The translations under genes and the position numbers were made by a program. This document shows, one piece after another, positions 1 to 64,000 of a DNA stretch of 64,000 nt (positions are counted from its first letter, which is position 1; every line of letters starts with the position of its first letter). Below the pieces are notes generated by a model, which saw only the letters and a list, made by a program, of their open reading frames with translations, did no database searches and was not told where the DNA came from. Source of the DNA: Mycobacterium sherrisii (GTDB lineage: Bacteria; Actinomycetota; Actinomycetes; Mycobacteriales; Mycobacteriaceae); NCBI RefSeq assembly GCF_002102355.1, contig NZ_LQPT01000040.1, forward strand, positions 62,001-126,000, given 5' to 3'.

Positions 1-1026
1 GCGGCGGCCCGTCGCATGCTCGGCAGCGGGGCTCCGTGGTTCGAGTCGTGGGTGGAAAACACCGACCCGGAACTTCCGTTCTGGGAGCGGTTGCGGTTCG
101 GCGCGTCGTTGGACCGCGTCGAGGTCCCGGTGCTGTTGCTGGGCGGCTGGCAGGACATCTTTTTGCGCCAGACCGTTCGGCAGTACCGCCACCTGCGCGG
201 GCGCGGCGTCGACGTGGCGATGACCATCGGCCCGTGGACGCATACCCAACTGCTCACCAAGGGACTGTCCACCGGCGTGCGCGAATCGCTGGACTGGCTG
301 GACACCCACCTGGCCGGGATCTCAACGCTGCGGCGACCGAGCAGGGTTCGGGTGTGCGTAACCGGCCAGGGCTGGCGAAACCTGCCGGACTGGCCACCGG
401 TCACCACGCAGCGCGCGTTGTATCTGTGGCCCGGCCGCCATCTGCACGACGCGCCACCCGACGGTGCCGGGCTGGCACCGGTGACCTTCCGCTATGACCC
501 CGCCAACCCGACGCCCACCATCGGTGGTGCGCTGTTGGCCCCGGTCGGCGGGTACCGCGACGACAGCCGGCTGGCCCGGCGCGACGACGTGTTGACATTT
601 GACACCGCAACACTTTTGGACGACTTGTGCGTATACGGCAACCCGGCGATCGAACTGCAGCATAGTTCCGACAAGCCCAATGTCGACGTGTTCGTCCGAG
701 TCAGCGAGGTCGACGCCAAGGGCCGATCTCGCAATGTGAGCGACGCCTACCGCCGGCTGGGCACCCCGGCCGAGCTCGTCCGCATCGAACTCGACCCGGT
801 CGCGCACCGTTTCCGCGCCGGCTCCCGCATCCGAGTGCTGATCACCGGCAGCTGGTCGCCGCGGTACGCGCCGAACCTCGGCACCGACGAGCCGCCGCTC
901 ACCGCCCGCCAGGCAAAGCCGGCCACCCACGCCATCGCCTACGGACGCTCCCGGCTGCTGCTTCCGGTCGGCCCGGCGGAGCTGTCAGCCAACGGCGGCG
1001 CGGACCCGGGCGGCCACCCCGGCTAA
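1..1026 (+). CDS. CocE/NonD family serine hydrolase, 5' part missing
   Basis: This is the C-terminal part of a CocE/NonD (X-Pro dipeptidyl-peptidase S15-like) hydrolase, a family that cleaves acyl esters or amides. The frame is open from base 1 and the nucleophile serine must lie upstream of the window. What remains is the end of the alpha/beta-hydrolase core, with VLLLGGWQDIF (region of the acid Asp) and TIGPWTH (region of the catalytic His). The beta-rich C-terminal domain follows, with motifs such as VRVCVTGQGWRNLPDWPP and FRAGSRIRVLITGSW. The gene ends inside the 3' end of the convergent DUF1802 gene, a 42-base overlap. The substrate is unknown. Confidence 0.85.
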   Translation, partial: AAARRMLGSGAPWFESWVENTDPELPFWERLRFGASLDRVEVPVLLLGGWQDIFLRQTVRQYRHLRGRGVDVAMTIGPWTHTQLLTKGLSTGVRESLDWLDTHLAGISTLRRPSRVRVCVTGQGWRNLPDWPPVTTQRALYLWPGRHLHDAPPDGAGLAPVTFRYDPANPTPTIGGALLAPVGGYRDDSRLARRDDVLTFDTATLLDDLCVYGNPAIELQHSSDKPNVDVFVRVSEVDAKGRSRNVSDAYRRLGTPAELVRIELDPVAHRFRAGSRIRVLITGSWSPRYAPNLGTDEPPLTARQAKPATHAIAYGRSRLLLPVGPAELSANGGADPGGHPG

Positions 1027-1545
1027 CACCGCATCGTCGTGGATCGGCGTCCCCAATGCCGGCCGGGCGGGCAGCCGCACCCAGCTGGTGCAACCCCCGT
1101 ACTCCGGGCTGCGGGTCAAATGTATCGGTTCGAGCAGCGCGGACACCGAGACCACCAGTGCGGCGACCTTGTGCTTGGGCCGGAAGTCGAGCCGGTCGGC
1201 CCGCACCGACTCCGCTGTCCAGATGTGCAGGTCCTCGATCTCCCCGAGCCGTTCCGGTCGGTTAACCGCCACTGCGGCAACCACTTTCGCAGCAGCTCGG
1301 ATCACCAGCCGGTCTTCGGTGCTGTCGGCGGCCGCAGGTGCCAGCAGATCGCGATGCTCGGGCCGCACCCGCTCTTCGTGGCTGTGGGCCACCGTGGGGA
1401 ACAACAAGAACTCCGGTGCGGCCACCTCGAACCGCTTCTCTGCGATCCCGCCCTTGCGCAACAGCACATATTGCCGACCGTCCAAAAGCGCGTGCACGGC
1501 CGCGCTCCACTCCTTGAGGGCGGGAGTCGTTGCGGTGAGCGTCAT
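985..1545 (-). CDS. DUF1802 family protein
   Basis: A 186-residue protein of unknown function. It begins MTLTATTPALKEW and contains ALLDGRQYVLLRKGGI and FLLFPTVAHSHEERV, the features by which DUF1802 proteins are recognised. The open frame extends further upstream, but the ATG at 1545 overlaps the stop of the DUF2277 gene as ATGA, so translational coupling decides the start. No signal peptide or membrane segment is visible. Its 3' end overlaps the convergent CocE-type gene. It forms a two-gene unit with DUF2277. Nothing visible points to a biochemical role. Confidence 0.75.
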   Translation of the reverse strand: MTLTATTPALKEWSAAVHALLDGRQYVLLRKGGIAEKRFEVAAPEFLLFPTVAHSHEERVRPEHRDLLAPAAADSTEDRLVIRAAAKVVAAVAVNRPERLGEIEDLHIWTAESVRADRLDFRPKHKVAALVVSVSALLEPIHLTRSPEYGGCTSWVRLPARPALGTPIHDDAVLAGVAARVRAAVG

Positions 1546-1811
1546 TTCGATGCGGCCAGCCGGGCCCGGACCTCGGGCCGACGCAACGGCGGGACGGTCT
1601 TGGGCGGTTGCCGCCGCGGCGGCAGCGCCTCGAGCAACCGCGTCGTGGTCTGGGTGACCTCGGCGACGGCGGCCTCGAACGCCTCGGCGTTGGTCGCGGA
1701 CGGGTGGTCGATGCCGCTGACCTTCCGCACATATTGGCGCGCCGCCGCCGCGATCTCTTCCGCGCTGGCCGCTGGCTGCAAACCGCGCAGTTCGGTGATG
1801 TTCCGGCACAT
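1542..1811 (-). CDS. DUF2277 family protein
   Basis: A small 89-residue soluble protein beginning MCRNITELRGLQPAASAEEI, which is typical of DUF2277 (an N-terminal MCRNI motif followed by a helical domain). The C-terminal end is basic and proline-rich. The function of the family is unknown. It is the first gene of a coupled pair with the DUF1802 gene (4-base ATGA overlap). It diverges from the PPE gene across a 186-base region that carries a 15-base palindrome at 1922-1936. Confidence 0.8.
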   Translation of the reverse strand: MCRNITELRGLQPAASAEEIAAAARQYVRKVSGIDHPSATNAEAFEAAVAEVTQTTTRLLEALPPRRQPPKTVPPLRRPEVRARLAASK

Positions 1812-1921
1812 GGTTCCACGATAGGCGGGTTTTCCCGTTCAGTCGGATCGGCCCGGCCCGGCCCAGCAACATATGAATTTTATATGAGTGGGCTTCGGAA
1901 CCGCCGCCGCCAGTGGCCGAA

Positions 1922-1936
1922 TGAATACTGTATACA
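1922..1936. promoter_or_regulatory. GntR-type operator candidate, site A (PPE promoter)
   Basis: The sequence TGAATAC-T-GTATACA fits the 15-base pattern TGYATRC-N-GTATRCA seen at six other places in the window, with one mismatch. It lies 62 bases upstream of the PPE start codon, between the divergent DUF2277 and PPE genes. I infer that the GntR/FCD regulator encoded at 17612-18322 binds it. Confidence 0.55.
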
Positions 1937-1997
1937 ACGTTGCGCCCGAGGCGCTATGAGATCGGCGACATATCGCAAGACCACAAGCGAGGCAGGC

Positions 1998-3296
1998 ATG
2001 GACTTCGGGGCGTTACCACCGGAAGTGAACTCCGGCCGGATGTATTCGGGCCCCGGTCCTGGGACTCTGCTGTCCGCGTCCGCCGGGTGGGAGGAGCTGG
2101 CCGTCGAGATGCACATGGCGGCCGGCCGATGCGAGGCCGTGATCGCCGAATTGATCAGTGAATCCTGGACGGGTCCCTCGTCGATGGCGATGACCGCCGC
2201 GATACTGCCCTACACCGCATGGGTGCGAGACACCGCCACCCAGTGCGAGGAAGTCGCGACGAAGGCCACCGCTGCCGCCTATGCCTACGAGACGGCCTTT
2301 GCGATGACAGTGCCCCCGCCGCTCATCGCCGCCAACCGGGCACGCCTGGCCGCACTGGTGGCCAGCAACCTGATCGGCCAGAACACGCCGGCCATTATGG
2401 CCACCGAGGCCGAGTACGCCGACATGTGGGCCGTCGACGCGGCAGCGATGTACGGTTATGCGGCCAATGCTGTTGCGGCATCCGGACTCTCGGCCTTCAC
2501 GGCTCCCCCATGCACGGCCGAGGCGAGCGGGCCGGAAAGCAGCGCGCAGGGCGTGTCGGCCAAGCTGTTGCAATCGGCGGCGACCACTTTGCAAGGCATG
2601 TCCGGACCCGGTTCCGGCGCGTCGACCACGCTGAGCACGACGGGGCCGCTGGCCTCGTCCGGGCTGTCCGGGCTCTCCGGCCTTTCGCCGTTGGCCATGC
2701 TGTCGCGAGTGGCCAAGACCTCCGGCAAAGCCGTCCCTACCACCACCAATGCCGGAATCCAGAGCGCGTCGCAGCTCGCCCTGGCGATGCACAGCCTCGT
2801 CGACGTCAGTAGCGGTAGCGCTCCCGAAATCGGCACCAGCGCATTGGGTTTCGGCTCCGATGGTTTCGGGTTGAGTACCGACATCAGTGGGTTCGCCCTG
2901 GATTTGGCCGGCTCCGGTCTCGAGTTGGTGGGCAGCGACTCGCTGTTGGGTGTCGAGGAAGCCCTCCCCGAATTGGGCGCGGTCGGGCCGCTGGGTGCTC
3001 TGGATCAGCTTGTCGATCCCTGGGCGGCGGGATTGGGCGGTGACCCCGCGGCGGGTCTCGGGCAGGCCTCCCACTTGGGAACCCTGTCGGTCCCACCTGG
3101 TTGGCTCAACGCGGCTTCGGGACCTTCGGCCTCGCCCGCCGCCGGCCCGGATGGACATCATTCGGCGCCCGGGGCCCCGCACAAACACCACGCCAAGCTC
3201 CCACCCGGCGGCATGGTGACGCACGCGTCCGGCAGCGCGGCTCACCGAGTGGGCGTGCCGACCACCCTCATGCCCCGTTCCCCGATCGGCGGCTGA
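1998..3296 (+). CDS. PPE family protein, PPE-SVP subfamily
   Basis: A 432-residue PPE protein. The start MDFGALPPEVNSGRMYSGPG is the invariant PPE N-terminus, with PPE at residues 7-9, and was chosen over an in-frame upstream extension. The roughly 180-residue helical PPE domain contains the SWTGPSSMAM (WxG-type) turn and the NLIGQNTPAIMATEAEYADM segment. The C-terminal part is Gly/Ser/Leu-rich with SVPPGW near the end, which places it in the SVP subfamily. PPE proteins pair with PE proteins and are exported by ESX/type VII systems to the cell envelope, and some are reported to act as nutrient channels. No PE gene is adjacent; the only PE in the window is at 10458-10757. Operator site A sits in its promoter, which suggests co-regulation with the oxalate genes. 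Confidence 0.93.
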   Translation: MDFGALPPEVNSGRMYSGPGPGTLLSASAGWEELAVEMHMAAGRCEAVIAELISESWTGPSSMAMTAAILPYTAWVRDTATQCEEVATKATAAAYAYETAFAMTVPPPLIAANRARLAALVASNLIGQNTPAIMATEAEYADMWAVDAAAMYGYAANAVAASGLSAFTAPPCTAEASGPESSAQGVSAKLLQSAATTLQGMSGPGSGASTTLSTTGPLASSGLSGLSGLSPLAMLSRVAKTSGKAVPTTTNAGIQSASQLALAMHSLVDVSSGSAPEIGTSALGFGSDGFGLSTDISGFALDLAGSGLELVGSDSLLGVEEALPELGAVGPLGALDQLVDPWAAGLGGDPAAGLGQASHLGTLSVPPGWLNAASGPSASPAAGPDGHHSAPGAPHKHHAKLPPGGMVTHASGSAAHRVGVPTTLMPRSPIGG

Positions 3297-3312
3297 GGTG
3301 AAACCCTGTTCG

Positions 3313-3349
3313 CTGTTATGACGGCCCGCTTCACTTTTCGTCATAGCGG
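3313..3349 (+). terminator. hairpin downstream of the PPE gene
   Basis: TATGACG (3317-3323) and CGTCATA (3339-3345) form a perfect 7-base-pair stem. The stem extends to 11 pairs if two G-T wobbles are allowed, with a 15-base loop, starting 17 bases after the PPE stop. There is no T-tract, as is common for mycobacterial terminators, so this is a weak call. Confidence 0.35.
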
Positions 3350-3531
3350 GCGGCTTCGGTGCGCTACGCGAATTGCTGTTCTGCTCTTACCGCCCGGTGG
3401 CGGATGTGATGGATGCGTTCTTCGCGCCGGACTACGAACACCGCGACGACGGAAAGACCTCGGCTGCGCACGCCGAGCCAGGCGCGCTTACAGGTGCCCA
3501 ATGCCGAAGACCGCACGGCAGCCGAACTGTC

Positions 3532-4497
3532 TTACCCCTTCATCAGTTCGCCGACGTGCGCGACGACGGAATCCGCGAGTCCTCGCAAGTCGTAACCCCC
3601 CTCGAGGATCGCGACCAGTCTTCCGTCGCAATGCTTTTCGGCGGCGTTCAGCAACTCACGGGTAACCCAGCCGAAGTCGTCGGCGGTCATCGTCAGTGAG
3701 CCGAGCGGGTCACGTTCGTGCGCGTCGAATCCCGCCGACACCAGGATCAGCTCCGGAGCGAAGCCCTCGAGGGCGGGCAATATCCGTTGCTGGAATGCCG
3801 CACGCAATTGCGCACCGCCGTCGCCGGGGCGCAGCGGTGAGTTGAAGATATTGCCGACCCCCGTTTCGCCGACGGCACCCGTGCCCGGGAAGAGCGGCAT
3901 TTGGTGGGTAGACGCGTACAGCACGTCGGCGTCGGAGTAGAAGATCTGCTGCGTGCCGTTGCCGTGATGCACGTCGAAATCGACGATCGCAACCCGCTGC
4001 ACACCATGCTCGCGCTGCGCGTGCCGCGCGCCGATGCTGATGTTGTTGAACAAACAAAAACCCATGGCCCGTTCTGTTTCCGCGTGATGCCCCGGTGGCC
4101 GGCACGCCACGAACGCGTTTTGCACGCGGCCGGTCAACACGCTATCGATCGCCTGCAGCGTGCCGCCCACTCCGCGCAGCACCACCTCCCAGGTCGACGG
4201 CTCCATCATGGTGTCGCCGCCATCGAGGTACACATAGCCCCCCGCGCCCCCCGCGCCCCCCGTACCCTCGGCGCCCTCCGCCGGGCGAGCGGCTTCGAGC
4301 TCGTCGACGTAGCGGTTGGAATGCACGTAGCGTGTCGTCGCCAGGTCGGCAATCTCCGCACGCTCGCGCACCAGGGTGTCGAATTGCGGCTGGCGCAGCG
4401 CCGCTTCCACCACGCGGTAACGGTCCGGACGTTCCGGATGTCCCCCCGCCGTTCGATGCTTGGCGAAGCTCGGATGGTCCAGCAACAGGGTGGGCAT
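3532..4497 (-). CDS. histone deacetylase-fold zinc amidohydrolase (AcuC/HdaH type)
   Basis: A 321-residue member of the arginase/deacetylase superfamily. It carries the full catalytic set: RPPGHHAE (tandem His, about residues 133-140), VDFDVHHGNGTQ (zinc-binding Asp and His, about 171-182), a YASTH segment, and SAGFDAHERDP (second zinc Asp, about 255-265). Members remove acetyl groups from polyamines, acetyl-lysine or small amides. A Gly/Ala-rich stretch near residue 80 (EGTGGAGGAGG) looks like a loop insertion encoded by a C-rich repeat. The start ATG at 4497 begins MPTLLLDHPSF, as in the family. It is monocistronic and convergent with the PPE gene. The substrate cannot be read from the sequence. 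Confidence 0.88.
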   Translation of the reverse strand: MPTLLLDHPSFAKHRTAGGHPERPDRYRVVEAALRQPQFDTLVRERAEIADLATTRYVHSNRYVDELEAARPAEGAEGTGGAGGAGGYVYLDGGDTMMEPSTWEVVLRGVGGTLQAIDSVLTGRVQNAFVACRPPGHHAETERAMGFCLFNNISIGARHAQREHGVQRVAIVDFDVHHGNGTQQIFYSDADVLYASTHQMPLFPGTGAVGETGVGNIFNSPLRPGDGGAQLRAAFQQRILPALEGFAPELILVSAGFDAHERDPLGSLTMTADDFGWVTRELLNAAEKHCDGRLVAILEGGYDLRGLADSVVAHVGELMKG

Positions 4498-4616
4498 TGG
4501 GTGGACCTCCTTCGGTCACGAACTGCCGACAGCGCAGCGGTGTGCGGTCCGGATCGGCTACGCAGCCGATGCTAGTGTGCGGTGTTCCGACGCCCCAGCG
4601 TGATTGATTTTAGATA

Positions 4617-5789
4617 TCAAACCGACGGTCCGCGTTCGGCGAACGAATGCGGCTGCGCCTGCCAGGACCGGGTGCTGTCCCGGATCAGTTGCTCGGTCAC
4701 CCGGATCAGCAGTTCGGCGGCGTTGGCCGTGCAACGCGTCAGATCCGGCTCCACTTCGTTGAGCGTGCGCACGGCGCCGAAACCCGCGGTGCGGGCCTGG
4801 GCGCCGGTCAAGCTCGAGATCCCGGCGACGGCGAAGGTCGGGATACCGTGCGCGTGCGCGTGGCGGGAAACGCCCACCGGCGCCTTGCCGCGCAACGACT
4901 GGTGGTCGAGGGACCCCTCCCCGGTGATGACCATGATGGCGCCCAACAACTTTCGATCGAGCTCGACCAGGTCGAGGATCATGTCGATGCCGGGTTTCAT
5001 CTGGGCGCCCAGCACGGCCAGCGCGCCGAATCCCACCCCGCCCGCGGCACCGGCGCCCGGCGCATTCCGGCGGTCATCGCCGGTCACCCGTGCCACCAGG
5101 TCCGCCCAGTGCGTCAGGCCGCGGTCCAGTTCGGCGATCTGATCGGCGCTGACGCCTTTTTGTGGTCCGTAGACGGCGGCGGCGCCGAGCGGCCCGCACA
5201 GCGGGCTGTCCACGTCGGCGGCCAGCGTGACGGTGGCCGTGCTCAGACCCGGATGCAGCCGGCTCACATCGAGACGGGCAGCATCGGCCAACCCCTGTCC
5301 GCCGGATGCGATCGGAACGCCGTGGCGATCCTGCACCTCGGCGCCCAGCGCCATCAGCATCCCCACACCGCCGTCAGTACTGGCGCTGCCGCCCACCGTG
5401 ATCACCAGATCACGGCATCCGTCGTCGAGCGCCTGGGCGATCACCTGCCCCAACCCGTAGCTCGTCGCCGTCATCGGCGCCATCGTGTCGCCCGGAAGTC
5501 GCTGCAGGCCACAGATATCGGCCATCTCGATGACCGCTCGCCCATCCTTGCGGGCATACCCGGTACGCACGGGAGCACCGGTCGGACCACTCGCCTCCGC
5601 GTCGACCGGCTCGAATCCGGCCGCCACGACCGCGCTCAGCGTGCCTTCTCCCCCATCCGCGACGGGGCAGACGATCGGCGTCAGTTCCGGGTTGGCCCGA
5701 TTCACCCCCTGGGCCATTGCCCCCGCGGCCTGCTCGGCCGTCAACGAGCCCTTGAACTTGTCTGGCGCCAGCACGATGTTGCCCCGCAT
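4617..5789 (-). CDS. glxK: glycerate 2-kinase (GlxK/GarK type)
   Basis: A 390-residue glycerate kinase that phosphorylates D-glycerate with ATP, giving 2-phosphoglycerate in this family (class I). It begins MRGNIVLAPDKFKGSL, the family's typical N-terminus, and contains PVADGGEGTL, TVGGSASTDGGVGML and ITGEGSLDHQSLRGKAPVG, the conserved substrate and nucleotide segments. It diverges from hyi-glxR-gcl across a 330-base region with IclR-type palindromes. Here it would take the glycerate made by GlxR and feed lower glycolysis and the nearby pyruvate kinase. Length is normal for the family. Confidence 0.92.
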   Translation of the reverse strand: MRGNIVLAPDKFKGSLTAEQAAGAMAQGVNRANPELTPIVCPVADGGEGTLSAVVAAGFEPVDAEASGPTGAPVRTGYARKDGRAVIEMADICGLQRLPGDTMAPMTATSYGLGQVIAQALDDGCRDLVITVGGSASTDGGVGMLMALGAEVQDRHGVPIASGGQGLADAARLDVSRLHPGLSTATVTLAADVDSPLCGPLGAAAVYGPQKGVSADQIAELDRGLTHWADLVARVTGDDRRNAPGAGAAGGVGFGALAVLGAQMKPGIDMILDLVELDRKLLGAIMVITGEGSLDHQSLRGKAPVGVSRHAHAHGIPTFAVAGISSLTGAQARTAGFGAVRTLNEVEPDLTRCTANAAELLIRVTEQLIRDSTRSWQAQPHSFAERGPSV

Positions 5790-5828
5790 CAGGAGACCAT
5801 CCCATCAAGGTTGAGCCGCAAGCAGACA

Positions 5829-5843
5829 TTCCGTCAGACGGAA
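5829..5843. promoter_or_regulatory. IclR-type operator candidate 1 (glxK side)
   Basis: TTCCGTC-A-GACGGAA is a perfect 15-base palindrome of the form TTCCG-N5-CGGAA, 40 bases upstream of the glxK start. A half-copy (TTCCGTCTGAA) follows at 5850-5860. This architecture is known for IclR-family regulators of actinobacteria, including AllR of allantoin/glyoxylate metabolism. The IclR gene at 9684 is the obvious candidate to bind it. Confidence 0.6.
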
Positions 5844-6026
5844 TCTGACTTCCGTCTGAACAAACCTGACATACCCGCAGAATTGGTGTCAAAAGTTTCT
5901 TAGCCGACACCCGGCCTCCCATCCAAACTGCTTATCAAAGACGACAATTGGCGTTGTCGGCAGCGCGGCCGGAGTTGACAGCAATAGTGGTATCGCCTTG
6001 ACTAATTCCGTATTCCGATGCGGCGA

Positions 6027-6041
6027 TTCCGCATCGCGGAA
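6027..6041. promoter_or_regulatory. IclR-type operator candidate 2 (hyi side)
   Basis: TTCCG-CATCG-CGGAA repeats the pattern of the palindrome at 5829-5843 and lies about 80 bases upstream of hyi. It is embedded in further TTCCG half-sites (6006-6010 and 6013-6017) and overlaps a GATGCGG-N5-CCGCATC dyad (6017-6035). The cluster of half-sites suggests cooperative binding of a tetrameric IclR protein. Confidence 0.6.
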
Positions 6042-6119
6042 CCACGCTCTTTCGTGACGTGCGGCGGGCCCGTTCAGGGGGCACGCCGGCTCCTCGCGGT
6101 CTAAGCAGGAAAGGACAGC

Positions 6120-6977
6120 ATGGCTACTGCGACCTATACGGTGAACTGCTCGATCCTCTTCACCGACCTACCCGTACTGGAACGGCCGGCCGCCGCGCGG
6201 GCGGCAGGCTTTGAGGCAGTGGAATTTTGGTGGCCGTTCATCGAAGCGACACCGCCTGAGGCCGACGTCACGGCCTTCATCCGCGCCATCGAAGAGGCCG
6301 GCGTGCAGTTGTCCGGTCTGAACTTCTTTGCCGGTTACATGGCCGGCGGCGACCGGGGCGTTCTGTCCGATCCCGCCCTGACCACCGAATTCCGCGACAA
6401 CGTGCGGGTGGCGGTCAGCATCGCCGAAGCCCTGGGCACCCAAGCCTTCAATGCCTTGTACGGCAACCGGATTGAAGGTGTGGCCCCCGACGTTCAAGAC
6501 GACGTGGCGGCCAAGAACATCGCCTACGCCGCGCAGGCCGCGCAGCGTATCGGCGCGACGGTGCTCATCGAGCCGGTCAGCGGTGCGCCGCTCTACCCGC
6601 TCAAGACCGCCGCCGACGCCGTTGGCGTCATCGACCGCGTCAACGCGGAGGCCGGCACCACCAATCTGCGCCTCCTGGCGGACTTTTATCACCTGTATGT
6701 CAACAACGACGATGTGGTCGCGGCGGTGCAAAGCCACCGGGACCTGATCGGGCACATCCAAATCGCCGACGCCCCCGGACGCGGCGAGCCCGGCACCGGC
6801 GAGATCCCGCTGGGCGAGTACTTCGAAGTCCTGGGGTCGGAGTACGGCGGCTACATCGGCTTGGAATACAAGCCCTCTCGGGAGGACACCTTCGACTGGT
6901 TGCCGACCTCCGAACGGGGGCGCGGCGGCTTCAACGTCGAATCACTGAACACACTAACAGGAACGAGGAATCGGTGA
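6120..6977 (+). CDS. hyi: hydroxypyruvate isomerase
   Basis: A 285-residue TIM-barrel sugar-isomerase-like protein. Hyi interconverts hydroxypyruvate and tartronate semialdehyde beside glyoxylate carboligase. The start MATATYTVNCSILFTDLP is preceded by AGGAAAGGA four bases upstream. The probable catalytic glutamates are in VLIEPVSGAP (about residue 149) and GLEYKPSRED (about 248). It is about 25 residues longer at the C-terminus than the E. coli protein. It is the first gene of the hyi-glxR-gcl operon and its stop overlaps the GTG start of glxR (GTGA). Confidence 0.88.
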   Translation: MATATYTVNCSILFTDLPVLERPAAARAAGFEAVEFWWPFIEATPPEADVTAFIRAIEEAGVQLSGLNFFAGYMAGGDRGVLSDPALTTEFRDNVRVAVSIAEALGTQAFNALYGNRIEGVAPDVQDDVAAKNIAYAAQAAQRIGATVLIEPVSGAPLYPLKTAADAVGVIDRVNAEAGTTNLRLLADFYHLYVNNDDVVAAVQSHRDLIGHIQIADAPGRGEPGTGEIPLGEYFEVLGSEYGGYIGLEYKPSREDTFDWLPTSERGRGGFNVESLNTLTGTRNR

Positions 6978-7867
6978 GCACGATCGCATTTATCGGGCTA
7001 GGCATCATGGGCAACCCGATGGCCTGCCACTTCGCCCGCGCGGGACACACGGTCATTGGCTACAACCGCTCGCCGGGCCGGGCCGCGGCGCTGATCGAGG
7101 CGGGCGGTACGGAGGCGGACTCGATCGCCGAGGCGGTCAAGAACGCCGACGTGGTGGCCGTCATGGTGCCCGACTCGCCCGACGTCCAAGCCGTATTACT
7201 CTCCGAAGGAGGGGTTTTCGCCAACGCCCGGCCCGGGACGCTGGTGATCGACTTCTCCTCGATCCGGCCCGACATCACCGCGCAACTGGCTAAGGAAGCC
7301 ACCGAACGCGGGTTGCGCCTCATCGACGCGCCGGTGTCCGGTGGTGAGGCCGGCGCCAAGAACGCGACGCTGTCGATCATGGTCGGGGCGACCGACGAGG
7401 ACTTCGCCGCCGCCAAACCCTTCCTCGAGGTCGTCGGCAAGACGGTCGTGCATGTCGGCCCCAACGGGGCGGGCCAGACCGTCAAGGCCGCCAACCAGCT
7501 GATCGTGGCGGGCAACATCGAGCTGCTGGCCGAGGCGATCAACTTCCTGCGCGCCTACGGGGTCGACCTGGAGGCGGCCGTCAAGGTGCTCGGTGGCGGC
7601 CTGGCCGGCTCGGCGGTGCTTGACCAGAAGGCGTCAAAGATGTTGGCGCGCAACTTCGATCCCGGCTTCCGGATCGAACTGCACCACAAGGACATGGGTA
7701 TCGTCACCAGCGCGGCCCGGGAGGCCGGCGCGGCGATCCCACTCGGTGCCGTCGTCGCACAGCTGATGGCGTCGGCCCTGGCCAACGGTGACGGGTCGCT
7801 CGACCACTCCGGCCTGTTGCGCGGTGTGGAGCGCCTGTCCGGACACACCGAAGGTGGCACCCAATGA
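6974..7867 (+). CDS. glxR: tartronate semialdehyde reductase (2-hydroxy-3-oxopropionate reductase)
   Basis: A 297-residue beta-hydroxyacid dehydrogenase that reduces tartronate semialdehyde to D-glycerate with NAD(P)H. Visible motifs are the dinucleotide-binding [10 protein letters not shown] (residues 7-16), the substrate-binding [11 protein letters not shown] (about 117-127) and the catalytic lysine in [10 protein letters not shown] (about 171). Translation starts at GTG 6974, overlapping the hyi stop by 4 bases, and its own stop overlaps the gcl start (ATGA). The three enzymes are therefore translationally coupled, with glxK divergent. Confidence 0.92.
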
Positions 7868-9657
7868 CCCGGATGCGTACCGTCGACGCGGCGGTGAAGA
7901 TCCTCGAAATCGAGGGTGCGACCAAACTATTCGGCCTGCCCGGCGCGGCGATCAACCCGTTCTACTCGGCGATGCGGGCCCACGGCGGAATCCAGCACGT
8001 GCTGGCGCGCCACGTCGAGGGCGCCAGCCACATGGCCGAGGGATACACCCGCGCGGCACCGGGCAACATCGGTGTGTGCATCGGCACCTCGGGCCCCGCG
8101 GGTACCGACATGATCACCGGTTTGTATTCGGCCAGCGCGGATTCCATCCCGATCCTGGCCATCACCGGCCAGGCCCCGGTGAACAAGTTGCACAAAGAGG
8201 ACTTTCAGGCGGTCGACATCGCCTCGATCGCGGCGCCCGTGACGAAGATGGCGATGACGGTTCTGGAACCGGGGCAGGTTCCCGGAGCCTTCGCCCAGGC
8301 GTTTCATCTGATGCGCTCGGGCCGTCCCGGTCCGGTGCTGATCGACCTGCCGATCGACGTGCAGCTGGCCGAAATCGACTTCGACCCAGAGGCTTACGCT
8401 CCCCTGCCGGTCTACAAGCCCTCGGCCACCGCGGCGCAAATCAGCAAAGCCCTCGATATGCTGTGCAGCGCCCAACGCCCGCTGATCATCGCCGGCGGCG
8501 GCATCATCAACGCCGACGCCTCGGCACTGCTGATCGAGCTGGCCGAAGTGCTCAACGTCCCGGTGGTGCCGACGCTGATGGGCTGGGGAACCATTCCCGA
8601 CGATCACCGGCTGGCCGCGGGCATGGTCGGGTTGCAGACCGCGCACCGGTATGGCAACGCCACGTTGCTCGAATCGGATTTCGTCATGGGTATCGGCAAC
8701 CGGTGGGCCAACCGGCACACCGGCGGGCTCGAGACCTACCGCCGGGGTCGGCGGTTCGTCCACATCGACATCGAGCCGACCCAGATCGGCCGAGTGTTCT
8801 CCCCAGACTTCGGCATCGTCTCCGATGCCAAGGCGGCGCTGGAACTACTCGTCGCCGCGGCCCGTGAGCGCCGCAGCGCCGGTAGCCTGCCGGACTTCAC
8901 GGACTGGGTGAGCGGTTGCCAGGAACGCAAGCGCACGATGCACCGCAAGACCCACTTCGACGACATCCCGATCAAGCCGCAACGCGTCTACGAAGAGATG
9001 AACCGGGCGTTCGGCCGGGATGCGCGGTACGTCACGGCCATTGGTCTGTCCCAGATCGCAGGCGGTCAATTCCTGCAGGTGTTCAAGCCGCGGCATTGGA
9101 TCAACTGCGGCCAGGCCGGACCCCTGGGGTGGACGGTGCCCGCCGCGCTCGGCGTGGTGGCCGCCGATCCGTCGGCCACGGTGGTGGGGCTGTCGGGTGA
9201 CTACGATTTCCAGTTCCTGATCGAAGAGCTCGCCGTCGGCGCGCAGTTCAATCTGCCCTACGTCCACGTCGTGGTGAACAACTCCTACCTGGGGTTGATC
9301 CGGCAGGCGCAGCTCAACTTCGACATGAACTACTTCGTTTCGCTGGCGTTCGATAACATCAATGCCCAGGAGTCGGAAGACACCGACCTACCAAAGGGCT
9401 ATGGAGTCGATCATCGTCGCGTGGTGGAAGGGTTGGGCTGCAAAGCGATTCAGGTCTCTGACCCCGACCAGATCGCACCGGCGCTGGCTCGCGCCCAGCA
9501 ACTCGCGCGTGAGCACAAGGTTCCGGTGGTGGTCGAGATCTTCCTGGAGCGCATCACGAACATCGCGATGGGCACCGACATCGACAAGATCACCGAGCAC
9601 AATGAACTGGCGGCCACCCTCGATGATTCGCCCACTGCAGCAATGTTGTTCGACTAG
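7864..9657 (+). CDS. gcl: glyoxylate carboligase
   Basis: A 597-residue thiamine-diphosphate enzyme that condenses two glyoxylates to tartronate semialdehyde and CO2. The segment [15 protein letters not shown] (about residues 46-60) has Val where nearly all ThDP enzymes have the catalytic Glu. That substitution is the known hallmark of Gcl and separates it from acetolactate synthase. [12 protein letters not shown] and the C-terminal ThDP motif ([10 protein letters not shown] ... NNSYLGLI) are present. The start ATG overlaps the glxR stop. It is the committed step for carrying glyoxylate into the glycerate pathway. Confidence 0.95.
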
Positions 9658-9683
9658 TTCATCGCCCGCTAGACCGTGACCCG

Positions 9684-10451
9684 ATGAGCGAAGACGACCG
9701 CCGGAGCGGGGTTCAGTCAGTAGAGCGGGCTTTCGGGGTGCTGGAGATCCTGGCCGCCATGGGCGGGACAGGGGCACTAGGTGAACTTGCGGCACGCGCT
9801 CATCTGCCGCAACCCACCATGCACCGTTTGGTGCGGACCCTGCTGAGCATGGGGTATCTACGGCAGCTGCCCAACCGGCATTATTCGTTGGGGCCGAAGC
9901 TGATCCGCCTGGGCGAGAGTGCCGGCGAGCTGATCGGCATGTGGTCCCGGCCGCACCTCGGCGAGCTGGTGGAACGCACCGGCGAGACGGCGAACATGGC
10001 GGTGATGGACAACGACATGGCCGTCTACGTCGCTCAGGTCCCGTCCCCCCATTCCATGCGGATGTTCACCGAGGTCGGCCGGCGCGTCTACCTGCATTGC
10101 ACGGGGGTGGGTAAAGCGCTGCTGATGCAGCTGCCCGACGACGCATTGCGTGCCCTGGTGGCGCGCACCGGGATGCCGGCGGCCACCGAGAACTCGCACA
10201 CCACCCCCGACGGGTTGCTGCAAGACATCACGTTGTGCCGGGCCCGTGGCTACGCGGTCGACGAGGGCGAGCAGGAAATCGGTGTGCGGTGTTTTGCCGT
10301 GCCGGTGCCCGACGCCCCGTCACTGACCGCGATATCGATCTCGGGTCCCGCGGTGCGGGTCACCCTGACGTCCGCGCCCACGATCACGCCGTTGTTGAAG
10401 CGCGTCGCCCACGACATCTCCTCGACGTTCCACAACGGCGCCGCCTGCTAA
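9684..10451 (+). CDS. IclR family transcriptional regulator (AllR-like)
   Basis: A 255-residue regulator with an N-terminal winged helix (about residues 10-75, including LGELAARAHLPQPTMHRLV) and the IclR effector-binding domain (about 85-250, with GRRVYLHCTGVGKALLMQLP and GYAVDEGEQEIGVRCFAVPV). It lies 26 bases after gcl on the same strand and may share its transcript. Two TTCCG-N5-CGGAA palindromes between glxK and hyi are its likely operators. By analogy with AllR its effector may be glyoxylate or a related small acid, which is inference. It is convergent with the PE gene, with 6 bases between stops. Confidence 0.88.
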   Translation: MSEDDRRSGVQSVERAFGVLEILAAMGGTGALGELAARAHLPQPTMHRLVRTLLSMGYLRQLPNRHYSLGPKLIRLGESAGELIGMWSRPHLGELVERTGETANMAVMDNDMAVYVAQVPSPHSMRMFTEVGRRVYLHCTGVGKALLMQLPDDALRALVARTGMPAATENSHTTPDGLLQDITLCRARGYAVDEGEQEIGVRCFAVPVPDAPSLTAISISGPAVRVTLTSAPTITPLLKRVAHDISSTFHNGAAC

Positions 10452-10457
10452 CGCGGC

Positions 10458-10757
10458 TCACTCGGTAGCGGCGGCGTTGGCGGCCTCGGTCGCGGCATAC
10501 GAATTCGCGCTGGCCGCCATGGTTTTGACCAGGCTGTCATGGACGGCCGAGGCTTGCGCGCTAACCGCCTGATACATGTGCGCCTGCATGCGCAACTGTG
10601 CCGCGAGCAGTTGCGACACCTCGTCCGCGGCCGCGGGAACCACACCTGACGTGGGTCCCGCCGCCGCGGCGTTCTGGGCGTCCATCGCCGCCCCGACGGC
10701 GCCCAGCTGCGAAGCCGCCCCTGCCAAAGCCTCAGGATCGACGTTGACGAATGACAT
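10458..10757 (-). CDS. short PE family protein
   Basis: A 99-residue PE protein consisting only of the PE domain: [20 protein letters not shown] with PE at residues 8-9 (the usual position), followed by two Ala-rich helices. A YxxxD/E-type secretion signal of ESX substrates may be present near the C-terminus (SYAATEAAN). GGGAG lies 8 bases before the ATG. It begins 27 bases after the pyruvate kinase stop on the same strand. It therefore looks like the third gene of a panE-like/pyk/PE operon, an unusual partner set for a PE gene. A PPE partner is not adjacent; the PPE at 1998-3296 is a candidate. Confidence 0.92.
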
Positions 10758-10784
10758 GTGCTGTTCTCCCTGGGGTCGAAACGG

Positions 10785-11960
10785 TCAGCCGTAGACGCGG
10801 CTGGCGGCAGCGTTGCCGCCGAGGTGGGCGTAGCGCTCGGCGACCGCCCGGAGTCGCCGCCGTACCACCCGGGCCGCAGCCAGGATCACCTCGCCGGGGA
10901 AATCCCGGCGTTGCTCGTTGCGGCCGGCCCAGTACGGGGCTTCGCCGCGGTCGATCGCGGCTTCGGCCTCTTCGACGATGCGTGCCATCGTGGCCACGGT
11001 GTGGGCGGGATAGGCGCCGACACTGGTTTCGGCGGACAACATTACGGCGCCCGCGCCGTCGAGCACCGCGTTGGCGACGTCGGAGACCTCGGCCCGGGTC
11101 GGCCGGCGGTCGGAAACCATCGAGTCGAGCATGTGCGTGGCCACGATGACCGGCTTGTCCGCGTCGCGGCACAGCCGTATCACTCGCTTTTGGACCAGCG
11201 GAATCTGTTCCAACGGCATCTCCACACCCAGGTCACCGCGGGCCACCATCACGCCGTCGAACGCGGCGACGATCGCCGGCAGGCACGAAACGGCCTCCGG
11301 CTTCTCCAGTTTCGCGATCACCGGCACCCGCCGGCCGACCTCGGTCATCACGTCGTGAGCCAGTTCGACCTCCTCGGGAGCGCGCACGAATGACATGGCG
11401 ACCATGTCCACGCCGAGCTGCAGTGCGAACTTCAGATCGGCAATGTCCTTGTCGGACAAGGTCGGAGCGCTCACGGCGATGCCGGGCAGCGAGATGCCCT
11501 TGTTGTCACTCACCGGCCCGCCGTGGATGACCTCGCACCCGATGTCGGCCCCGTTGACTTCCACCACCGCCAGGTCGATCCGGCCGTCGTCGACGAGCAG
11601 CCGGTCGCCGGTTTTCACGTCCGCGCAAAGACCCCCGTAGGTGGTGGAGACGCGGTCGTGATCGCCCGGGCAGGTGTCGGTGGTGATCGAAACTTTCTCA
11701 CCGGCACTCCAGACCACCGGCCCGTTGGCGAACCGGCCCAACCGGATCTTGGGTCCCTGCAGGTCCGCCAGCACTTGAACGGTGCGGCCGCGGCTGGCCG
11801 CGATCTCGCGGACCAGATCGTACAAGGCCGAGTGCTCGGCGTGGGTGGCGTGGCTGAAATTCAAACGCGCAACGTCCATTCCGGCGTCGATGAGTTCGGC
11901 CAGACGGGGAGCGGTCGCGGTGGCGGGTCCGAGTGTGCAAACGATCTTGGTGGTGCGCAT
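10785..11960 (-). CDS. pyruvate kinase lacking the C-terminal domain
   Basis: A 391-residue pyruvate kinase, where about 470 is usual. The catalytic A and B domains are intact: ARLNFSHA (near residue 33), [22 protein letters not shown] with the catalytic Lys (about 213-222), [12 protein letters not shown] (about 237) and the C-terminal edge of the barrel, [16 protein letters not shown]. Only about 50 residues follow and they do not resemble the regulatory C domain. The next gene starts 28 bases beyond the stop, so no displaced C domain can be hidden there. ATLML-type residues read ATHMLDSM where ATQMLESM is common. ATG 11960 was preferred to an in-frame TTG because AAAGGA precedes it by 8 bases. 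The context, with glycerate-pathway genes, suggests conversion of PEP from glycerate. Confidence 0.88.
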
Positions 11961-11974
11961 CAAAGGTGTCCTTT

Positions 11975-12003
11975 CCCTTAGCGTCCCTTAGCGTCCCTTA
12001 GCG
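11975..12003. repeat. tandem CCCTTAGCGT repeat between panE-like gene and pyk
   Basis: Three near-perfect head-to-tail copies of CCCTTAGCG(T) span the panE-like stop codon and the start of the 37-base gap before pyk. The TAA stop of the panE-like gene lies in the last copy, so copy-number change would alter the intergenic spacing and possibly the last codons. Confidence 0.7.
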
Positions 12004-13023
12004 CAACGCCGCTTGTGGTTGTTGTTGCACGATCCCGTCACCGGGTGAGGGGGCCACCCCGCAGGTACGCGCGAGGAGACCGGTGGCCGCGTGGACGGTG
12101 CGCAGCGTGGGGGCGGGCGCCTTGGTCAGGTCGGCGAGTTCCACCACCGCGGAGACGATCGCGTCGAGCTCCAGCTGCTTGCCCGCTTCCAGGTCTTGCA
12201 GCATGGAAGTCTTGTGATGGCCGACGTTTTCGGCACCCCGCAGCCTCTTCTCGATCGAGATGTCGGGCGTGCAGCCCAATCTGGCCGCGATGTCCAGCGT
12301 CTCCTCCATCAGCTGGATCACCACCTGGCGCGTGTTGGGGTCCTGGCACATTTCGACCATCGTGGCTCTGGTCAACGCGCTGAGCGGATTGAAGGCCACG
12401 TTGCCCATCAACTTGATCCAGATGTCGTCGCGCAAGTTCGTTTCCACCGGGCATTTCAGGCCGCCGGCAATCATCGCCTCGCTCAGCGCTGTGCACCGCT
12501 CGGACAGTTCGCCGGAGGGTTCGCCGATGGAAAATCGAGTCCCCTCGAGGTGGCGGACCACGCCGGGCTCGTCGAGAACCGTCGCCGGGTAGACCACGCA
12601 GCCGATTGCCCGCTCCGGCGCCAAGACGGCACTGGTGGCGCCGCCCGGATCGACCGCTTCGATGCGGTGTCCCTCGAACGGGCCCGCCAACCGGTAGAAG
12701 TACCACCACGGAATTCCGTTCTGCGCGGCGACAACCGCCGTATTCGGTCCCATCAACGGCTCCACCAACGGACCGCAGGTGGGATAGCTGTGTGCTTTGA
12801 GCCCCAAGAAGATGTAGTCGACCGGCCCCACCTCCGCTGGGGAGTCCGTGACGTGAGGATGAGCTACGAAGTCGCCGCGCGGGCTCAGTACGCGTACTCC
12901 GTTTTTCTGCATGGCTCGCAGGTTGTCGTTTCGCGCGATCAGGTGAACGTCAGCACCACCGCGGTGCAACGCGGCGCCCCAATATGCCCCGATCGCTCCG
13001 GCTCCTACGACTGCAATTCTCAT
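11998..13023 (-). CDS. ketopantoate reductase family; candidate oxalyl-CoA reductase
   Basis: A 341-residue ketopantoate-reductase-fold NADPH enzyme. It has the nucleotide-binding VGAGAIGAYWGAAL (residues 5-18) and catalytic-site segments LGLKAHSYP, WIKLMGNVAFNPLSALT, TSMLQDLEAG and LELDAI. The start ATG at 13023 follows AGGAG; an upstream in-frame codon lacks this. By itself it would be called PanE. Its place among frc, oxc, formate dehydrogenase, transhydrogenase and glyoxylate-pathway genes points instead to the oxalyl-CoA reductase role described for PanE2 of Methylobacterium extorquens (oxalyl-CoA plus NADPH to glyoxylate). It is the first gene of a probable operon with pyk and PE. Operator site B lies in its divergent promoter with pntAA. 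Confidence 0.75.
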   Translation of the reverse strand: MRIAVVGAGAIGAYWGAALHRGGADVHLIARNDNLRAMQKNGVRVLSPRGDFVAHPHVTDSPAEVGPVDYIFLGLKAHSYPTCGPLVEPLMGPNTAVVAAQNGIPWWYFYRLAGPFEGHRIEAVDPGGATSAVLAPERAIGCVVYPATVLDEPGVVRHLEGTRFSIGEPSGELSERCTALSEAMIAGGLKCPVETNLRDDIWIKLMGNVAFNPLSALTRATMVEMCQDPNTRQVVIQLMEETLDIAARLGCTPDISIEKRLRGAENVGHHKTSMLQDLEAGKQLELDAIVSAVVELADLTKAPAPTLRTVHAATGLLARTCGVAPSPGDGIVQQQPQAALR

Positions 13024-13088
13024 GAATTCTCCTCTGCATCCGGCATACATTGAGTCGCTCTACGACTATGGCCAGGCTAAAACATTAT

Positions 13089-13103
13089 TGCATACAGTAT
13101 GCG
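13089..13103. promoter_or_regulatory. GntR-type operator candidate, site B (panE-like / pntAA)
   Basis: TGCATAC-A-GTATGCG is a 15-base dyad whose inner 13 bases (13090-13102) are a perfect palindrome. It lies in the 181-base divergent promoter region, 66 bases from the panE-like start and 102 bases from the pntAA start, so one site could control both operons. Confidence 0.65.
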
Positions 13104-13204
13104 ATCCTTGTATGTTGTAGCCATCGCGCTCTCGGCGGGAGGCCGGGATGGCACCGCGCCCGGGCGCGTCGTACGTGCCTTTCGGCCAATCAAGAAAGAG
13201 GAAT

Positions 13205-14296
13205 ATGCCTGCGATAGGAGTGCCTCGCGAAATCACCGATGGCGAAAGCCGAGTCGCCCTGGTACCCGCCGTCGTCGAACGCTTGCGGGGTGCCGGCCAC
13301 GAACTCATCGTCGAGACGGGCGCAGGTGAGGGAGCGTTGTTCCACGACGAGGACTACAAAAAGGCCGGCGCCGTCATCGGCGACCCGTGGTCGGCCGACG
13401 TAGTGGTCAAGGTGAATCCGCCGACCGAGACCGAGATCAGCCGGATGAAGCAGGGCGCCTACCTGATTGGGTTCCTCGCGCCCCGCACCCGGCCCGAGGT
13501 CGGTGCGCAACTGCGACGCGCCGGGGTCACGGGCTTCGCCATGGAGGCGGTCCCCCGGATCTCTCGCGCACAGACCATGGACGCGCTATCTTCCCAAGCC
13601 AACGTCGCGGGATACCAGGCGGTGCTGTGTGCCGCGCAGTGTTTGACCCGCTTCGTCCCGATGATGACCACGGCCGCCGGAACAGTTAAGCCGGCAACGG
13701 CCTTGGTGCTCGGCGTCGGGGTGGCCGGGCTGCAGGCACTGGCCACGGCGAAGCGACTCGGCGCCCGCACCACCGGTTTCGATGTGCGTCCCGAGGTTGC
13801 TGACCAGGTCCGCTCGCTGGGCGCCAAGTGGCTGGACCTCGGTGTCACCGCGGCGGGCGAGGGCGGGTACGCCCGCGCGCTGACGCCCGAGGAACAGGCC
13901 GACCAGCAACGCCGGCTCACCGAGGCGATCCCCGGCTTCGACGTGGTCATCACCACGGCCCTGGTCCCCGGCAGTCCCGCACCCCGACTGGTCACCGCCG
14001 AAGCGGTACGCCAAATGCGTAGCGGCAGCGTCGTGGTCGACCTGGCCGGCGAGGCAGGCGGCAACTGTGAACTCACCGTGCCGGGCGAAACGGTACGGCG
14101 ACACGACGTGACAATCTGTGCGCCACTGAACCTTCCGGCGACCATGCCCGAACACGCCAGCGAACTCTATGCGCGCAACATTCAGGCCCTGCTGGAGCAC
14201 ATGCTCAGCGGCACGGGCACCCCCGACCTCGCTGACGAAATCCTGGACGCTTGCTGCGTCACCAAGTCCGACAACGAACGCACGGAGACCCGATGA
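13205..14296 (+). CDS. pntAA: NAD(P) transhydrogenase subunit alpha part 1
   Basis: The 363-residue NAD(H)-binding domain I subunit of the proton-translocating transhydrogenase. It begins MPAIGVPREITDGESRVAL and contains GVGVAGLQALATAKRLGA (Rossmann fold), followed by FDVRPEV. The ATG at 13205 has AGAGG a few bases upstream; the longer open frame lacks family similarity. Alpha is split in two (AA and AB), as in mycobacteria and Rhodospirillum. Its stop overlaps pntAB (ATGA). In this locus it would pass reducing power from formate-derived NADH to NADPH for oxalyl-CoA and tartronate semialdehyde reduction. Confidence 0.93.
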   Translation: MPAIGVPREITDGESRVALVPAVVERLRGAGHELIVETGAGEGALFHDEDYKKAGAVIGDPWSADVVVKVNPPTETEISRMKQGAYLIGFLAPRTRPEVGAQLRRAGVTGFAMEAVPRISRAQTMDALSSQANVAGYQAVLCAAQCLTRFVPMMTTAAGTVKPATALVLGVGVAGLQALATAKRLGARTTGFDVRPEVADQVRSLGAKWLDLGVTAAGEGGYARALTPEEQADQQRRLTEAIPGFDVVITTALVPGSPAPRLVTAEAVRQMRSGSVVVDLAGEAGGNCELTVPGETVRRHDVTICAPLNLPATMPEHASELYARNIQALLEHMLSGTGTPDLADEILDACCVTKSDNERTETR

Positions 14297-14604
14297 CACT
14301 CGTGGCCAACCTCGCGATCCTGACGCTGGCCGGCTTTGTCGGCTTCGCCGTGATATCGAAGGTTCCCAACACCTTGCACACTCCATTAATGTCTGGTACC
14401 AACGCAATTCACGGCATCGTGCTGCTTGCCGGCCTGGTACTACTGGGCCAGTCGGCCACCGACGCGTTCGACCGAGTGTTGCTGGTCATCGCGATCGCTT
14501 TCGGCGCGATCAACGTCGTAGGTGGATTCCTCGTTACCGATCGCATGCTCAGCATGTTCAAGAAGAAGCCCACCGCTCAGGCTGGAAAGGTTGCGTCTTC
14601 GTGA
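14293..14604 (+). CDS. pntAB: NAD(P) transhydrogenase subunit alpha part 2
   Basis: A 103-residue membrane subunit with three predicted transmembrane helices (about residues 3-25, 35-55 and 63-83). It includes the conserved segment MSGTNAIHGIVLLAG of the proton-channel domain II. The start ATG overlaps the pntAA stop and the stop overlaps the GTG start of pntB, so the three subunits are translationally coupled. A lysine-rich tail (FKKKP) follows the last helix, as expected for the cytoplasmic side. Confidence 0.93.
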   Translation: MTLVANLAILTLAGFVGFAVISKVPNTLHTPLMSGTNAIHGIVLLAGLVLLGQSATDAFDRVLLVIAIAFGAINVVGGFLVTDRMLSMFKKKPTAQAGKVASS

Positions 14605-15989
14605 ATGACGTTATCGCCGTTCTCTATATCGTTGCGTTCGCCCTGTTCATTCTGGGCCTGTCGGGTCTGACCGGTCCGCGGACGGCGGCGCGCGGCAACC
14701 TCATCGCCGCCGTGGGCATGACGATCGCGATCGTGGCGACCTTGCTGACCCCGGGCACCACCAACTGGTTACTCATCGCACTCGGCCTGATCCTCGGGAC
14801 GCTGGTCGGCGTGCCCGCGGCCCAGCGGGTCAAGATGACCGCGATGCCTCAGATGGTGGCGCTGTTCAACGGCGTCGGCGGCGGCGCGGTGGCCCTGGTC
14901 TCGTGGGTGGAGTTCCGCGACAGTCACTGCTACGCCGCGGTGCCGGCCTACGTCGCGACCGCGTCGCTGTTTGCCGCGATTGTCGGTTCGCTGTCGTTCT
15001 GGGGATCGTTGATCGCATTCGGCAAACTGCAAGAAGTCTTGCCCGGCAGGCCCATTGGCGTGGGCCGGGCCCAGCAGCCGCTCAACCTGCTGCTGCTGGT
15101 CGCCGCCGTGGGATGCGCGGGGGCGATCGGATTCGGTCAGCGCGGGCAGCTGCTGTTCATCGGTGTGCTGGTCTTCGCGGCGGTGCTCGGCTTCATGGTG
15201 GTGCTGCCGATCGGCGGCGCGGACATGCCGGTGGTGATCTCGTTGCTCAACGCGCTCACCGGACTTTCGGCGGCGGCAACCGGGCTAGCCCTGGACAACA
15301 CGGCGCTGATCGTGGCGGGCATGATCGTCGGGGCCTCGGGCACCATCTTGACCAACCTGATGGCCAAGGCGATGAACCGGTCGATTCCGGCCATCGTCGC
15401 CGGCGGATTCGGCGCCTCCGGCGCCGGCGCGGCGGGCGGGGAGGCCACCGGCGACCAGACCGTGCGCCAGACCAGCGCCGCCGACGCCGCCTTGCAGATG
15501 GGCTATGCCAGCCAGGTGATCATCGTGCCCGGTTACGGCATGGCGGTGGCACAAGCCCAGCACGCGGTGCGCGAGATGGCCGGGCTGCTCGAGGAACGCG
15601 GCGTGGAGGTCCGCCACGCCATCCATCCCGTGGCCGGCCGCATGCCCGGGCACATGAATGTGTTGCTCGCCGAGGCCGACGTGCCCTACGAACACCTCAA
15701 GGAGATGGACGAGATCAACGGCGAGTTCAGCCGTGCCGACGTCGCTCTGGTGATCGGGGCCAACGACGTGACAAACCCAGCGGCACGGTCGAATCCGGCC
15801 TCCCCGATCTATGGCATGCCGATCTTGGACGTCGACCAGGCCAAGTCCGTCATCGTATTGAAGCGATCCATGAATCCCGGATTCGCCGGCATCGAGAACG
15901 AACTGTATTTCAACGAGAAAACTTCGATGCTGTTCGGTGACGCGAAATCCTCGGTTGCCGAAATCACCGAGGAGCTAAAGGTTTTGTGA
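14601..15989 (+). CDS. pntB: NAD(P) transhydrogenase subunit beta
   Basis: A 462-residue subunit. The N-terminal two thirds carry about nine membrane helices (domain II, including VPAAQRVKMTAMPQMVALFNG). The C-terminal soluble domain III binds NADP(H) through VPGYGMAVAQAQHAV and has the VAGRMPGHMNVLLAEA and GANDVTNPAA segments. Start GTG 14601 overlaps pntAB by GTGA; open frame further upstream belongs to shadow reading of pntAA/AB. It uses the proton gradient to drive hydride transfer from NADH to NADP+. Formate dehydrogenase follows 97 bases downstream on the same strand. Confidence 0.94.
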   Translation: MNDVIAVLYIVAFALFILGLSGLTGPRTAARGNLIAAVGMTIAIVATLLTPGTTNWLLIALGLILGTLVGVPAAQRVKMTAMPQMVALFNGVGGGAVALVSWVEFRDSHCYAAVPAYVATASLFAAIVGSLSFWGSLIAFGKLQEVLPGRPIGVGRAQQPLNLLLLVAAVGCAGAIGFGQRGQLLFIGVLVFAAVLGFMVVLPIGGADMPVVISLLNALTGLSAAATGLALDNTALIVAGMIVGASGTILTNLMAKAMNRSIPAIVAGGFGASGAGAAGGEATGDQTVRQTSAADAALQMGYASQVIIVPGYGMAVAQAQHAVREMAGLLEERGVEVRHAIHPVAGRMPGHMNVLLAEADVPYEHLKEMDEINGEFSRADVALVIGANDVTNPAARSNPASPIYGMPILDVDQAKSVIVLKRSMNPGFAGIENELYFNEKTSMLFGDAKSSVAEITEELKVL

Positions 15990-16085
15990 ATCAACGGCGC
16001 GCGCAGCCGCAGATACTTGACCACCACGTCAGCGTGGCGGCAAGAAAAGAGCCGAGCATCGGCGGATGAAAGGAATCGAATTTCT

Positions 16086-17261
16086 ATGTCAAAAGTGGTG
16101 TGCGTCCTTTACGACGACCCAGTAACCGGATATCCCAGCGAGTATCCGCGCGACGGTCTGCCCGCTCTGGAGCGTTACCCGGACGGGCAAACGTTGCCTA
16201 CCCCGGAGGCCATCGACTTCACCCCGGGTACGTTGCTGGGCAGCGTCTCCGGCGAGTTGGGGCTGCGCCCCTACCTGGAGAGCCTCGGTCACGAGTTGAT
16301 CGTGACCTCGGACAAGGACGGCGAGAACTCGGAGTTCGACAAGCACCTCGCGGACGCCGAAATCGTTATCTCGCAGCCCTTTTGGCCCGCCTACCTGACC
16401 GCCGAGCGGATCGCGCGCGCGCCCAAGCTGAAGCTGGCGGTCACCGCGGGTATCGGTTCGGACCACTACGACCTTGACGCGGCCATCGAGGCGGGCATCA
16501 CGGTCGCCGAGGTCACCTTCTGCAACAGCATCAGCGTCGCCGAGCACGTCGTGATGATGATCCTCTCGCAGGTCCGCAACTACCTGCCGTCCTACAAGTG
16601 GGTCATCGACGGCGGCTGGAACATCGCCGACTGCGTGCAGCGGTCGTACGACCTAGAGGGAATGCACGTCGGCACCATCGCGGCCGGCCGGATCGGGCTG
16701 GCGGTGCTGCGGCGGCTGGCGCCGTTCGACGTGCACCTGCACTACACCGACAAGCACCGGCTGCCCGCCGAGGTGGAAAAGGAACTGAACCTGACCTTCC
16801 ACCCCAGCGTCCAGGACATGGTCCCGCACCTCGACGTGGTGACCATCAACGCGCCGCTGCACCCCGAGACCCGCGGGCTGTTCAACGAAGAGCTGATCGG
16901 CACCATGAAGCGGGGCGCCTACCTCATCAACACGGCGCGCGCGCTGATCTGCGACCGCGATGCCGTCAAGCGGGCGCTGGAAAGCGGCCAACTGGCCGGC
17001 TACGCCGGGGATGTCTGGTTCCCCCAGCCGGCACCGGCCGACCACCCGTGGCGCACCATGCCCCACCACGGCATGACGCCGCACATCTCGGGTTCCACGC
17101 TGTCGGCGCAGACTCGGTACGCGGCCGGCACCCGGGAAATCCTGGAGTGCTACTTCAACGGCAACCCGATTCGCGACGAGTACCTCATCGTCGACGGCGG
17201 CGCGCTGGCCGGTGTCGGGGCACGCTCCTACACCGCGACCGCCAAGTCCGGCGCGGCCTAG
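16086..17261 (+). CDS. fdh: NAD-dependent formate dehydrogenase
   Basis: A 391-residue cofactor-free formate dehydrogenase of the D-2-hydroxyacid dehydrogenase superfamily, which oxidises formate to CO2 with NAD+. It closely resembles the Pseudomonas sp. 101-type enzyme. Visible are AVTAGIGSDHYDL, FCNSISVAEHVV (substrate Asn), the Rossmann AAGRIGLAVLRRL, HYTDKHRLP with the Asp that selects NAD+, NTAR (catalytic Arg), PQPAPADHPW and MTPHISGSTL (catalytic His). ATG 16086 is the family start. It would burn formate from formyl-CoA and deliver NADH. It ends 64 bases before a strong intrinsic terminator, so pntAA-AB-B-fdh looks like one operon. Confidence 0.95.
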   Translation: MSKVVCVLYDDPVTGYPSEYPRDGLPALERYPDGQTLPTPEAIDFTPGTLLGSVSGELGLRPYLESLGHELIVTSDKDGENSEFDKHLADAEIVISQPFWPAYLTAERIARAPKLKLAVTAGIGSDHYDLDAAIEAGITVAEVTFCNSISVAEHVVMMILSQVRNYLPSYKWVIDGGWNIADCVQRSYDLEGMHVGTIAAGRIGLAVLRRLAPFDVHLHYTDKHRLPAEVEKELNLTFHPSVQDMVPHLDVVTINAPLHPETRGLFNEELIGTMKRGAYLINTARALICDRDAVKRALESGQLAGYAGDVWFPQPAPADHPWRTMPHHGMTPHISGSTLSAQTRYAAGTREILECYFNGNPIRDEYLIVDGGALAGVGARSYTATAKSGAA

Positions 17262-17325
17262 GACGAATTGTCCTCTGGCATCCAGCTAATGCCGACGGCG
17301 CCGGTTGAGACGGTGCCGAAGTTGA

Positions 17326-17369
17326 CGGGGTTGGCGAGCAGATCGATCGCTCGCCAGCCCCGTTTTTTT
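17326..17369 (+). terminator. intrinsic terminator of the pnt-fdh operon
   Basis: A 14-base-pair stem with one G-T wobble (CGGGGTTGGCGAGC at 17326-17339 with GCTCGCCAGCCCCG at 17349-17362), a 9-base loop, and an uninterrupted run of seven T at 17363-17369. This is a textbook rho-independent terminator, uncommon in mycobacteria, and it isolates fdh from gntR. Confidence 0.9.
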
Positions 17370-17471
17370 GCCGGGACCCACGTCCACGGGCGCGCCCGGC
17401 GGCCGCAGCGGCTGCACAGCGGCCCGAATTCCGCGCCGGTCAGCAAACCCCATGGACCCGGCCGGGTTTAT

Positions 17472-17486
17472 TGCATCTCGTATGCA
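17472..17486. promoter_or_regulatory. GntR-type operator candidate, site C (distal gntR promoter)
   Basis: TGCATCT-C-GTATGCA matches the 15-base pattern perfectly in its right arm and with two mismatches in the left. It lies 126 bases upstream of the gntR start, paired with site D 96 bases further on. Confidence 0.5.
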
Positions 17487-17567
17487 CACTTGGCGTCGCC
17501 AGCGTTTTTGGTGGGAAACTGCTGCGCATTTCACAGTGTCAAAGGCCGACGATGGAACGGACCGGAT

Positions 17568-17582
17568 TGTATGCTGTCTACG
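17568..17582. promoter_or_regulatory. GntR-type operator candidate, site D (proximal gntR promoter)
   Basis: TGTATGC-T-GTCTACG is perfect in the left arm and has two mismatches in the right. It ends 30 bases before the gntR start codon, a position suited to autorepression. Confidence 0.55.
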
Positions 17583-17611
17583 AAAAACATCGAATGGGGA
17601 GTGAATAATTC

Positions 17612-18322
17612 ATGGTCACCACCGGCGCGCGAAATGGGGCGGGGTCGCGAATGAGGCTGGAGCGTCCGGCGCCGTTGCGGGAGGCCGCCTACGAGGCGCT
17701 GATGGAGCTGATCATCACGCGTGAGCTGCGCCCCGGACAGCATCTGGTCGAAAACGAGTTGGCCGCTCAACTGGGTGTGAGCCGGCAACCCATTCGAGAG
17801 GCCTTGCAGCGCTTGCAAAGCGAGGGCTGGGTCGACCTCCGTCCGGCGCTGGGCGCGTTCGTGCACGTCCCCACCGACGCAGAGGCGGACGAGCTGTTGA
17901 GCGTACGCACCTTGCTGGAAGCCGAGTCGGCCCGGTTAGCCGCGCGCGGTGCCAAACCGGCCGAGGTGGAGCGGTTGTGGGAGCTGCACCAAACCGGCGA
18001 AAAGGCACTCGCCGGCGGTGACAAGGAAGCCCTTGTCACCGCCAACGATGCCTTTCACTCCCATATTGTTGCGATGTCGGCCAATAGCGTCCTGGCGAAC
18101 CTCATCGGCCAGGTCGGCCGCCGGGTCCGGTGGTACTACCAGCCGATCGCGCTATCCCGCGGCAAAGACGCGTGGGATGAACACGCCGAGCTGATCGAGG
18201 CCATCTCCGCACGCAGTGGCAAGCGTGCCGCGGACCTCATGCGACGCCACACCGAACGCACCCGCGAGATCTACCATCAGCGCCGTCAGGAGGCCGCTGA
18301 TGGCGCCGAGGGCGTGGCCTGA
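17612..18322 (+). CDS. GntR family regulator, FCD subfamily
   Basis: A 236-residue regulator. The winged helix covers about residues 20-85 (ENELAAQLGVSRQPIREAL ... LRPALGAFVHV). The all-helical FCD ligand-binding domain covers about 95-225 with the expected acidic and His metal/ligand residues (ANDAFHSHIV, WDEHAELIEA, RHTER). An internal ATG at 17651 (MRLERPAP) is an alternative start. Operator sites C and D lie immediately upstream, and the same motif recurs across the oxalate island, so it is probably the regulon's master regulator. FCD proteins commonly sense small carboxylates; oxalate, formate or glyoxylate are plausible effectors by inference. The 3' end overlaps the convergent transporter gene by 37 bases. 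Confidence 0.9.
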   Translation: MVTTGARNGAGSRMRLERPAPLREAAYEALMELIITRELRPGQHLVENELAAQLGVSRQPIREALQRLQSEGWVDLRPALGAFVHVPTDAEADELLSVRTLLEAESARLAARGAKPAEVERLWELHQTGEKALAGGDKEALVTANDAFHSHIVAMSANSVLANLIGQVGRRVRWYYQPIALSRGKDAWDEHAELIEAISARSGKRAADLMRRHTERTREIYHQRRQEAADGAEGVA

Positions 18323-19686
18323 CCGACGACGTCGGAGACCGAGACATCCTTCGCCCGGCGTCCCGGCTGCCGCAACATCGCCGCGGTGAGAGCCGACAGC
18401 AGCGCGCTGGCCGCGGCCACCCAGTAGGCGCCGGTGTAACCCCACGCGTCAATCACGCTGGCACCCACGCCAATTCCCAGGATTGAGCCGACGAGCTTGG
18501 CGCTGTAGACGATGCCGTAGTTACTCGCGTTGTTGTTCTCCCCGAAGTAGTCGGTGGTCAGGGTGGCGAACAGCGGGTAGAAAGCACCGCCACCGAATCC
18601 GACCAGTACGGCGAAGAAGATGAACAAGATCTCGTTCTTGGCAAGCCCGGTGTAGAGCAGCCCGATCAGCGCGACGACGGACACCAGCAGCACCACCAAC
18701 AGCGTCTGCTTACGGCCGATGCGGTCCGAGATGGCCCCGGTCGCCGCGCGGCCCACCCCATTGATGATCGAGAGGGCGCCCGCCGAGGAGGCCACGATCA
18801 TCGCCCCGAAGCCGAGGTGCTTGGCGAACGGAACCATGTAGCTGATGCCGAACAGCGAGACGCCGGTGGTGATGCCCAGCGACAACCACATCAACGGCAG
18901 CTGGCCGGTCTTGATGGCCTCCACCGGACCGTACTGCCGGGCGGCCGGCGGGTTCTTCTGCAGGCTCTTGAGGCTCGAAGTCGCGGCGGCAGCGGCGTGC
19001 TGCAGCGGGTCGACATCCGCCGGCCACCAGTTCTTCGGCGGGTCCTGGAAGTAGTAGCCACATACCCCTACGACCACCAGCATGAAGGCCCCGACCAAGT
19101 CGAGTACCCATACGTAGGTGTTGGGGTGCAGCGCGTAGCTGAAGATGAAGATGAAAGGCACTGCGCCGTAAGCGAACCCGCCGCAAACGAAGCCGGTCTT
19201 CGCGCCACGCTTCTCCGGGTACCACTTACCGACGATGGTGATACCCGTCGAGTACACCAAACCGACGCCGCAGCCGCCACACAACGCGAACCCGAGGTAG
19301 GCGACCACCAAGTTGCTGCTGTGCGCCACGGTGATGAATCCCAGCGCCGACAAGACGGCAGCGGCGATCATCGTGGACCTGGCCGAGGTGATGCCCTTTT
19401 CCCTCAGCCGGCCGGCGGGATAGGCGACCGCTGCCTGGAAGACGGCCCAGACCGACAGCAGCCAAAAGGTTTCGGACAGGCTCCAGTGATGGGCATGACG
19501 CAGCGTATCGGCGGCGGCACCGTAACCGTACTCGAAGACGCTGACGGCCATCATCGCGATCCATGGCAGCCACACCATGGTCACCCGCGATCTACCGAGC
19601 AGTTCACGGTCGGTCTCGCCGATGCGATAGACGCGACCATTATCATCGACGACCTCGCGATAGGTTGCGAGAGTTGAAGACATCAT
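18286..19686 (-). CDS. MFS transporter of the OFA (oxalate:formate antiporter) family, copy 1
   Basis: A 466-residue major facilitator with 12 predicted membrane helices and OFA-family features: the N-terminal WLPWIAMMAVSVFEYGYGAA, the GKWYPEKRGAKTGFVCGGFAYG loop, and GVGRAATGAISDRIGRKQTL after helix 7-8. OFA members exchange oxalate for formate or import related acids. A soluble N-terminal stretch (DDNGRVYRIGETDRELLGRS) precedes helix 1 and is shared with the second transporter at 21710, marking them as paralogues. Start is ATG 19686 or 19683, both weakly supported by an AGAAAGTGAG upstream. It lies beside frc1 on the same strand. Confidence 0.85.
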   Translation of the reverse strand: MMSSTLATYREVVDDNGRVYRIGETDRELLGRSRVTMVWLPWIAMMAVSVFEYGYGAAADTLRHAHHWSLSETFWLLSVWAVFQAAVAYPAGRLREKGITSARSTMIAAAVLSALGFITVAHSSNLVVAYLGFALCGGCGVGLVYSTGITIVGKWYPEKRGAKTGFVCGGFAYGAVPFIFIFSYALHPNTYVWVLDLVGAFMLVVVGVCGYYFQDPPKNWWPADVDPLQHAAAAATSSLKSLQKNPPAARQYGPVEAIKTGQLPLMWLSLGITTGVSLFGISYMVPFAKHLGFGAMIVASSAGALSIINGVGRAATGAISDRIGRKQTLLVVLLVSVVALIGLLYTGLAKNEILFIFFAVLVGFGGGAFYPLFATLTTDYFGENNNASNYGIVYSAKLVGSILGIGVGASVIDAWGYTGAYWVAAASALLSALTAAMLRQPGRRAKDVSVSDVVGQATPSAPSAAS

Positions 19687-19992
19687 TGACTCACTTTCTG
19701 AGAATGGACAGGAGGGGAGCACTCGACGGCCGCGTGCGCCGAACGACAGGGCCGCCGAGTCGATAGCATTCTGATGTCATGCGCGCCAGCGCCTATGGCG
19801 GTGCGCGCCCGGTGGTTTCGCGCGCACTTCGCACTCGGTACACCCCGCGGGGCGCGCACCACCGCAGCCGGCCAGCGATGAGCCATCTCGGTGCCTCACC
19901 GAGTTGCACGCGGTCAACTCCCACAACCGGGTCCTTTTTCGCCGAGCCAGTGGATCTCTAGATGCGTCTCGCGTCCCCGTCAGCTCGCGCGC
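19687..19992. other. intergenic region between transporter 1 and frc1
   Basis: This 306-base stretch separates two minus-strand genes and has no plausible gene. Apart from the hairpin at 19887-19903 and a GTGCGCG/CGCGCAC dyad (19801-19807 with 19821-19827), I see no promoter element or good copy of the GntR-type palindrome. Confidence 0.5.
19887..19903 (-). terminator. hairpin downstream of frc1
   Basis: CTCGGTG-CCT-CACCGAG is a perfect 7-base-pair stem with a 3-base loop, about 90 bases after the frc1 stop. It has no T-tract, so termination is only possible, not shown. Confidence 0.35.
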
Positions 19993-21222
19993 TCAGACCA
20001 CTCCCGCGCTTCTGAACTGCTCTACTTCCTCTGGCGAATAGCCGAGCTCCATGCAGATTTGCTGGGTGTGCTCCCCCAGCAGCGGCGGCCGCTCGATGTC
20101 GACGGGCGAGTCGGACAGCCGGAGCGGGCTGCCAACGGTCTTGAAGCTGCCACGCTCGGGATGCTCGACGCTGACGATCGTGCCGAGCTCGGTCAGGTTC
20201 TGGTCCTCGATGAGCTCCTTGGTGCCCAACACCGGACCGCAAGGAACGTTGATCGAGTTGAGTGCCTCCATCGCCTCGAACTTGCTGTGCCGCTGACTCC
20301 AGTCCTCGATGAGAGCAAAGACCTTGTCCAGCTTGGGCAGTCGGTCCTCGGGGGAATCCCAATCCGGATGTTCGGCGAGGTCGGGCCGTCCGATCAGACG
20401 TGCGAGCGGCGCCCACACCGCGGGCTGGATGATGACGTAAAGGTAGTCGTTGGGTCCATCGCCCTTGGTGCGCACCGCCCAGCCCGGCTGTCCCCCGCCG
20501 GACGCGTTACCCGCCCGCGGTACCTCGTCGCCAAAGTGCTCGTTGGGGTATTCGTGTAGCGGGCCGTGCGAGAGTCGCTGTTGGTCACGAAGTTTCACCC
20601 GGCAGAGGTTGAGCACGGCGGCTTGCATCGCAACCTCGACACGTTGTCCGCGGCCGGTGTTGGTGCGCTGCAACAGCGCGGCCAGAATGGCGGCGACGAG
20701 GTGAATCCCCGTGCCGGAGTCGCCAATCTGCGCGCCCGTAGCAGTGGGCGGGCCGTCTTCGAAACCCGTTGTCGCCATTGCACCGCCCATCGCCTGAGCG
20801 ATGATTTCGTAAGCCTTAAAGTCGAAGTACTTACCCGGCCCGAATCCTTTGATCGACGCGTAGATCAAGCCCGGGTTGATTTCTTGTAGCCGCTCCCAAC
20901 TGAAGCCGAAGCGGTCCACGACGCCTGGACCAAAGTTTTCCACCAAAACATCGGATCGAGCTACCAATCTGCTGAAGATTTCCTGTCCGTCTTCGCTTTT
21001 CATGTTCACGGTCACGCTGCGCTTGTTGCAGTTGAGCATCGTGAAATAGAGACTGTCGACGTCCGGGATGTCGCGAAGCTGGCTGCGAGTGATGTCCCCG
21101 CCCTTGGGTGTTTCGAGCTTGATGACGTCGGCGCCGAGCCAGGCAAGCATCTGCGTCGCAGACGGGCCCGACTGAACATGCGTCATGTCCAGGACTCGGA
21201 CGCCGTCTAATGCCTTACCCAT
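19993..21222 (-). CDS. frc: formyl-CoA:oxalate CoA-transferase-like protein, copy 1
   Basis: A 409-residue class III CoA-transferase. It contains the catalytic Asp in IGDSGTGIHL (about residue 166), GADVIKLETPKGGDITR and LYFTMLNCNKRSVTVNMK, all like Frc of Oxalobacter. The flexible glycine loop reads SGGGQPGW, where the second copy and the Oxalobacter enzyme have GGGGQPG. Frc moves CoA from formyl-CoA to oxalate, giving oxalyl-CoA and formate. ATG 21222 has GGGAG 7 bases upstream; the longer open frame has no such site. It could instead use another acyl-CoA donor such as succinyl-CoA. Operator site E lies 225 bases upstream of the start. Confidence 0.85.
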   Translation of the reverse strand: MGKALDGVRVLDMTHVQSGPSATQMLAWLGADVIKLETPKGGDITRSQLRDIPDVDSLYFTMLNCNKRSVTVNMKSEDGQEIFSRLVARSDVLVENFGPGVVDRFGFSWERLQEINPGLIYASIKGFGPGKYFDFKAYEIIAQAMGGAMATTGFEDGPPTATGAQIGDSGTGIHLVAAILAALLQRTNTGRGQRVEVAMQAAVLNLCRVKLRDQQRLSHGPLHEYPNEHFGDEVPRAGNASGGGQPGWAVRTKGDGPNDYLYVIIQPAVWAPLARLIGRPDLAEHPDWDSPEDRLPKLDKVFALIEDWSQRHSKFEAMEALNSINVPCGPVLGTKELIEDQNLTELGTIVSVEHPERGSFKTVGSPLRLSDSPVDIERPPLLGEHTQQICMELGYSPEEVEQFRSAGVV

Positions 21223-21446
21223 GAGATCTCCCTGAGAATTGTCGTGACAGGCGCGGAATGTGTAGCCCTCCACGCCGATTAAGCCGCCGCGCGTTGTGGT
21301 CTCGGGTGTCCCATGACGGGGATGCAATGCCCACCATTACCTCAACTTTCCGGGGCCTTTTCGCCCGGACCGCTACGCAGCGGAAGACTCCGAAGCAGTG
21401 ACCGGGCTGCTGCAACGGCCGGGATTCGATTGTGCCTACTGCAGAT

Positions 21447-21461
21447 TGTATACCGTATACG
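21447..21461. promoter_or_regulatory. GntR-type operator candidate, site E (frc1)
   Basis: TGTATAC-C-GTATACG is the most symmetrical copy of the motif: the inner 13 bases are a perfect palindrome. It is oriented toward frc1, whose start is 225 bases away, implying a long leader or an upstream promoter. Confidence 0.65.
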
Positions 21462-21684
21462 ACAGGTGTCACGAAAACTCGCCCAATTGTCTAGGCCTAG
21501 CAACCACCCCCGCGGGGCCGCGAGTTCCCGGCCGCCGATTGAATGTCCGTGCCGGGCAGAGAATTAGCCGGACAAACTTCTTTGCCGAATAGCGTCGCGC
21601 CGGGGCGTGACACCGCCGACGGACTCGCCGCCGCTCGCATACCCATCTCCCCCTAGACACGCGCGGGTTAACCGGAGTACAAAG

Positions 21685-21699
21685 TGTATACAGTATGCA
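21685..21699. promoter_or_regulatory. GntR-type operator candidate, site F (transporter 2)
   Basis: TGTATAC-A-GTATGCA matches the consensus at every position. It abuts the AGGAGG ribosome-binding site (21699-21704) of the second OFA-type transporter, so a bound repressor would block early transcription. Confidence 0.7.
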
Positions 21700-21709
21700 G
21701 GAGGAGACC

Positions 21710-23056
21710 ATGATGACCACTGGAGATGGACTCTCGGTCCTTCAGATCAGAGCGCACGGGTGCTCGTACCGGATCGGCGAGCGACCACATGACATCATGG
21801 CCCGCTCCCGCAGCTGGATGCTCTGGCTGCCCTGGACGGCGATGGCCGCCATCAGCGTGCTCCAATTCGGCTATGGGGTGGCGGTGGTAGCGATGCAGCA
21901 GCCGGATCACCCCGTCACCGCCGGCGCCTTCTGGGTGTTGGCCCTATGGGTCGTTTTTCAGGCGGCCGCGTCCGCGGCCACCCCACCGCTGCGGCGACGC
22001 CTGGGCATCGGTCCGTCGACGGCGATGCTGATCGGCGCCGACCTGGCGGCCATGGGCCCATTGACCCTGTCGTGGACGGGTGATCTCGGGTTTACCACGC
22101 TCGGCTACTCGGTGCTGTCCGGCACTGGTGCCGGAATCGTTTATGCCACTTGTCTTTCCACTGTCGCGCGCTGGTATCCCGAGCAGCGCGGTGCAAAGGT
22201 CTCGCTGGTGTCCGGCGCCTTTGGTGGCGGCGCGGTCCCGTTCGTCATGTTGTTCGCACTGGTGCTGCACCCGCACAACCTCGACGCGGTGTTCACGGCG
22301 ATCGGGCTGTGCGTGCTCGTCGTTGTGACGGTGTGCGGCGCCCTTTTTCAGGAGCCGCCGCCCTACTGGTGGCCGATCGAAGTCGACCCGAGACGCTGGG
22401 TCGTCGACAAACGGGTGAACCGCAGCCTGTTGGGCAATGCCCCGGCGATTCGGCAGTACTCACCCCTTGAGACGGCACGCACGCGCGCATTCCTGCTCAC
22501 CTACCTCATTGCGGTGGTTGCCTCGGCGGCGGCGCTGCTGACCATCGTCTACATCCCCAGCATCGCGATCGCGCACGGTCTGCCGCTCGCCGTCGGCGCC
22601 GCCGCCGTTGCGGTGCTGGCACTGGTCAACGGCGGCGGACGGGGTCTTGCCAGCCATTACTCGGACCGATTCGGCCGGCGTCAGACGTTGAGCCTGGCGT
22701 TGCTGGCCGAGGGCATCGCCCTGTTGGGGCTGGCGTACTCGGCATCGACGGGTTCGTCCGCCGGGCTGATCGCGTTCGCCGCACTCGGCGGCTTGGCCGG
22801 CGGTGCCTTCTATTCGCTGTTCATCAATCTGGTCGCCGACTACTTCGGCGAGCACAGCGCGGTCGCCAACTTCGGGCTTGTCTACAGCGCCAAGATATTC
22901 GGCGGCCTGATCGGGGTGGGGCTGCCCGCGCTGTTGATTCCATCCGGCCGGCTGGACCTGGCACTGGTGGTCGGCGGTCTGATCTGCCTGTGCACCGCCA
23001 TCGCGCCGCGACGGTTGCAGCGGCCCGGTTACCCCGTCTGCCGGCTGCCGAACTAG
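21710..23056 (+). CDS. MFS transporter of the OFA family, copy 2
   Basis: A 448-residue protein with 12 predicted membrane helices. It shares the soluble leader (CSYRIGERPHDIMARS) and first helix (WLPWTAMAAISVLQFGYG) with transporter 1, and has RWYPEQRGAKVSLVSGAFGG and the ASHYSDRFGRRQTL loop. It is more diverged from the OFA core than copy 1, so oxalate, formate or glyoxylate are all possible substrates. AGGAGG at 21699-21704 supports ATG 21710 or 21713; an in-frame ATG at 21695 lies inside operator F and is unlikely. It ends just before a strong hairpin terminator. Confidence 0.8.
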   Translation: MMTTGDGLSVLQIRAHGCSYRIGERPHDIMARSRSWMLWLPWTAMAAISVLQFGYGVAVVAMQQPDHPVTAGAFWVLALWVVFQAAASAATPPLRRRLGIGPSTAMLIGADLAAMGPLTLSWTGDLGFTTLGYSVLSGTGAGIVYATCLSTVARWYPEQRGAKVSLVSGAFGGGAVPFVMLFALVLHPHNLDAVFTAIGLCVLVVVTVCGALFQEPPPYWWPIEVDPRRWVVDKRVNRSLLGNAPAIRQYSPLETARTRAFLLTYLIAVVASAAALLTIVYIPSIAIAHGLPLAVGAAAVAVLALVNGGGRGLASHYSDRFGRRQTLSLALLAEGIALLGLAYSASTGSSAGLIAFAALGGLAGGAFYSLFINLVADYFGEHSAVANFGLVYSAKIFGGLIGVGLPALLIPSGRLDLALVVGGLICLCTAIAPRRLQRPGYPVCRLPN

Positions 23057-23077
23057 CCGCGCGAAATACCGACCCGT

Positions 23078-23125
23078 AACGGAGCGTGGCCCCGGGGATT
23101 CTGTTCCCCGGGGCCACGCTCCGTT
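23078..23125 (+). terminator. strong hairpin terminator of transporter 2
   Basis: A perfect 21-base-pair stem (23078-23098 with 23105-23125; core GTGGCCCCGGGGA / TCCCCGGGGCCAC) with a 6-base loop, 22 bases after the transporter stop. No T-tract follows, as in many mycobacterial terminators. Confidence 0.8.
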
Positions 23126-23255
23126 CGCCGTCAAGGTCATCCGTCAAGGTTCGCGTCAGGTGGGGGCATAGCGCGCCGGGCGCAGGGGTGCCCGAGCAAC
23201 CCTTCGACCACGGCAGGGACCATGGCAGGGACCACCGACACGGGCCACCAAGAGA

Positions 23256-23288
23256 GATGGCCCCAGGGAATAGATCCCTGGGGCCATC
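23256..23288 (-). terminator. hairpin terminator of frc2
   Basis: A perfect 14-base-pair stem (GATGGCCCCAGGGA at 23256-23269 with TCCCTGGGGCCATC at 23275-23288) and 5-base loop, 55 bases beyond the frc2 stop on the minus strand. With the hairpin at 23078 it separates two convergent operons. Confidence 0.7.
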
Positions 23289-23342
23289 CCCGCCGCGACC
23301 CGGCGATTTGGGGAGCGCACCAAGTGCACGGCGATATTTCCG

Positions 23343-24599
23343 TTAGACTACGACCGAGCTCTTCCGCAGCGCGGCGATGGCGTCAGCGTCATAACCCAAC
23401 TCGGCCAGCACCTCGTCGGTGTGCTCGCCCAGCAGCGGCGCACCCTTGATCTCGGGCTTGAAGGAAGAGAACTTGATCGGGCATCCGACCGTGAGGTACG
23501 TCCCACGGCCCTTCTGCTCGACCTCGACGACACTGCCACTCTTGCGCAGATCGGGATCCACGGCGATCTCTTTCATCGAAAAGACTGGCGCACAAGGCAC
23601 TTCCCACTTACGCAGGATGTCGACGGCCTCGTACTTCGTCTTGTCGGCGAGCCACTTCTCGATCTCGGCGAAGATGTCGAAGATCTTGTCCTGGCGAGCC
23701 AGCGCGGTGCTGTAGCCCGGGTCCTCGGCCCACTCCGGGCGCCCGATGGCCTCGGCCGTCCGCTTCCAGTTCTGCTCCTGGATGGTGAAGTAGATGTAGG
23801 CGTTCGGGTCGGACTCCCAGCCCTTGCACTTGAGCACCCAGCCCGGCTGGCCGCCGCCGCCGGCGTTTCCGCCGCGGGGCACCGCGTCACCGAACGTGCC
23901 GTTCGGGTACTGCGGGTACTCCTCGAGGTAGCCGACGCGCTCGAGGCGCTGCTGGTCGCGCAGCTTGACCCGGCACAGGTTCAGCACGGAGTCCTGCATC
24001 GAGGCCGAGACCTTCTGGCCCTTGCCGGTCTTGTCCCGCTGGATCAGCGCGGTCAGAATGCCGATCAGCAGGTGCATTCCGGTGTTCGAGTCGCCCAGCG
24101 CTGCACCGCTGACGGTCGGCGGGCCGTCCCAGAAGCCCGTGGTCGAAGCGGCACCGCCGGCGCACTGCGCGACGTTCTCGTAGACCTTGAGGTCGTTCCA
24201 TGACGAGTCGTCGTTGAAGCCCTTGACCGAACCGAAGATCAGTCGCGGGTTCCAGGACTGCAGTTTGTCCCAGGACAGGCCCATGCGATCCATCGCACCG
24301 GGGGCGAAGTTCTCCACCAGCACGTCGGCCTGGCGGACCAGCTTCTCCATCACCTCGAGGCCCTCGGGCGACTTCGTGTCGATCGCCAGCGAGCGCTTGT
24401 TGCTGTTGAGCATGGTGAAGTACAAAGCGTCGAGTTCGGGTATGTCCCGCAGCTGATTACGCGTGACATCACCACCACTCGTCCGCTCGACCTTGAGGAC
24501 GTCTGCTCCAAACCACGCGAGCATCTGGGTGCAAGCAGGCCCCGCCTGGACGCCGGTGAAGTCGATGACCTTGATCCCGGACAAAGGCAGTTCGGCCAT
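23343..24599 (-). CDS. frc: formyl-CoA:oxalate CoA-transferase, copy 2
   Basis: A 418-residue class III CoA-transferase and the closer of the two copies to Oxalobacter Frc. It has the catalytic Asp in [11 protein letters not shown] (about residue 168), the intact glycine loop [40 protein letters not shown] and the C-terminal [21 protein letters not shown] 24599 follows AAAGGAAA. It lies 80 bases downstream of oxc on the same strand, the classical oxc-frc pair, which together turn oxalate into CO2 and formate. It ends at a hairpin terminator. Confidence 0.92.
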
Positions 24600-24679
24600 A
24601 TCGGATTTCCTTTCTTTTCTGTGCTTTCCAGTTACCTTGTGTCGACGACCTGATCGGTAGGCCGACATGCCAACGCATT

Positions 24680-26410
24680 TCAGCCCTTGTTGGTGATCCC
24701 CTTCGGGTTGAGGTGAGCGATGTTGCCGCTCTCGGTTCCATCGGACGGGTCGATCAAGCAGTCGATCAGGGCCGGCCGGCCGGACGCCAACGCTTCGCGA
24801 AGCGCCGCGGCAACTTCTTCGGGCGTTTCGGCGCGGTAACCCGTTCCGCCGAACGCCTTGATCATGAACTCGTGGTGCGCCTGCAGCGACGTAGGAGCCG
24901 GATCGTCCTGGGAGCCGGATGCCTCATCGCCGCGGTAGACACCGCTGTTGTTCAGGATGACCGTGACGATGGGGAGGTTGTAACGGCAGATGGTCTCCAA
25001 TTCCATTCCGCTGAAACCGAAGGCGCTGTCGCCCTCGATCGCCACCACCGGCTCACCGGTCTCCGCGGCCGCCGCGATCGCATAACCCATACCGATGCCC
25101 ATCACGCCCCACGTTCCGCTGTCCAACCGGCGCCGCGGCCGGTACATGCCGATCGTGTTGCGCGCCAGGTCTAAAGCGTTGGCCCCCTCATTGACCAGGC
25201 AGACTTGTGGGTTGTCGTGCAGCACATCGCGGATGGCCTGCAGGGCACCCAGGAATTTCATCGGGTGGGCTTCCCGTGCGGCGGCGAGGCGGTCGGTCAT
25301 CTTGGCGATGTTCTGCTTGGCCTTGCCGGACAGCTCTTCCCGCCATTGTGCCGAGGTGCTGATCTGACCGGGCTTGGACCGCTCCAGCAGCGCCTGCATC
25401 ACCGAGCCGATGTCACCGACCAGTGGGGCAGCAATCGGCTGGTTGCTGTCCATTTCGCTGGCCTCGATGTCGATCTGGATGAACTTGGCGTCGGGGTTCC
25501 ATTGCGGCGCATCGCCGTGTCCGAGCAGCCAGTTCAACCGCGCACCAACCAGCAAGACGACGTCGGCACGGCGCAGCGCCAACGACCGCGAGGTCGCCAC
25601 CGATTGCGGGTGGTCGTCGGGCAGCAGCCCTTTGGCCATCGACATCGGCAAGTACGGCGCTCCGGTGCTCTCCACGAATTCCTTGATCTGCTCGTCGGCC
25701 TGGGCGTACGCGGCGCCCTTACCGAGAACGATCAGCGGGCGCTCGGCGCCGGCGAGCAGCTCGATCGCCGCGTCCACCGACTCCACGTTCGGCAATTGCT
25801 TTGGAGCAAGATCGACCACGCGCCACAATGTTTGGGCAGCAGCCTTCGCGTCGATGACCTCGCCCAGCACGGCGGCCGGGATGTCGAGGTAGACCCCGCC
25901 GGGACGCCCCGATGCCGCGGTGCGCAACGCCCGGGCGACACCGCGGCCGATGTCCTGGGCGCGGGATACTCGGTAGGCCGCCTTCACGAAGGGACGAGCT
26001 GCCGCCAGCTGGTCCATCTCTTCGTAGTCGCCACGCTGTAGGTCGACGAGATGCCGTTCGCTCGAACCCGAAATCTGCACCATGGGAAAGCAGTTCGTGG
26101 TGGCGTTCGCCAGCGCGACGAGTCCGTTGAGAAAGCCGGGCGCCGAAACCGTCAGGCAGATCCCGGGCTTTTGAGTCAGGAAGCCGGCCGCCGCGGCGGC
26201 GTGTCCGGCAGCGCTCTCATGACGGAAGCCTATGTAGCGGATACCCGATGCCTGTGCGGTGCGCGCCAAGTCGGTAATGGGAATACCGACGAGCCCATAG
26301 ATCGTATGAACGTCGTTGAGCCGAAGCGCGTCGACCACCAAATGAATTCCATCGGTGAGACCCCCGGCATCCTGCGCGTCGGTGTCTTCGATGGTAGCCG
26401 CCGTCGTCAC
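24680..26410 (-). CDS. oxc: oxalyl-CoA decarboxylase
   Basis: A 576-residue thiamine-diphosphate enzyme converting oxalyl-CoA to formyl-CoA and CO2. It has the catalytic Glu in [10 protein letters not shown] (residue 65), [12 protein letters not shown], and the C-terminal cofactor motif [15 protein letters not shown] ... NNSGVYRG. The Glu distinguishes it from Gcl in the same island. GTG 26410 is preferred because GGAAAGG lies 6 bases upstream; a TTG two codons earlier is the alternative. The region before it holds a LysR-type dyad (26512-26528) and a GCCTGG-A-CCAGGC palindrome but no GntR-type site, so it may be under LysR control. Confidence 0.94.
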
Positions 26411-26473
26411 GAGCAACCTTTCCGGCAGTACATGCCTTTTTCGTATTGTGTTACTGCTCTTTACTTTTCCCTA

Positions 26474-26486
26474 GCCTGGACCAGGC
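26474..26486. promoter_or_regulatory. palindrome upstream of oxc
   Basis: GCCTGG-A-CCAGGC is a perfect 13-base palindrome 64 bases upstream of the oxc start. It could be an operator or a short hairpin in the lysR-oxc gap; the sequence does not decide. Confidence 0.4.
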
Positions 26487-26511
26487 GTCCAAGACCTAGT
26501 GGTACTCAACC

Positions 26512-26528
26512 GATAAGCGGGACTTATC
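26512..26528. promoter_or_regulatory. LysR-type binding dyad upstream of oxc
   Basis: GATAAG-N5-CTTATC is a perfect 6-base inverted repeat with 5-base spacer that fits the T-N11-A form of LysR-family sites. It is about 100 bases upstream of oxc, in the gap between the lysR and oxc genes, which point the same way. The regulator encoded at 26578-27570 is the natural candidate. Confidence 0.5.
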
Positions 26529-26577
26529 ACGGTCCGAAACCGCCCGGATTGGTCTGACACCGACCACCGCGGCGGGA

Positions 26578-27570
26578 TCAGGCCACATAGGATTCCCTCG
26601 CCGGTGCGCTCGCTGCCACCGCATCCAGATTCGGATCGAATTCACCGCCTACCTCGCGACCACCGAAACCGAACTCTTCGGGCCCCAACGGAGATCCGAC
26701 CGCGACGTTCAAGAACGCCCTGGCCGCAGACGAACCCGGCGCCGAAGCATGGATGGCTATTGAGACCTGGGTCCGTTGTTCGGGTTCGACCAAACGCAAT
26801 CCCCGCAATGCGCCGGTCACCGGCATTGCCCGAAACCAGGTGTGCGGCACGATGCCTGCCCATGCGCCCGTGGCGACGTGAGCGTACAGCGACGCCATCG
26901 AGTCGGTCTCGACCTGCGGCACCACCGTCGCGCCCACGTTTGCAAACGCGTCGTCGATGAACTGGCGGAAGCCGACTTCCGGTGCGGGTAGCGCGAGCGG
27001 CACCTGGGCCGCCTCCGACCACGTGATGGTCCCCGACGCCGGGGCAAGCTGCTTTCCCGAGGCCAGCAACACGCACTGTTCCTCGTAGAGCGGCACCAGC
27101 TCGAGACCGGAATGGTCGCGTTCGTCGAAATGTCCAATGGCGGCGTCGAGCTCGAAATTGCGAATCTGGCGCACCAATTCCGTTGTCGGCAAATGTGATC
27201 GGACTTTCACCCGGGCCAGCGGGTGTAACGAGCAAAAGGTGGCAATCGGCAGGGCCGCCGTCGTCAACACCGTGGCTCCCGCTCCCAGCCGCAACACACC
27301 CGAAATGCCGGACCGCAGCGCGGCCGCTTCGGCCACCAGGCCATCGTGCACCGCAAGCACTTTTTTCGCCCAGACCACCAGGCGCTCGCCCTCCACCGTC
27401 AGGCCCTCGAAGTTGCGCCCACGATTGATCAGCGTGACGTTGAGCTCGCGTTCGAGTTTCGCGATGGATGCCGACAACGCGGGCTGGGAGACGTAACAGG
27501 CCTCGGCCGCGCGGGCGAAGTGTCGTTCTCTTGCGACCGCGACGAAGTACTCCAGTTGACGTAGCAGCAC
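26578..27570 (-). CDS. LysR family transcriptional regulator
   Basis: A 330-residue regulator. The N-terminal helix-turn-helix (residues 2-60: MLLRQLEYFVAVARERHFARAAEACYVSQPALSASIAKLE region) is followed by a periplasmic-binding-like effector domain (about 90-300). GTG 27570 is fixed by AAGGAGGAGG four bases upstream; the upstream open frame lacks family similarity. It precedes oxc-frc2 on the same strand with a dyad in between, suggesting activation of oxalate decarboxylation. Operator site G lies in its divergent promoter with the PAS gene, so it may itself belong to the GntR regulon. Confidence 0.9.
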   Translation of the reverse strand: MLLRQLEYFVAVARERHFARAAEACYVSQPALSASIAKLERELNVTLINRGRNFEGLTVEGERLVVWAKKVLAVHDGLVAEAAALRSGISGVLRLGAGATVLTTAALPIATFCSLHPLARVKVRSHLPTTELVRQIRNFELDAAIGHFDERDHSGLELVPLYEEQCVLLASGKQLAPASGTITWSEAAQVPLALPAPEVGFRQFIDDAFANVGATVVPQVETDSMASLYAHVATGAWAGIVPHTWFRAMPVTGALRGLRLVEPEQRTQVSIAIHASAPGSSAARAFLNVAVGSPLGPEEFGFGGREVGGEFDPNLDAVAASAPARESYVA

Positions 27571-27629
27571 CGGGCCTCCTCCTTGCCTGCCAACCGCGCC
27601 GAAAGCCCCCACATTCACGAATTCGGGAC

Positions 27630-27644
27630 TGTATGCAGTATGCA
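27630..27644. promoter_or_regulatory. GntR-type operator candidate, site G (lysR / PAS gene)
   Basis: TGTATGC-A-GTATGCA matches the consensus at every position. A further half-copy (TTATGCAGTAG) follows directly. It lies 60 bases from the lysR start and 82 bases from the PAS gene start, in a divergent promoter. Confidence 0.68.
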
Positions 27645-27725
27645 TTATGCAGTAGACTAGCAGTTGTTAGTGTTCCATTCACGTCGGCCGGGACTAACGT
27701 CGGCAGGATCACAGAAAGGGAGAAA

Positions 27726-28223
27726 GTGAACAGCCCAGACGCAGGCCACGTAGGTGGAAACGCTCACACCGCCGACATCACCGAGGAGTGGATCGCCACG
27801 GCGGTGGTGAGGGCGACACCCGAAGCGGTCGTCGTGTGTGACGCCGAGGGCGTCATTCGACTCTGGAACGACGGCGCGCAGCGCATGTTCGGCTACTCAG
27901 CGGATGAGGCGCTCGGACAAAACCTGGACATCATCATCCCGGAAAAGCTGCGTAAGCGGCACTGGGACGGCTACCACAAGACGATGGCCACCGGGCAGAC
28001 CCGTTACGGCGATCAGCTGTTGAGCGTGCCGGCCACCCATCGGGACGGTCATCGGCTCTCGATCGAGTTCAGCGTCGCCCTCTTGCAGCAGGACGGCCGC
28101 ATCGTCGGCATTTCCGCGATCATGCGTGAGGTGACCGAACGCCGCAACGAGGAGCGGGCGCTGCGCGCGCGGCTCGCCGATGTCGAGGCGCGGCTCGCCG
28201 AGCTGGAGGGCGCCGCCAGCTGA
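27726..28223 (+). CDS. single PAS-domain protein with C-terminal coiled coil
   Basis: A 165-residue soluble protein. A PAS domain covers about residues 20-130 (PEAVVVCDAEGVIRLWNDGA, RMFGYSADEALGQNLDIIIP, and the PAC-like IVGISAIMREVTERRNEE). A short Arg/Glu/Ala/Leu coiled coil follows, which probably mediates dimerisation. There is no kinase, cyclase or DNA-binding output domain, so it must act through a partner or as a ligand or redox sensor. GTG 27726 is chosen because AAGGGAGAA precedes it. It diverges from lysR over operator G. No heme or flavin residue can be assigned with confidence. Confidence 0.8.
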   Translation: MNSPDAGHVGGNAHTADITEEWIATAVVRATPEAVVVCDAEGVIRLWNDGAQRMFGYSADEALGQNLDIIIPEKLRKRHWDGYHKTMATGQTRYGDQLLSVPATHRDGHRLSIEFSVALLQQDGRIVGISAIMREVTERRNEERALRARLADVEARLAELEGAAS

Positions 28224-28269
28224 GCCGGGCGACCGTACCGGGGTTCTGTTCACCCTCTACGGTGTTGCC

Positions 28270-29019
28270 ATGAGCGACGACATCCTGCTGATCGACACCG
28301 AAGAGCGGGTGCGCACCCTGACGCTCAACCGACCGCAGGCGCGCAACGCCCTGTCCTCGGCGTTACGGGACCGGTTCTTTGCGGCACTGGCCGACGCCGA
28401 AACCGATGACGGCGTCGACGTCGTCATCGTGACCGGCGCGGACCCGGTGTTCTGCGCTGGGCTCGACCTCAAAGAGTTGGGCGGCCAGGCGACGCTGCCG
28501 GACATCTCCCCGCGCTGGCCGGCGATGACCAAGCCGGTGATCGGCGCGGTCAACGGTGCCGCGGTCACCGGCGGGCTGGAGCTGGTTTTGTACTGCGACA
28601 TCGTCATTGCCTCCGAGCAGGCCCGCTTCGCCGACACCCACGCCCGCGTGGGCCTGCTGCCCACCTGGGGCCTGTCGGTGCGGCTGCCGCAGAAGGTGGG
28701 CGTCGGGCTGGCCCGGCGGATGAGCATGACCGGTGATTACCTGTCGGCCGCCGACGCGCTGCGCGCGGGTCTGGTGACCGAGGTGGTGGCACACGACGAA
28801 CTGCTGCCCACCGCACGCCAGGTGGCCGCCTCCATCGTCGGCAACAACCAGGCCGCGGTGCGGGCGCTGCTGGCCTCCTACCACCGCATCGACGAATCGC
28901 AGACCAGCCAGGGGCTGTGGCTGGAGGCGACCGCGGCCCGGCAATTCCGCACCACCGGCGATGACATCGCCGCGAATCGGGAAGCGGTATTGCAACGCGG
29001 GCGGGCTCAAGTCCGTTAG
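28270..29019 (+). CDS. enoyl-CoA hydratase/isomerase family protein
   Basis: A 249-residue crotonase-fold protein. The oxyanion-hole segments are present (FCAGLDLKELGG and NGAAVTGGLELVLYCD), the latter with the first catalytic Glu. The second catalytic Glu expected in the following PE-x-LG segment is missing: the sequence reads DTHARVGLLPTWGLSVRLP. It may therefore be an isomerase, thioesterase-like or other crotonase rather than a classical hydratase. ATG 28270 begins MSDDILLIDTEERV. It lies 46 bases after the PAS gene and may share its transcript. A role in the oxalate pathway is not evident. Confidence 0.85.
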   Translation: MSDDILLIDTEERVRTLTLNRPQARNALSSALRDRFFAALADAETDDGVDVVIVTGADPVFCAGLDLKELGGQATLPDISPRWPAMTKPVIGAVNGAAVTGGLELVLYCDIVIASEQARFADTHARVGLLPTWGLSVRLPQKVGVGLARRMSMTGDYLSAADALRAGLVTEVVAHDELLPTARQVAASIVGNNQAAVRALLASYHRIDESQTSQGLWLEATAARQFRTTGDDIAANREAVLQRGRAQVR

Positions 29020-29208
29020 CGCGTTCGGCGGCGACGCAATTCGTCGTCCATAAGACGGCCGCGCCCAAATGGCTGGCGTGCACCACGCTGTTATTGATTC
29101 CGAGGCCGTCGACCCGCGTCGAGAAAGAACTTTTTATCGCCAGCAACCGCCATAGCCAATACGATCCCCCTAACGAGCCGAAACCATTTGCGCACGGCAG
29201 GAGGAACG

Positions 29209-29802
29209 ATGCGGGGTGTCGTCGGCCTCAGCAGGCGGGTAATCGGCGCCCTGCTCCTGGTCATGGCGGTTTCGCTCGCCGTCAGGCCGCACGCGGGGGC
29301 GCAGCCGCCACCACCATTTCCCAATCTCGACGGTTTCACCGCGGTGCCCGTCGACGGGTATATCACGACATCACTTCCCGGGTCACTTCCCCGCAACTCG
29401 CCCCGAATTAATTTCTCCACCCCGAACTCGGTGGTGTGCGACTTCTACGGTGGGCCGGCACCCGTCCCGCGGCCCTCGCAAGACATTAAGTGCAATGGCG
29501 AAGTTCCCGGAATAGACGACATTCCCTTTCCCGGTGGTGCCCATCCGCGACCCGGCGACTGCGTGGAGGGGTCGGTGAATTTCAAGGGGCCAGGCTACGA
29601 ATTGAGCCGAATGACCTACGGCGGTTGCGGCGGCAATCCGGCCGCGCTGCCCTACACCGCCAAGACGCTGAACGTCGGCCAGAAACTGTCCTACCTCAAC
29701 GTGACCTGCGCGGTGGGCGCCGACAACGTGCTCGCCTGCCTGGACGCCACTAGCGGGGATCACGGATTCGTCTTGCAATCCGGCGGGAGTTGGGCCTTCT
29801 AG
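29209..29802 (+). CDS. putative secreted protein of unknown function
   Basis: A 197-residue protein with a Sec signal peptide (residues 1 to about 30: Arg-containing start, hydrophobic GALLLVMAVSLAV, cleavage likely after HAGAQ). The mature part is Pro/Gly-rich and has six cysteines (for example VVCDFYGG, IKCNGE, GDCVEG, YGGCGG, VTCAVG, LACLDA), which suggests disulfides in the envelope. AGGAGG lies 4 bases before ATG 29209. I do not recognise a domain. It is convergent with nrnA (6 bases between stops). Confidence 0.7.
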   Translation: MRGVVGLSRRVIGALLLVMAVSLAVRPHAGAQPPPPFPNLDGFTAVPVDGYITTSLPGSLPRNSPRINFSTPNSVVCDFYGGPAPVPRPSQDIKCNGEVPGIDDIPFPGGAHPRPGDCVEGSVNFKGPGYELSRMTYGGCGGNPAALPYTAKTLNVGQKLSYLNVTCAVGADNVLACLDATSGDHGFVLQSGGSWAF

Positions 29803-29808
29803 GCAGCG

Positions 29809-31297
<1,489 letters not shown>

Positions 31298-31364
31298 TCC
31301 GAATCACCGCCTTCCTCATCGCTTCGTCCCGTGCGCGGGTGGTGCGTCACTGCAGTGTCGGCCG

Positions 31365-34193
31365 TTAGGTGCGCGCTTTCTCGACCAGCTCGAACGACTC
31401 GATGATGTCGCCCTCCTTGATGTCGGAGTAGGTCAGCGTCATACCGCATTCGTAGCCCTCGCGGACCTCGGTGACGTCGTCCTTCTCCCGGCGCAGGGAG
31501 GAAATCGTCAGGTTGTCGGCAACCACGATGTTGTCGCGCAGCAGCCGGGCCTTGGCGTTGCGCCGCACGATGCCCGAGGTGATCAGGCAACCGGCGATGA
31601 TGCCGACCTTGGAGGACCGGAAGATCGCCCGAATCTCGGCGCGACCCAGCTGGTCCTCCTCGTAGATCGGCTTGAGCATGCCGCGCAGGGCCTTCTCGAT
31701 CTCGTCGATCGCCTGGTAGATCACCGAGTAGTACCGGATGTCCACGCCCTCGCGGTTGGCCAGCTCCGTCGCCTTCCCTTCGGCACGCACGTTGAAGCCG
31801 ATGATCACCGCGTCCGACGCCGACGCCAGGTTCACGTTGGTCTCGGTGATGCCACCGACACCGCGGTCGATGACACGCAACTGCACCTCGTCGTCGATCT
31901 CGATGCCCAGCAACGCCTCTTCCAGGGCCTCGACCGTACCGGCGTTGTCGCCCTTGAGGATCAGGTTCAGCTGGCTGGTTTCCTTCAGCGCGGCATCCAG
32001 ATCGTCCAGGCTGATCCGCTTGCGCGACCGCGCGGCCAGCGCGTTGCGCTTGCGGGCGCTGCGCCGGTCGGCGATCTGGCGGGCGATGCGGTCCTCGTCC
32101 ACCACGAGCAGGTTGTCACCGGCGCCGGGCACCGAGGTGAAACCGATGACCTGCACCGGCCGCGACGGCAGCGCCTCGTGCACGTCGTCGCCGTGCTCGT
32201 CGACCATGCGGCGCACCCGGCCGTAGGCATCGCCGGCGACGATCGAGTCGCCGACCCGCAGCGTGCCGCGCTGGATCAGCACGGTGGCCACCGGTCCGCG
32301 ACCGCGGTCCAGGTGTGCCTCGATCGCGACACCCTGGGCCTCCATGTCGGGGTTGGCCCGCAGGTCCAGCGCCGCGTCGGCGGTCAGCAGCACCGCTTCC
32401 TCCAGCGCCTCGATGTTGGTGCCCTGCTTGGCCGAAATGTCGACGAACATGGTGTCGCCGCCGAATTCCTCGGGGATCAAACCGAATTCGGTGAGCTGCC
32501 CGCGGATCTTCTGCGGATCGGCGCCCTCTTTGTCGATCTTGTTGACCGCCACCACGATCGGCACGTCGGCCGCCTGGGCGTGGTTGATCGCCTCCACCGT
32601 CTGCGGCATCACGCCGTCGTCGGCGGCGACCACCAGAATCGCGATGTCGGTGGCCTTGGCACCGCGGGCACGCATGGCGGTGAACGCCTCGTGACCGGGG
32701 GTGTCGATGAAGGTGATCAGCCGCTCGCTGCCCTCGAAATCGACCGCGACCTGGTAGGCACCGATGTGCTGGGTGATGCCGCCGGCCTCGCCCTCGCGGA
32801 CGCTGGCGTTGCGGATGGTGTCCAGCAGCCGGGTTTTACCGTGGTCGACGTGACCCATCACGGTCACCACCGGCGGCCGGGTCTGCAGGTCTTCCTCGCC
32901 GCCCTCGTCTTCGCCGTAGGTCAGGTCGAAGGACTCCAGCAGCTCGCGGTCCTCATCCTCGGGGCTGACGACCTGGACGACGTAATTCATCTCGCTGCCC
33001 AGCAGTTCAAGCGTCTCGTCACCGACCGACTGGGTTGCCGTCACCATCTCGCCGAGGTTGAACAGCGCCTGCACCAGCGACGCCGGGTTGGCGTTGATCT
33101 TGTCGGCGAAGTCGGACAGCGACGCGCCGCGGGCCAGCCGGATGGTCTCGCCGTTGCCGTGCGGCAACCGCACCCCGCCGACAACCGGAGCCTGCATGTT
33201 TTCGTACTCGGCGCGCTTCGCCCGCTTCGACTTGCGGCCACGCCGGGGTGCGCCGCCGGGACGGCCGAACGCGCCGGCGGCACCGCCACGCTGCCCGGGA
33301 CGGCCACCACCGCCGCCGCCACCGGGACGGCCGTGGAAACCACCACCGCCGCCGGGCGCGGCACCGACGCCGCCGCCACCGCGGTAGTTACCGCCCCCGC
33401 CGCCGCCGGGGCCGCCGGGACGGCCCCCACCGGGACGGCCTCCACCGCCACCGCCCGGCCGGGCCGGGCGGAACTGGCCGCCGGCTCCACCGGGGCGCGG
33501 TGGCATGTTGCCCGGCGAGGCGCCACCGGGGCGCGGTGCCCCGGGGCGGGGCGCGCCGGGGCGCGGTGCCTGCGGCCGCGGGATGGGCCGGTCGACGGGC
33601 TGCGCCGAGGAGAACGGGTTGTTGCCGACGCGCGGGGTGCGCGCCGCGGGCCGCGGGATCGGGCCGGGTCGCGGGCCGGGAGTGGCACCGGGCGGCTGCT
33701 GCTGTCCGGGCGCCTGACCGGGGGTCGGCGGTTTCGCCTGACCCGGCGCCGGCGCGGCGGGCCGTCCGGGCGTCGGGGCCGGTCGGCGCGGTGCCGGCGC
33801 CGGCGCCGCGGGTGTCTGGGTCCCCGCAGCCGGAGACGCCGACGCGGCCGCACCGCCTCTTACGGCGCTGACGGAGTTGTCGGACTTGACGGCGCTGCCG
33901 GCGCCGTCGGCGGGCTTCGCGGGGGCGCTGGCCGCCGCGCCGTTGCCGGACGGCTGCTGGATCGCCTTGTCCAGAGCCCTGTCGAGGGATTTGTCGGGGC
34001 TCTTCGCGGCGCCCTTGGCGGCCGCGGGCTTGCCCCCGCCGAACGACTCGCGCAGCCGGCGAGCCACCGGCGCTTCGACGGTCGAGGATGCTGATTTGAC
34101 GAATTCGCCCTGTTCATTCAGCCGGGCGAGAACTTCCTTGCTGGTAACACCGAGTTCCTTGGCTAACTCGTGTACGCGGGCCTTACCTGCCAC
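31365..34193 (-). CDS. infB: translation initiation factor IF-2
   Basis: A 942-residue GTPase that delivers initiator tRNA to the ribosome. An N-terminal IF2 domain ([22 protein letters not shown]) is followed by a long Ala/Pro then Gly/Arg/Pro-rich linker (about residues 55-320). The G domain follows with GHVDHGKT (about 445), DTPGHEAF (about 495) and NKID (about 548), then the C-terminal domains. It is slightly longer than the M. tuberculosis protein because of the linker. The linker's G/C-rich repeats produce long misleading open frames on the other strand. Confidence 0.97.
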
Positions 34194-34267
34194 TACTTCT
34201 CCTGTCTGAGAGGCGACAGTCGTGGGGCCGCGCCTCGGGTGCTAGCTGTAACGCATGGGGGTGGGAG

Positions 34268-34651
34268 TCATCGGGACTTCACGGTGTGCTCATGTTCTTT
34301 GCTACCTGTTCTGTTGCCGAGCGAGTCGAGCGCTTCCACGTGATCGAGCAACGCGGACGTGTCCGGAGGACGGTCGATGCGCAACGCTTTGGTGAAAGCC
34401 CGCCGCCGAATCGCCTCGTGTACGCACCGCGGCGCGGGATGCAACCAGGCACCCCGCCCCGGCAGACTCGTCGCTGTGTCAACGATTACGGCGTAATCGC
34501 CGTTCCCACTGGGCACAGCTACCACTCGGAACAATTCGGTGGCCAGCTCTCGCTTCCGGCACCCGACACACGTCCGCACAGGTCCACGGGGTTTATCCGG
34601 GTGACCGTGCGCCCATGTGGCCCGGGGGGCCGAAGGCTCGCGCTGGATCAC
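34268..34651 (-). CDS. ylxR: YlxR/RnpM family RNA-binding protein
   Basis: A 127-residue DUF448 protein with the RTCVGCRKR motif and [22 protein letters not shown], which define the family. Members bind RNA and are reported to modulate RNase P or transcription. It sits between nusA and infB as in most bacteria. The GTG start at 34651 gives about 25 residues before the core; a shorter start nearer VRTCVGC is possible. Confidence 0.85.
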
Positions 34652-34806
34652 GGCTCAGTCTAGCGTCACCGAACCGATCGTCAGAACCACCCGCGGGTGC
34701 CTGGTCGCGCCCGGACCCGACGGTGCGCGCCGGCTCGTCCTGCCGTGCCCGGCCGTTGCCACGCAAATCGGCGTCGCCAACATCGAACGCGCACCGACGA
34801 TGTGGG

Positions 34807-35862
34807 TCAGTGGTCGTGCGCCATCGGCTGGCTGGCCCCGTGTTCCGGACGGCCGTGGGGCTGTTCGCCGGCCGTGGCCGGCGAATCGCCGCGGATGTCG
34901 ATGCGCCAGCCGGTGAGCCGGGCCGCCAGCCGCGCGTTCTGCCCCTCCTTGCCGATGGCCAGTGACAGCTGGAAGTCGGGCACCACCACCCGGGCGGCGC
35001 GGGCGGTCTGGTCGATCACCGACACCGACACCACCTTCGCCGGCGACAGGGCGTTGGCAACGAAACGGGCCGGGTCCTCGTCGTAGTCGATGATGTCGAT
35101 CTTCTCCCCGGACAGCTCGCTCATCACGTTGCGGACCCGCTGCCCCATCGGGCCGATGCAGGCGCCCTTGGCGTTGAGTCCGGGCACCCGGGAGGTCACC
35201 GCGATTTTGGAGCGGTGGCCGGCCTCCCTGGCCACCGCGACGATCTCGACCGACCCGTCGGCGATCTCGGGCACCTCCAGCGAGAACAGCTTGCGGACCA
35301 GGTTGGGGTGGGTGCGTGACAGCGTGATCACGGGCTCGCGCGCGCCGCGGGTCACACCGACCACGTAGCAGCGCACCCGATTGCCGTGCTCATAGGTCTC
35401 GCCGGGAACCTGCTCGGCCACCGGGATGACGCCCTCGGAGGCCTTGGTCTCGGTGCCCATCCGGACGACGACCAGACCGCGGGCGTTCGCGCGGCTGTCC
35501 CGCTGGATCACGCCGGCAACGATCTCCCCCTCGCGGGTGGAGAACTCGCCGTAGGTGCGCTCGTTCTCGGCGTCGCGGAAGCGCTGCAACATCACCTGGC
35601 GTGCAGTGGTCGCGGCAATGCGGCCGAAACCCTCGGGGGTGTCATCCCATTCGCTGATGACGTTGCCGTCCTCGTCGACCTCGCGGGCGATCACGGCCAC
35701 GACCCCGGTTTTGCGGTCGATCTCGATCCGCGCGTCGGCCTGGTGACCCTCGGTGTGCCGGTACGCGGTCAACAGGGCCGACTTGATCGTTTCGAGCAGT
35801 TCGTTGACCGAGATGCCCCGATCCACCTCGATGGCGTGCAACGCGGCCATGTCGATGTTCAT
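34807..35862 (-). CDS. nusA: transcription termination/antitermination protein NusA
   Basis: A 351-residue NusA with an N-terminal RNA polymerase-binding domain ([17 protein letters not shown]), an S1 domain (about residues 105-180) and two KH domains (about 185-330, with [26 protein letters not shown]). It lacks the acidic C-terminal repeats of E. coli NusA, as is normal in actinobacteria. ATG 35862 has AAGGAG in front, within a repeat-like leader. Confidence 0.95.
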
Positions 35863-35866
35863 CAGC

Positions 35867-35904
35867 GCCGCTCCTTTCCCCCGCAAGCGGGAGGTGCCCC
35901 CATA
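35867..35904 (-). repeat. repeat-like leader with hairpin before nusA
   Basis: On the minus strand the nusA leader reads GGGGGCACC, then CCCGC-TT-GCGGG, then AAGGAGCGGCGC before the start codon. The hairpin arms are 35880-35884 and 35887-35891. The AAGGAGCGGCGC ribosome-binding block is shared with the MIRU units before the GNAT gene, so this looks like a dispersed mycobacterial intergenic element. Confidence 0.4.
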
Positions 35905-35992
35905 TCGCCCCCCGCGTGGCCCCCCAGGTCGCTACGTATCCCCCGTCGCGTCGCGGCGGAGGCTGCCCCCACCACGTCGACCCCGGCGCGGG

Positions 35993-36517
35993 TCATGTTA
36001 CAAACTCCGTCTCCCCCACACCGGCCAGGTCCAACTCGGCCCGGGATGGCGACGAAAACTCAACCTGGACAACGGCTTTGGCTATGCCAGCGAACGGAAT
36101 ATCGCGCACCGCCCAATCGCGGCCGTCGCGGACGACCAACGCCACCGTCGCGCCGCGGGTCTGGCCCACCCGCCCGGTCAGCCGGGTGCCGTCCGACAAC
36201 TCGAGCTCGATCTTGCGACCGCGGGCGCGGCGGAAGTGTTTCTCGCTGGTCAACGGGCGGTCCACGCCGGGTGAACTCACTTCCAGGACGTAGCTGTCGG
36301 CGCTGCTGTCCAGGCCGTCGAGCAGCGTCGACGCCGAGCGCGATAGTGCCGCCACGGTGTCCAGGTCCAGTGCGGTGTCGCCGTCGGCGATGACCGTGAT
36401 CCGGGGCGGCCGCGCCCGGGTGTCGATGACCACGTCTTCGATCTCGTAGCCGGCGCGCGCGAACTCGCCACCGAGTAGCTCGATCACCTGCGTCTGAGAC
36501 GGTAGCCCGGTGGTCAC
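35993..36517 (-). CDS. rimP: ribosome maturation factor RimP
   Basis: A 174-residue protein needed for 30S subunit maturation. It shows the RimP N-domain ([22 protein letters not shown]), the [14 protein letters not shown] motif and the C-terminal SH3-like domain ([14 protein letters not shown]). GTG 36517 is preceded by GAGGAG, while the upstream frame is unrelated. It is the first gene of the nusA-infB operon and diverges from a lipoprotein gene. Confidence 0.93.
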
Positions 36518-36752
36518 GGCGAGCTCCTCATCTTGAGTTGTCCGGTCATCTGGCTGGATGGCGCCGCCCAACCCTTTCAGGCGGCTTCCGGCGTCCCGGT
36601 GGAACGGGGCGGCTGCCGTTCCGCGAGAACCAGGAACTAACGATACGCCAGGAATCGCCCATGACGAGGTGATCGCAGAGGTCCGCGGAGGTTTGCGAAA
36701 CGTTGAGGTCCTGGCGTCATGCCCGGTCCGGCGTGGATGGCAGGATATTGCT

Positions 36753-37289
36753 GTGCCTAGCGCAGGACCCGTCAGCAGCCGGCGGGGCGTGCTCGCCGGG
36801 GGTGCCGCGCTTGCCGCGCTCGGGGTGGTCGCCTCCGCCTGTGGCCACGCGCCACCCAAACCGCCGCCCGTCGAAGAGTTGTTGGGGCCGTTGGACCAGG
36901 CCAGACACGACAGCGCGCTGGCCAGTGCGGCCGCCGCGGCGGTCGGCATACCGCCGCAGATCGCGGCGGCGCTGTCGGTGGTCGCCAACCAGCGCGCCGC
37001 CCACGCCCGGGCGCTGTCCACCGAGATTTCGCGAGCGGCCGGCAAGTTCACCTCCTCGTCGAGCTCGTCGACCGAGACGACCGGTTCGAGTCCGGCCGCG
37101 CCGGCCGGTCCCCCGCCGCCGCCACCGCCGGTGTCGGACGTGATCAACGCGCTGCGGGCCTCGGCCGACGACGCGACCCGCCTGGTGAGCACCGAATCGG
37201 GGTACCGGGCGGGGCTCCTCGCCTCCATCGCCGCGTCGTGCACGGCGTCCTACGTCGTCGCGCTGGTGCCGGGAGGTCCGTCCATATGA
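36753..37289 (+). CDS. putative Tat-exported alanine-rich lipoprotein (Rv2843-like)
   Basis: A 178-residue protein with a twin-arginine type leader ([19 protein letters not shown]) ending in a lipobox (ASAC). The mature part is Ala-rich and helical with a Ser/Pro-rich linker (about residues 105-130). GTG 36753 sets the leader at the N-terminus. Its stop overlaps the DUF4439 gene by ATGA. Position and composition match M. tuberculosis Rv2843. No enzymatic motif is visible. Confidence 0.75.
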
Positions 37290-37732
37290 GCTCCGGCAAG
37301 GACGCCGACAATGCGGCGCTGTCCGACGCGCTGTCCGTCGAGCACGCGACCATCTACGGCTACGGCATCGTGTCGGCGCTGTCGCCGCCCAGCGTCAACG
37401 ACTTGGTGTTGGAAGCGCTACTGACGCACCGCAAGCGTCGCGACGACGTGATCGCCATGCTGGCCGCGCGTCAGGTCACCGCGCCGCCCGCGGCTGCGGG
37501 CTACCAACTGCCCCTGCTGGTGGCCAGCCCGGCCGACGCGGCACGGCTGGCGACGCGGATGGAGAACGACGGGGCCACGGCGTGGCGGGTGGTCGTCGAG
37601 CACGCCGAGACCGCCGAAGACCGCGCGTTCGCCGCGACCGCCCTGACGCAGAGCGCGGTCATGGCCGCCCGCTGGAGCCGCATCCTGGGCGCGTGGCCGA
37701 TCACGACCAGTTTCCCGGGCGGCAACGAGTAA
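37286..37732 (+). CDS. DUF4439 ferritin-like domain protein (Rv2844-like)
   Basis: A 148-residue all-helical protein with the ferritin-like DUF4439 pattern (ALSVEHATIYGYGIVSAL, HRKRRDDVIAML). Only part of a diiron ligand set (EH and a later H) is apparent. ATG 37286 overlaps the stop of the preceding lipoprotein gene, so the pair is translationally coupled. Its stop abuts that of convergent proS with no gap. Confidence 0.8.
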   Translation: MSSGKDADNAALSDALSVEHATIYGYGIVSALSPPSVNDLVLEALLTHRKRRDDVIAMLAARQVTAPPAAAGYQLPLLVASPADAARLATRMENDGATAWRVVVEHAETAEDRAFAATALTQSAVMAARWSRILGAWPITTSFPGGNE

Positions 37733-39481
37733 TCAGCCGGCGAGGGCCGTCACGATGTCGGTGGCCAGCGAGACGCCCGCCGCCAGCTCGCGCGTCTGGC
37801 CGCCGAAGCGGTCGCGCAGTTCCACCACGCCGTCCGCCCAGCCGCGTCCGACCACGACGATCCAGGGCATCCCGAGCAGCTCGGCGTCCTTGAATTTGAC
37901 CCCGGGCGAGGCCTGGCGGTCGTCCAGCAGCACCTCAAGGCCCAACCGGTCCAGGTCGGCGGCCAGCGCGATAGCACCCTCGCGCGCCTCCGGGTCCTTA
38001 TTGGCGATCACCAGGTGCACGTCGAACGGCGCGATCGAGGGGGGCCAGCGCAGGCCCAGCTCGTCGTGCTGCTGCTCGGCGACCACGGCCACCAACCGCG
38101 ACACCCCCACCCCGTAGGAGCCCATCGTCAACCGCACCGGCTTGCCGTCCTCGCCGAGCACGTCGACGGCGAACGCGTCGGTGTATTTACGGCCCAGCTG
38201 AAAGATGTGCCCGATCTCGATGCCGCGCGCCATGACCAGCGGCCCGGCCCCGTCGGGCGACGGATCGCCCTCGCGCACCTCCGCGGCCTCGATGGTGCCG
38301 TCGTCGGTGAAGTCGCGCCCGGCGACCAGTCCGACAACGTGGCGACCCGGCTCGTCGGCGCCGGTGATCCAGCTGGTGCCGGCTACCACCCGCGGATCCA
38401 CGAGGTAGCGAACACCGTTGTCCCGCAATGCTTTCGGACCGATGTACCCCTTCACCAGGAAGGGGTATTTGGCGAAGTCGGTGTCGTCGAGCAACGCGTA
38501 CTCGGCCGGTTCCAGCGCCGCGCCCAGGCGTTTGTCGTCGACCTCGCGGTCACCCGGAATGCCGATCGCGAGCAGCTCCCAGTCCCCGCCCGGTTGGCGC
38601 ACCTTGACCAGAACGTTTTTCAGCGTGTCGGCGGCCGTGACGGTGCGGCCCAGGCCGGCCTCGTTCGCCCATGCCACCAGGCTGGCGATGGTGGGCGTGT
38701 CGCCGGTGTCGTACACCACCGCCTCGGGCAGCCCCTCGAACGGCCGCGCCTCGGGGCGGGCGGTGATCACCGCCTCGACGTTGGCGGCGTACCCGGACTC
38801 CAGGCACCGGACGAAGGTGTCCTCACCGATCGGGCTCTCGGCCAGGAACTCCTCGGACGCGCTGCCGCCCATCGCCCCCGACACCGCGGACACGATGACG
38901 TAGCGGACCTGCAGCCGGTCGAAGATGCGCTGGTAGGCCTCCCGATGGGCGTGGTAGGCGGCCTTGAGACCGGCGTTGTCCACGTCGAAGGAGTAGGAGT
39001 CCTTCATCACGAATTCCCGGGCCCGCAGGATGCCGGCGCGCGGCCGCGCCTCGTCGCGGTACTTGGTCTGGATTTGGTACAAGGTGAGCGGGAAATCCTT
39101 GTAGGAGCTGTACTCGCCCTTGACGGTCAGGGTGAACAGCTCTTCGTGCGTCGGGGCGAGCAGATAGTCGTTGTCGCGGCGGTCCCGCAGCCGAAACAGG
39201 TTCTCGCCGTACTCCGTCCAGCGGTTGGTCGTCTCGTACGGGGCGCGCGGCAGCAGCGCCGGAAACAAGATCTCCTGCCCACCGATGGCGTTCATCTCCT
39301 CGCGGACGACGCGTTCGATATTGCGCAGCACCCGCAATCCCAGCGGCAGCCAGCTGTACAGCCCCGGAGCGATGGGCCGCACGTATCCGGCTCGCGCCAG
39401 CAGCTTGTGGCTGGGCACTTCGGCGTCGGCGGGTGCATCGCGCAGGGTGCGCAGGAACAGCTCGGACATCCGGGTGATCAC
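37733..39481 (-). CDS. proS: prolyl-tRNA synthetase
   Basis: A 582-residue bacterial-type class II synthetase. It has motif 1/2 segments ([50 protein letters not shown] region), the inserted editing domain (about residues 220-400) and the C-terminal anticodon-binding domain ([17 protein letters not shown]). The GTG start gives [15 protein letters not shown] as in M. tuberculosis. It charges tRNA-Pro in the cytoplasm. Confidence 0.96.
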
Positions 39482-39661
39482 AGCGGGCCAGCCTAAATGG
39501 CGGGTGCTAAAGCCGCACCACAGGGTCGGCGACCACGGGCGTCACATCGGCCACAGTGGGCTCCGGTGGACTGACGGGTGTATGTGCCCGGCTACGAGCG
39601 ACTTTCGCGTCGCGGGCGCGAGACGAACCCCGGCTTGCCTGGCGTGAAACGAACCGGCGGG

Positions 39662-41278
39662 CTACAGCTCGCCGGCGTCGATCGCTTCCTTGACCTCCTG
39701 CGCGTGCGCCACCTGCTCCGGGGTGTACCCGATGAACAGCGCCGCGCAGCCGACGATGACGGCCGCACCGGCCACCCACAGCAGGCCGTAGGTGTAGCCG
39801 TGGTCGAGTGCCCGCAGCTGAACGTCGTTCATGAACTTCACCGGGCCGGTGGTGCCGCCCAGGTACAGCGTGCGCGAGGTGATCACGGCCTGGATGACGG
39901 CCAACACCAGCGGTCCGCCCAGGCTCTGCAGCATCAGCGCGATCGCCGAGACCGGGCCGATCTGGTCGAAGCCGACGCCCGCGATCGCCGCAAGCGTCAG
40001 CGGGACGACCACCATGCCGATGCCGATGCCGCCCACCACGATCGGCAGCACCAGGTTCGGGAAGTAGGGCACGCCGCGGTGCATGAAGGCCCAGCCGTAG
40101 ATCATCGCGACCAGCAGCAGCCATCCGCCGCCGATGGTCAGCACCCGCGGCGAGAACCGGGAGACCAGCTGCGAGGAGATGCCCAAGCCGATCCCCATCG
40201 CGATGACGAACGGGATGAAACCGACACCGGCCCGCAGGGCGCTGTAGCCGAGAATGTCCTGGACGTACAGCCCGATGCACACGGTGAGGCTGAACATCAC
40301 GCCGCCGGCCAGCAGGATAGCGGTGAACGTGACCAGCCGGTTGCGGTCGCGGAACAACTTGAATGGCACGACGGGATTTTCGGCGGTGCGCTCGACGATG
40401 GCGAACGCAATGCCCGCCGCCGCGGCCACCACGCCCGACCCGATCGTGGTGAACGAGACCCAGCCTTTTTCCGGGCCCATCGAGAAGGCGAACACCGCGG
40501 CGGTGCACGCCAAGGTGGCCAGCATGGCCCCGGCAGCGTCAAGCTTCATCCGCTCGCGGTTGGTCTCGCGCAGCGCGGTGCGGGCCAGGTAGATCATCAC
40601 CAGGCCGATCGGCACGTTGACCAGGAAGGCCAGCCGCCACGACAGCTCGGTCAGCGCGCCGCCGACCACCAGGCCCATCACCGAGCCGACGGCGGTCATC
40701 GCGGCGAACACCGCGGTGGCGGCGTTGCGGGCGGGACCCTTGGAGAAGGTCGTCGCCACCAACGCCAGCCCGGTGGGCGAGGCGATGGCCGACCCGATGC
40801 CCTGCAGCAGCCGGGCGATGACCATGGTGGCCTCGTCCCAGGCGACCGCGCACAGCACCGAGGAGATGGTGAACAGCGCGACGCCGACGATGAAGGTGCG
40901 TTTGCGGCCGATGGTGTCGCCCAGGCGCCCGCCCAGCAGCATCAGGCCGCCGAAGGTGAGCACATACGCGGTGATCACCCAGCTCCGGCCGGCGTCGGAC
41001 AGGCTCAGCTCGTTCTGAATTTTAGGAAGCGCGACGATGGCGACCGTGCTGTCCATCGTTGCCAGCAGCTGCATGCCGCCGATCGCGATGACCGCCGCGA
41101 TGAACCGCCGGGAAGGCAGCCAGGTCGGGTAATACCTGCTCGTACGCGTCCTGGTACTGGTCGGGGCGGCAGCAGATGAGGTCTCAGCCGGGCGTTCGGT
41201 GCGTCCCTGGGCCGGACGATCGGCGCGCGCAGCAGACCAAGTCCGGGCCGCGCGCTCGGTGTCGTTGAGGGCCGTCAT
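39662..41278 (-). CDS. efpA: EfpA family drug efflux transporter
   Basis: A 538-residue DHA2-type (14-helix) major facilitator matching mycobacterial EfpA. A long polar N-terminus of about 55 residues precedes helix 1. MDSTVAIVALPKIQNEL, the motif GGRLGDTIGRKRTFIVG and the antiporter motif near SPTGLALVATTF are present. ATG 41278 is preceded by a dyad (41283-41300) that covers the ribosome-binding site. It lies 23 bases after cysG on the same strand. Confidence 0.93.
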   Translation of the reverse strand: MTALNDTERAARTWSAARADRPAQGRTERPAETSSAAAPTSTRTRTSRYYPTWLPSRRFIAAVIAIGGMQLLATMDSTVAIVALPKIQNELSLSDAGRSWVITAYVLTFGGLMLLGGRLGDTIGRKRTFIVGVALFTISSVLCAVAWDEATMVIARLLQGIGSAIASPTGLALVATTFSKGPARNAATAVFAAMTAVGSVMGLVVGGALTELSWRLAFLVNVPIGLVMIYLARTALRETNRERMKLDAAGAMLATLACTAAVFAFSMGPEKGWVSFTTIGSGVVAAAAGIAFAIVERTAENPVVPFKLFRDRNRLVTFTAILLAGGVMFSLTVCIGLYVQDILGYSALRAGVGFIPFVIAMGIGLGISSQLVSRFSPRVLTIGGGWLLLVAMIYGWAFMHRGVPYFPNLVLPIVVGGIGIGMVVVPLTLAAIAGVGFDQIGPVSAIALMLQSLGGPLVLAVIQAVITSRTLYLGGTTGPVKFMNDVQLRALDHGYTYGLLWVAGAAVIVGCAALFIGYTPEQVAHAQEVKEAIDAGEL

Positions 41279-41282
41279 AACG

Positions 41283-41300
41283 GATTACCTTACAGTAATC
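41283..41300. promoter_or_regulatory. dyad over the efpA ribosome-binding site
   Basis: GATTAC-N6-GTAATC is a perfect 6-base inverted repeat ending 5 bases from the efpA ATG; the AAGGT of the Shine-Dalgarno region lies in the spacer. It could be an operator for a TetR/MarR/ArsR-type repressor or an RNA hairpin hiding the ribosome-binding site. Confidence 0.5.
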
Positions 41301-42518
41301 TTAAGAATCGTTTAAACCCCGAGCGTCGCTCAGACCCACCACGGGGCCGATCACGATGATCGCCGGAGGTCGAATCCCCTCCGCACGGATCTTTTGCGGC
41401 GTGTCGGCCAGGGTGGCCCGCAGCGTGTGTTGGGCCGGCGTCGTGCCGTGCTGAACCACCAGAACGGGCGTATCCGCAGGTCGGCCGCCTTTCAGTAGCA
41501 CGTCGACGAACAGCTCGATGCGTTCGACAGCCATCAGCAACACGATGGTGCCGGACAGCGCGGCCAGCGCATTCCAATTCACTAACGATTCGGGATGACC
41601 GGGCGCCAGATGCCCGCTGACCACCACGAATTCGTGGTTGACGGCGCGATGCGTGACGGGCACGCCCGCCAGCGCGGGCACCGCTATGGCACTTGTCACA
41701 CCCGGGACGACGGTGACCGGAATGCCCGCGTCGGCGCACGCGAGGACCTCTTCGTAGCCGCGGGCGAACACGAAGGGGTCGCCGCCCTTGAGCCGGACGA
41801 CGAAGTTTCCGGCGCGGGCGCGTTCGATCATCACGTCGTTGATCGCGTCCTGCGCCATGGCGCGCCCGTACGGGATCTTGGCGGCGTCGATGACCTCGAC
41901 GTGCGGTGGCAGCTCGGCGAGCAGTTCCGGCGGGGCCAGGCGGTCGGCCACGACGACGTCGGCCTGGGCGAGCAGCCGGCGGCCGCGGACGGTGATCAGT
42001 TCCGGGTCGCCGGGGCCGCCGCCGATCAGGGCCACTCCGCCGCGCGCGACGTCCGGGCTTTCGGGGGCGATCAGACCCTGCTGCAGGGCCTCGCGAATGG
42101 CCGACCGGATCGCCGCCGACCTGCGGTGCTCACCGCCGGCCAGCACCCCGACCGACAGCCCGGCGTACTCGAAGGACGCCGGTGTCACCGCGCTGCCCGC
42201 CACGGCGATGTCGGCGCGGACGCAGAAGATTCGCCGGGCGTCGGCCTCCGCGACGACGGCGGCGTTGACCGCCGGGTCGTTGGTGGCCGCGATCGCGTAC
42301 CACGCGCCGTCGAGATCGCCGTCGTGATATTCGCGCAGCGTCAGGGTGATTCCGGTCATCGCCTCGACCGAGCGGGTGGCGCTGCGCGAGATGACGTGCA
42401 CGTCGGCTCCGCTGGCGACGAGCAGCGGGAGCCGGCGCTGCGCGACCGTGCCGCCGCCGACGACGACGACCTTCTTACCCCTCAGCCGCAGTCCGGCGAG
42501 GTAGGGGCTCTCGGTCAC
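41301..42518 (-). CDS. cysG: siroheme synthase-type CysG (precorrin-2 dehydrogenase + uroporphyrinogen-III methyltransferase)
   Basis: A 405-residue fusion. The N-terminal half (about 1-150, YLAGLRLRGKKVVVVGGGTVAQRRL) is the NAD-dependent precorrin-2 dehydrogenase/ferrochelatase. The C-terminal half (about 158-400) is SUMT, with LIGGGPGDPELITVRG, VVADRLAPPELL, RLKGGDPFVFARG and VPGVTSAIA. It makes precorrin-2 for siroheme and cobalamin. The GTG start and length agree with Rv2847c. Cobalamin genes cobB and cobO follow upstream on the same strand. Confidence 0.94.
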   Translation of the reverse strand: MTESPYLAGLRLRGKKVVVVGGGTVAQRRLPLLVASGADVHVISRSATRSVEAMTGITLTLREYHDGDLDGAWYAIAATNDPAVNAAVVAEADARRIFCVRADIAVAGSAVTPASFEYAGLSVGVLAGGEHRRSAAIRSAIREALQQGLIAPESPDVARGGVALIGGGPGDPELITVRGRRLLAQADVVVADRLAPPELLAELPPHVEVIDAAKIPYGRAMAQDAINDVMIERARAGNFVVRLKGGDPFVFARGYEEVLACADAGIPVTVVPGVTSAIAVPALAGVPVTHRAVNHEFVVVSGHLAPGHPESLVNWNALAALSGTIVLLMAVERIELFVDVLLKGGRPADTPVLVVQHGTTPAQHTLRATLADTPQKIRAEGIRPPAIIVIGPVVGLSDARGLNDS

Positions 42519-42593
42519 CCGGCAAAGCCTAGTGGCAGCGCGCCGACGGGCCGTGAAGGTAACGCCATCGGTGACGCCGCTGTCGCCCTGGCG

Positions 42594-43979
42594 TTAGGCT
42601 CGCGAGCTCTCGGCGCGGGCGACGAACCGCGCCACCGCGTCCGGCACGGCGGCGGGGTGGGTGTGCAGATACGACGCGTGCACGCCGCCATGGACGACGC
42701 CGTCACGTATCGGCGCGGCGGACCGCTCGGCCGCGGCCGCCCGGTACACCCACGCCGGCTGGTAGCCCTCGGTGAACGTGATCGCGGTGCGGTGGAACTC
42801 GTGACCCACCACGCGCGCCCCGACCGGATAAAGCGGCGAGTCCGCCACCGCGACCGCGTCGCGGTACGCCAACGTCAGGTTCGGGGTGAACCGTGCCGTT
42901 GCGCCGAGCACCCCGCACATCGGATACCCGTCGAGCTCGGACGCCAGGTACAGCAGGCCCGCGCATTCGGCGTGCACCGGCGCCCCGGCTCCGGCGAGCC
43001 GCCGGATCTGTTGGCGCACAACATCATTGGCCGATAGTTCAGCCGTGAACTGTTCGGGGAAGCCGCCCGGCAGCACGACCGCGTCGGTGTCTTCCGGCAA
43101 CGTCTCGGCGAGCGGATCGAAGTCGACGACGTCGGCGCCGGCGGCGCGCAGCAGCTCGGCGTGTTCGGCGTAGCCGAAGCTGAAGGCCTTTCCGGCGGCC
43201 ATGGCGACCGTCGCTCGCCGGCGCCGGTCGCCGCACTCCCCCACCGCGGCGACCGGATCCCAAGGCGCGCCGTGGTTGCCGCTACGCGCGGCCGCCAGCA
43301 CCGCGCCCAAATCGACGTGCCGCGCGATCAGCGCGGTCATGGCCTCGACCGCGAGCCGGGCCCGGCGGCCGTACTCGACCGCGGTCACCAGGCCCAGATA
43401 CCGTGTCGGCACATCCAATTCGGCGTTGCGCGCAATGGCGCCCAACACCGGGACACCGGTCTGTTCGCACGCCTGCCGCAATACCTGCTCGTGGCGCGCC
43501 GAGCCCACCCGGTTGAGGATGACCCCCGCGATCCGGGTCCCGGTATCGAACGTCGAAAAGCCATGCAACAGCGCGGCAATGCTGTGACTTTGACCGCGCG
43601 CATCGACCACCAGGATCACCGGGGCGCCGACCAGGGCGGCGACCTGGGCCGTCGAACCCGCGGGCGGCGTGGTGACGCCCGAACCGATCCGCCCGTCGAA
43701 CAACCCCATCACGCCCTCGATCACGGCGATATCGGCGCCGGCGGCCCCATGGGCGTAGAGCGGGCCGATGAGCCGCTCGCCCACCATGATCGGGTCGAGA
43801 TTGCGTCCGGGCCGACCGGCGGCCAGGCCGTGATAACCGGGGTCGATGAAGTCCGGACCCACCTTGTACGGCGCGACGGTGTGCCCGGCCTGGCGCAGCG
43901 CGCCGATCAAACCCGTTGCGACCGTGGTCTTTCCACTTCCTGAGGCGGGCGCGGCGATGACGACCGCGGGGGCACTCAC
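42594..43979 (-). CDS. cobB: cobyrinate / hydrogenobyrinate a,c-diamide synthase
   Basis: A 461-residue amidase that uses glutamine and ATP to amidate carboxylates a and c of the corrin ring. It has the P-loop APASGSGKTTVATGL (residues 9-23) and a class I glutamine amidotransferase domain with VVLPGGFPEQF and the nucleophile Cys in HAECAGLLYLA. GTG 43979 overlaps the cobO stop (GTGA); the upstream frame is a shadow of cobO. Confidence 0.94.
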   Translation of the reverse strand: MSAPAVVIAAPASGSGKTTVATGLIGALRQAGHTVAPYKVGPDFIDPGYHGLAAGRPGRNLDPIMVGERLIGPLYAHGAAGADIAVIEGVMGLFDGRIGSGVTTPPAGSTAQVAALVGAPVILVVDARGQSHSIAALLHGFSTFDTGTRIAGVILNRVGSARHEQVLRQACEQTGVPVLGAIARNAELDVPTRYLGLVTAVEYGRRARLAVEAMTALIARHVDLGAVLAAARSGNHGAPWDPVAAVGECGDRRRRATVAMAAGKAFSFGYAEHAELLRAAGADVVDFDPLAETLPEDTDAVVLPGGFPEQFTAELSANDVVRQQIRRLAGAGAPVHAECAGLLYLASELDGYPMCGVLGATARFTPNLTLAYRDAVAVADSPLYPVGARVVGHEFHRTAITFTEGYQPAWVYRAAAAERSAAPIRDGVVHGGVHASYLHTHPAAVPDAVARFVARAESSRA

Positions 43980-44590
43980 CACTCGATGCCCCGCTGGCCC
44001 TTGCGCCCCGCGTCCATCGGATGCTTGACCTTGACCATCTCGGTGACCAGGTCGGCCACCTCGATCAGCCGCGCCGGGGCGGCGCGGCCCGTGATGACCA
44101 CATGCTGATGACCGGGGCGGGCCAGCAGCGCGCCTACCACCTCGTCGACGTCGACCCACCCCCACTTGAGCGGATAGGTGAACTCGTCGAGTACGTAGAA
44201 ATCGTGCCGCTGCTCGGTCAGCCGGCGTGAGATCTCGGCCCACCCCTCCGCGGCGACCGCGGCGTGGTCGTCCTCGCTGCCGGATTTGCGGCTCCACGAC
44301 CACCCGGCGCCCATCTTGTGCCATTCCACGGGGCCGCCGACGCCGTGCTCGTCGTGCAACCGACCGAGCCGGGTGAAGGCGGCTTCCTCCCCCACCTTCC
44401 ATTTGGCGCTCTTGACGAATTGGAACACCGCGACACTCAGGCCGACGTTCCACGCGCGCAACGCCATTCCGAACGCCGCCGTCGATTTCCCCTTGCCGTC
44501 ACCGGTGTGCACCGCCAGCACCGGCCGATTGCGCCTGGCCCGGGTGCTCAGCCCGTCGTCGGGCACCTGCAGTGGGGTTCCCTGGGGCAT
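43976..44590 (-). CDS. cobO: cob(I)yrinic acid a,c-diamide adenosyltransferase
   Basis: A 204-residue BtuR/CobO enzyme that adds the adenosyl group from ATP to the cobalt of the corrinoid. It has the P-loop VHTGDGKGKSTAAFGMALRA and the YVLDEFTYPLKWGWVDVDEV Walker B-like segment. It is the upstream coupled partner of cobB and follows the chelatase gene by 33 bases. Confidence 0.95.
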   Translation of the reverse strand: MPQGTPLQVPDDGLSTRARRNRPVLAVHTGDGKGKSTAAFGMALRAWNVGLSVAVFQFVKSAKWKVGEEAAFTRLGRLHDEHGVGGPVEWHKMGAGWSWSRKSGSEDDHAAVAAEGWAEISRRLTEQRHDFYVLDEFTYPLKWGWVDVDEVVGALLARPGHQHVVITGRAAPARLIEVADLVTEMVKVKHPMDAGRKGQRGIEW

Positions 44591-44623
44591 GGGGCCGCAC
44601 CTTCCGTTGTCGTTGCCCGCCGG

Positions 44624-46474
44624 CTAGGCGACGGCGCGTACCGCTTGCATCAGCTGGTCGGCATGCAGCTGCTCCAATCGGACGGCCGGCGCACCGAGCT
44701 GGCGGGCAAGCTGGCTGGCCAAACCCAGTCGGACATGCGATGTTTCGCAGTCCACGACCACCGCGGCCGCGCCCTCGGCGACCAATCGGGAAGCCGCAAT
44801 TCTGCTGCGACCCAACGGGTCTGGGCCAGCCGTGGCCCGGCCATCGGTGAGCACCACCACCAGGGGGCGACGCGACCGGTCACGCGCCCGCTCCCGCACG
44901 ATCAACGCGCGCGCCGCCAGCAGTCCCTCGGCCAGCGGCGTGCGCCCGCCGGTGTCGAACCGGGCCAGCCGGCGCCCGGCAATGTGCGCCGACGACGTCG
45001 GCGGCAGCAGCAACCGTGCCCGGTCTTGCCGGAACGTGATCACGGCGACCTTGTCCCGGCGTTGATAGGCGTCGCGCAGCAGCGAGAGGGTGGCCCCACC
45101 GACCGCAGCCATCCGGTCCCGGGCGGCCATCGACCCCGACGCGTCGACCACGAAAATCACCAGATTGCCTTCGCGCCCTTCACGTATCGCTCGGCGCACG
45201 TCGTCGGCGCCGATGCGCAGCGGACCGGCACCGGCGTGCTCGGCGGCCGACAGCAGCGTGGCGAAGGGATGCAATCCGTGCGTTTCCGCGTCAGTGCCCG
45301 CCGCGGCGGCCACCACGCTTCCGGATCGGTTGCGGGCGCGCGAGCGTCGTCCCGGCGCTCCTTCACCCACGCCGGGAACCGTCAGCGCCCGGGTTCGAAA
45401 CGTCTTGGACGGCGGGGCGCTGGGCCGCGCCTTCGGCACCTGCGCCTCCGGTGCCGAACGGCCCGAATTCTGTTGTGCCGCATGACTGTCAGCGGAGTGT
45501 CCGCCGCCGGGCGGATCGGGGTCGGGGTCGGGCTCTTCGGCCGCCCGCCGCAGCGCCTCGTCGAGCTGGCCGGGGTCGATGCCCGGGTCGTCGAACGGGT
45601 CGCGGCGGCGGCGGTGCGGCAACGCCAATTCGGCCGCCACCCGGATGTCCTGCTCCTCGACACGGCTGGCCCCGCGCCATGCGGCGTGCGCGGTGGCGGT
45701 GCGGGCCACCACCAGATCGGCACGCATCCCGTCGACGTCGAACGCGGCGCACAGCGTGGCGATGCGGCGTAATTCGTTGTCCGGCAACATCACATCGTCG
45801 ACAAGCGCACGGGCCGCGGCGATCCGCTGGGCCAGCTCGGCTTCGTCGGCGGCATAACGGGTGGCGAATCCGTCCGGGTCGGCCTCGTAGGCCATCCGCT
45901 GGCGGATCACCTCCACCCGCACCTCGACGTCGCGAGACGCGTGCACGTCGACCGTGAGCCCGAACCGGTCGAGCAGCTGCGGACGCAGCTCGCCTTCTTC
46001 CGGATTCATCGTGCCGATCAGCACGAAGCGGGCCTCGTGCGTGTGGGAGACGCCGTCGCGTTCGACGTGCACCCGCCCCATCGCCGCGGCGTCGAGCAGG
46101 ACGTCGACCAGATGATCGTGCAGCAGGTTGACCTCGTCGACGTAGAGCACACCACCGTGGGCCCGCGCCAGCAGCCCCGGCGAGAACGCATGCTCGCCAT
46201 CGCGCAGCACCTTCTGCAGATCCAACGACCCGATCACCCGGTCCTCGGTTGCACCGAGCGGCATCTCGACCAGCCCCCCGCCGGTGCCTCCCGGGTAGGC
46301 GTGGCCCGTCGCCGCGGACAACAGCGCGGCCAGACCGCGCACCGCCGTCGACTTGGCGGTGCCCTTTTCCCCGCGGATCAGCGCGCCGCCGATCTCGGGT
46401 CGCACCGCGCACAGCAGCAGCGCCAGCCGCAATTGGTCGTGGCCGACGATCGCGCTGAACGGGTACGGCCTCAT
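44624..46474 (-). CDS. magnesium/cobalt chelatase AAA-VWA fusion subunit
   Basis: A 616-residue protein fusing a ChlI-type AAA+ ATPase (Walker [10 protein letters not shown] near residue 36, Walker [15 protein letters not shown] near 108, sensor [10 protein letters not shown]) to a VWA domain with the MIDAS motif DASGSM (about 440) and the TDGRAT segment, through a Pro/Arg-rich linker. It corresponds to Rv2850c. Next to cobO/cobB it probably serves cobalt insertion with a CobN subunit encoded elsewhere, rather than chlorophyll synthesis. ATG 46474 overlaps the GNAT stop. Confidence 0.88.
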
Positions 46475-46941
46475 GGCTGGGCCGCCACGCCGGAGCCGGG
46501 CCGCAGCATCGGGACGTGCGGGACGCCGTCGTCGAGGAAGTCGTCGCCGTCGCGGACAAACCCGTGCCGGGCGTACATCTCGGCCAGGTAGCTCTGCGCG
46601 TTGATGCGGCACGGGTAGTCGCCGACCTCGGCCAGCGCGGCGCGCAGCAGCCGGGTGGTGTGGCCTCGGCCGCGCATGGCGCGTTTCGTGCACAGTCGTC
46701 CGACGCGGAAGACCTTTTCGCCGCCGGCGTGCTCCTCGGTCAGCCGCAGCGTGCAGATCACCTCGCCGTCGGGCGTTTCCAGCCAGAAGTGCCGAGTTTC
46801 GGCGAGTAGGTCGCGCCCGTCCAGCTCGGGGTACGGAATGGCTTGTTCGACCACGAACACCTCGACGCGCAGCTTGAGCAGTTCGTAAAGCGTTTGTGCG
46901 TCAAGGTCTTTGGCCCAGATGCGGCGTAAGGCTTCGGTCAT
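46471..46941 (-). CDS. GNAT family N-acetyltransferase (ElaA-like)
   Basis: A 156-residue ElaA-type acetyltransferase with [24 protein letters not shown] and the acetyl-CoA loop [20 protein letters not shown]. Its substrate is unknown. ATG 46941 follows the AAGGAGCGGCGCC end of a MIRU unit and overlaps the stop of an 18-residue mini-ORF (ATGA). Its own stop overlaps the chelatase start. It corresponds to Rv2851c. Confidence 0.88.
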
Positions 46942-46942
46942 T

Positions 46943-47092
46943 GGCGCCGCTCCTTCTCATCGCTGCACTCTGCATCGTCGCCGGCGCGAGTCATCGGCGC
47001 CGCTCCTTCTCATCGCTGCACTCTGCATCGTCGCCGGCGCGAGTCATTAGCGCCGCTCCTTGTGCTCCCCTACGCTGCACGCTGCGTGTCAT
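46943..47092 (-). repeat. MIRU-type 53-base tandem repeat with coupled mini-ORFs
   Basis: Two identical 53-base units (46943-46995 and 46996-47048) lie in tandem, followed by a degenerate unit reaching the mqo stop. On the minus strand a complete unit encodes the 18-residue MTRAGDDAECSDEKERRR, whose TGA overlaps the next ATG. The mqo stop also overlaps an ATG, at 47092. Thus mqo, a 33-residue frame (47092-46991), an 18-residue frame (46994-46938) and the GNAT gene form a chain of ATGA junctions. This is the structure described for mycobacterial interspersed repetitive units. Confidence 0.85.
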
Positions 47093-48576
47093 GAGGCGTT
47101 CAACTGTAGTGCCTTGGCGCTCCACGATCGCACCTCGTCGTAAAGCCGGGGCTCCTCGGACAGCTGTGTCCCCAGCGAGGGAACCATCTCTTTGAGTCTG
47201 GGCAGCCACGCTTGATACCGGTTGGCGAAACACCGTTGCAGCACCTCGAGCATGATCGGCACGGCCGTCGAGGCGCCCGGCGAGCCGCCGAGCAGGCCGG
47301 CGATACTGCCGTCGGCGGCGCCCACCACGGTGGTGCTGAATTCCAGCGCTCCGCCCCTTTTCTTGTCCCGCCGGATCACCTGCACCCGCTGACCGGCGAC
47401 CGTCAGTTCCCAGTCCGAATCGGCGGCGCTGGGCGCGAATTCGCGCAGTGCCCGCATCCGGTCGGCGCCCGTCAGCCGCAACTGGCGGATCAAGTAGGCG
47501 ACCAGCGCCAACTCGGTCATTCCGACGCCCAGCATCGACACCACGTTGTCGGCGCGCACCGATCGGGGCAAATCGCTGGCGTGGCCGTACTTCAAGAATT
47601 TCGGCGACCAACCCGCGTACGGCCCGAACACCAGCCATGACTTGCCATTCACGAACCGCAGATCGAGATGCAGCGCCCCCAACGGCGGCGCGCCGGGTGC
47701 GGGCACGCCATACACCTTGGCCCGGTGCCTCGCCGTCAGCCCCGGGTTGTCGGAGCGTAGGAACCGTCCGCCGATCGGGAAGCCGGCGAACCCCCTGACC
47801 TCGTTGATGCCGGACTTCTGCAGCAGCGGCAACGCGTCACCGCCGGCGCCGACGAACACGAACTTCGCGATCAGCCTGCGCTTTTCGCCGCTGCGCCGGT
47901 TGACGATCCGCACGGTCCAGCCGCCGTCGCCCGTTCGGGTCAAATTACGGACCTCGTGACCGAACAGCACGGTGGCCCCGCCCCGCACACAGAAGCCGAC
48001 GAGCTGCTTGGCCAGCGAACCGAAGTCGACGTCGGTGCCGTCAGGCGCCCAGTTCAGCGCAATCGGCTCGGAGAAGTCACGGTTGGCCGCCATGAACGGG
48101 AGCCGCCGGGCGAACTCGTCGGCATCATCGATCAGCTCGGTGTCGGCGAACAGCGGGTTGTGGGCCAGCGCCTGCCGGCGTCGTCGCAGATAGTCCACAC
48201 CGGCGGCGCCCCGCACGAAACTGACGTGCGGCACGGCGTTGAGGAAACCGGGGTCGGTGAGGACGCCGTTCTCCACCGCATAGGCCCAGAACTGACGGGT
48301 CACCTGGAATTGCTCGTTGATCAACACCGCTTTGGTGATGTCGATCGAATCCCGGGAGCCGGGGCGCTCGGGGGTGTAGTTCATCTCGCACAGCCCGGCG
48401 TGGCCGGTGCCGGCGTTGTTCCAGGGACTGCTGCTCTCGGCGGCGACGGCGTCGAGCCGCTCGACCAGTGTGATCGACCACCGCGGCTCGAGCAGCCTGA
48501 GCAACGCGGCCAGGGTGGCGCTCATGATGCCGGCACCGACCAGCACGACGTCGGTGTGCACCGTTGAGTCTGACAC
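47089..48576 (-). CDS. mqo: malate:quinone oxidoreductase
   Basis: A 495-residue FAD enzyme that oxidises malate to oxaloacetate and reduces quinone at the membrane. It has the FAD-binding [19 protein letters not shown] (about residues 9-27), [31 protein letters not shown] region, [19 protein letters not shown] and the C-terminal [17 protein letters not shown]. Length is normal for the family. GTG 48576 gives a start close to the FAD motif with AGGAAAGGA about 11 bases upstream; the upstream extension is a shadow frame. It diverges from the lipase gene. Confidence 0.94.
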
Positions 48577-48693
48577 CCGAGCGCTGATCCTTTCCTGATC
48601 CTTGCCGTTCCTCAGGTTATCCCGGGCACCCGCTCCGAAACGACCTGCACGGCCCCGACCAGCAAAAGCATCCGCCAACGCTAAGCTGACCTG

Positions 48694-49719
48694 GTGACTC
48701 GCTGGGTGCCCGATGTCCTGCCTGGCTACTGGCAGTACACCATTGCGCTGGGACCTGATCCGACCGGCGAGGGCGACATCGTCGCAACCCTGATTCGACA
48801 GGGCCCCGAACCTGAGACCGCCGGCGGCCCGGGGCACGCCGTCCTCGCGGTTCACGGGTACACCGACTACTTCTTCAACACCGCGCTGGCCGATCACTTC
48901 GCGAACCGCGGTTTCACCTTCTACGCGGTAGACCTGCAAAAGTGCGGCCGGTCGCACCGCGACGGCCAGACCCCGCACTTCATCACCGATCTCGCGCATT
49001 ACGACACCGAACTCGAACGCGCTGTGGCCCTCATCACCGAGCAGGCCGGCGGCGCGAAGGTCCTGATCTACGGTCACTCGGCCGGTGGCCTGATCGTGTC
49101 GCTGTGGCTCGACCGGTTACGGCGCCGAAACCCGAACGCGCACTCCAACATCGGCGGGCTGGTCCTCAATAGCCCCTTCCTGGATCTGCACGGCCCGGCG
49201 ATCCTGCGGCTGGGCATGACCTCCGCCATGATCGCCGGTCTGTCGCGGCTGCGCGCCAAGAGCGTGGTCCGTCCGTCGAGCAAGGGCGGTTACGGCACCA
49301 CCCTGCACCGCGACTACGACGGTGAGTTCGACTACAACTTGCGGTGGAAACCGTTGGGCGGCTTCCCCATCACCGTGGGTTGGCTGCACGCCGTGCGTCG
49401 CGGTCAAACCCGGCTACACCGCGGGCTCGAAGTCGGGGTGCCCAACCTCATTCTGCGATCGGACCACAGCGTGCCTGACAGCGCGGACGCTGCGGCCATG
49501 CAACGCGGCGACGCGGTTCTCGACGTCACCCAGATCGCAAGGTGGGCCGGCTGCATCGGGAACCGCAGCGCCGTCATCCCGGTGCCCGACGCCAAACACG
49601 ACGTGTTCTTGTCGTTGGCCCGGCCGCGCGAGGCCGCCTATCGGGAATTGGACGGCTGGCTGGACGGCTACCTGCGTGCTCACGGCGCCGACGCCCCCGC
49701 GTCGTTCGGAAAGGGGTGA
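48694..49719 (+). CDS. alpha/beta hydrolase (monoacylglycerol lipase-like, Rv2854-like)
   Basis: A 341-residue serine hydrolase with [21 protein letters not shown] (oxyanion region, His-Gly), the nucleophile elbow GHSAGG (about residue 128), a late acid in [11 protein letters not shown] and the catalytic His in DAKHDVFLS. No signal peptide. It probably acts on short or monoacyl lipid esters. It begins at GTG 48694 and ends 3 bases before mtr, so the two may be co-transcribed. Confidence 0.88.
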
Positions 49720-49722
49720 GGC

Positions 49723-51102
49723 GTGGAGACCTACGACATTGCGATCATCGGAACCGGTTCGGGCAACAGCATTCTCGATGACCGATTCGCCGACAAACGG
49801 GTGGCGATGTGCGAGCAGGGCACCTTCGGCGGCACCTGCCTCAACGTCGGATGCATCCCGACCAAGATGTTCGTGTACGCGGCCGAGGTCGCCCAGACGA
49901 TCCGGGACGCGGCGCGCTACGGCATCGACGCCAGCATCGAACGGGTGCGCTGGGACGACATCGTCTCGCGGATCTTCGGGCGCATCGATCCGATCGCGGT
50001 CGGAGGCGAGGACTATCGCAGCTCCGCACCCAATATCGATGTGTACAAACAACACACCCGGTTCGGACCCGTCCAGGACGACGGGCGCTACCTGCTGCGC
50101 ACCGATGCCGGGGAGGAGTTCGCGGCCGACCAGGTGGTGATCGCCGCCGGCGCGCGGCCGGTCATCCCGCCGGCGATCCTCGAGTGCGGTGCCCGCTACT
50201 ACACCAGCGACACCATCATGCGAATCGCGGAGCTGCCAGAGCATCTGGTGATCGTCGGGGGCGGTTTTGTGTCGGCCGAGTTCGCCCACATCTTCTCCTC
50301 GCTCGGCTCGCGGGTCACCCTGGTCGTCCGGGGCTCCGCCTTGTTGCGGCATTGCGACGATGTCCTGTGCAAGCGCTTCACCCGCATCGCGTCGAGTAAA
50401 TGGGAACTGCACACCCACCGCAACGTCGTGGCCGCCGAGAATGAGGAGTCGGGGATCGCGGTGCGCCTCGACGACGGGCGTACCGTGCACGCCGACGCGA
50501 TGCTGGTGGCGACCGGCCGCGTCTCCAACGCCGATCAACTTGACCTCGAGCAGGCCGGCGTCGCGGTCGAGGACGGTCTGGTGGTCGTCGACGAACACCA
50601 ACGCACCACGGCGCGTGGGGTTTTCGCCCTCGGCGATGTCTCTTCGCACTACCAGCTCAAGCACGTCGCCAACCACGAGGCGCGCGTGGTGCAGCACAAC
50701 CTGCTGTGCGACTGGGATGACACCGCGGCCATGGCCGTCACCGACCACCGCTACGTACCGTCCGCGGTGTTCACCGATCCTCAGATCGCCTGCGTCGGAT
50801 TGACCGAAAACGAAGCCATCGCACAGGGTTTCAAGATCTCAACCAAGATTCAGGACTACGGCGACGTCGCCTACGGCTGGGCGATGGAGGACACCACCGG
50901 GATCGTGAAACTCATCGCCGAGCGCGGCACCGGGCGGTTGCTGGGGGCCCACGTCATGGGCTATCAAGCCTCGTCGATCATTCAGCCGTTGATCCAGGCC
51001 ATGAGCTTCGGACTGACCGCACCGCAGCTGGCCCGCGGGCAGTACTGGATCCATCCGGCGCTGCCGGAGGTGGTGGAAAACGCGCTGCTGGGGCTGCGCT
51101 GA
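49723..51102 (+). CDS. mtr: mycothione reductase
   Basis: A 459-residue flavoprotein disulfide reductase that reduces mycothiol disulfide with NADPH. FAD motif IAIIGTGSGNSIL, redox disulfide GGTCLNVGCIPTK (about residues 36-48), NAD(P) motif VIVGGGFVSAEFAHIF, GDVSSHYQLKHVANHEA and the C-terminal His-Glu pair HPALPEVVENALLGL are present. It is near identical in layout to the M. tuberculosis enzyme. Presence of Mtr is diagnostic of a mycothiol-making actinobacterium. GTG start. Confidence 0.96.
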   Translation: METYDIAIIGTGSGNSILDDRFADKRVAMCEQGTFGGTCLNVGCIPTKMFVYAAEVAQTIRDAARYGIDASIERVRWDDIVSRIFGRIDPIAVGGEDYRSSAPNIDVYKQHTRFGPVQDDGRYLLRTDAGEEFAADQVVIAAGARPVIPPAILECGARYYTSDTIMRIAELPEHLVIVGGGFVSAEFAHIFSSLGSRVTLVVRGSALLRHCDDVLCKRFTRIASSKWELHTHRNVVAAENEESGIAVRLDDGRTVHADAMLVATGRVSNADQLDLEQAGVAVEDGLVVVDEHQRTTARGVFALGDVSSHYQLKHVANHEARVVQHNLLCDWDDTAAMAVTDHRYVPSAVFTDPQIACVGLTENEAIAQGFKISTKIQDYGDVAYGWAMEDTTGIVKLIAERGTGRLLGAHVMGYQASSIIQPLIQAMSFGLTAPQLARGQYWIHPALPEVVENALLGLR

Positions 51103-51106
51103 CCGC

Positions 51107-51589
51107 TCAGCGCAGGCCCGCCGACTCGACTTCCTGGCACTGTGGGCACAAGCCGTGCAACGTCAGGCCCGCCCGTTCCGACAAGGCGAACGCGCTGCCG
51201 GCCATCGCGTGTTCGAGCGCAGAGCTGAGCTGCCGGGCGGGCACCTCGATCATCGAGTCGCACTCGGTGCACACCGCGTGGTGGTGCGGCGCCGTCGCGA
51301 GCCCGTAGGTGGTGGTGCCGCCCTCGAGGGTCAGCGCGTGCAGCACCGACTGCTCCACCAGGGTGGTCACGGTGCGGTAGATGGTGGCCAGGTCGGGTGG
51401 CTGGGTGCCGGCAGGCAGGCACTCCTGCACCCGCTGGTGAATTTCCGCGACCGACAGGTGCCCGTTGACCGGTTCGAGCACCGCCAACACCTGAATCCGC
51501 GATGCCATCCGCCGCAGCCCCCGGGCGCGCAGGAATTCGCCGATACGTTCGGTAACCACGGGATCGAGTGCCGACGAGTTGGATGTCAC
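51107..51589 (-). CDS. nur: Fur family metalloregulator, probable nickel regulator Nur
   Basis: A 160-residue Fur protein with a winged helix (about residues 10-85: RMASRIQVLAVLEPVNGHLSVAEIHQRV, DLATIYRTVTTLVEQSVL) and a dimerisation/metal domain with PHHHAVCTECD and a second CPQC pair forming a structural zinc site. GTG 51589 is the start that gives normal family length. It diverges from nicT, and a Nur-box-like palindrome (51654-51668) lies between them, so nickel sensing is more likely than iron or zinc. Zur is the main alternative. Confidence 0.8.
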   Translation of the reverse strand: MTSNSSALDPVVTERIGEFLRARGLRRMASRIQVLAVLEPVNGHLSVAEIHQRVQECLPAGTQPPDLATIYRTVTTLVEQSVLHALTLEGGTTTYGLATAPHHHAVCTECDSMIEVPARQLSSALEHAMAGSAFALSERAGLTLHGLCPQCQEVESAGLR

Positions 51590-51653
51590 CTGTTCAGTGT
51601 CCCGCCGGTCACGCTGGATTGCCAGTAGTCGGCGTTTCTTAGGCCGAAGCTCC

Positions 51654-51668
51654 TGCAACTCACTTGCA
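51654..51668. promoter_or_regulatory. Nur-box-like operator between nur and nicT
   Basis: TGCAA-CTCAC-TTGCA matches the Nur-binding pattern described for Streptomyces (tTGCaa-N5-ttGCAA) at all core positions. It lies 65 bases from the nur start and 88 bases from the nicT start, in position to repress both when nickel is replete. Confidence 0.65.
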
Positions 51669-51722
51669 TCGATCTCGCCCCCGAACCTAAGGTCGTGGGC
51701 GTTGTCATCCGCTCGACGCACC

Positions 51723-51745
51723 ACACCCCGACACACCCCGACACA
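51723..51745. repeat. tandem ACACCCCGAC repeat before nicT
   Basis: Two perfect head-to-tail 10-base copies (51723-51732 and 51733-51742) plus a partial third lie 11-33 bases upstream of the nicT ATG, taking the place where a strong ribosome-binding site would be expected. Confidence 0.6.
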
Positions 51746-51755
51746 GTAGGACCGA

Positions 51756-52874
51756 ATGTCCAGCACGGAGCTCGCCCCACCGCAGTCCCGGTTCGCCAGG
51801 TTGCATGGCTTGCTGACCGCCACCGAATGGGGGCGGCTGGGCGCGATGCTGACGGCGATCGTTGCGCTGCACGTCGTCGGCTGGGCCACCCTGCTGTTCC
51901 TGGTCGATCCGGCGCGACTCTCCGTGGGCGGCAAGGCATTCGGAATCGGCGTTGGCCTGACGGCCTATGCCCTGGGTTTGCGGCACGCCTTCGACGCCGA
52001 TCACATCGCCGCGATCGACAACACCACCCGCAAGCTGATGGGTGACGGGCAACGCCCCCTTGCCGTCGGGTTCTTCTTTTCGTTGGGCCACTCCACCGTG
52101 GTGTTCACGCTGGCGATGCTGCTGGCCATCGGCGCGAAAACCCTCGTCGGGCCCGTCGAGAACGACTCGTCGGCGCTGCACCACTACACCGGCCTGATCG
52201 GCACCGGCATCTCCGGAGTGTTCCTGTACCTGATCGCCCTCTTGAACCTGGTTGTGCTGGCTGGGATTTTGCGGGTGTTTCTACGCTTGCGGCACGGCCA
52301 TTACGACGAGGCCGAACTCGAGCAGCAGTTGGCCGGCCGCGGCTTCCTGAACCGGATTTTCGGCCGCTTCACCCGTTCGATCACCAAGTCGTGGCACATG
52401 TACCCGATCGGGTTGCTGTTCGGTCTGGGCTTCGACACCGCGACCGAGATCGCACTACTGGTATTGGCGGGTACCAGCGCGGCGGCCGGGTTGCCGTGGT
52501 ACGCCATCTTGTGTTTGCCCGTGCTGTTCGCCGCCGGCATGTGCCTGCTGGACACCATCGACGGATCGTTCATGAACTTCGCCTACGGGTGGGCGTTCGC
52601 CAAACCGGTGCGCAAGATCTACTACAACATCACCATCACCGGGCTGTCGGTGGTGGTCGCCCTGTTGATCGGCAGCATCGAGCTGATCGACCTGTTCGCC
52701 GAGCAACTCGGCTGGCGTGGCCCGTTCTGGGACTGGGTGCAAACCCTGGACCTGAATGCCGTCGGCTTCGTCATCGTCGGTCTGTTCGCGCTGACCTGGG
52801 TGGCGGCGCTGGTGGTGTGGCGGTACGGCCGCATCGAAGAGAAGTGGGCTCCGGTCGCCGAGAGCACGATCTAG
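51756..52874 (+). CDS. nicT: high-affinity nickel permease of the NiCoT family
   Basis: A 372-residue membrane protein with eight predicted helices. The NiCoT signature RHAFDADHIAAIDN is in helix 2, with the later motifs FFSLGHSTVV and LGFDTATEIALL. It imports Ni2+ (possibly Co2+) for the hydrogenase encoded just downstream. A charged cytoplasmic loop (about residues 170-205) separates the two halves. It diverges from the Fur-family gene over a Nur-box-like site and is followed after 89 bases by hypA. Confidence 0.94.
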   Translation: MSSTELAPPQSRFARLHGLLTATEWGRLGAMLTAIVALHVVGWATLLFLVDPARLSVGGKAFGIGVGLTAYALGLRHAFDADHIAAIDNTTRKLMGDGQRPLAVGFFFSLGHSTVVFTLAMLLAIGAKTLVGPVENDSSALHHYTGLIGTGISGVFLYLIALLNLVVLAGILRVFLRLRHGHYDEAELEQQLAGRGFLNRIFGRFTRSITKSWHMYPIGLLFGLGFDTATEIALLVLAGTSAAAGLPWYAILCLPVLFAAGMCLLDTIDGSFMNFAYGWAFAKPVRKIYYNITITGLSVVVALLIGSIELIDLFAEQLGWRGPFWDWVQTLDLNAVGFVIVGLFALTWVAALVVWRYGRIEEKWAPVAESTI

Positions 52875-52963
52875 CGGTCCCTACGCCAGCTGCGGGTATT
52901 CGTCGCGGCTGGCGCGGAGTAGAAACAACGGTATGGGGGCGCTCCCGACGCCGACGGCCGGCG

Positions 52964-53299
52964 ATGCATGAGCTCTCGCTGTGCGAGGCGATCGCCGGTG
53001 TGGTGAAGGCCCATGCGGACGGGCGGCACGTCGACGTGGTGCGCGTCCGGATCGGCGCGCTGCGTCAAGTGGTCCCCGAGTCGTTGTCGTTTTGCTGGAC
53101 CCTGGTCCGCGACGCGCAGAGCCTGCCCGACGCCGAGCTCGAACTCGAGTGTGTCGGCGCCGAGGTGCGCTGCCGTTCCTGCGGTCGGCAATCTGAGATC
53201 ACGTCGACGTGGTCGATTTGGTGCCCGCAGTGCGACAGCTCCGACGTGCAGGTGCTGCACGGCGACGAGTTCCTGGTGACATCGCTGGACGTCTCCTGA
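52964..53299 (+). CDS. hypA: hydrogenase nickel insertion protein HypA
   Basis: A 111-residue HypA. The nickel-binding MHE N-terminus (His2) defines the start, and the zinc domain has CRSC and CPQC pairs (about residues 70-90). It delivers nickel to the large subunit precursor together with HypB. Here it is followed directly by a remnant of hypB, so the functional HypB must come from elsewhere. Confidence 0.92.
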   Translation: MHELSLCEAIAGVVKAHADGRHVDVVRVRIGALRQVVPESLSFCWTLVRDAQSLPDAELELECVGAEVRCRSCGRQSEITSTWSIWCPQCDSSDVQVLHGDEFLVTSLDVS

Positions 53300-53300
53300 A

Positions 53301-53474
53301 AGGGCTTGCCGCCCAGCCGAATTCGACGTCGGCGAGCATGGAGATCCGGTGTTACTCAACAAGATTGACCGCACGCCGCAACTGGACGCCGAGGTGGACA
53401 CCCACCTTGCCCACGGGCGCCAGGGATCGATCGCGGCGGGGGTGACCGTTGACAACTCCAAGGGGCGGGAGTAA
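53301..53474 (+). pseudogene. hypB: hypB remnant
   Basis: Immediately after hypA, a frame without a start codon reads ACRPAEFDVGE followed by PVLLNKIDRTPQLDAEVD, ending at TAA 53472-53474. HypB proteins carry a conserved CPAxFDxGE segment and, about 30-40 residues later, the GTPase NKxD motif LLNKIDLxPxLD. Here both survive but only three residues separate them, the P-loop and metal-binding N-terminus are absent, and the C-terminal part is replaced. I infer a decayed, internally deleted hypB left in its ancestral place between hypA and hhyS. Confidence 0.75.
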
Positions 53475-53558
53475 ACCCAGAAACAACGCTGCGCAAGTGG
53501 GCCGACGGTCGACTCCGGCAGCGTGAGGGACCCCAGCCCGGCCCCGGAAAGCTGCAGC

Positions 53559-54614
53559 ATGCCAACGGAAGCAGCAGTCAAAGCGGAAGAAACATTGATC
53601 CACGTCCTTTGGATCAATGCGGGCCTCAGTTGTGATGGCGATTCGGTGGCGTTGACTGCCGCCACCCAGCCCAGTGTCGAGGAGATCGCCCTCGGAGCTC
53701 TTCCCGGTCTCCCCAAAGTCGCCGTGCATTGGCCCCTGATCGATTTCGAATGCGGCCCCACCGGAGGCGCCGACGACTTCCTGCAATGGTTCTTCAAGGC
53801 CGACCGCGGCGAACTGGAGCCATTCGTCCTCGTGGTCGAGGGGTCCATTCCGAACGAGAACATCAAGCAGGAGGGTTACTGGTGCGGGTTCGGCAACGAC
53901 CCCGCGACCGGCCAGCCGATGACCACCAGCGAGTGGCTGGACCGGCTTGCCCCCAAGGCCACCGCAATCGTCGCCGTCGGCACCTGTGCAACCTACGGCG
54001 GGATCCACGCCATGGCGGGCAATCCGACCGGAGCGATGGGCGTGCCCGATTATCTGGGCTGGGGCTGGCAGAGCAAGGCCGGCATCCCGATCGTGTGCGT
54101 ACCGGGCTGCCCGATCCATCCCGACAACTTGTCGGAAACGCTGACCTATCTGCTCTACATGGCGACAGGTCAGGCGCCGATGATTCCGCTCGACGATGCG
54201 CTGCGCCCGAAGTGGTTGTTCGGCCACACCGTCCACGAAGGCTGCGACCGGGCTGGCTATTACGAGCAGGGCGACTTCGCCACCGAGTACGGGTCACCGA
54301 AATGCATTGTCAAGCTTGGCTGTTGGGGCCCCGTGGTGAAGTGCAATGTGCCCAAACGAGGTTGGATCAACGGAATCGGCGGTTGCCCGAACGTCGGCGG
54401 CATCTGCATCGGGTGCACAATGCCGGGATTCCCCGACAAGTTCATGCCGTTCATGGACGAGCCACCGGGCGGCAAGCTCTCCAGCACCGCGTCCGGGTTG
54501 TACGGCTCCGTGATTCGCAGCTTGAGGGGTATCACGGCCCGCACCGTCGACAAGGAACCGCGCTGGCGCCACAAGGGCACTGAACTTACCACCGGGGCAC
54601 GCCGCACCTGGTAG
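53559..54614 (+). CDS. hhyS: [NiFe] hydrogenase small subunit, group 1h (actinobacterial high-affinity type)
   Basis: A 351-residue Fe-S subunit. The N-terminal cluster motif reads LSCDGDSVALTAA: Cys25 is kept but the second Cys of the usual CxxC is Asp28, as known for group 1h enzymes whose proximal cluster has three Cys and one Asp. Further ligands are in VGTCATYGG, PGCPIHPDNL, HEGCDRAGYY, GSPKCIVKLGCWG and NVGGICIGCTMPGFPD. There is no twin-arginine leader and no C-terminal membrane anchor. Start ATG 53559 has GGAAAG in front; a GTG 12 codons earlier is less likely. It oxidises trace H2 with HhyL and passes electrons toward the respiratory chain. Confidence 0.92.
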   Translation: MPTEAAVKAEETLIHVLWINAGLSCDGDSVALTAATQPSVEEIALGALPGLPKVAVHWPLIDFECGPTGGADDFLQWFFKADRGELEPFVLVVEGSIPNENIKQEGYWCGFGNDPATGQPMTTSEWLDRLAPKATAIVAVGTCATYGGIHAMAGNPTGAMGVPDYLGWGWQSKAGIPIVCVPGCPIHPDNLSETLTYLLYMATGQAPMIPLDDALRPKWLFGHTVHEGCDRAGYYEQGDFATEYGSPKCIVKLGCWGPVVKCNVPKRGWINGIGGCPNVGGICIGCTMPGFPDKFMPFMDEPPGGKLSSTASGLYGSVIRSLRGITARTVDKEPRWRHKGTELTTGARRTW

Positions 54615-54686
54615 GTGCCGGGCGCGTGCGTCAAATTTTCCAGCGATCTTCACGCCACATGCCGTCGGGCAGAGAGTAGTAATGCG

Positions 54687-56486
54687 ATGACAACCATCAT
54701 TCCCAAGCCCACGCAAGACAAGCAGCAGCCGGGTCAACTCGTCGACATGTCGTGGGACCCGATCACCCGGATCGTGGGCAGCCTAGGCATCTACACCAAG
54801 ATCGACTTCGAGAACCGCCAAGTCGTCGAATGCCACAGCACCTCGTCGATTTTCCGCGGCTACTCGATCTTCATGAAGGGCAAGGACCCGCGCGACGCCC
54901 ACTTCATCACCAGCCGGATCTGCGGCATCTGCGGCGACAACCACGCCACCTGCTCCTGCTACGCCCAGAACATGGCCTATGGCGTCAAGCCGCCATACCT
55001 GGGCGAGTGGATCGTCAACCTCGGCGAGGCCGCGGAATACATGTTCGACCACAACATCTTCCAGGAAAACCTGGTCGGAGTGGACTTCTGCGAGAAGATG
55101 GTCGCCGAAACCAACCCCAGCGTGCTCTCGTTGGCCGAGAAGACCCCGGCCCCACAGGCCGGCGCCCACGGCTACCGGACCATCGCCGACATCATGCGTT
55201 CGCTCAACCCATTCAGCGGCGAGTTCTACCGCGAGGCGTTACAGGTCAGCCGGTGGACCCGGGAAATGTTCTGCCTGATGGAGGGTCGCCACGTGCACCC
55301 CTCCACGCTGTACCCGGGCGGAGTCGGCACCGTGGCGACCATCCAGCTGATGACCGACTACCTGACCCGGCTGATGCGCTACGTGGAGTTCATGAAGAAG
55401 GTCGTGCCCATGCACGACGACCTGTTCGACTTCTTCTACGAAGCGCTGCCCGGCTACCAGAACGTCGGACTGCGCCGCACGTTGCTCGGCTGCTGGGGTT
55501 CCTTCCAGGACCCCGAGGTATGCAACTTCGAGTACCGAGACATGGAACGCTGGGGCAACGCAATGTTCGTCACGCCGGGCGTGGTGGTCGACGGCAAGCT
55601 AGTCACCCACTCGCTGGTCGACATCAACCTCGGCATCCGAATCCTTTTGGGCAGTTCGTATTACGACGACTGGACCGACCAGGAGACGTTCGTCAAGACC
55701 GATCCGCTGGGCAACGCCGTGGACCGGCGCCACCCGTGGAACCAGCACACCAACCCCCATCCGCAGAAGCGCGACATGGATGGCGGCAAGTACAGCTGGG
55801 TGATGTCGCCGCGCTGGTTCGACGGCAAAGATCATCTGGCATTGGATACCGGCGGCGGTCCGCTGGCCCGGCTGTGGGCGACCGCCCTGGCTGGCCTGGT
55901 CGACATCGGTTACGTCAAAGCGACCGGCAGCAGCGTGCAGATCAACCTGCCCAAGACCGCCCTGTTGGGACCGGTCGAGCTGGAGTGGAAGATCCCACAG
56001 CACGGCAGCAACACGATCGAACGCGACCGGGCGCGCACCTACTTCCAGGCCTACGCCGCGGCCTGTGCGCTGCACTTCGCCGAGAAGGCGCTCGAGGAGA
56101 TCCGGGCCGGACGCACCAAGACCTGGGAGAAATTCGAGGTGCCCGACGAGGCGATCGGCTGCGGCTTCACCGAGGCGGTGCGCGGCGTGCTGAGCCACCA
56201 CCTGGTGATCCGGGACGGCAAGATCGCGAACTATCACCCCTACCCGCCCACGCCGTGGAATGCCAACCCGCGCGACAGCTTTGGCACGCCGGGCCCCTAC
56301 GAGGACGCGGTGCAGGGACAGCCGATCTTCGAGGAGAACGGCCGGGAGAACTTCAAGGGCATCGACATCATGCGCACGGTGCGTAGCTTCGACCCCTGCC
56401 TGCCGTGCGGTGTGCACATGTATCTGGGGAAGGGCAGAACCCTGGACAGACTGCACACGCCGACCCAGTCACCTGCCGAGGAGTGA
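54687..56486 (+). CDS. hhyL: [NiFe] hydrogenase large subunit, group 1h
   Basis: A 599-residue catalytic subunit with the L1 motif RICGICGDNHATCS (about residues 76-89) and the L2 motif DPCLPCGVHM (about 570-579), which supply the four Cys that hold the Ni-Fe centre. About 22 residues follow the L2 His and are probably removed by the protease encoded at 60136. ATG 54687 gives MTTIIPKP; a longer frame upstream is not supported. It forms the H2-oxidising core with HhyS and depends on the Hyp proteins around it. The next gene starts directly after its stop. Confidence 0.95.
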   Translation: MTTIIPKPTQDKQQPGQLVDMSWDPITRIVGSLGIYTKIDFENRQVVECHSTSSIFRGYSIFMKGKDPRDAHFITSRICGICGDNHATCSCYAQNMAYGVKPPYLGEWIVNLGEAAEYMFDHNIFQENLVGVDFCEKMVAETNPSVLSLAEKTPAPQAGAHGYRTIADIMRSLNPFSGEFYREALQVSRWTREMFCLMEGRHVHPSTLYPGGVGTVATIQLMTDYLTRLMRYVEFMKKVVPMHDDLFDFFYEALPGYQNVGLRRTLLGCWGSFQDPEVCNFEYRDMERWGNAMFVTPGVVVDGKLVTHSLVDINLGIRILLGSSYYDDWTDQETFVKTDPLGNAVDRRHPWNQHTNPHPQKRDMDGGKYSWVMSPRWFDGKDHLALDTGGGPLARLWATALAGLVDIGYVKATGSSVQINLPKTALLGPVELEWKIPQHGSNTIERDRARTYFQAYAAACALHFAEKALEEIRAGRTKTWEKFEVPDEAIGCGFTEAVRGVLSHHLVIRDGKIANYHPYPPTPWNANPRDSFGTPGPYEDAVQGQPIFEENGRENFKGIDIMRTVRSFDPCLPCGVHMYLGKGRTLDRLHTPTQSPAEE

Positions 56487-57386
56487 GTGAAGGTGGATCG
56501 CCCGGGGGTCCCGGACAGCGAAACACAGTGGCGCACGGCGGGCGATCGAATCCAGACACTCCTGGATTCGTGCGCCGCGGCCGGAACGGGCGCGCACGAA
56601 CGTGCGCGACAGCTGGTTCGTGAGGTGGTCGCGCTCTACGGCGCCGGGCTGGAACGGATCCTGCGGCTGGGCGGCCCGCAGCTAGCCGAGCGGCTGGCCA
56701 CCGACGACCTGGTGGCCAGCCTGCTCCTTATCCACGACCTGCATCCGCACAATGTCGACCGCCGGGTGTCGGACGCCCTGGACCGGGTCCGCCCCTACCT
56801 CGGTTCGCACGGCGGTGACGTCGAGTTGATCGACGTCACCGCGGACGGCGTTGTGCGGCTGGCGTTTCGGGGAAGCTGCAAGAGTTGCCCGTCGTCGGCG
56901 GCCACGCTGGAGCTCGCCGTCGAGGACGCGATCCGTGCCGCGGCGCCGGGCATTGCCACGATCGAGGTGGTGGGCGCCGAAGCCGCGGCCCGCCCCGCCG
57001 TTATCCCCGCCGACACGCTGTTGGCCCCACTACGCTCCAACGGCCACCGCCATTCCACCGCCACGAGCTGGCATCCGGTGCCCGAGGTCGCCGGGCTCGA
57101 ACCGGGCGACGTGGCCGGGTTCCTTGTTGCGGGCAGCACGCTACTGGTGTGCAGGCTCGGTGACCTGCCCCTGGCCTACCGTGACTACTGCCCGGTGTGC
57201 GACGACTCCCTGGCAGGGGCACAGCTACGCGAAACGATGCTGGGCTGCCCGCGCTGCGGCACGCAGTTCGACGTGGCGCACGCGGGTGCGGGGCCCAACG
57301 GTTCCCACCTCGACCCGCTCCCCCTGCTGCTGCGCGACGGGGTGCCCTCGGTCGCGCTGCCCGAGCCGCTGGGGGCGGGCAGATGA
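56487..57386 (+). CDS. hhyE: NifU-like / Rieske-like iron-sulfur protein (HhyE type)
   Basis: A 299-residue hybrid. An N-terminal helical part is followed by a NifU C-type domain (about residues 85-160: VRPYLGSHGGDVELIDV, GSCKSCPSSAATLELAVEDAI). A Rieske-like fold (about 195-285) follows, in which the two ligand loops read YCPVCDDSL and GCPRCGTQFD, so His ligands are replaced by Cys. It resembles the HhyE/HucE Fe-S proteins linked to mycobacterial uptake hydrogenases and probably relays electrons from HhyS. Start GTG 56487 follows the hhyL stop with no gap. Confidence 0.82.
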   Translation: MKVDRPGVPDSETQWRTAGDRIQTLLDSCAAAGTGAHERARQLVREVVALYGAGLERILRLGGPQLAERLATDDLVASLLLIHDLHPHNVDRRVSDALDRVRPYLGSHGGDVELIDVTADGVVRLAFRGSCKSCPSSAATLELAVEDAIRAAAPGIATIEVVGAEAAARPAVIPADTLLAPLRSNGHRHSTATSWHPVPEVAGLEPGDVAGFLVAGSTLLVCRLGDLPLAYRDYCPVCDDSLAGAQLRETMLGCPRCGTQFDVAHAGAGPNGSHLDPLPLLLRDGVPSVALPEPLGAGR

Positions 57387-58018
57387 CCAGTCCCTACGAC
57401 GTTTTGGCCCGCATCACCGCGGTGCGGTCGGTTCCCGAGCCGGCCGGCGAGCGCTGCGAAATGTGCTCCGAGCTGATCGCGGACGAGCATCAGCATGTGG
57501 TGAATGTCGCCGGCCGCCAACTGTTGTGCGTGTGCCGAGCCTGCTATCTGCTGTTCACCGACGTCGATGCCGAACTGCGTTATCGCGCGGTGCCGGACCG
57601 GTATCTGGCCTTCCCGGACTTCGCGCTGGACCGGCAGACCTGGGACGCCTTGCAGATCCCGGTCGGGGTGGCATTCTTTTTCAGGAACTCCGCGCTGCGG
57701 CGCACCGTCGCGTTCTACCCCGGCCCGGCCGGGGCGTGCGAGTCCGAATTGGACCTCGCCGCCTGGAACGCCCTCAGCAACGCCGACGCCCGGGTGCACC
57801 TGCTGACCGACGACGTCGAAGCCCTGCTGGTGCGGGCACCCGAATCAGGTTCTCCGCACACGTATCTCGTCCCCATCGACGCCTGCTATGAGTTCGTCGG
57901 TCGATTGCGGCTGCTGTGGCGCGGGTTCGACGGCGGCCAACAGGCGCGCGACTTCATCGACGGCTTCTTCGCCACGATCGACGCCCGCGCCTCGCAAACA
58001 CCCGGGACACCACCATGA
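57383..58018 (+). CDS. DUF5947 family hydrogenase-cluster protein
   Basis: A 211-residue protein with a Cys-rich N-terminus: C25-x2-C28, then His36/His38, then C49-x-C51-x2-C54 (CVCRAC), a likely metal or cluster site. The rest is an alpha/beta region with no motif I recognise. The family is found beside actinobacterial [NiFe] hydrogenases; I assign it to DUF5947 from composition and place. ATG 57383 overlaps the hhyE stop and its stop overlaps the next start (both ATGA). Confidence 0.7.
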   Translation: MTSPYDVLARITAVRSVPEPAGERCEMCSELIADEHQHVVNVAGRQLLCVCRACYLLFTDVDAELRYRAVPDRYLAFPDFALDRQTWDALQIPVGVAFFFRNSALRRTVAFYPGPAGACESELDLAAWNALSNADARVHLLTDDVEALLVRAPESGSPHTYLVPIDACYEFVGRLRLLWRGFDGGQQARDFIDGFFATIDARASQTPGTPP

Positions 58019-58653
58019 CCGAGGTGAACTTCGCGGTGCTCGACGTCGCACCCGAACCCTATGCCGTCACCCCGGTGCTCACCGCCCGCGTCGGCGTGAC
58101 CGCCGACGGCGACGATCCGGTGCACGCCATCGCGCTGCGCTGCCAGGTGCGCATCGAGCCGGCGCGCCGGCCGTACACCGACGGGGAAGCGGCCGGGCTG
58201 ACCGACCTGTTCGGCCCGCGTGAGCGCTGGACGAGCACCCAGCACGGCTTCCTTTGGCAGCACTGCGCCGCTATGGTGCCCGGGTTCACCGGCCACAGCA
58301 CGGTGGACCTGGCGCTGGAATGCACCTATGACTTCGAAGTCGCGGCCGCGAAGTATCTGCACGCGCTGCGCGACGGCGCGATACCGCTGCAATTCCTGTT
58401 CAGCGGAACCGTATTCGTCAGGTCAGGGCGTGGCTTCTCGGTCCGGCAGGTGCCGTGGGACCGCGAGTGCCGCTACGACATGCCGGTCGACGTCTGGCGC
58501 GCGCTGATGGCACAGCACTTCCCCAACTCGGGCTGGGTGCGGTTGGGTCACGAGACCATCGCCGCACTGATCGCCTACAAGTCCGCACAAGGCTTGCTCG
58601 ACCTGGACGGCGCGGTGACCTCGCTGTTGGACTTCGAACGGACCGCGGTATGA
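58015..58653 (+). CDS. DUF6084 family hydrogenase-cluster protein
   Basis: A 212-residue protein, beta-rich, with no signal peptide or membrane segment (MTEVNFAVLDVAPEPYAVTP; LLFSG-type and WDRECRYDMPVDVW segments). No metal motif is evident. I place it in DUF6084 from its fixed position in actinobacterial hydrogenase operons. It is coupled by ATGA overlaps on both sides, so its dosage is tied to its neighbours. The role is unknown, perhaps assembly or stability of the complex. Confidence 0.65.
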   Translation: MTEVNFAVLDVAPEPYAVTPVLTARVGVTADGDDPVHAIALRCQVRIEPARRPYTDGEAAGLTDLFGPRERWTSTQHGFLWQHCAAMVPGFTGHSTVDLALECTYDFEVAAAKYLHALRDGAIPLQFLFSGTVFVRSGRGFSVRQVPWDRECRYDMPVDVWRALMAQHFPNSGWVRLGHETIAALIAYKSAQGLLDLDGAVTSLLDFERTAV

Positions 58654-60011
58654 CCACGCCGACCTGGGACCGGGCCCGCGCCGTCGCCGACGCGGTGCTC
58701 TACGAGGGCTACCTGCTGTACCCGTACCGTGGTACCTCCGCCAAGAATCAATCACGTTGGCAATTCGGCGTTTTAGGGCCACCCGATGCGGGCGAGGCAG
58801 GCCTTGGCGAAGACGACGCCCTGGCGGCGCAGTTCCTGGTCGAGGACGCCGAGGCGATCACCGTGGTGGTGCGTTTTTTACAGTTGCAACACCGGCGGGC
58901 CGAGCGCGAGGAAGCCGACGGGCGGTTCACACCCGTCGGGCAATTGACAACGCCGGCCGGGTCCTGGCTGACCTGGGATGAGGCCGTCGAATGCGAGAGC
59001 TCGTTCGGGCCCATCGCATTAGGTGATCTGCCGTGCACAGCGCCAGTCGTGGCGGGCGCGGCGGTCGACATCGAAGTGCTCGGCGGTGGCCGCCTGGTGC
59101 GCGAACGCAAACAGATTCGCGGCGAGCTCACCCTCTCCAGCGAAGCCGACGGCGCCGTGCGCAGGATGTCGGCGCGGTTGACCAACTCCGGCGCCGCAGC
59201 ACTCGACAAGGACGACGCGATCGCCCGGTCGATGATCGGCACCCACCTGATCGCCGTGGTTACAGGGGGCCGGTTCGTCTCGATGCTCGAGCCGCCGGCA
59301 GCGGCCGCCGACGCGGTGTCCCGATGCCGCCAACACCGCTGCTTCCCGGTCCTGGCCGGCCCGCCCGACAGCCAGGACACGCTGCTGATCTCGCCGATCA
59401 TTCTGTACGACCACCCCGAAGTCGCCGAGCAAAGCAACACCGCGCTCTACGACTGCACCGAGATCGACGAAATCCTGACCCTGCGCGTGCTGACGATGAC
59501 CGACGACGAGAAGGCGCAGGCGCGGGCCACCGACCCACGGGCCGCCCGGATCATCGACCAGTGCGACGCGATGTCAGCCGAGGCGATGGCACGCCTGCAC
59601 GGCGTGCTGCGCGACCCGCACCGCGTCGACCCGTCCGCAGGCCTGATTCCCGCGGTGCCCGACGGCATCGATTGGTGGGATCCGCTCGCCGACAACGCCG
59701 TTCGACCCGAGCTGGACGCCGTCCTGGTGCACGGGACCCAGGTGGCCCGGGGCAGCCTGGTCCGGCTGCGGCCACGCCGCAACGCTGACGCGCAGGACAT
59801 CTTCGTCGCCGGCCGGACCGCACGCGTCACGTCGGTGCACGAGGACGTCGAGGGCAACAAACACATCGGGGTTGTGGTCGACGACGACCCCGCCGCCGAC
59901 CTGCACGACTGGTACGGCCGCTATTTGTACTTCTCTCCCGACGAGATCGAGCCGCTGGCAGCAGCGCACGACATCACAGCCCCGGAAAGGAGTTCGACAT
60001 GGAAATCGTAG
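58650..60011 (+). CDS. hydrogenase-cluster protein of unknown function
   Basis: A 453-residue soluble protein I do not recognise. It is mostly beta-rich up to about residue 250 (VLYEGYLLYPYRGTSAKNQS, WLTWDEAVECESSFGPI, SARLTNSGAAALDKDDA), with an acidic middle and a C-terminal small domain (RGSLVRLRPRRNADAQDIFVAG, VVDDDPAADLHDWYGRYLYF). It is coupled to the DUF6084 gene by ATGA and overlaps the 39-residue membrane gene by 13 bases. Its retention inside the operon implies a specific hydrogenase function, which cannot be named. Confidence 0.7.
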   Translation: MTTPTWDRARAVADAVLYEGYLLYPYRGTSAKNQSRWQFGVLGPPDAGEAGLGEDDALAAQFLVEDAEAITVVVRFLQLQHRRAEREEADGRFTPVGQLTTPAGSWLTWDEAVECESSFGPIALGDLPCTAPVVAGAAVDIEVLGGGRLVRERKQIRGELTLSSEADGAVRRMSARLTNSGAAALDKDDAIARSMIGTHLIAVVTGGRFVSMLEPPAAAADAVSRCRQHRCFPVLAGPPDSQDTLLISPIILYDHPEVAEQSNTALYDCTEIDEILTLRVLTMTDDEKAQARATDPRAARIIDQCDAMSAEAMARLHGVLRDPHRVDPSAGLIPAVPDGIDWWDPLADNAVRPELDAVLVHGTQVARGSLVRLRPRRNADAQDIFVAGRTARVTSVHEDVEGNKHIGVVVDDDPAADLHDWYGRYLYFSPDEIEPLAAAHDITAPERSSTWKS

Positions 60012-60118
60012 GTTGGGTATTCGTCGCCCTGATCGCCCTGGCGGTCGGGATCGCGTTGGCGCTGGGTGTGGTATCGCTGCCAGATGCCCGCCGCTATCTG
60101 AAATTGAGGCGCATGTAG
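59999..60118 (+). CDS. 39-residue single-helix membrane protein (DUF6893-like)
   Basis: A very short gene encoding MEIVGWVFVALIALAVGIAL and then a basic tail ending DARRYLKLRRM. One transmembrane helix spans about residues 4-25 with the Arg/Lys-rich end on the inside. AAAGGAG sits 7 bases before the ATG, which supports translation. It overlaps the preceding gene by 13 bases. Small helices of this type accompany actinobacterial hydrogenase operons and could anchor the otherwise soluble HhyS/HhyL to the membrane. Confidence 0.75.
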   Translation: MEIVGWVFVALIALAVGIALALGVVSLPDARRYLKLRRM

Positions 60119-60135
60119 CCGCATCGGGGACGGTC

Positions 60136-60630
60136 ATGACAGCGCGAATCCTGGTGGCTGGCATCGGCAACATCTTTCTGGGCGACGACGGGTTCGGCTC
60201 CGAAGTGGTCCGCAACGCCGCGTTGCCGCGCAACGATCCCAGTGTCCGCGTCACCGACTACGGCGTCTCCGGCATGCACCTGGCCTACGACCTGCTCGAC
60301 GACTGGGACGGCTTGGTGCTCGTCGACGCGGTGCCCAATCGTGGCAACCCGGGCACCTTACACGTGTTCCAGGCTGACCACGACGATTCCCGTTGCGCGG
60401 CAAACGGTCTCGATGGACACAGCATGAATCCCGCCGCGGTGTTCGCCAATCTGCGGGCGCTGGGGGGCACACCGCCCTACACCGTGGTCGTGGGGTGCGA
60501 GGCGAGCAGCGTCGAGGAGGGCATCGGCCTCACCGACCCCGTCGCCATGGCTGTGCCACGGGCCGCGCAGGCCGTCGAGGAGATCGTCGCCGCGTTGCGG
60601 TCTACCAACCCGAGCGTCGAGGGGTGTTGA
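60136..60630 (+). CDS. hydrogenase maturation protease
   Basis: A 164-residue HyaD/HybD-type endopeptidase that removes the C-terminal peptide of the large subunit after nickel insertion. It has GIGNIFLGDDGFGSEVV (first nickel-sensing acid, Glu in GSEVV), LVLVDAVPNRGNPGTL (Asp) and DGHSMNPAAV (His). ATG 60136 gives MTARILVAGIGN. It fits the 22-residue tail after the L2 motif of HhyL. It is followed after 1 base by hypC. Confidence 0.92.
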   Translation: MTARILVAGIGNIFLGDDGFGSEVVRNAALPRNDPSVRVTDYGVSGMHLAYDLLDDWDGLVLVDAVPNRGNPGTLHVFQADHDDSRCAANGLDGHSMNPAAVFANLRALGGTPPYTVVVGCEASSVEEGIGLTDPVAMAVPRAAQAVEEIVAALRSTNPSVEGC

Positions 60631-60631
60631 C

Positions 60632-60886
60632 ATGTGCCTGGGAATTCCGGGGCAGGTGATCGAGTTGCTGGACGGCTACGAAGGCCAGCTCGCGTTGGTC
60701 GACGTCGCGGGCGAGCAGCGCAAGGTCAATGTCGGCATGCTGCCGGAGGAGACGTTCGCGCCCGGCGACTGGGTGATCATCCACCTGGGCTTCGTGGTCG
60801 AAAAGACCGATCGCGCCGGTGCCGACCAGGCGATGGAGGGTCTCGAGTTGATGGGTCGGGGAATCGCACCCTCGGCCGGCGGCTGA
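60632..60886 (+). CDS. hypC: hydrogenase maturation chaperone HypC
   Basis: An 84-residue HypC beginning MCLGIPGQVIEL, with the essential Cys2 that carries the Fe(CN)2CO unit between HypD and the large subunit. It has the small OB-fold (KVNVGMLPEETFAPGDWVIIHLGF). It is one base from each neighbour, in the usual protease-hypC-hypF order of this operon. Confidence 0.95.
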   Translation: MCLGIPGQVIELLDGYEGQLALVDVAGEQRKVNVGMLPEETFAPGDWVIIHLGFVVEKTDRAGADQAMEGLELMGRGIAPSAGG

Positions 60887-60887
60887 G

Positions 60888-63275
60888 ATGACCGGCGCAC
60901 CCCTGCTGCTACGGCCCGACCTCGCCACGGACCACGTGCGGCAGCGCCTCACCGTCACCGGTGTTGTCCAGGGGGTGGGCTTCCGCCCGTTCGTGCACCG
61001 GCTTGCCAACGAGCTGGGCCTGGCCGGTTTCGTCGGAAACGATTGCGGCGCAGTGTTCATCGAAATACAGGGCGAACGGCCCCAGGTGGCGGAATTCGTG
61101 CGCCGGCTCGCCGCCGATGCGCCGCCGCTGGCCCGCCTCACCGCGGTCACGTCGACCGACCTGATGACCGACCCGGCATGCGGCGGCCAATTTCGGATCG
61201 TGGCCAGCGCGCCGACCGGCATTGGTAAGACGCCCATCTCCCCCGACATCGCGGTGTGCGACGAGTGTGTCGCCGAGCTGTTCGACCCGGGTAACCGCCG
61301 CTATCGGCACCCGTTCGTCACCTGCACCAACTGCGGACCCCGGTTCACCATCATCCGCGAGCTACCCTACGACCGCCCGGCCACCACGATGGCTGGATTC
61401 CCGATGTGTGACCGGTGCGCCGCCGAATACCACGATCCCGCGGACCGCCGATTCCACGCCCAACCCATCGCCTGCCCCGAATGCGGTCCCGCGCTGTGGT
61501 TCTCGGCCGGGACACGGCGGGTCGCCGGCTCCGATCCGGCAGTGGCGGCCGCACAACGGGCATTGGCGACCGGAGCGGTGGTCGCCATCAAGGGAATCGG
61601 CGGCTACCACCTGGCGTGCGCCGTGCAGGACGAGACAGCCGTCGACACGTTGCGCGCCCGAAAGACGCGCGGCGCCAAGCCGTTCGCCATGCTGGTCCGC
61701 GACCTCGATGTGGCGCGCCGCTACGCCCACCTCGACGCAACCGGGGCGACGGTACTGACGAGCCCCGCTCGCCCGATAGTGTTGTTGCGGCGCCGCCGGG
61801 ACGCACCCGTCGCCGAAGCCGTTGCACCGGGCCACCCGCTGCTCGGCTTGATGCTGCCGTACTCCCCCCTCCACCACCTCCTATTGACGGAAGTTCCGGG
61901 AGGCCCCGGCGCCGAAGCGGCACCGGAAGCGTTGGTACTCACCAGCGCCAACCGCAGCGACGAACCGATTTGCTTCACCGACGACGACGTCGAGGCCAGG
62001 CTGCCGGAACTCTGCGATGCGATCCTCGACCACGATCGGCCCATTCACGTGCCCTGTGACGACTCCGTGGTGCGCGTCGTAAGGGACGACGCCGAAGGCA
62101 GCGAACTCCCGCTGCGCCGGTCCCGCGGCTACGCACCGCTGCCGATCGACCTGAACCTCGATGGGCGCATCGACGCGCGACGGGCCCCCAGCGTCCTGGC
62201 GGTGGGCGGGGAACTGAAGAACACCTTCTGTCTCACCGACGGTGCGCTCGCCTACCTGTCCGGTCATATCGGGGACATGGCTACCTGGGAGACCCTGCGT
62301 GCATTCGAGCGGGCGGTTGGTCAACTCAGCGAGATCCGAGGCACCCCAACACGATTCGCGGCCGACCTGCATCCGGGGTATCACACCCGCAATTGGGCCG
62401 AGCGCCACGGCGGCGGCAGGCCACTGGATCTGATCCAACACCACCACGCGCACGTCGTGTCGCTGTTGGCCGAACACGGGCGCATCGGCGAACCTGTCGT
62501 GGGCGTGGCCTTCGACGGCACCGGCTACGGTCCCGATCACACCATCTGGGGCGGGGAGATTCTCACCCTCGGGCCGGACAGCCACCGCTTCGCGCGGGCG
62601 GCCCACCTGCGTCCGGCGCCACTGCCCGGCGGCGACTCGGCGATCCGCAATCCATGGCGGGCGGCACTGTCCCAGTTATGGATCGCCGGCATCGACTTCG
62701 GCGGCGACCTCGCACCGGTCGCCGCAGCCACCCCGGACGAACTACGGCTGGTCCGCTCGCAATTGGAAACCGGTGCGGGATGTGTCCCGTGTTCCAGCGT
62801 GGGGCGGCTGTTCGACGCGGTCGCGTCGCTACTCGGGGTGCGACACCGCGTCGACTACGAAGGCCAGGCCGCGATCGAACTCGAGGCACTCGCCGAACGC
62901 GCCGACGGCCCCGTTCCCTCGCTACCGCTGCCGGTCCGTCCCAACGGGGTGATCGACCCAACCACCCTGATCCAAACGATGGTCTCGGCGCTGTACGCCG
63001 GTACCCCACCCGCGCGGCTGGCCGCCGCGTTTCACCGGGCGATCGCGGCCGCGGTCGCCAAGGCAGTCTCGCTGGTGGCCGGGCCCACCCGACTGGTCGG
63101 CCTTACTGGCGGCGTGTTCCAGAACGTACTGCTGCTACGCCTATGTCGGGAATTGTTGCAAAACAACGGCTTTGAGGTGCTGAGCCACCACTTGGTGCCA
63201 CCTAACGACGGCGGACTGGCGTTGGGACAGGCAGTGATCTCGATGCTGACCGCGCTCGAGGAGGCAAAGACATGA
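60888..63275 (+). CDS. hypF: carbamoyltransferase HypF
   Basis: A 795-residue enzyme that makes the thiocarbamate precursor of the active-site cyanides from carbamoyl phosphate. Domains in order: acylphosphatase (VQGVGFRPFVHRLANEL, about residues 25-105), two zinc fingers (CDECVAELF ... CTNCGP and CDRCAAEYH ... CPECGP), a YrdC-like domain (about 210-410) and a Kae1-like domain with the metal-binding HHHAHVVSLLAEH (about 523) and AFDGTGYGPDHTIWGGE. Length is normal. Its stop overlaps the following gene (ATGA). Confidence 0.95.
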   Translation: MTGAPLLLRPDLATDHVRQRLTVTGVVQGVGFRPFVHRLANELGLAGFVGNDCGAVFIEIQGERPQVAEFVRRLAADAPPLARLTAVTSTDLMTDPACGGQFRIVASAPTGIGKTPISPDIAVCDECVAELFDPGNRRYRHPFVTCTNCGPRFTIIRELPYDRPATTMAGFPMCDRCAAEYHDPADRRFHAQPIACPECGPALWFSAGTRRVAGSDPAVAAAQRALATGAVVAIKGIGGYHLACAVQDETAVDTLRARKTRGAKPFAMLVRDLDVARRYAHLDATGATVLTSPARPIVLLRRRRDAPVAEAVAPGHPLLGLMLPYSPLHHLLLTEVPGGPGAEAAPEALVLTSANRSDEPICFTDDDVEARLPELCDAILDHDRPIHVPCDDSVVRVVRDDAEGSELPLRRSRGYAPLPIDLNLDGRIDARRAPSVLAVGGELKNTFCLTDGALAYLSGHIGDMATWETLRAFERAVGQLSEIRGTPTRFAADLHPGYHTRNWAERHGGGRPLDLIQHHHAHVVSLLAEHGRIGEPVVGVAFDGTGYGPDHTIWGGEILTLGPDSHRFARAAHLRPAPLPGGDSAIRNPWRAALSQLWIAGIDFGGDLAPVAAATPDELRLVRSQLETGAGCVPCSSVGRLFDAVASLLGVRHRVDYEGQAAIELEALAERADGPVPSLPLPVRPNGVIDPTTLIQTMVSALYAGTPPARLAAAFHRAIAAAVAKAVSLVAGPTRLVGLTGGVFQNVLLLRLCRELLQNNGFEVLSHHLVPPNDGGLALGQAVISMLTALEEAKT

Positions 63276-64000
63276 CACCCATCGCCGCGATCGACCGCGG
63301 ACTGAGCGCCGGGCTGGCCGCCGAACTAACCGACGACCTGGCCGCCACGGCCTTCACCGTGGCGAAGCGATTCGCCGCGGGCGCCACCATGTGGTCGATC
63401 GCCCCGTCCTGGGAACCGCATGCCCTGCACATCGCGGTCGAATTCGTCCATCCGGTGATCATGGGCAAACGGGCGTTACCGGCGGTCGCGCTCACCGGAC
63501 CGGATCTGGTGGACCTGGCGCGAGTGTCGGTGCAGCCCGGCGACGTCGTGATCGCCGTTGCCGGCGCCGACGACGCGCAGGCACGTTCGGTGCTGCGCCG
63601 AGCCCCGGCATGGGGAGCCACCACGATCTGGATCGGCAGCGGCGCCCGGCCGCCGGCCGGTGCCGCCGATCACGTGCTCTGGCTCGACGATCCCGATCCG
63701 CGGGTGCCGGCAACCGGCGGATTCGTGCTGTTTTACCACCTGCTGTGGGAGCTCACCCATGTCTGTTTCGAGCACTCCGGGCTGCTCAAACCCGAATGCG
63801 CCGAAGACATTTGCCTCACCTGCAGCGACGAAGGCCGGCTGGGCGAGGTCGTGGGCCCCTCGACCGGCGGGCAGGCCGCGGTCCGCACGGCCCGCGGGGT
63901 GCAGAACGTGATCACGACGCTGGTCGAGCCGGTCGCCGCCGGCGACCTGGTGCTGGTGCACGCAGGCACGGCAATCAGCAAGATCCAGGAGGGTCTTTGA
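63272..64000 (+). CDS. SIS-domain / HypC-like fusion protein
   Basis: A 242-residue protein with two parts. Residues about 5-165 resemble a GmhA-type sugar isomerase (SIS) domain (GATMWSIAPSWEPHALHIAVEF, VQPGDVVIAVAG). Residues about 175-242 resemble HypC/HupF (ICLTCSDEGRLGEVV, then VEPVAAGDLVLVHAGTAISKI) but lack the N-terminal Met-Cys of true HypC; a Cys pair LTCS is near the domain start. It follows hypC and hypF in the operon, so a second HypC-like chaperone is implied. The frame closes at the last base of the window; hypD/hypE probably follow. Confidence 0.78.
   Translation: MTPIAAIDRGLSAGLAAELTDDLAATAFTVAKRFAAGATMWSIAPSWEPHALHIAVEFVHPVIMGKRALPAVALTGPDLVDLARVSVQPGDVVIAVAGADDAQARSVLRRAPAWGATTIWIGSGARPPAGAADHVLWLDDPDPRVPATGGFVLFYHLLWELTHVCFEHSGLLKPECAEDICLTCSDEGRLGEVVGPSTGGQAAVRTARGVQNVITTLVEPVAAGDLVLVHAGTAISKIQEGL

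Follow-up and report, generated by a model that had tools for sequence, protein, structure and literature searches.

A PE gene and a PPE gene of Mycobacterium sherrisii as probable members of a GntR-linked oxalate regulon

Results

A PE gene and a PPE gene of Mycobacterium sherrisii, both for surface proteins, lie at an oxalate catabolic locus, and there is a strong case from sequence that both belong to a GntR-linked oxalate regulon. The case rests on the genome-wide specificity of a 15-bp dyad, its conservation in relatives, a PPE gene sited elsewhere with its own dyad in the relative G239, and two separate gaps at the locus of M. triplex. The sharing of a DNA switch with oxalate genes suggests that PE and PPE help oxalate across the waxy outer membrane; regulon membership, taken with published PE/PPE transporters, makes such an outer-membrane route a well-reasoned candidate reading of the pair. 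The features of the window (the whole 64,000-nucleotide stretch analysed) were as follows, with positions, strand and basis.

1870..1886, no strand: second dyad of the PPE promoter, CATATGAATTTTATATG; conserved block in the promoter alignment
1922..1936, no strand: dyad (operator) of the PPE promoter, TGAATACTGTATACA; perfect match, 61 bp 5' of the PPE start at 1998
1998..3296, plus: PPE protein (PPE-SVP), 432 aa, His-rich basic C-terminal tail; PF00823, PF12484
3361..3534, plus: stump of a small gene that trails PPE in relatives; 58-aa tblastn match, 48%, to a G239 frame
3532..4497, minus: histone-deacetylase-like protein (HDAC); PF00850
4617..5789, minus: glycerate kinase; PF02595
6120..9657, plus: hyi-glxR-gcl-like operon (glyoxylate to glycerate); Pfam domains, names inferred from domains and order
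9684..10451, plus: IclR-type regulator; PF01614, PF09339
10458..10757, minus: PE protein, 99 aa, YAATE near the end; Pfam PF00934
10785..11963, minus: pyruvate kinase (barrel domain), pyk; PF00224, TTG start at 11963
11998..13023, minus: panE-like, ketopantoate-reductase family; PF02558, PF08546
13089..13103, no strand: dyad TGCATACAGTATGCG, one mismatch, between panE-pyk-PE and pntAA-AB-B
13205..15989, plus: pntAA, pntAB, pntB (transhydrogenase); domain search
16086..17261, plus: NAD-dependent formate dehydrogenase; NF005750, 692 bits, cut-off 329
17612..18322, plus: GntR-FCD regulator; PF00392, PF07729
18286..19722, minus: MFS transporter, relative of the oxalate/formate antiport family; best NCBIfam TIGR00890, below cut-off
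19993..21222, minus: formyl-CoA transferase 1 (frc1); TIGR03253, above cut-off
21447..21461, no strand: dyad upstream of frc1; pattern search of window and genome
21685..21699, no strand: dyad upstream of MFS2; same search
21713..23056, plus: MFS transporter 2 (MFS2), kin to oxalate/formate and lactate carriers; NF049980, TIGR00890, both below cut-off
23343..26392, minus: formyl-CoA transferase 2 (frc2) and oxalyl-CoA decarboxylase (oxc); TIGR03253, TIGR03254, above cut-offs
26578..27573, minus: LysR-type regulator; PF03466, PF00126
27630..27644, no strand: dyad separating the LysR gene from the PAS gene; same search
27726..28223, plus: PAS-domain protein; Pfam PAS families

The locus was classed as oxalate catabolic from two TIGR03253 proteins and one TIGR03254 protein, all above cut-off. 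Starts were taken as ATG 13023 for panE, whose longest frame begins at 13050, and as 13205 for pntAA, whose longest frame begins at 13148. An enoyl-CoA hydratase gene lies to the right of PAS, and genes for DUF2277 and DUF1802 diverge from PPE across the dyad interval.

Searching all 5.56 Mb of the genome with at most one mismatch gave five dyads, every one within the window, and no match to a reversed control pattern, which is beyond chance. With up to three mismatches, 17 sites were counted in the window versus 5.25 +/- 2.42 in shuffles. Among 43 PE/PPE loci of the same genome (30 of 41 PPE and all 13 PE matches, about 1.5 kb per side where the contig permitted), a dyad with at most two mismatches was found only at this PPE, the scanned stretch around the window PE stopping short of its operon promoter. 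The dyad predicted in the PPE promoter is borne out as a perfect match. The further prediction that the oxalate genes share it held for frc1 and MFS2 but not for oxc-frc2 or hyi-glxR-gcl, which have no upstream dyad in the window even at three mismatches; some of the oxalate genes are therefore not marked by it. In relatives, sites with one mismatch also fell outside the locus (1 of 7 in G363 and in G132, 2 of 7 in G031, 3 of 9 in G249, 2 of 8 in G216, 2 of 4 in G059, 1 of 2 in G089; none in G000, G239 or G194), and the reversed control matched once or twice in 4 of 13 genomes; a lone one-mismatch site is therefore weak evidence.

The PPE-promoter dyad is nearly invariant amid diverged DNA: 11 of its 15 columns are invariant across eight rows, with a mean top-base fraction of 0.96 versus 0.59 elsewhere in the alignment. 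Because the same promoter holds the second conserved dyad, CATATGAATTTTATATG, GntR may not be the sole control of PPE. With at most one mismatch this second dyad appeared once each, solely at the PPE promoter, in 4 of 12 whole genomes (G000, G132, G249, G216).

As the original prediction held, PE is the third gene of a panE-pyk-PE series, with gaps of 34 bp (panE to the TTG at 11963) and 27 bp (pyk to PE) that fit one transcript, and the promoter region of that series holds a dyad. Lying between the divergent panE and pntAA genes, this dyad could be used by either promoter; it was also present in the panE/pntAA interval of nine relatives (G132, G031, G249, G216, G363, G239, G194, G059, G163). 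Since both the PPE dyad and the dyad at 13089 sit within divergent intergenic regions, PE and PPE might be bystanders, the first site serving DUF2277/DUF1802 and the second only pntAA. We regard this as highly improbable: G163 has two copies in the latter interval, one by panE and one by pntAA, PPE in G239 has a perfect dyad on a stretch that has no DUF2277, and M. triplex has DUF2277 in place with no dyad (at most one mismatch) genome-wide.

Orthologues of the locus PPE were found in six genomes of the genus, all six with the dyad before PPE and with GntR, frc1 and oxc, and in all six the PE orthologue stands third after panE-pyk. PE and PPE thus occur together in every genome with an intact PPE at the locus. 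The linkage expected of related genomes with oxalate genes was accordingly present in five (G132, G249, G031, G363, G216) but lacking in G239 and at 12 remoter loci from a whole-genome search, whose maps, several on short contigs, contained no PE or PPE. The remoter genomes without PE/PPE in these maps are rich in MspA-family genes. This PPE is absent from 26 of 32 frc1 genomes. G089, the nearest relative by GntR (96%), had no PPE match at the E <= 1e-90 threshold; its examined stretch also contained neither oxc nor frc2.

In G239 the PPE gene is located elsewhere, close to pyk, and a perfect dyad stands 37 bp 5' of its start; the next upstream gene (iron-dependent-repressor family) is co-directional and ends before the dyad. 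In lineage this PPE goes with the six locus PPEs, to which its N-terminal piece is sister (90/87). Its reading frame is broken, and the 29.5 kb examined at the locus yielded no PE, while GntR, oxc and both frc genes are present, so either G239 can do without the pair or the frame break reflects a misassembly. M. triplex DSM 44626 has the glyoxylate genes and two separate gaps with five retained genes between them. At the first, DUF2277 adjoins HDAC with no PPE; at the second, IclR adjoins the enoyl-CoA hydratase gene and the block from PE to PAS is absent. A search of the whole M. triplex genome gave no GntR (E <= 1e-20); the PPE searches in M. triplex and M. palustre covered the loci, 20.8 kb each.

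The locus regulator scored 71.7 and 91.9 bits for the GntR helix-turn-helix and FCD domains, above both cut-offs. Across 297 genomes the exact dyad occurred in 18, GntR (E <= 1e-60) in 30 and both in 12 (Fisher p = 1.4e-9, uncorrected for kinship), and this co-occurrence indicates that the GntR-FCD protein is the likely dyad-binding protein. Exact dyads without GntR at this threshold (G023, G053, G064, G115, G183, G282) were taken as unrelated, there being no PE, PPE or porin among seven adjoining ORFs scanned in G053, G064, G115, G183 and G282 (PH domain, response regulator with ANTAR, formyltransferase, methyltransferase, TetR, DUF7373 and one without a family). The position of one dyad between LysR and PAS could instead point to the LysR or IclR protein as the binder. 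This is improbable, as GntR and dyads occur with no LysR match in the stretches of G144, G170, G269 and G066 (24-30 kb), and dyads occur with no IclR match in the 29.5-kb stretches of G239 and G194.

PE matched PF00934 at 4.9e-27 (94.5 bits, cut-off 22), and PPE matched PF00823 (210.9 bits) and PF12484 (38.1 bits) above both cut-offs, which places it in the SVP subgroup of the PPE family; NCBIfam named no PPE family for it. Both genes are under purifying selection (pairwise dN/dS 0.13-0.31 for PE and 0.18-0.28 for PPE, 15 pairs each). The six locus PE proteins form one group in the tree (94/92), orthologues being 71-77% identical to the window PE, and in all six a Y-x-x-x-E motif follows the PE domain; the type VII secretion signal has the form YxxxD/E. 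Described originally as the only PE gene, it is so in the window but not in the genome, which has 41 PPE matches and 13 PE matches, one of the latter borderline. Its nearest in that genome are two PE proteins (65-66%) whose locus also encodes EccB, an EccC-like ATPase, P450 and PPE proteins. The last 70 residues of the locus PPEs contain 6-9 His, versus none in six sister sequences. The best solved match of both proteins is PE8/PPE15 (PDB 5xfs). A pore reading from the AlphaFold PPE model was abandoned, the model being too poor (mean pLDDT 41.5, pTM 0.30) and of some confidence only in part of the N-terminal helices.

Discussion

We lean narrowly towards a full proposal that joins a GntR-dyad regulon, a PE/PPE heterodimer, ESX-5 export and outer-membrane oxalate entry. 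Its basis in the present observations is the dyads, their confinement to the locus in the window genome, conservation, co-occurrence and purifying selection. One dyad, read most likely by the locus GntR-FCD protein, would control the PE and PPE genes, so that when oxalate or a product is present the panE-pyk-PE and PPE transcripts would be made with frc1 and the MFS carrier of oxalate/formate type, the transhydrogenase genes probably being co-induced. From their families, PE and PPE would pair as a heterodimer; from the PE lineage and the YxxxE signal, the pair would exit via ESX-5. It would then settle in the outer membrane and let oxalate in, and the MFS carriers would move oxalate over the inner membrane. 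We count against this proposal that PE and PPE belong to different transcripts some 7 kb apart, that the window lineage retains one MspA-family gene, and the state of G239, the lack in G089 of a PPE match (E <= 1e-90) and, in the stretch examined, of oxc and frc2, the 26 of 32 frc1 genomes without this PPE, and the remoter mapped loci with no PE or PPE. The one-mismatch dyads outside the locus in relatives, the second dyad of the PPE promoter and the poor PPE model also count on that side.

PE and PPE could also be true members of the GntR regulon with a job other than oxalate carriage, such as aiding export, keeping the outer membrane tight, or binding calcium or another metal ion freed from calcium oxalate. 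Several precedents speak for this: PPE51 also affects membrane integrity (PMC12607722, in part), PE15/PPE20 binds and carries calcium (PMC9731449, in part), and the operon of the closest solved relatives, PE8-PPE15, is reported to aid secretion of other substrates (PMC7028111, in part). The His-rich basic tail of PPE would also suit such a job. We nevertheless consider it fairly unlikely, because the regulon has catabolic enzymes and MFS carriers kin to the oxalate/formate type, which leaves uptake as the simplest missing step.

Among known systems, PE19/PPE51 and others are nutrient carriers, PE19/PPE51 serving glucose and glycerol in M. tuberculosis and M. marinum, and PPE is a mycobacterial family (PMC12607722, in part). 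Certain carbon sources require ESX-5, a need that the porin MspA relieves for glycerol (PMC12977502, in part). The window PE is similarly near to PE proteins of an ESX-5 locus, and a carbon nutrient and an ESX-5 setting are common to both systems, but the window pair is split over two transcripts inside a catabolic regulon; the PPE51 sequence lay outside the comparison. PE19 itself belongs to the ESX-5 locus, and the studied PE/PPE pairs known to us are mostly adjacent, unlike the window pair. PE15/PPE20 is likewise a pair with substrate-dependent expression, but its substrate is an ion rather than a carbon source and its expression falls with substrate (PMC9731449, in part). PE8/PPE15, unlike the window genes, forms one operon with EsxI-EsxJ (PMC7028111, in part). 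The oxalate enzymes of Methylobacterium extorquens include oxalyl-CoA decarboxylase Oxc and the panE-like reductase PanE2 (PMC8411744, in part), by analogy with which the panE-like protein of the window is possibly an oxalyl-CoA reductase. Unlike the window, that organism has no PE/PPE, which are mycobacterial families. We know of no catabolic locus for PE15/PPE20, no oxalate link for PE8/PPE15, and no substrate for most PE/PPE proteins. The open-access literature searched, with most subscription journals outside it, yielded no description of a link between PE/PPE and oxalate.

MspA-family matches numbered 0 or 1 in all 12 genomes of the window lineage and 2-11 in 26 of 27 others in a sample of our own choosing. 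More speculatively, and with doubt slightly outweighing belief, the pair may be dedicated to oxalate and substrate-induced, its halves on two transcripts under one operator, having arisen in place of general porins in an MspA-poor lineage, with the PPE tail handling oxalate or a metal ion. An operator common to a PE/PPE pair and one catabolic pathway points, on sequence evidence by itself, to a candidate substrate. Non-tuberculous species thereby become a place to test directly whether PE/PPE proteins act as outer-membrane transporters. Searching local catabolic regulons for PE/PPE genes is an approach that we offer.

Ten remoter PPE matches (E <= 1e-90; 44-57% by tblastn, the highest value spanning just 215 residues) were taken as sister paralogues, and 7 of the 10, in stretches of 6-9 kb, showed no dyad (at most two mismatches) and no small post-PPE gene. 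A SnoaL-like identity assigned by eye to that small gene was dropped, the G239 frame having no Pfam match. In some relatives (L036, L045, L050, L054) dyads lie upstream of the HDAC-like gene.

Gene content of the oxalate locus

The window, positions 62001-126000 of a source contig of 214,960 bases in a genome of 5,562,166 bases, holds the genes below, which were named from Pfam and NCBIfam profile matches.

Features of the window, in order
Left part: DUF1802, DUF2277 (minus strand), PPE (1998-3296, +), histone-deacetylase-like (HDAC), glycerate kinase, hyi-, glxR- and gcl-like, IclR
Middle part: PE (10458-10757, -), pyruvate kinase (pyk), panE-like, pntAA/AB/B, formate dehydrogenase, GntR-FCD regulator (17612-18322, +), MFS carrier
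Right part: formyl-CoA transferase 1 (frc1), second MFS carrier, formyl-CoA transferase 2 (frc2), oxalyl-CoA decarboxylase (oxc), LysR, PAS, enoyl-CoA hydratase
Dyads (whole-genome pattern search, ≤1 mismatch): 1922 (perfect), 13089, 21447, 21685 (perfect), 27630

We take the enzymes to form a single route from oxalate through oxalyl-CoA to formate and CO2; should the panE-like enzyme act as an oxalyl-CoA reductase, an alternative branch would presumably run from oxalyl-CoA through glyoxylate, glycerate and phosphoglycerate to pyruvate. A model for this possible role is PanE2 of M. extorquens, an oxalyl-CoA reductase first termed putative and later characterised (PMC8411744).

The PPE promoter and its dyads

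The 15-bp dyad TGNATACNGTATNCA was found, with at most one mismatch, at five places in the whole M. sherrisii genome, all inside the window, and a reversed control pattern had zero matches in the same genome at that tolerance. The PPE promoter had been predicted to carry this dyad, and the match at 1922-1936 is perfect. Among 43 PE/PPE loci of the genome (covering 30 of 41 PPE and 13 of 13 PE matches), this PPE is the sole bearer of the dyad at ≤2 mismatches. In an alignment of eight PPE promoters (six intact orthologues, the gene of genome G239 and the remnant in G194), the 15 columns of the dyad are near-invariant (mean top-base fraction 0.96, 11 invariant); for the 158 columns that belong to neither of the promoter's two dyads the mean is 0.59, with 9 invariant. 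The accompanying claim that the same dyad precedes the oxalate genes stood for the sites at 21447 and 21685 but not for oxc-frc2 or hyi-glxR-gcl, before which no dyad was found even at ≤3 mismatches. Outside the locus, one-mismatch dyads occur in 7 of 10 near-group genomes (1-3 each), and the reversed pattern has 1-2 matches in 4 of 13 genomes searched.

PE closes the panE-pyk-PE series; this order and the intergenic distances of 34 and 27 bp agree with its prediction as the third gene of that series. The pyk-PE gap is 12-31 bp in the five relatives that have the PPE at the locus.

The second dyad of the PPE promoter (1870-1886, 17 bp) reads CATATGA-N3-TCATATG in relatives. At ≤1 mismatch it is confined to the PPE promoter in four whole genomes; it has one additional place in G194, is weaker in G239 and is worn in G031 and G363. 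Elsewhere, dyads overlap at 27623, 27630 and 27637 in the stretch between the diverging LysR and PAS genes (27573-27726); we know of no role of the PAS protein in oxalate use. The HDAC-like gene has an upstream dyad (0-1 mismatch) in four loci of relatives (L036:14065, L045:5830, L050:10509, L054:6017) and none in the window; judged by these sites, it is an additional regulon member in some species.

GntR as candidate regulator

Across 297 genomes, the exact dyad was present in 18, GntR (E ≤ 1e-60) in 30 and both in 12, an odds ratio of 29 (p = 1.4e-9) when the genomes are counted as independent and kinship is ignored. The distant loci of G144, G170, G269 and G066 have dyads with GntR and no LysR match, and G239 and G194 have dyads and no IclR match. 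A one-mismatch dyad precedes GntR itself in G089, G132 and G239, which fits autoregulation. We infer that GntR is the protein that would bind the dyad. The original prediction that PE and PPE are wired into an oxalate regulon is strongly supported by dyads that, in the M. sherrisii genome, all lie at the locus, by their conservation in all six genomes with a PPE there, by their co-occurrence with GntR, by the G239 PPE that has its own dyad at another place and by the two gaps in M. triplex; both genes are very probably members.

Conservation of PPE and PE

A search of 396 genomes of the genus (E ≤ 1e-90) matched the PPE in 16, six of them at the oxalate locus (M. sherrisii itself, G132, G249, G031, G363 and G216). 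The five locus relatives share 63-69% identity (tblastn), and the other ten matches are 44-57% relatives. All six locus genomes have the dyad (with one mismatch in G216), GntR, frc1, oxc and a PE orthologue after panE-pyk. The six PPE sequences form one clade (100/99) and the six PE sequences one group (94/92, 96% of bootstrap trees, support for the group itself); dN/dS over 15 pairs each was 0.18-0.28 for PPE and 0.13-0.31 for PE. The linkage expected in other genomes held in these five relatives; against it, 26 of the 32 genomes with frc1 (E ≤ 1e-180, 396 genomes) are without such a PPE.

G239 carries a PPE of the same lineage at a distance of about 0.7 kb from pyk; the perfect dyad TGCATACAGTATGCA stands 37 bp upstream of the start of this PPE. 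The gene (L040:8698-10000) is near pyk rather than beside DUF2277, which was not found in the stretch, and its frame is broken in the assembly. The N-terminal piece of this PPE branches as sister to the six locus PPE (90/87; 98% of 200 bootstrap trees recover one group), although by plain identity it is equally near to the sister group; its C-terminal piece scores 125-144 bits against the six and 56-64 bits against the sister group. An iron-dependent-repressor-type gene upstream of the dyad reads in the same direction as the PPE, so that, by the ORF list, only the PPE reads away from the dyad. There is no PE match at this locus; GntR, oxc, frc1 and frc2 appear whole.

In G194, the PPE is a 59-aa remnant, GntR is in two pieces, and the locus (L045, L046) has no PE and no gcl block. 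The regulon looks to be decaying in this genome, to judge from its genes. An MFS2 (second MFS carrier) remnant and dyads are retained there.

Genomes without the pair

The 26 include G194, G239 and G089. G089 is represented by a short contig; it has no PPE match, and its fetched stretch lacks both oxc and frc2. G059 has GntR but is not among the genomes with frc1; at its locus GntR comes next after pyk and there is no PE (assembly in 540 contigs). Neither PE nor PPE was found in 12 other mapped loci of distant genomes or in eight named distant loci (L117-L124).

In M. triplex DSM 44626 (L114), 46 bp separate the end of DUF2277 from the HDAC gene, and no PPE lies in that interval. The next genes are those of the window in the same order (glycerate kinase, hyi, glxR, gcl, IclR), and 53 bp past IclR stands an enoyl-CoA hydratase gene (89%) whose window counterpart lies right of PAS. 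These junctions indicate two separate pieces that are jointly absent, the PPE and the PE-to-PAS block (panE, pyk, GntR, frc, oxc). Both absences fall within L114:3754-11553, where the intervening genes are retained. Neither GntR (E ≤ 1e-20) nor the dyad (≤1 mismatch) is present in the M. triplex genome. In M. palustre (L115) the glyoxylate genes are present along with IclR; its 20.8 kb contain neither PE nor PPE, and GntR and the dyad are likewise absent.

A possible role in oxalate uptake

The nearest matches of PE within its own genome (65-66%) are two PE whose locus also holds EccB, FtsK-type ATPase, P450 and PPE genes; we take this locus to be ESX-5, which includes a P450. All six PE orthologues retain YxxxE, and the nearest solved relatives are PE8 and PPE15. 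In the papers drawn on here (PMC9731449, PMC12607722, PMC12977502, PMC13315784 and PMC7028111), PE/PPE pairs are reported as outer-membrane nutrient transporters, and ESX-5 as required for some carbon sources, with the MspA porin relieving the requirement for glycerol (PMC12977502). Whether the pair takes up oxalate across the outer membrane is, in our estimate, evenly balanced; if it does, it would be a variant among PE/PPE nutrient transporters.

MspA-family matches were counted in 39 chosen genomes, 12 of which (the ten with the near GntR, plus M. triplex and M. palustre) we place in the lineage of M. sherrisii. There were 0 or 1 in all 12, 2-11 in 26 of the 27 others and 1 in the remaining one, G395. 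By these counts, genomes that have the regulon without PE/PPE are mostly rich in porins and those that have it with PE/PPE are poor in them, a correlation that follows one deep tree split, not many independent events.

The last 70 residues of the six locus PPE contain 6-9 His and 11-13 basic versus 1-3 acidic residues; in six sister sequences the same stretch has no His, with 5 basic and 4 acidic residues. After residue 180, the locus PPE has the highest His share (0.036; next 0.031) among 17 readable PPE-like frames of 41 PPE matches in its own genome.

A small gene after the PPE, which belongs to no Pfam family, was not found in M. triplex. It lies 3' of PPE in G239, G132, G249, G031, G363, G216 and G194 among the relatives searched, and the window retains a stump of it (3361-3534).
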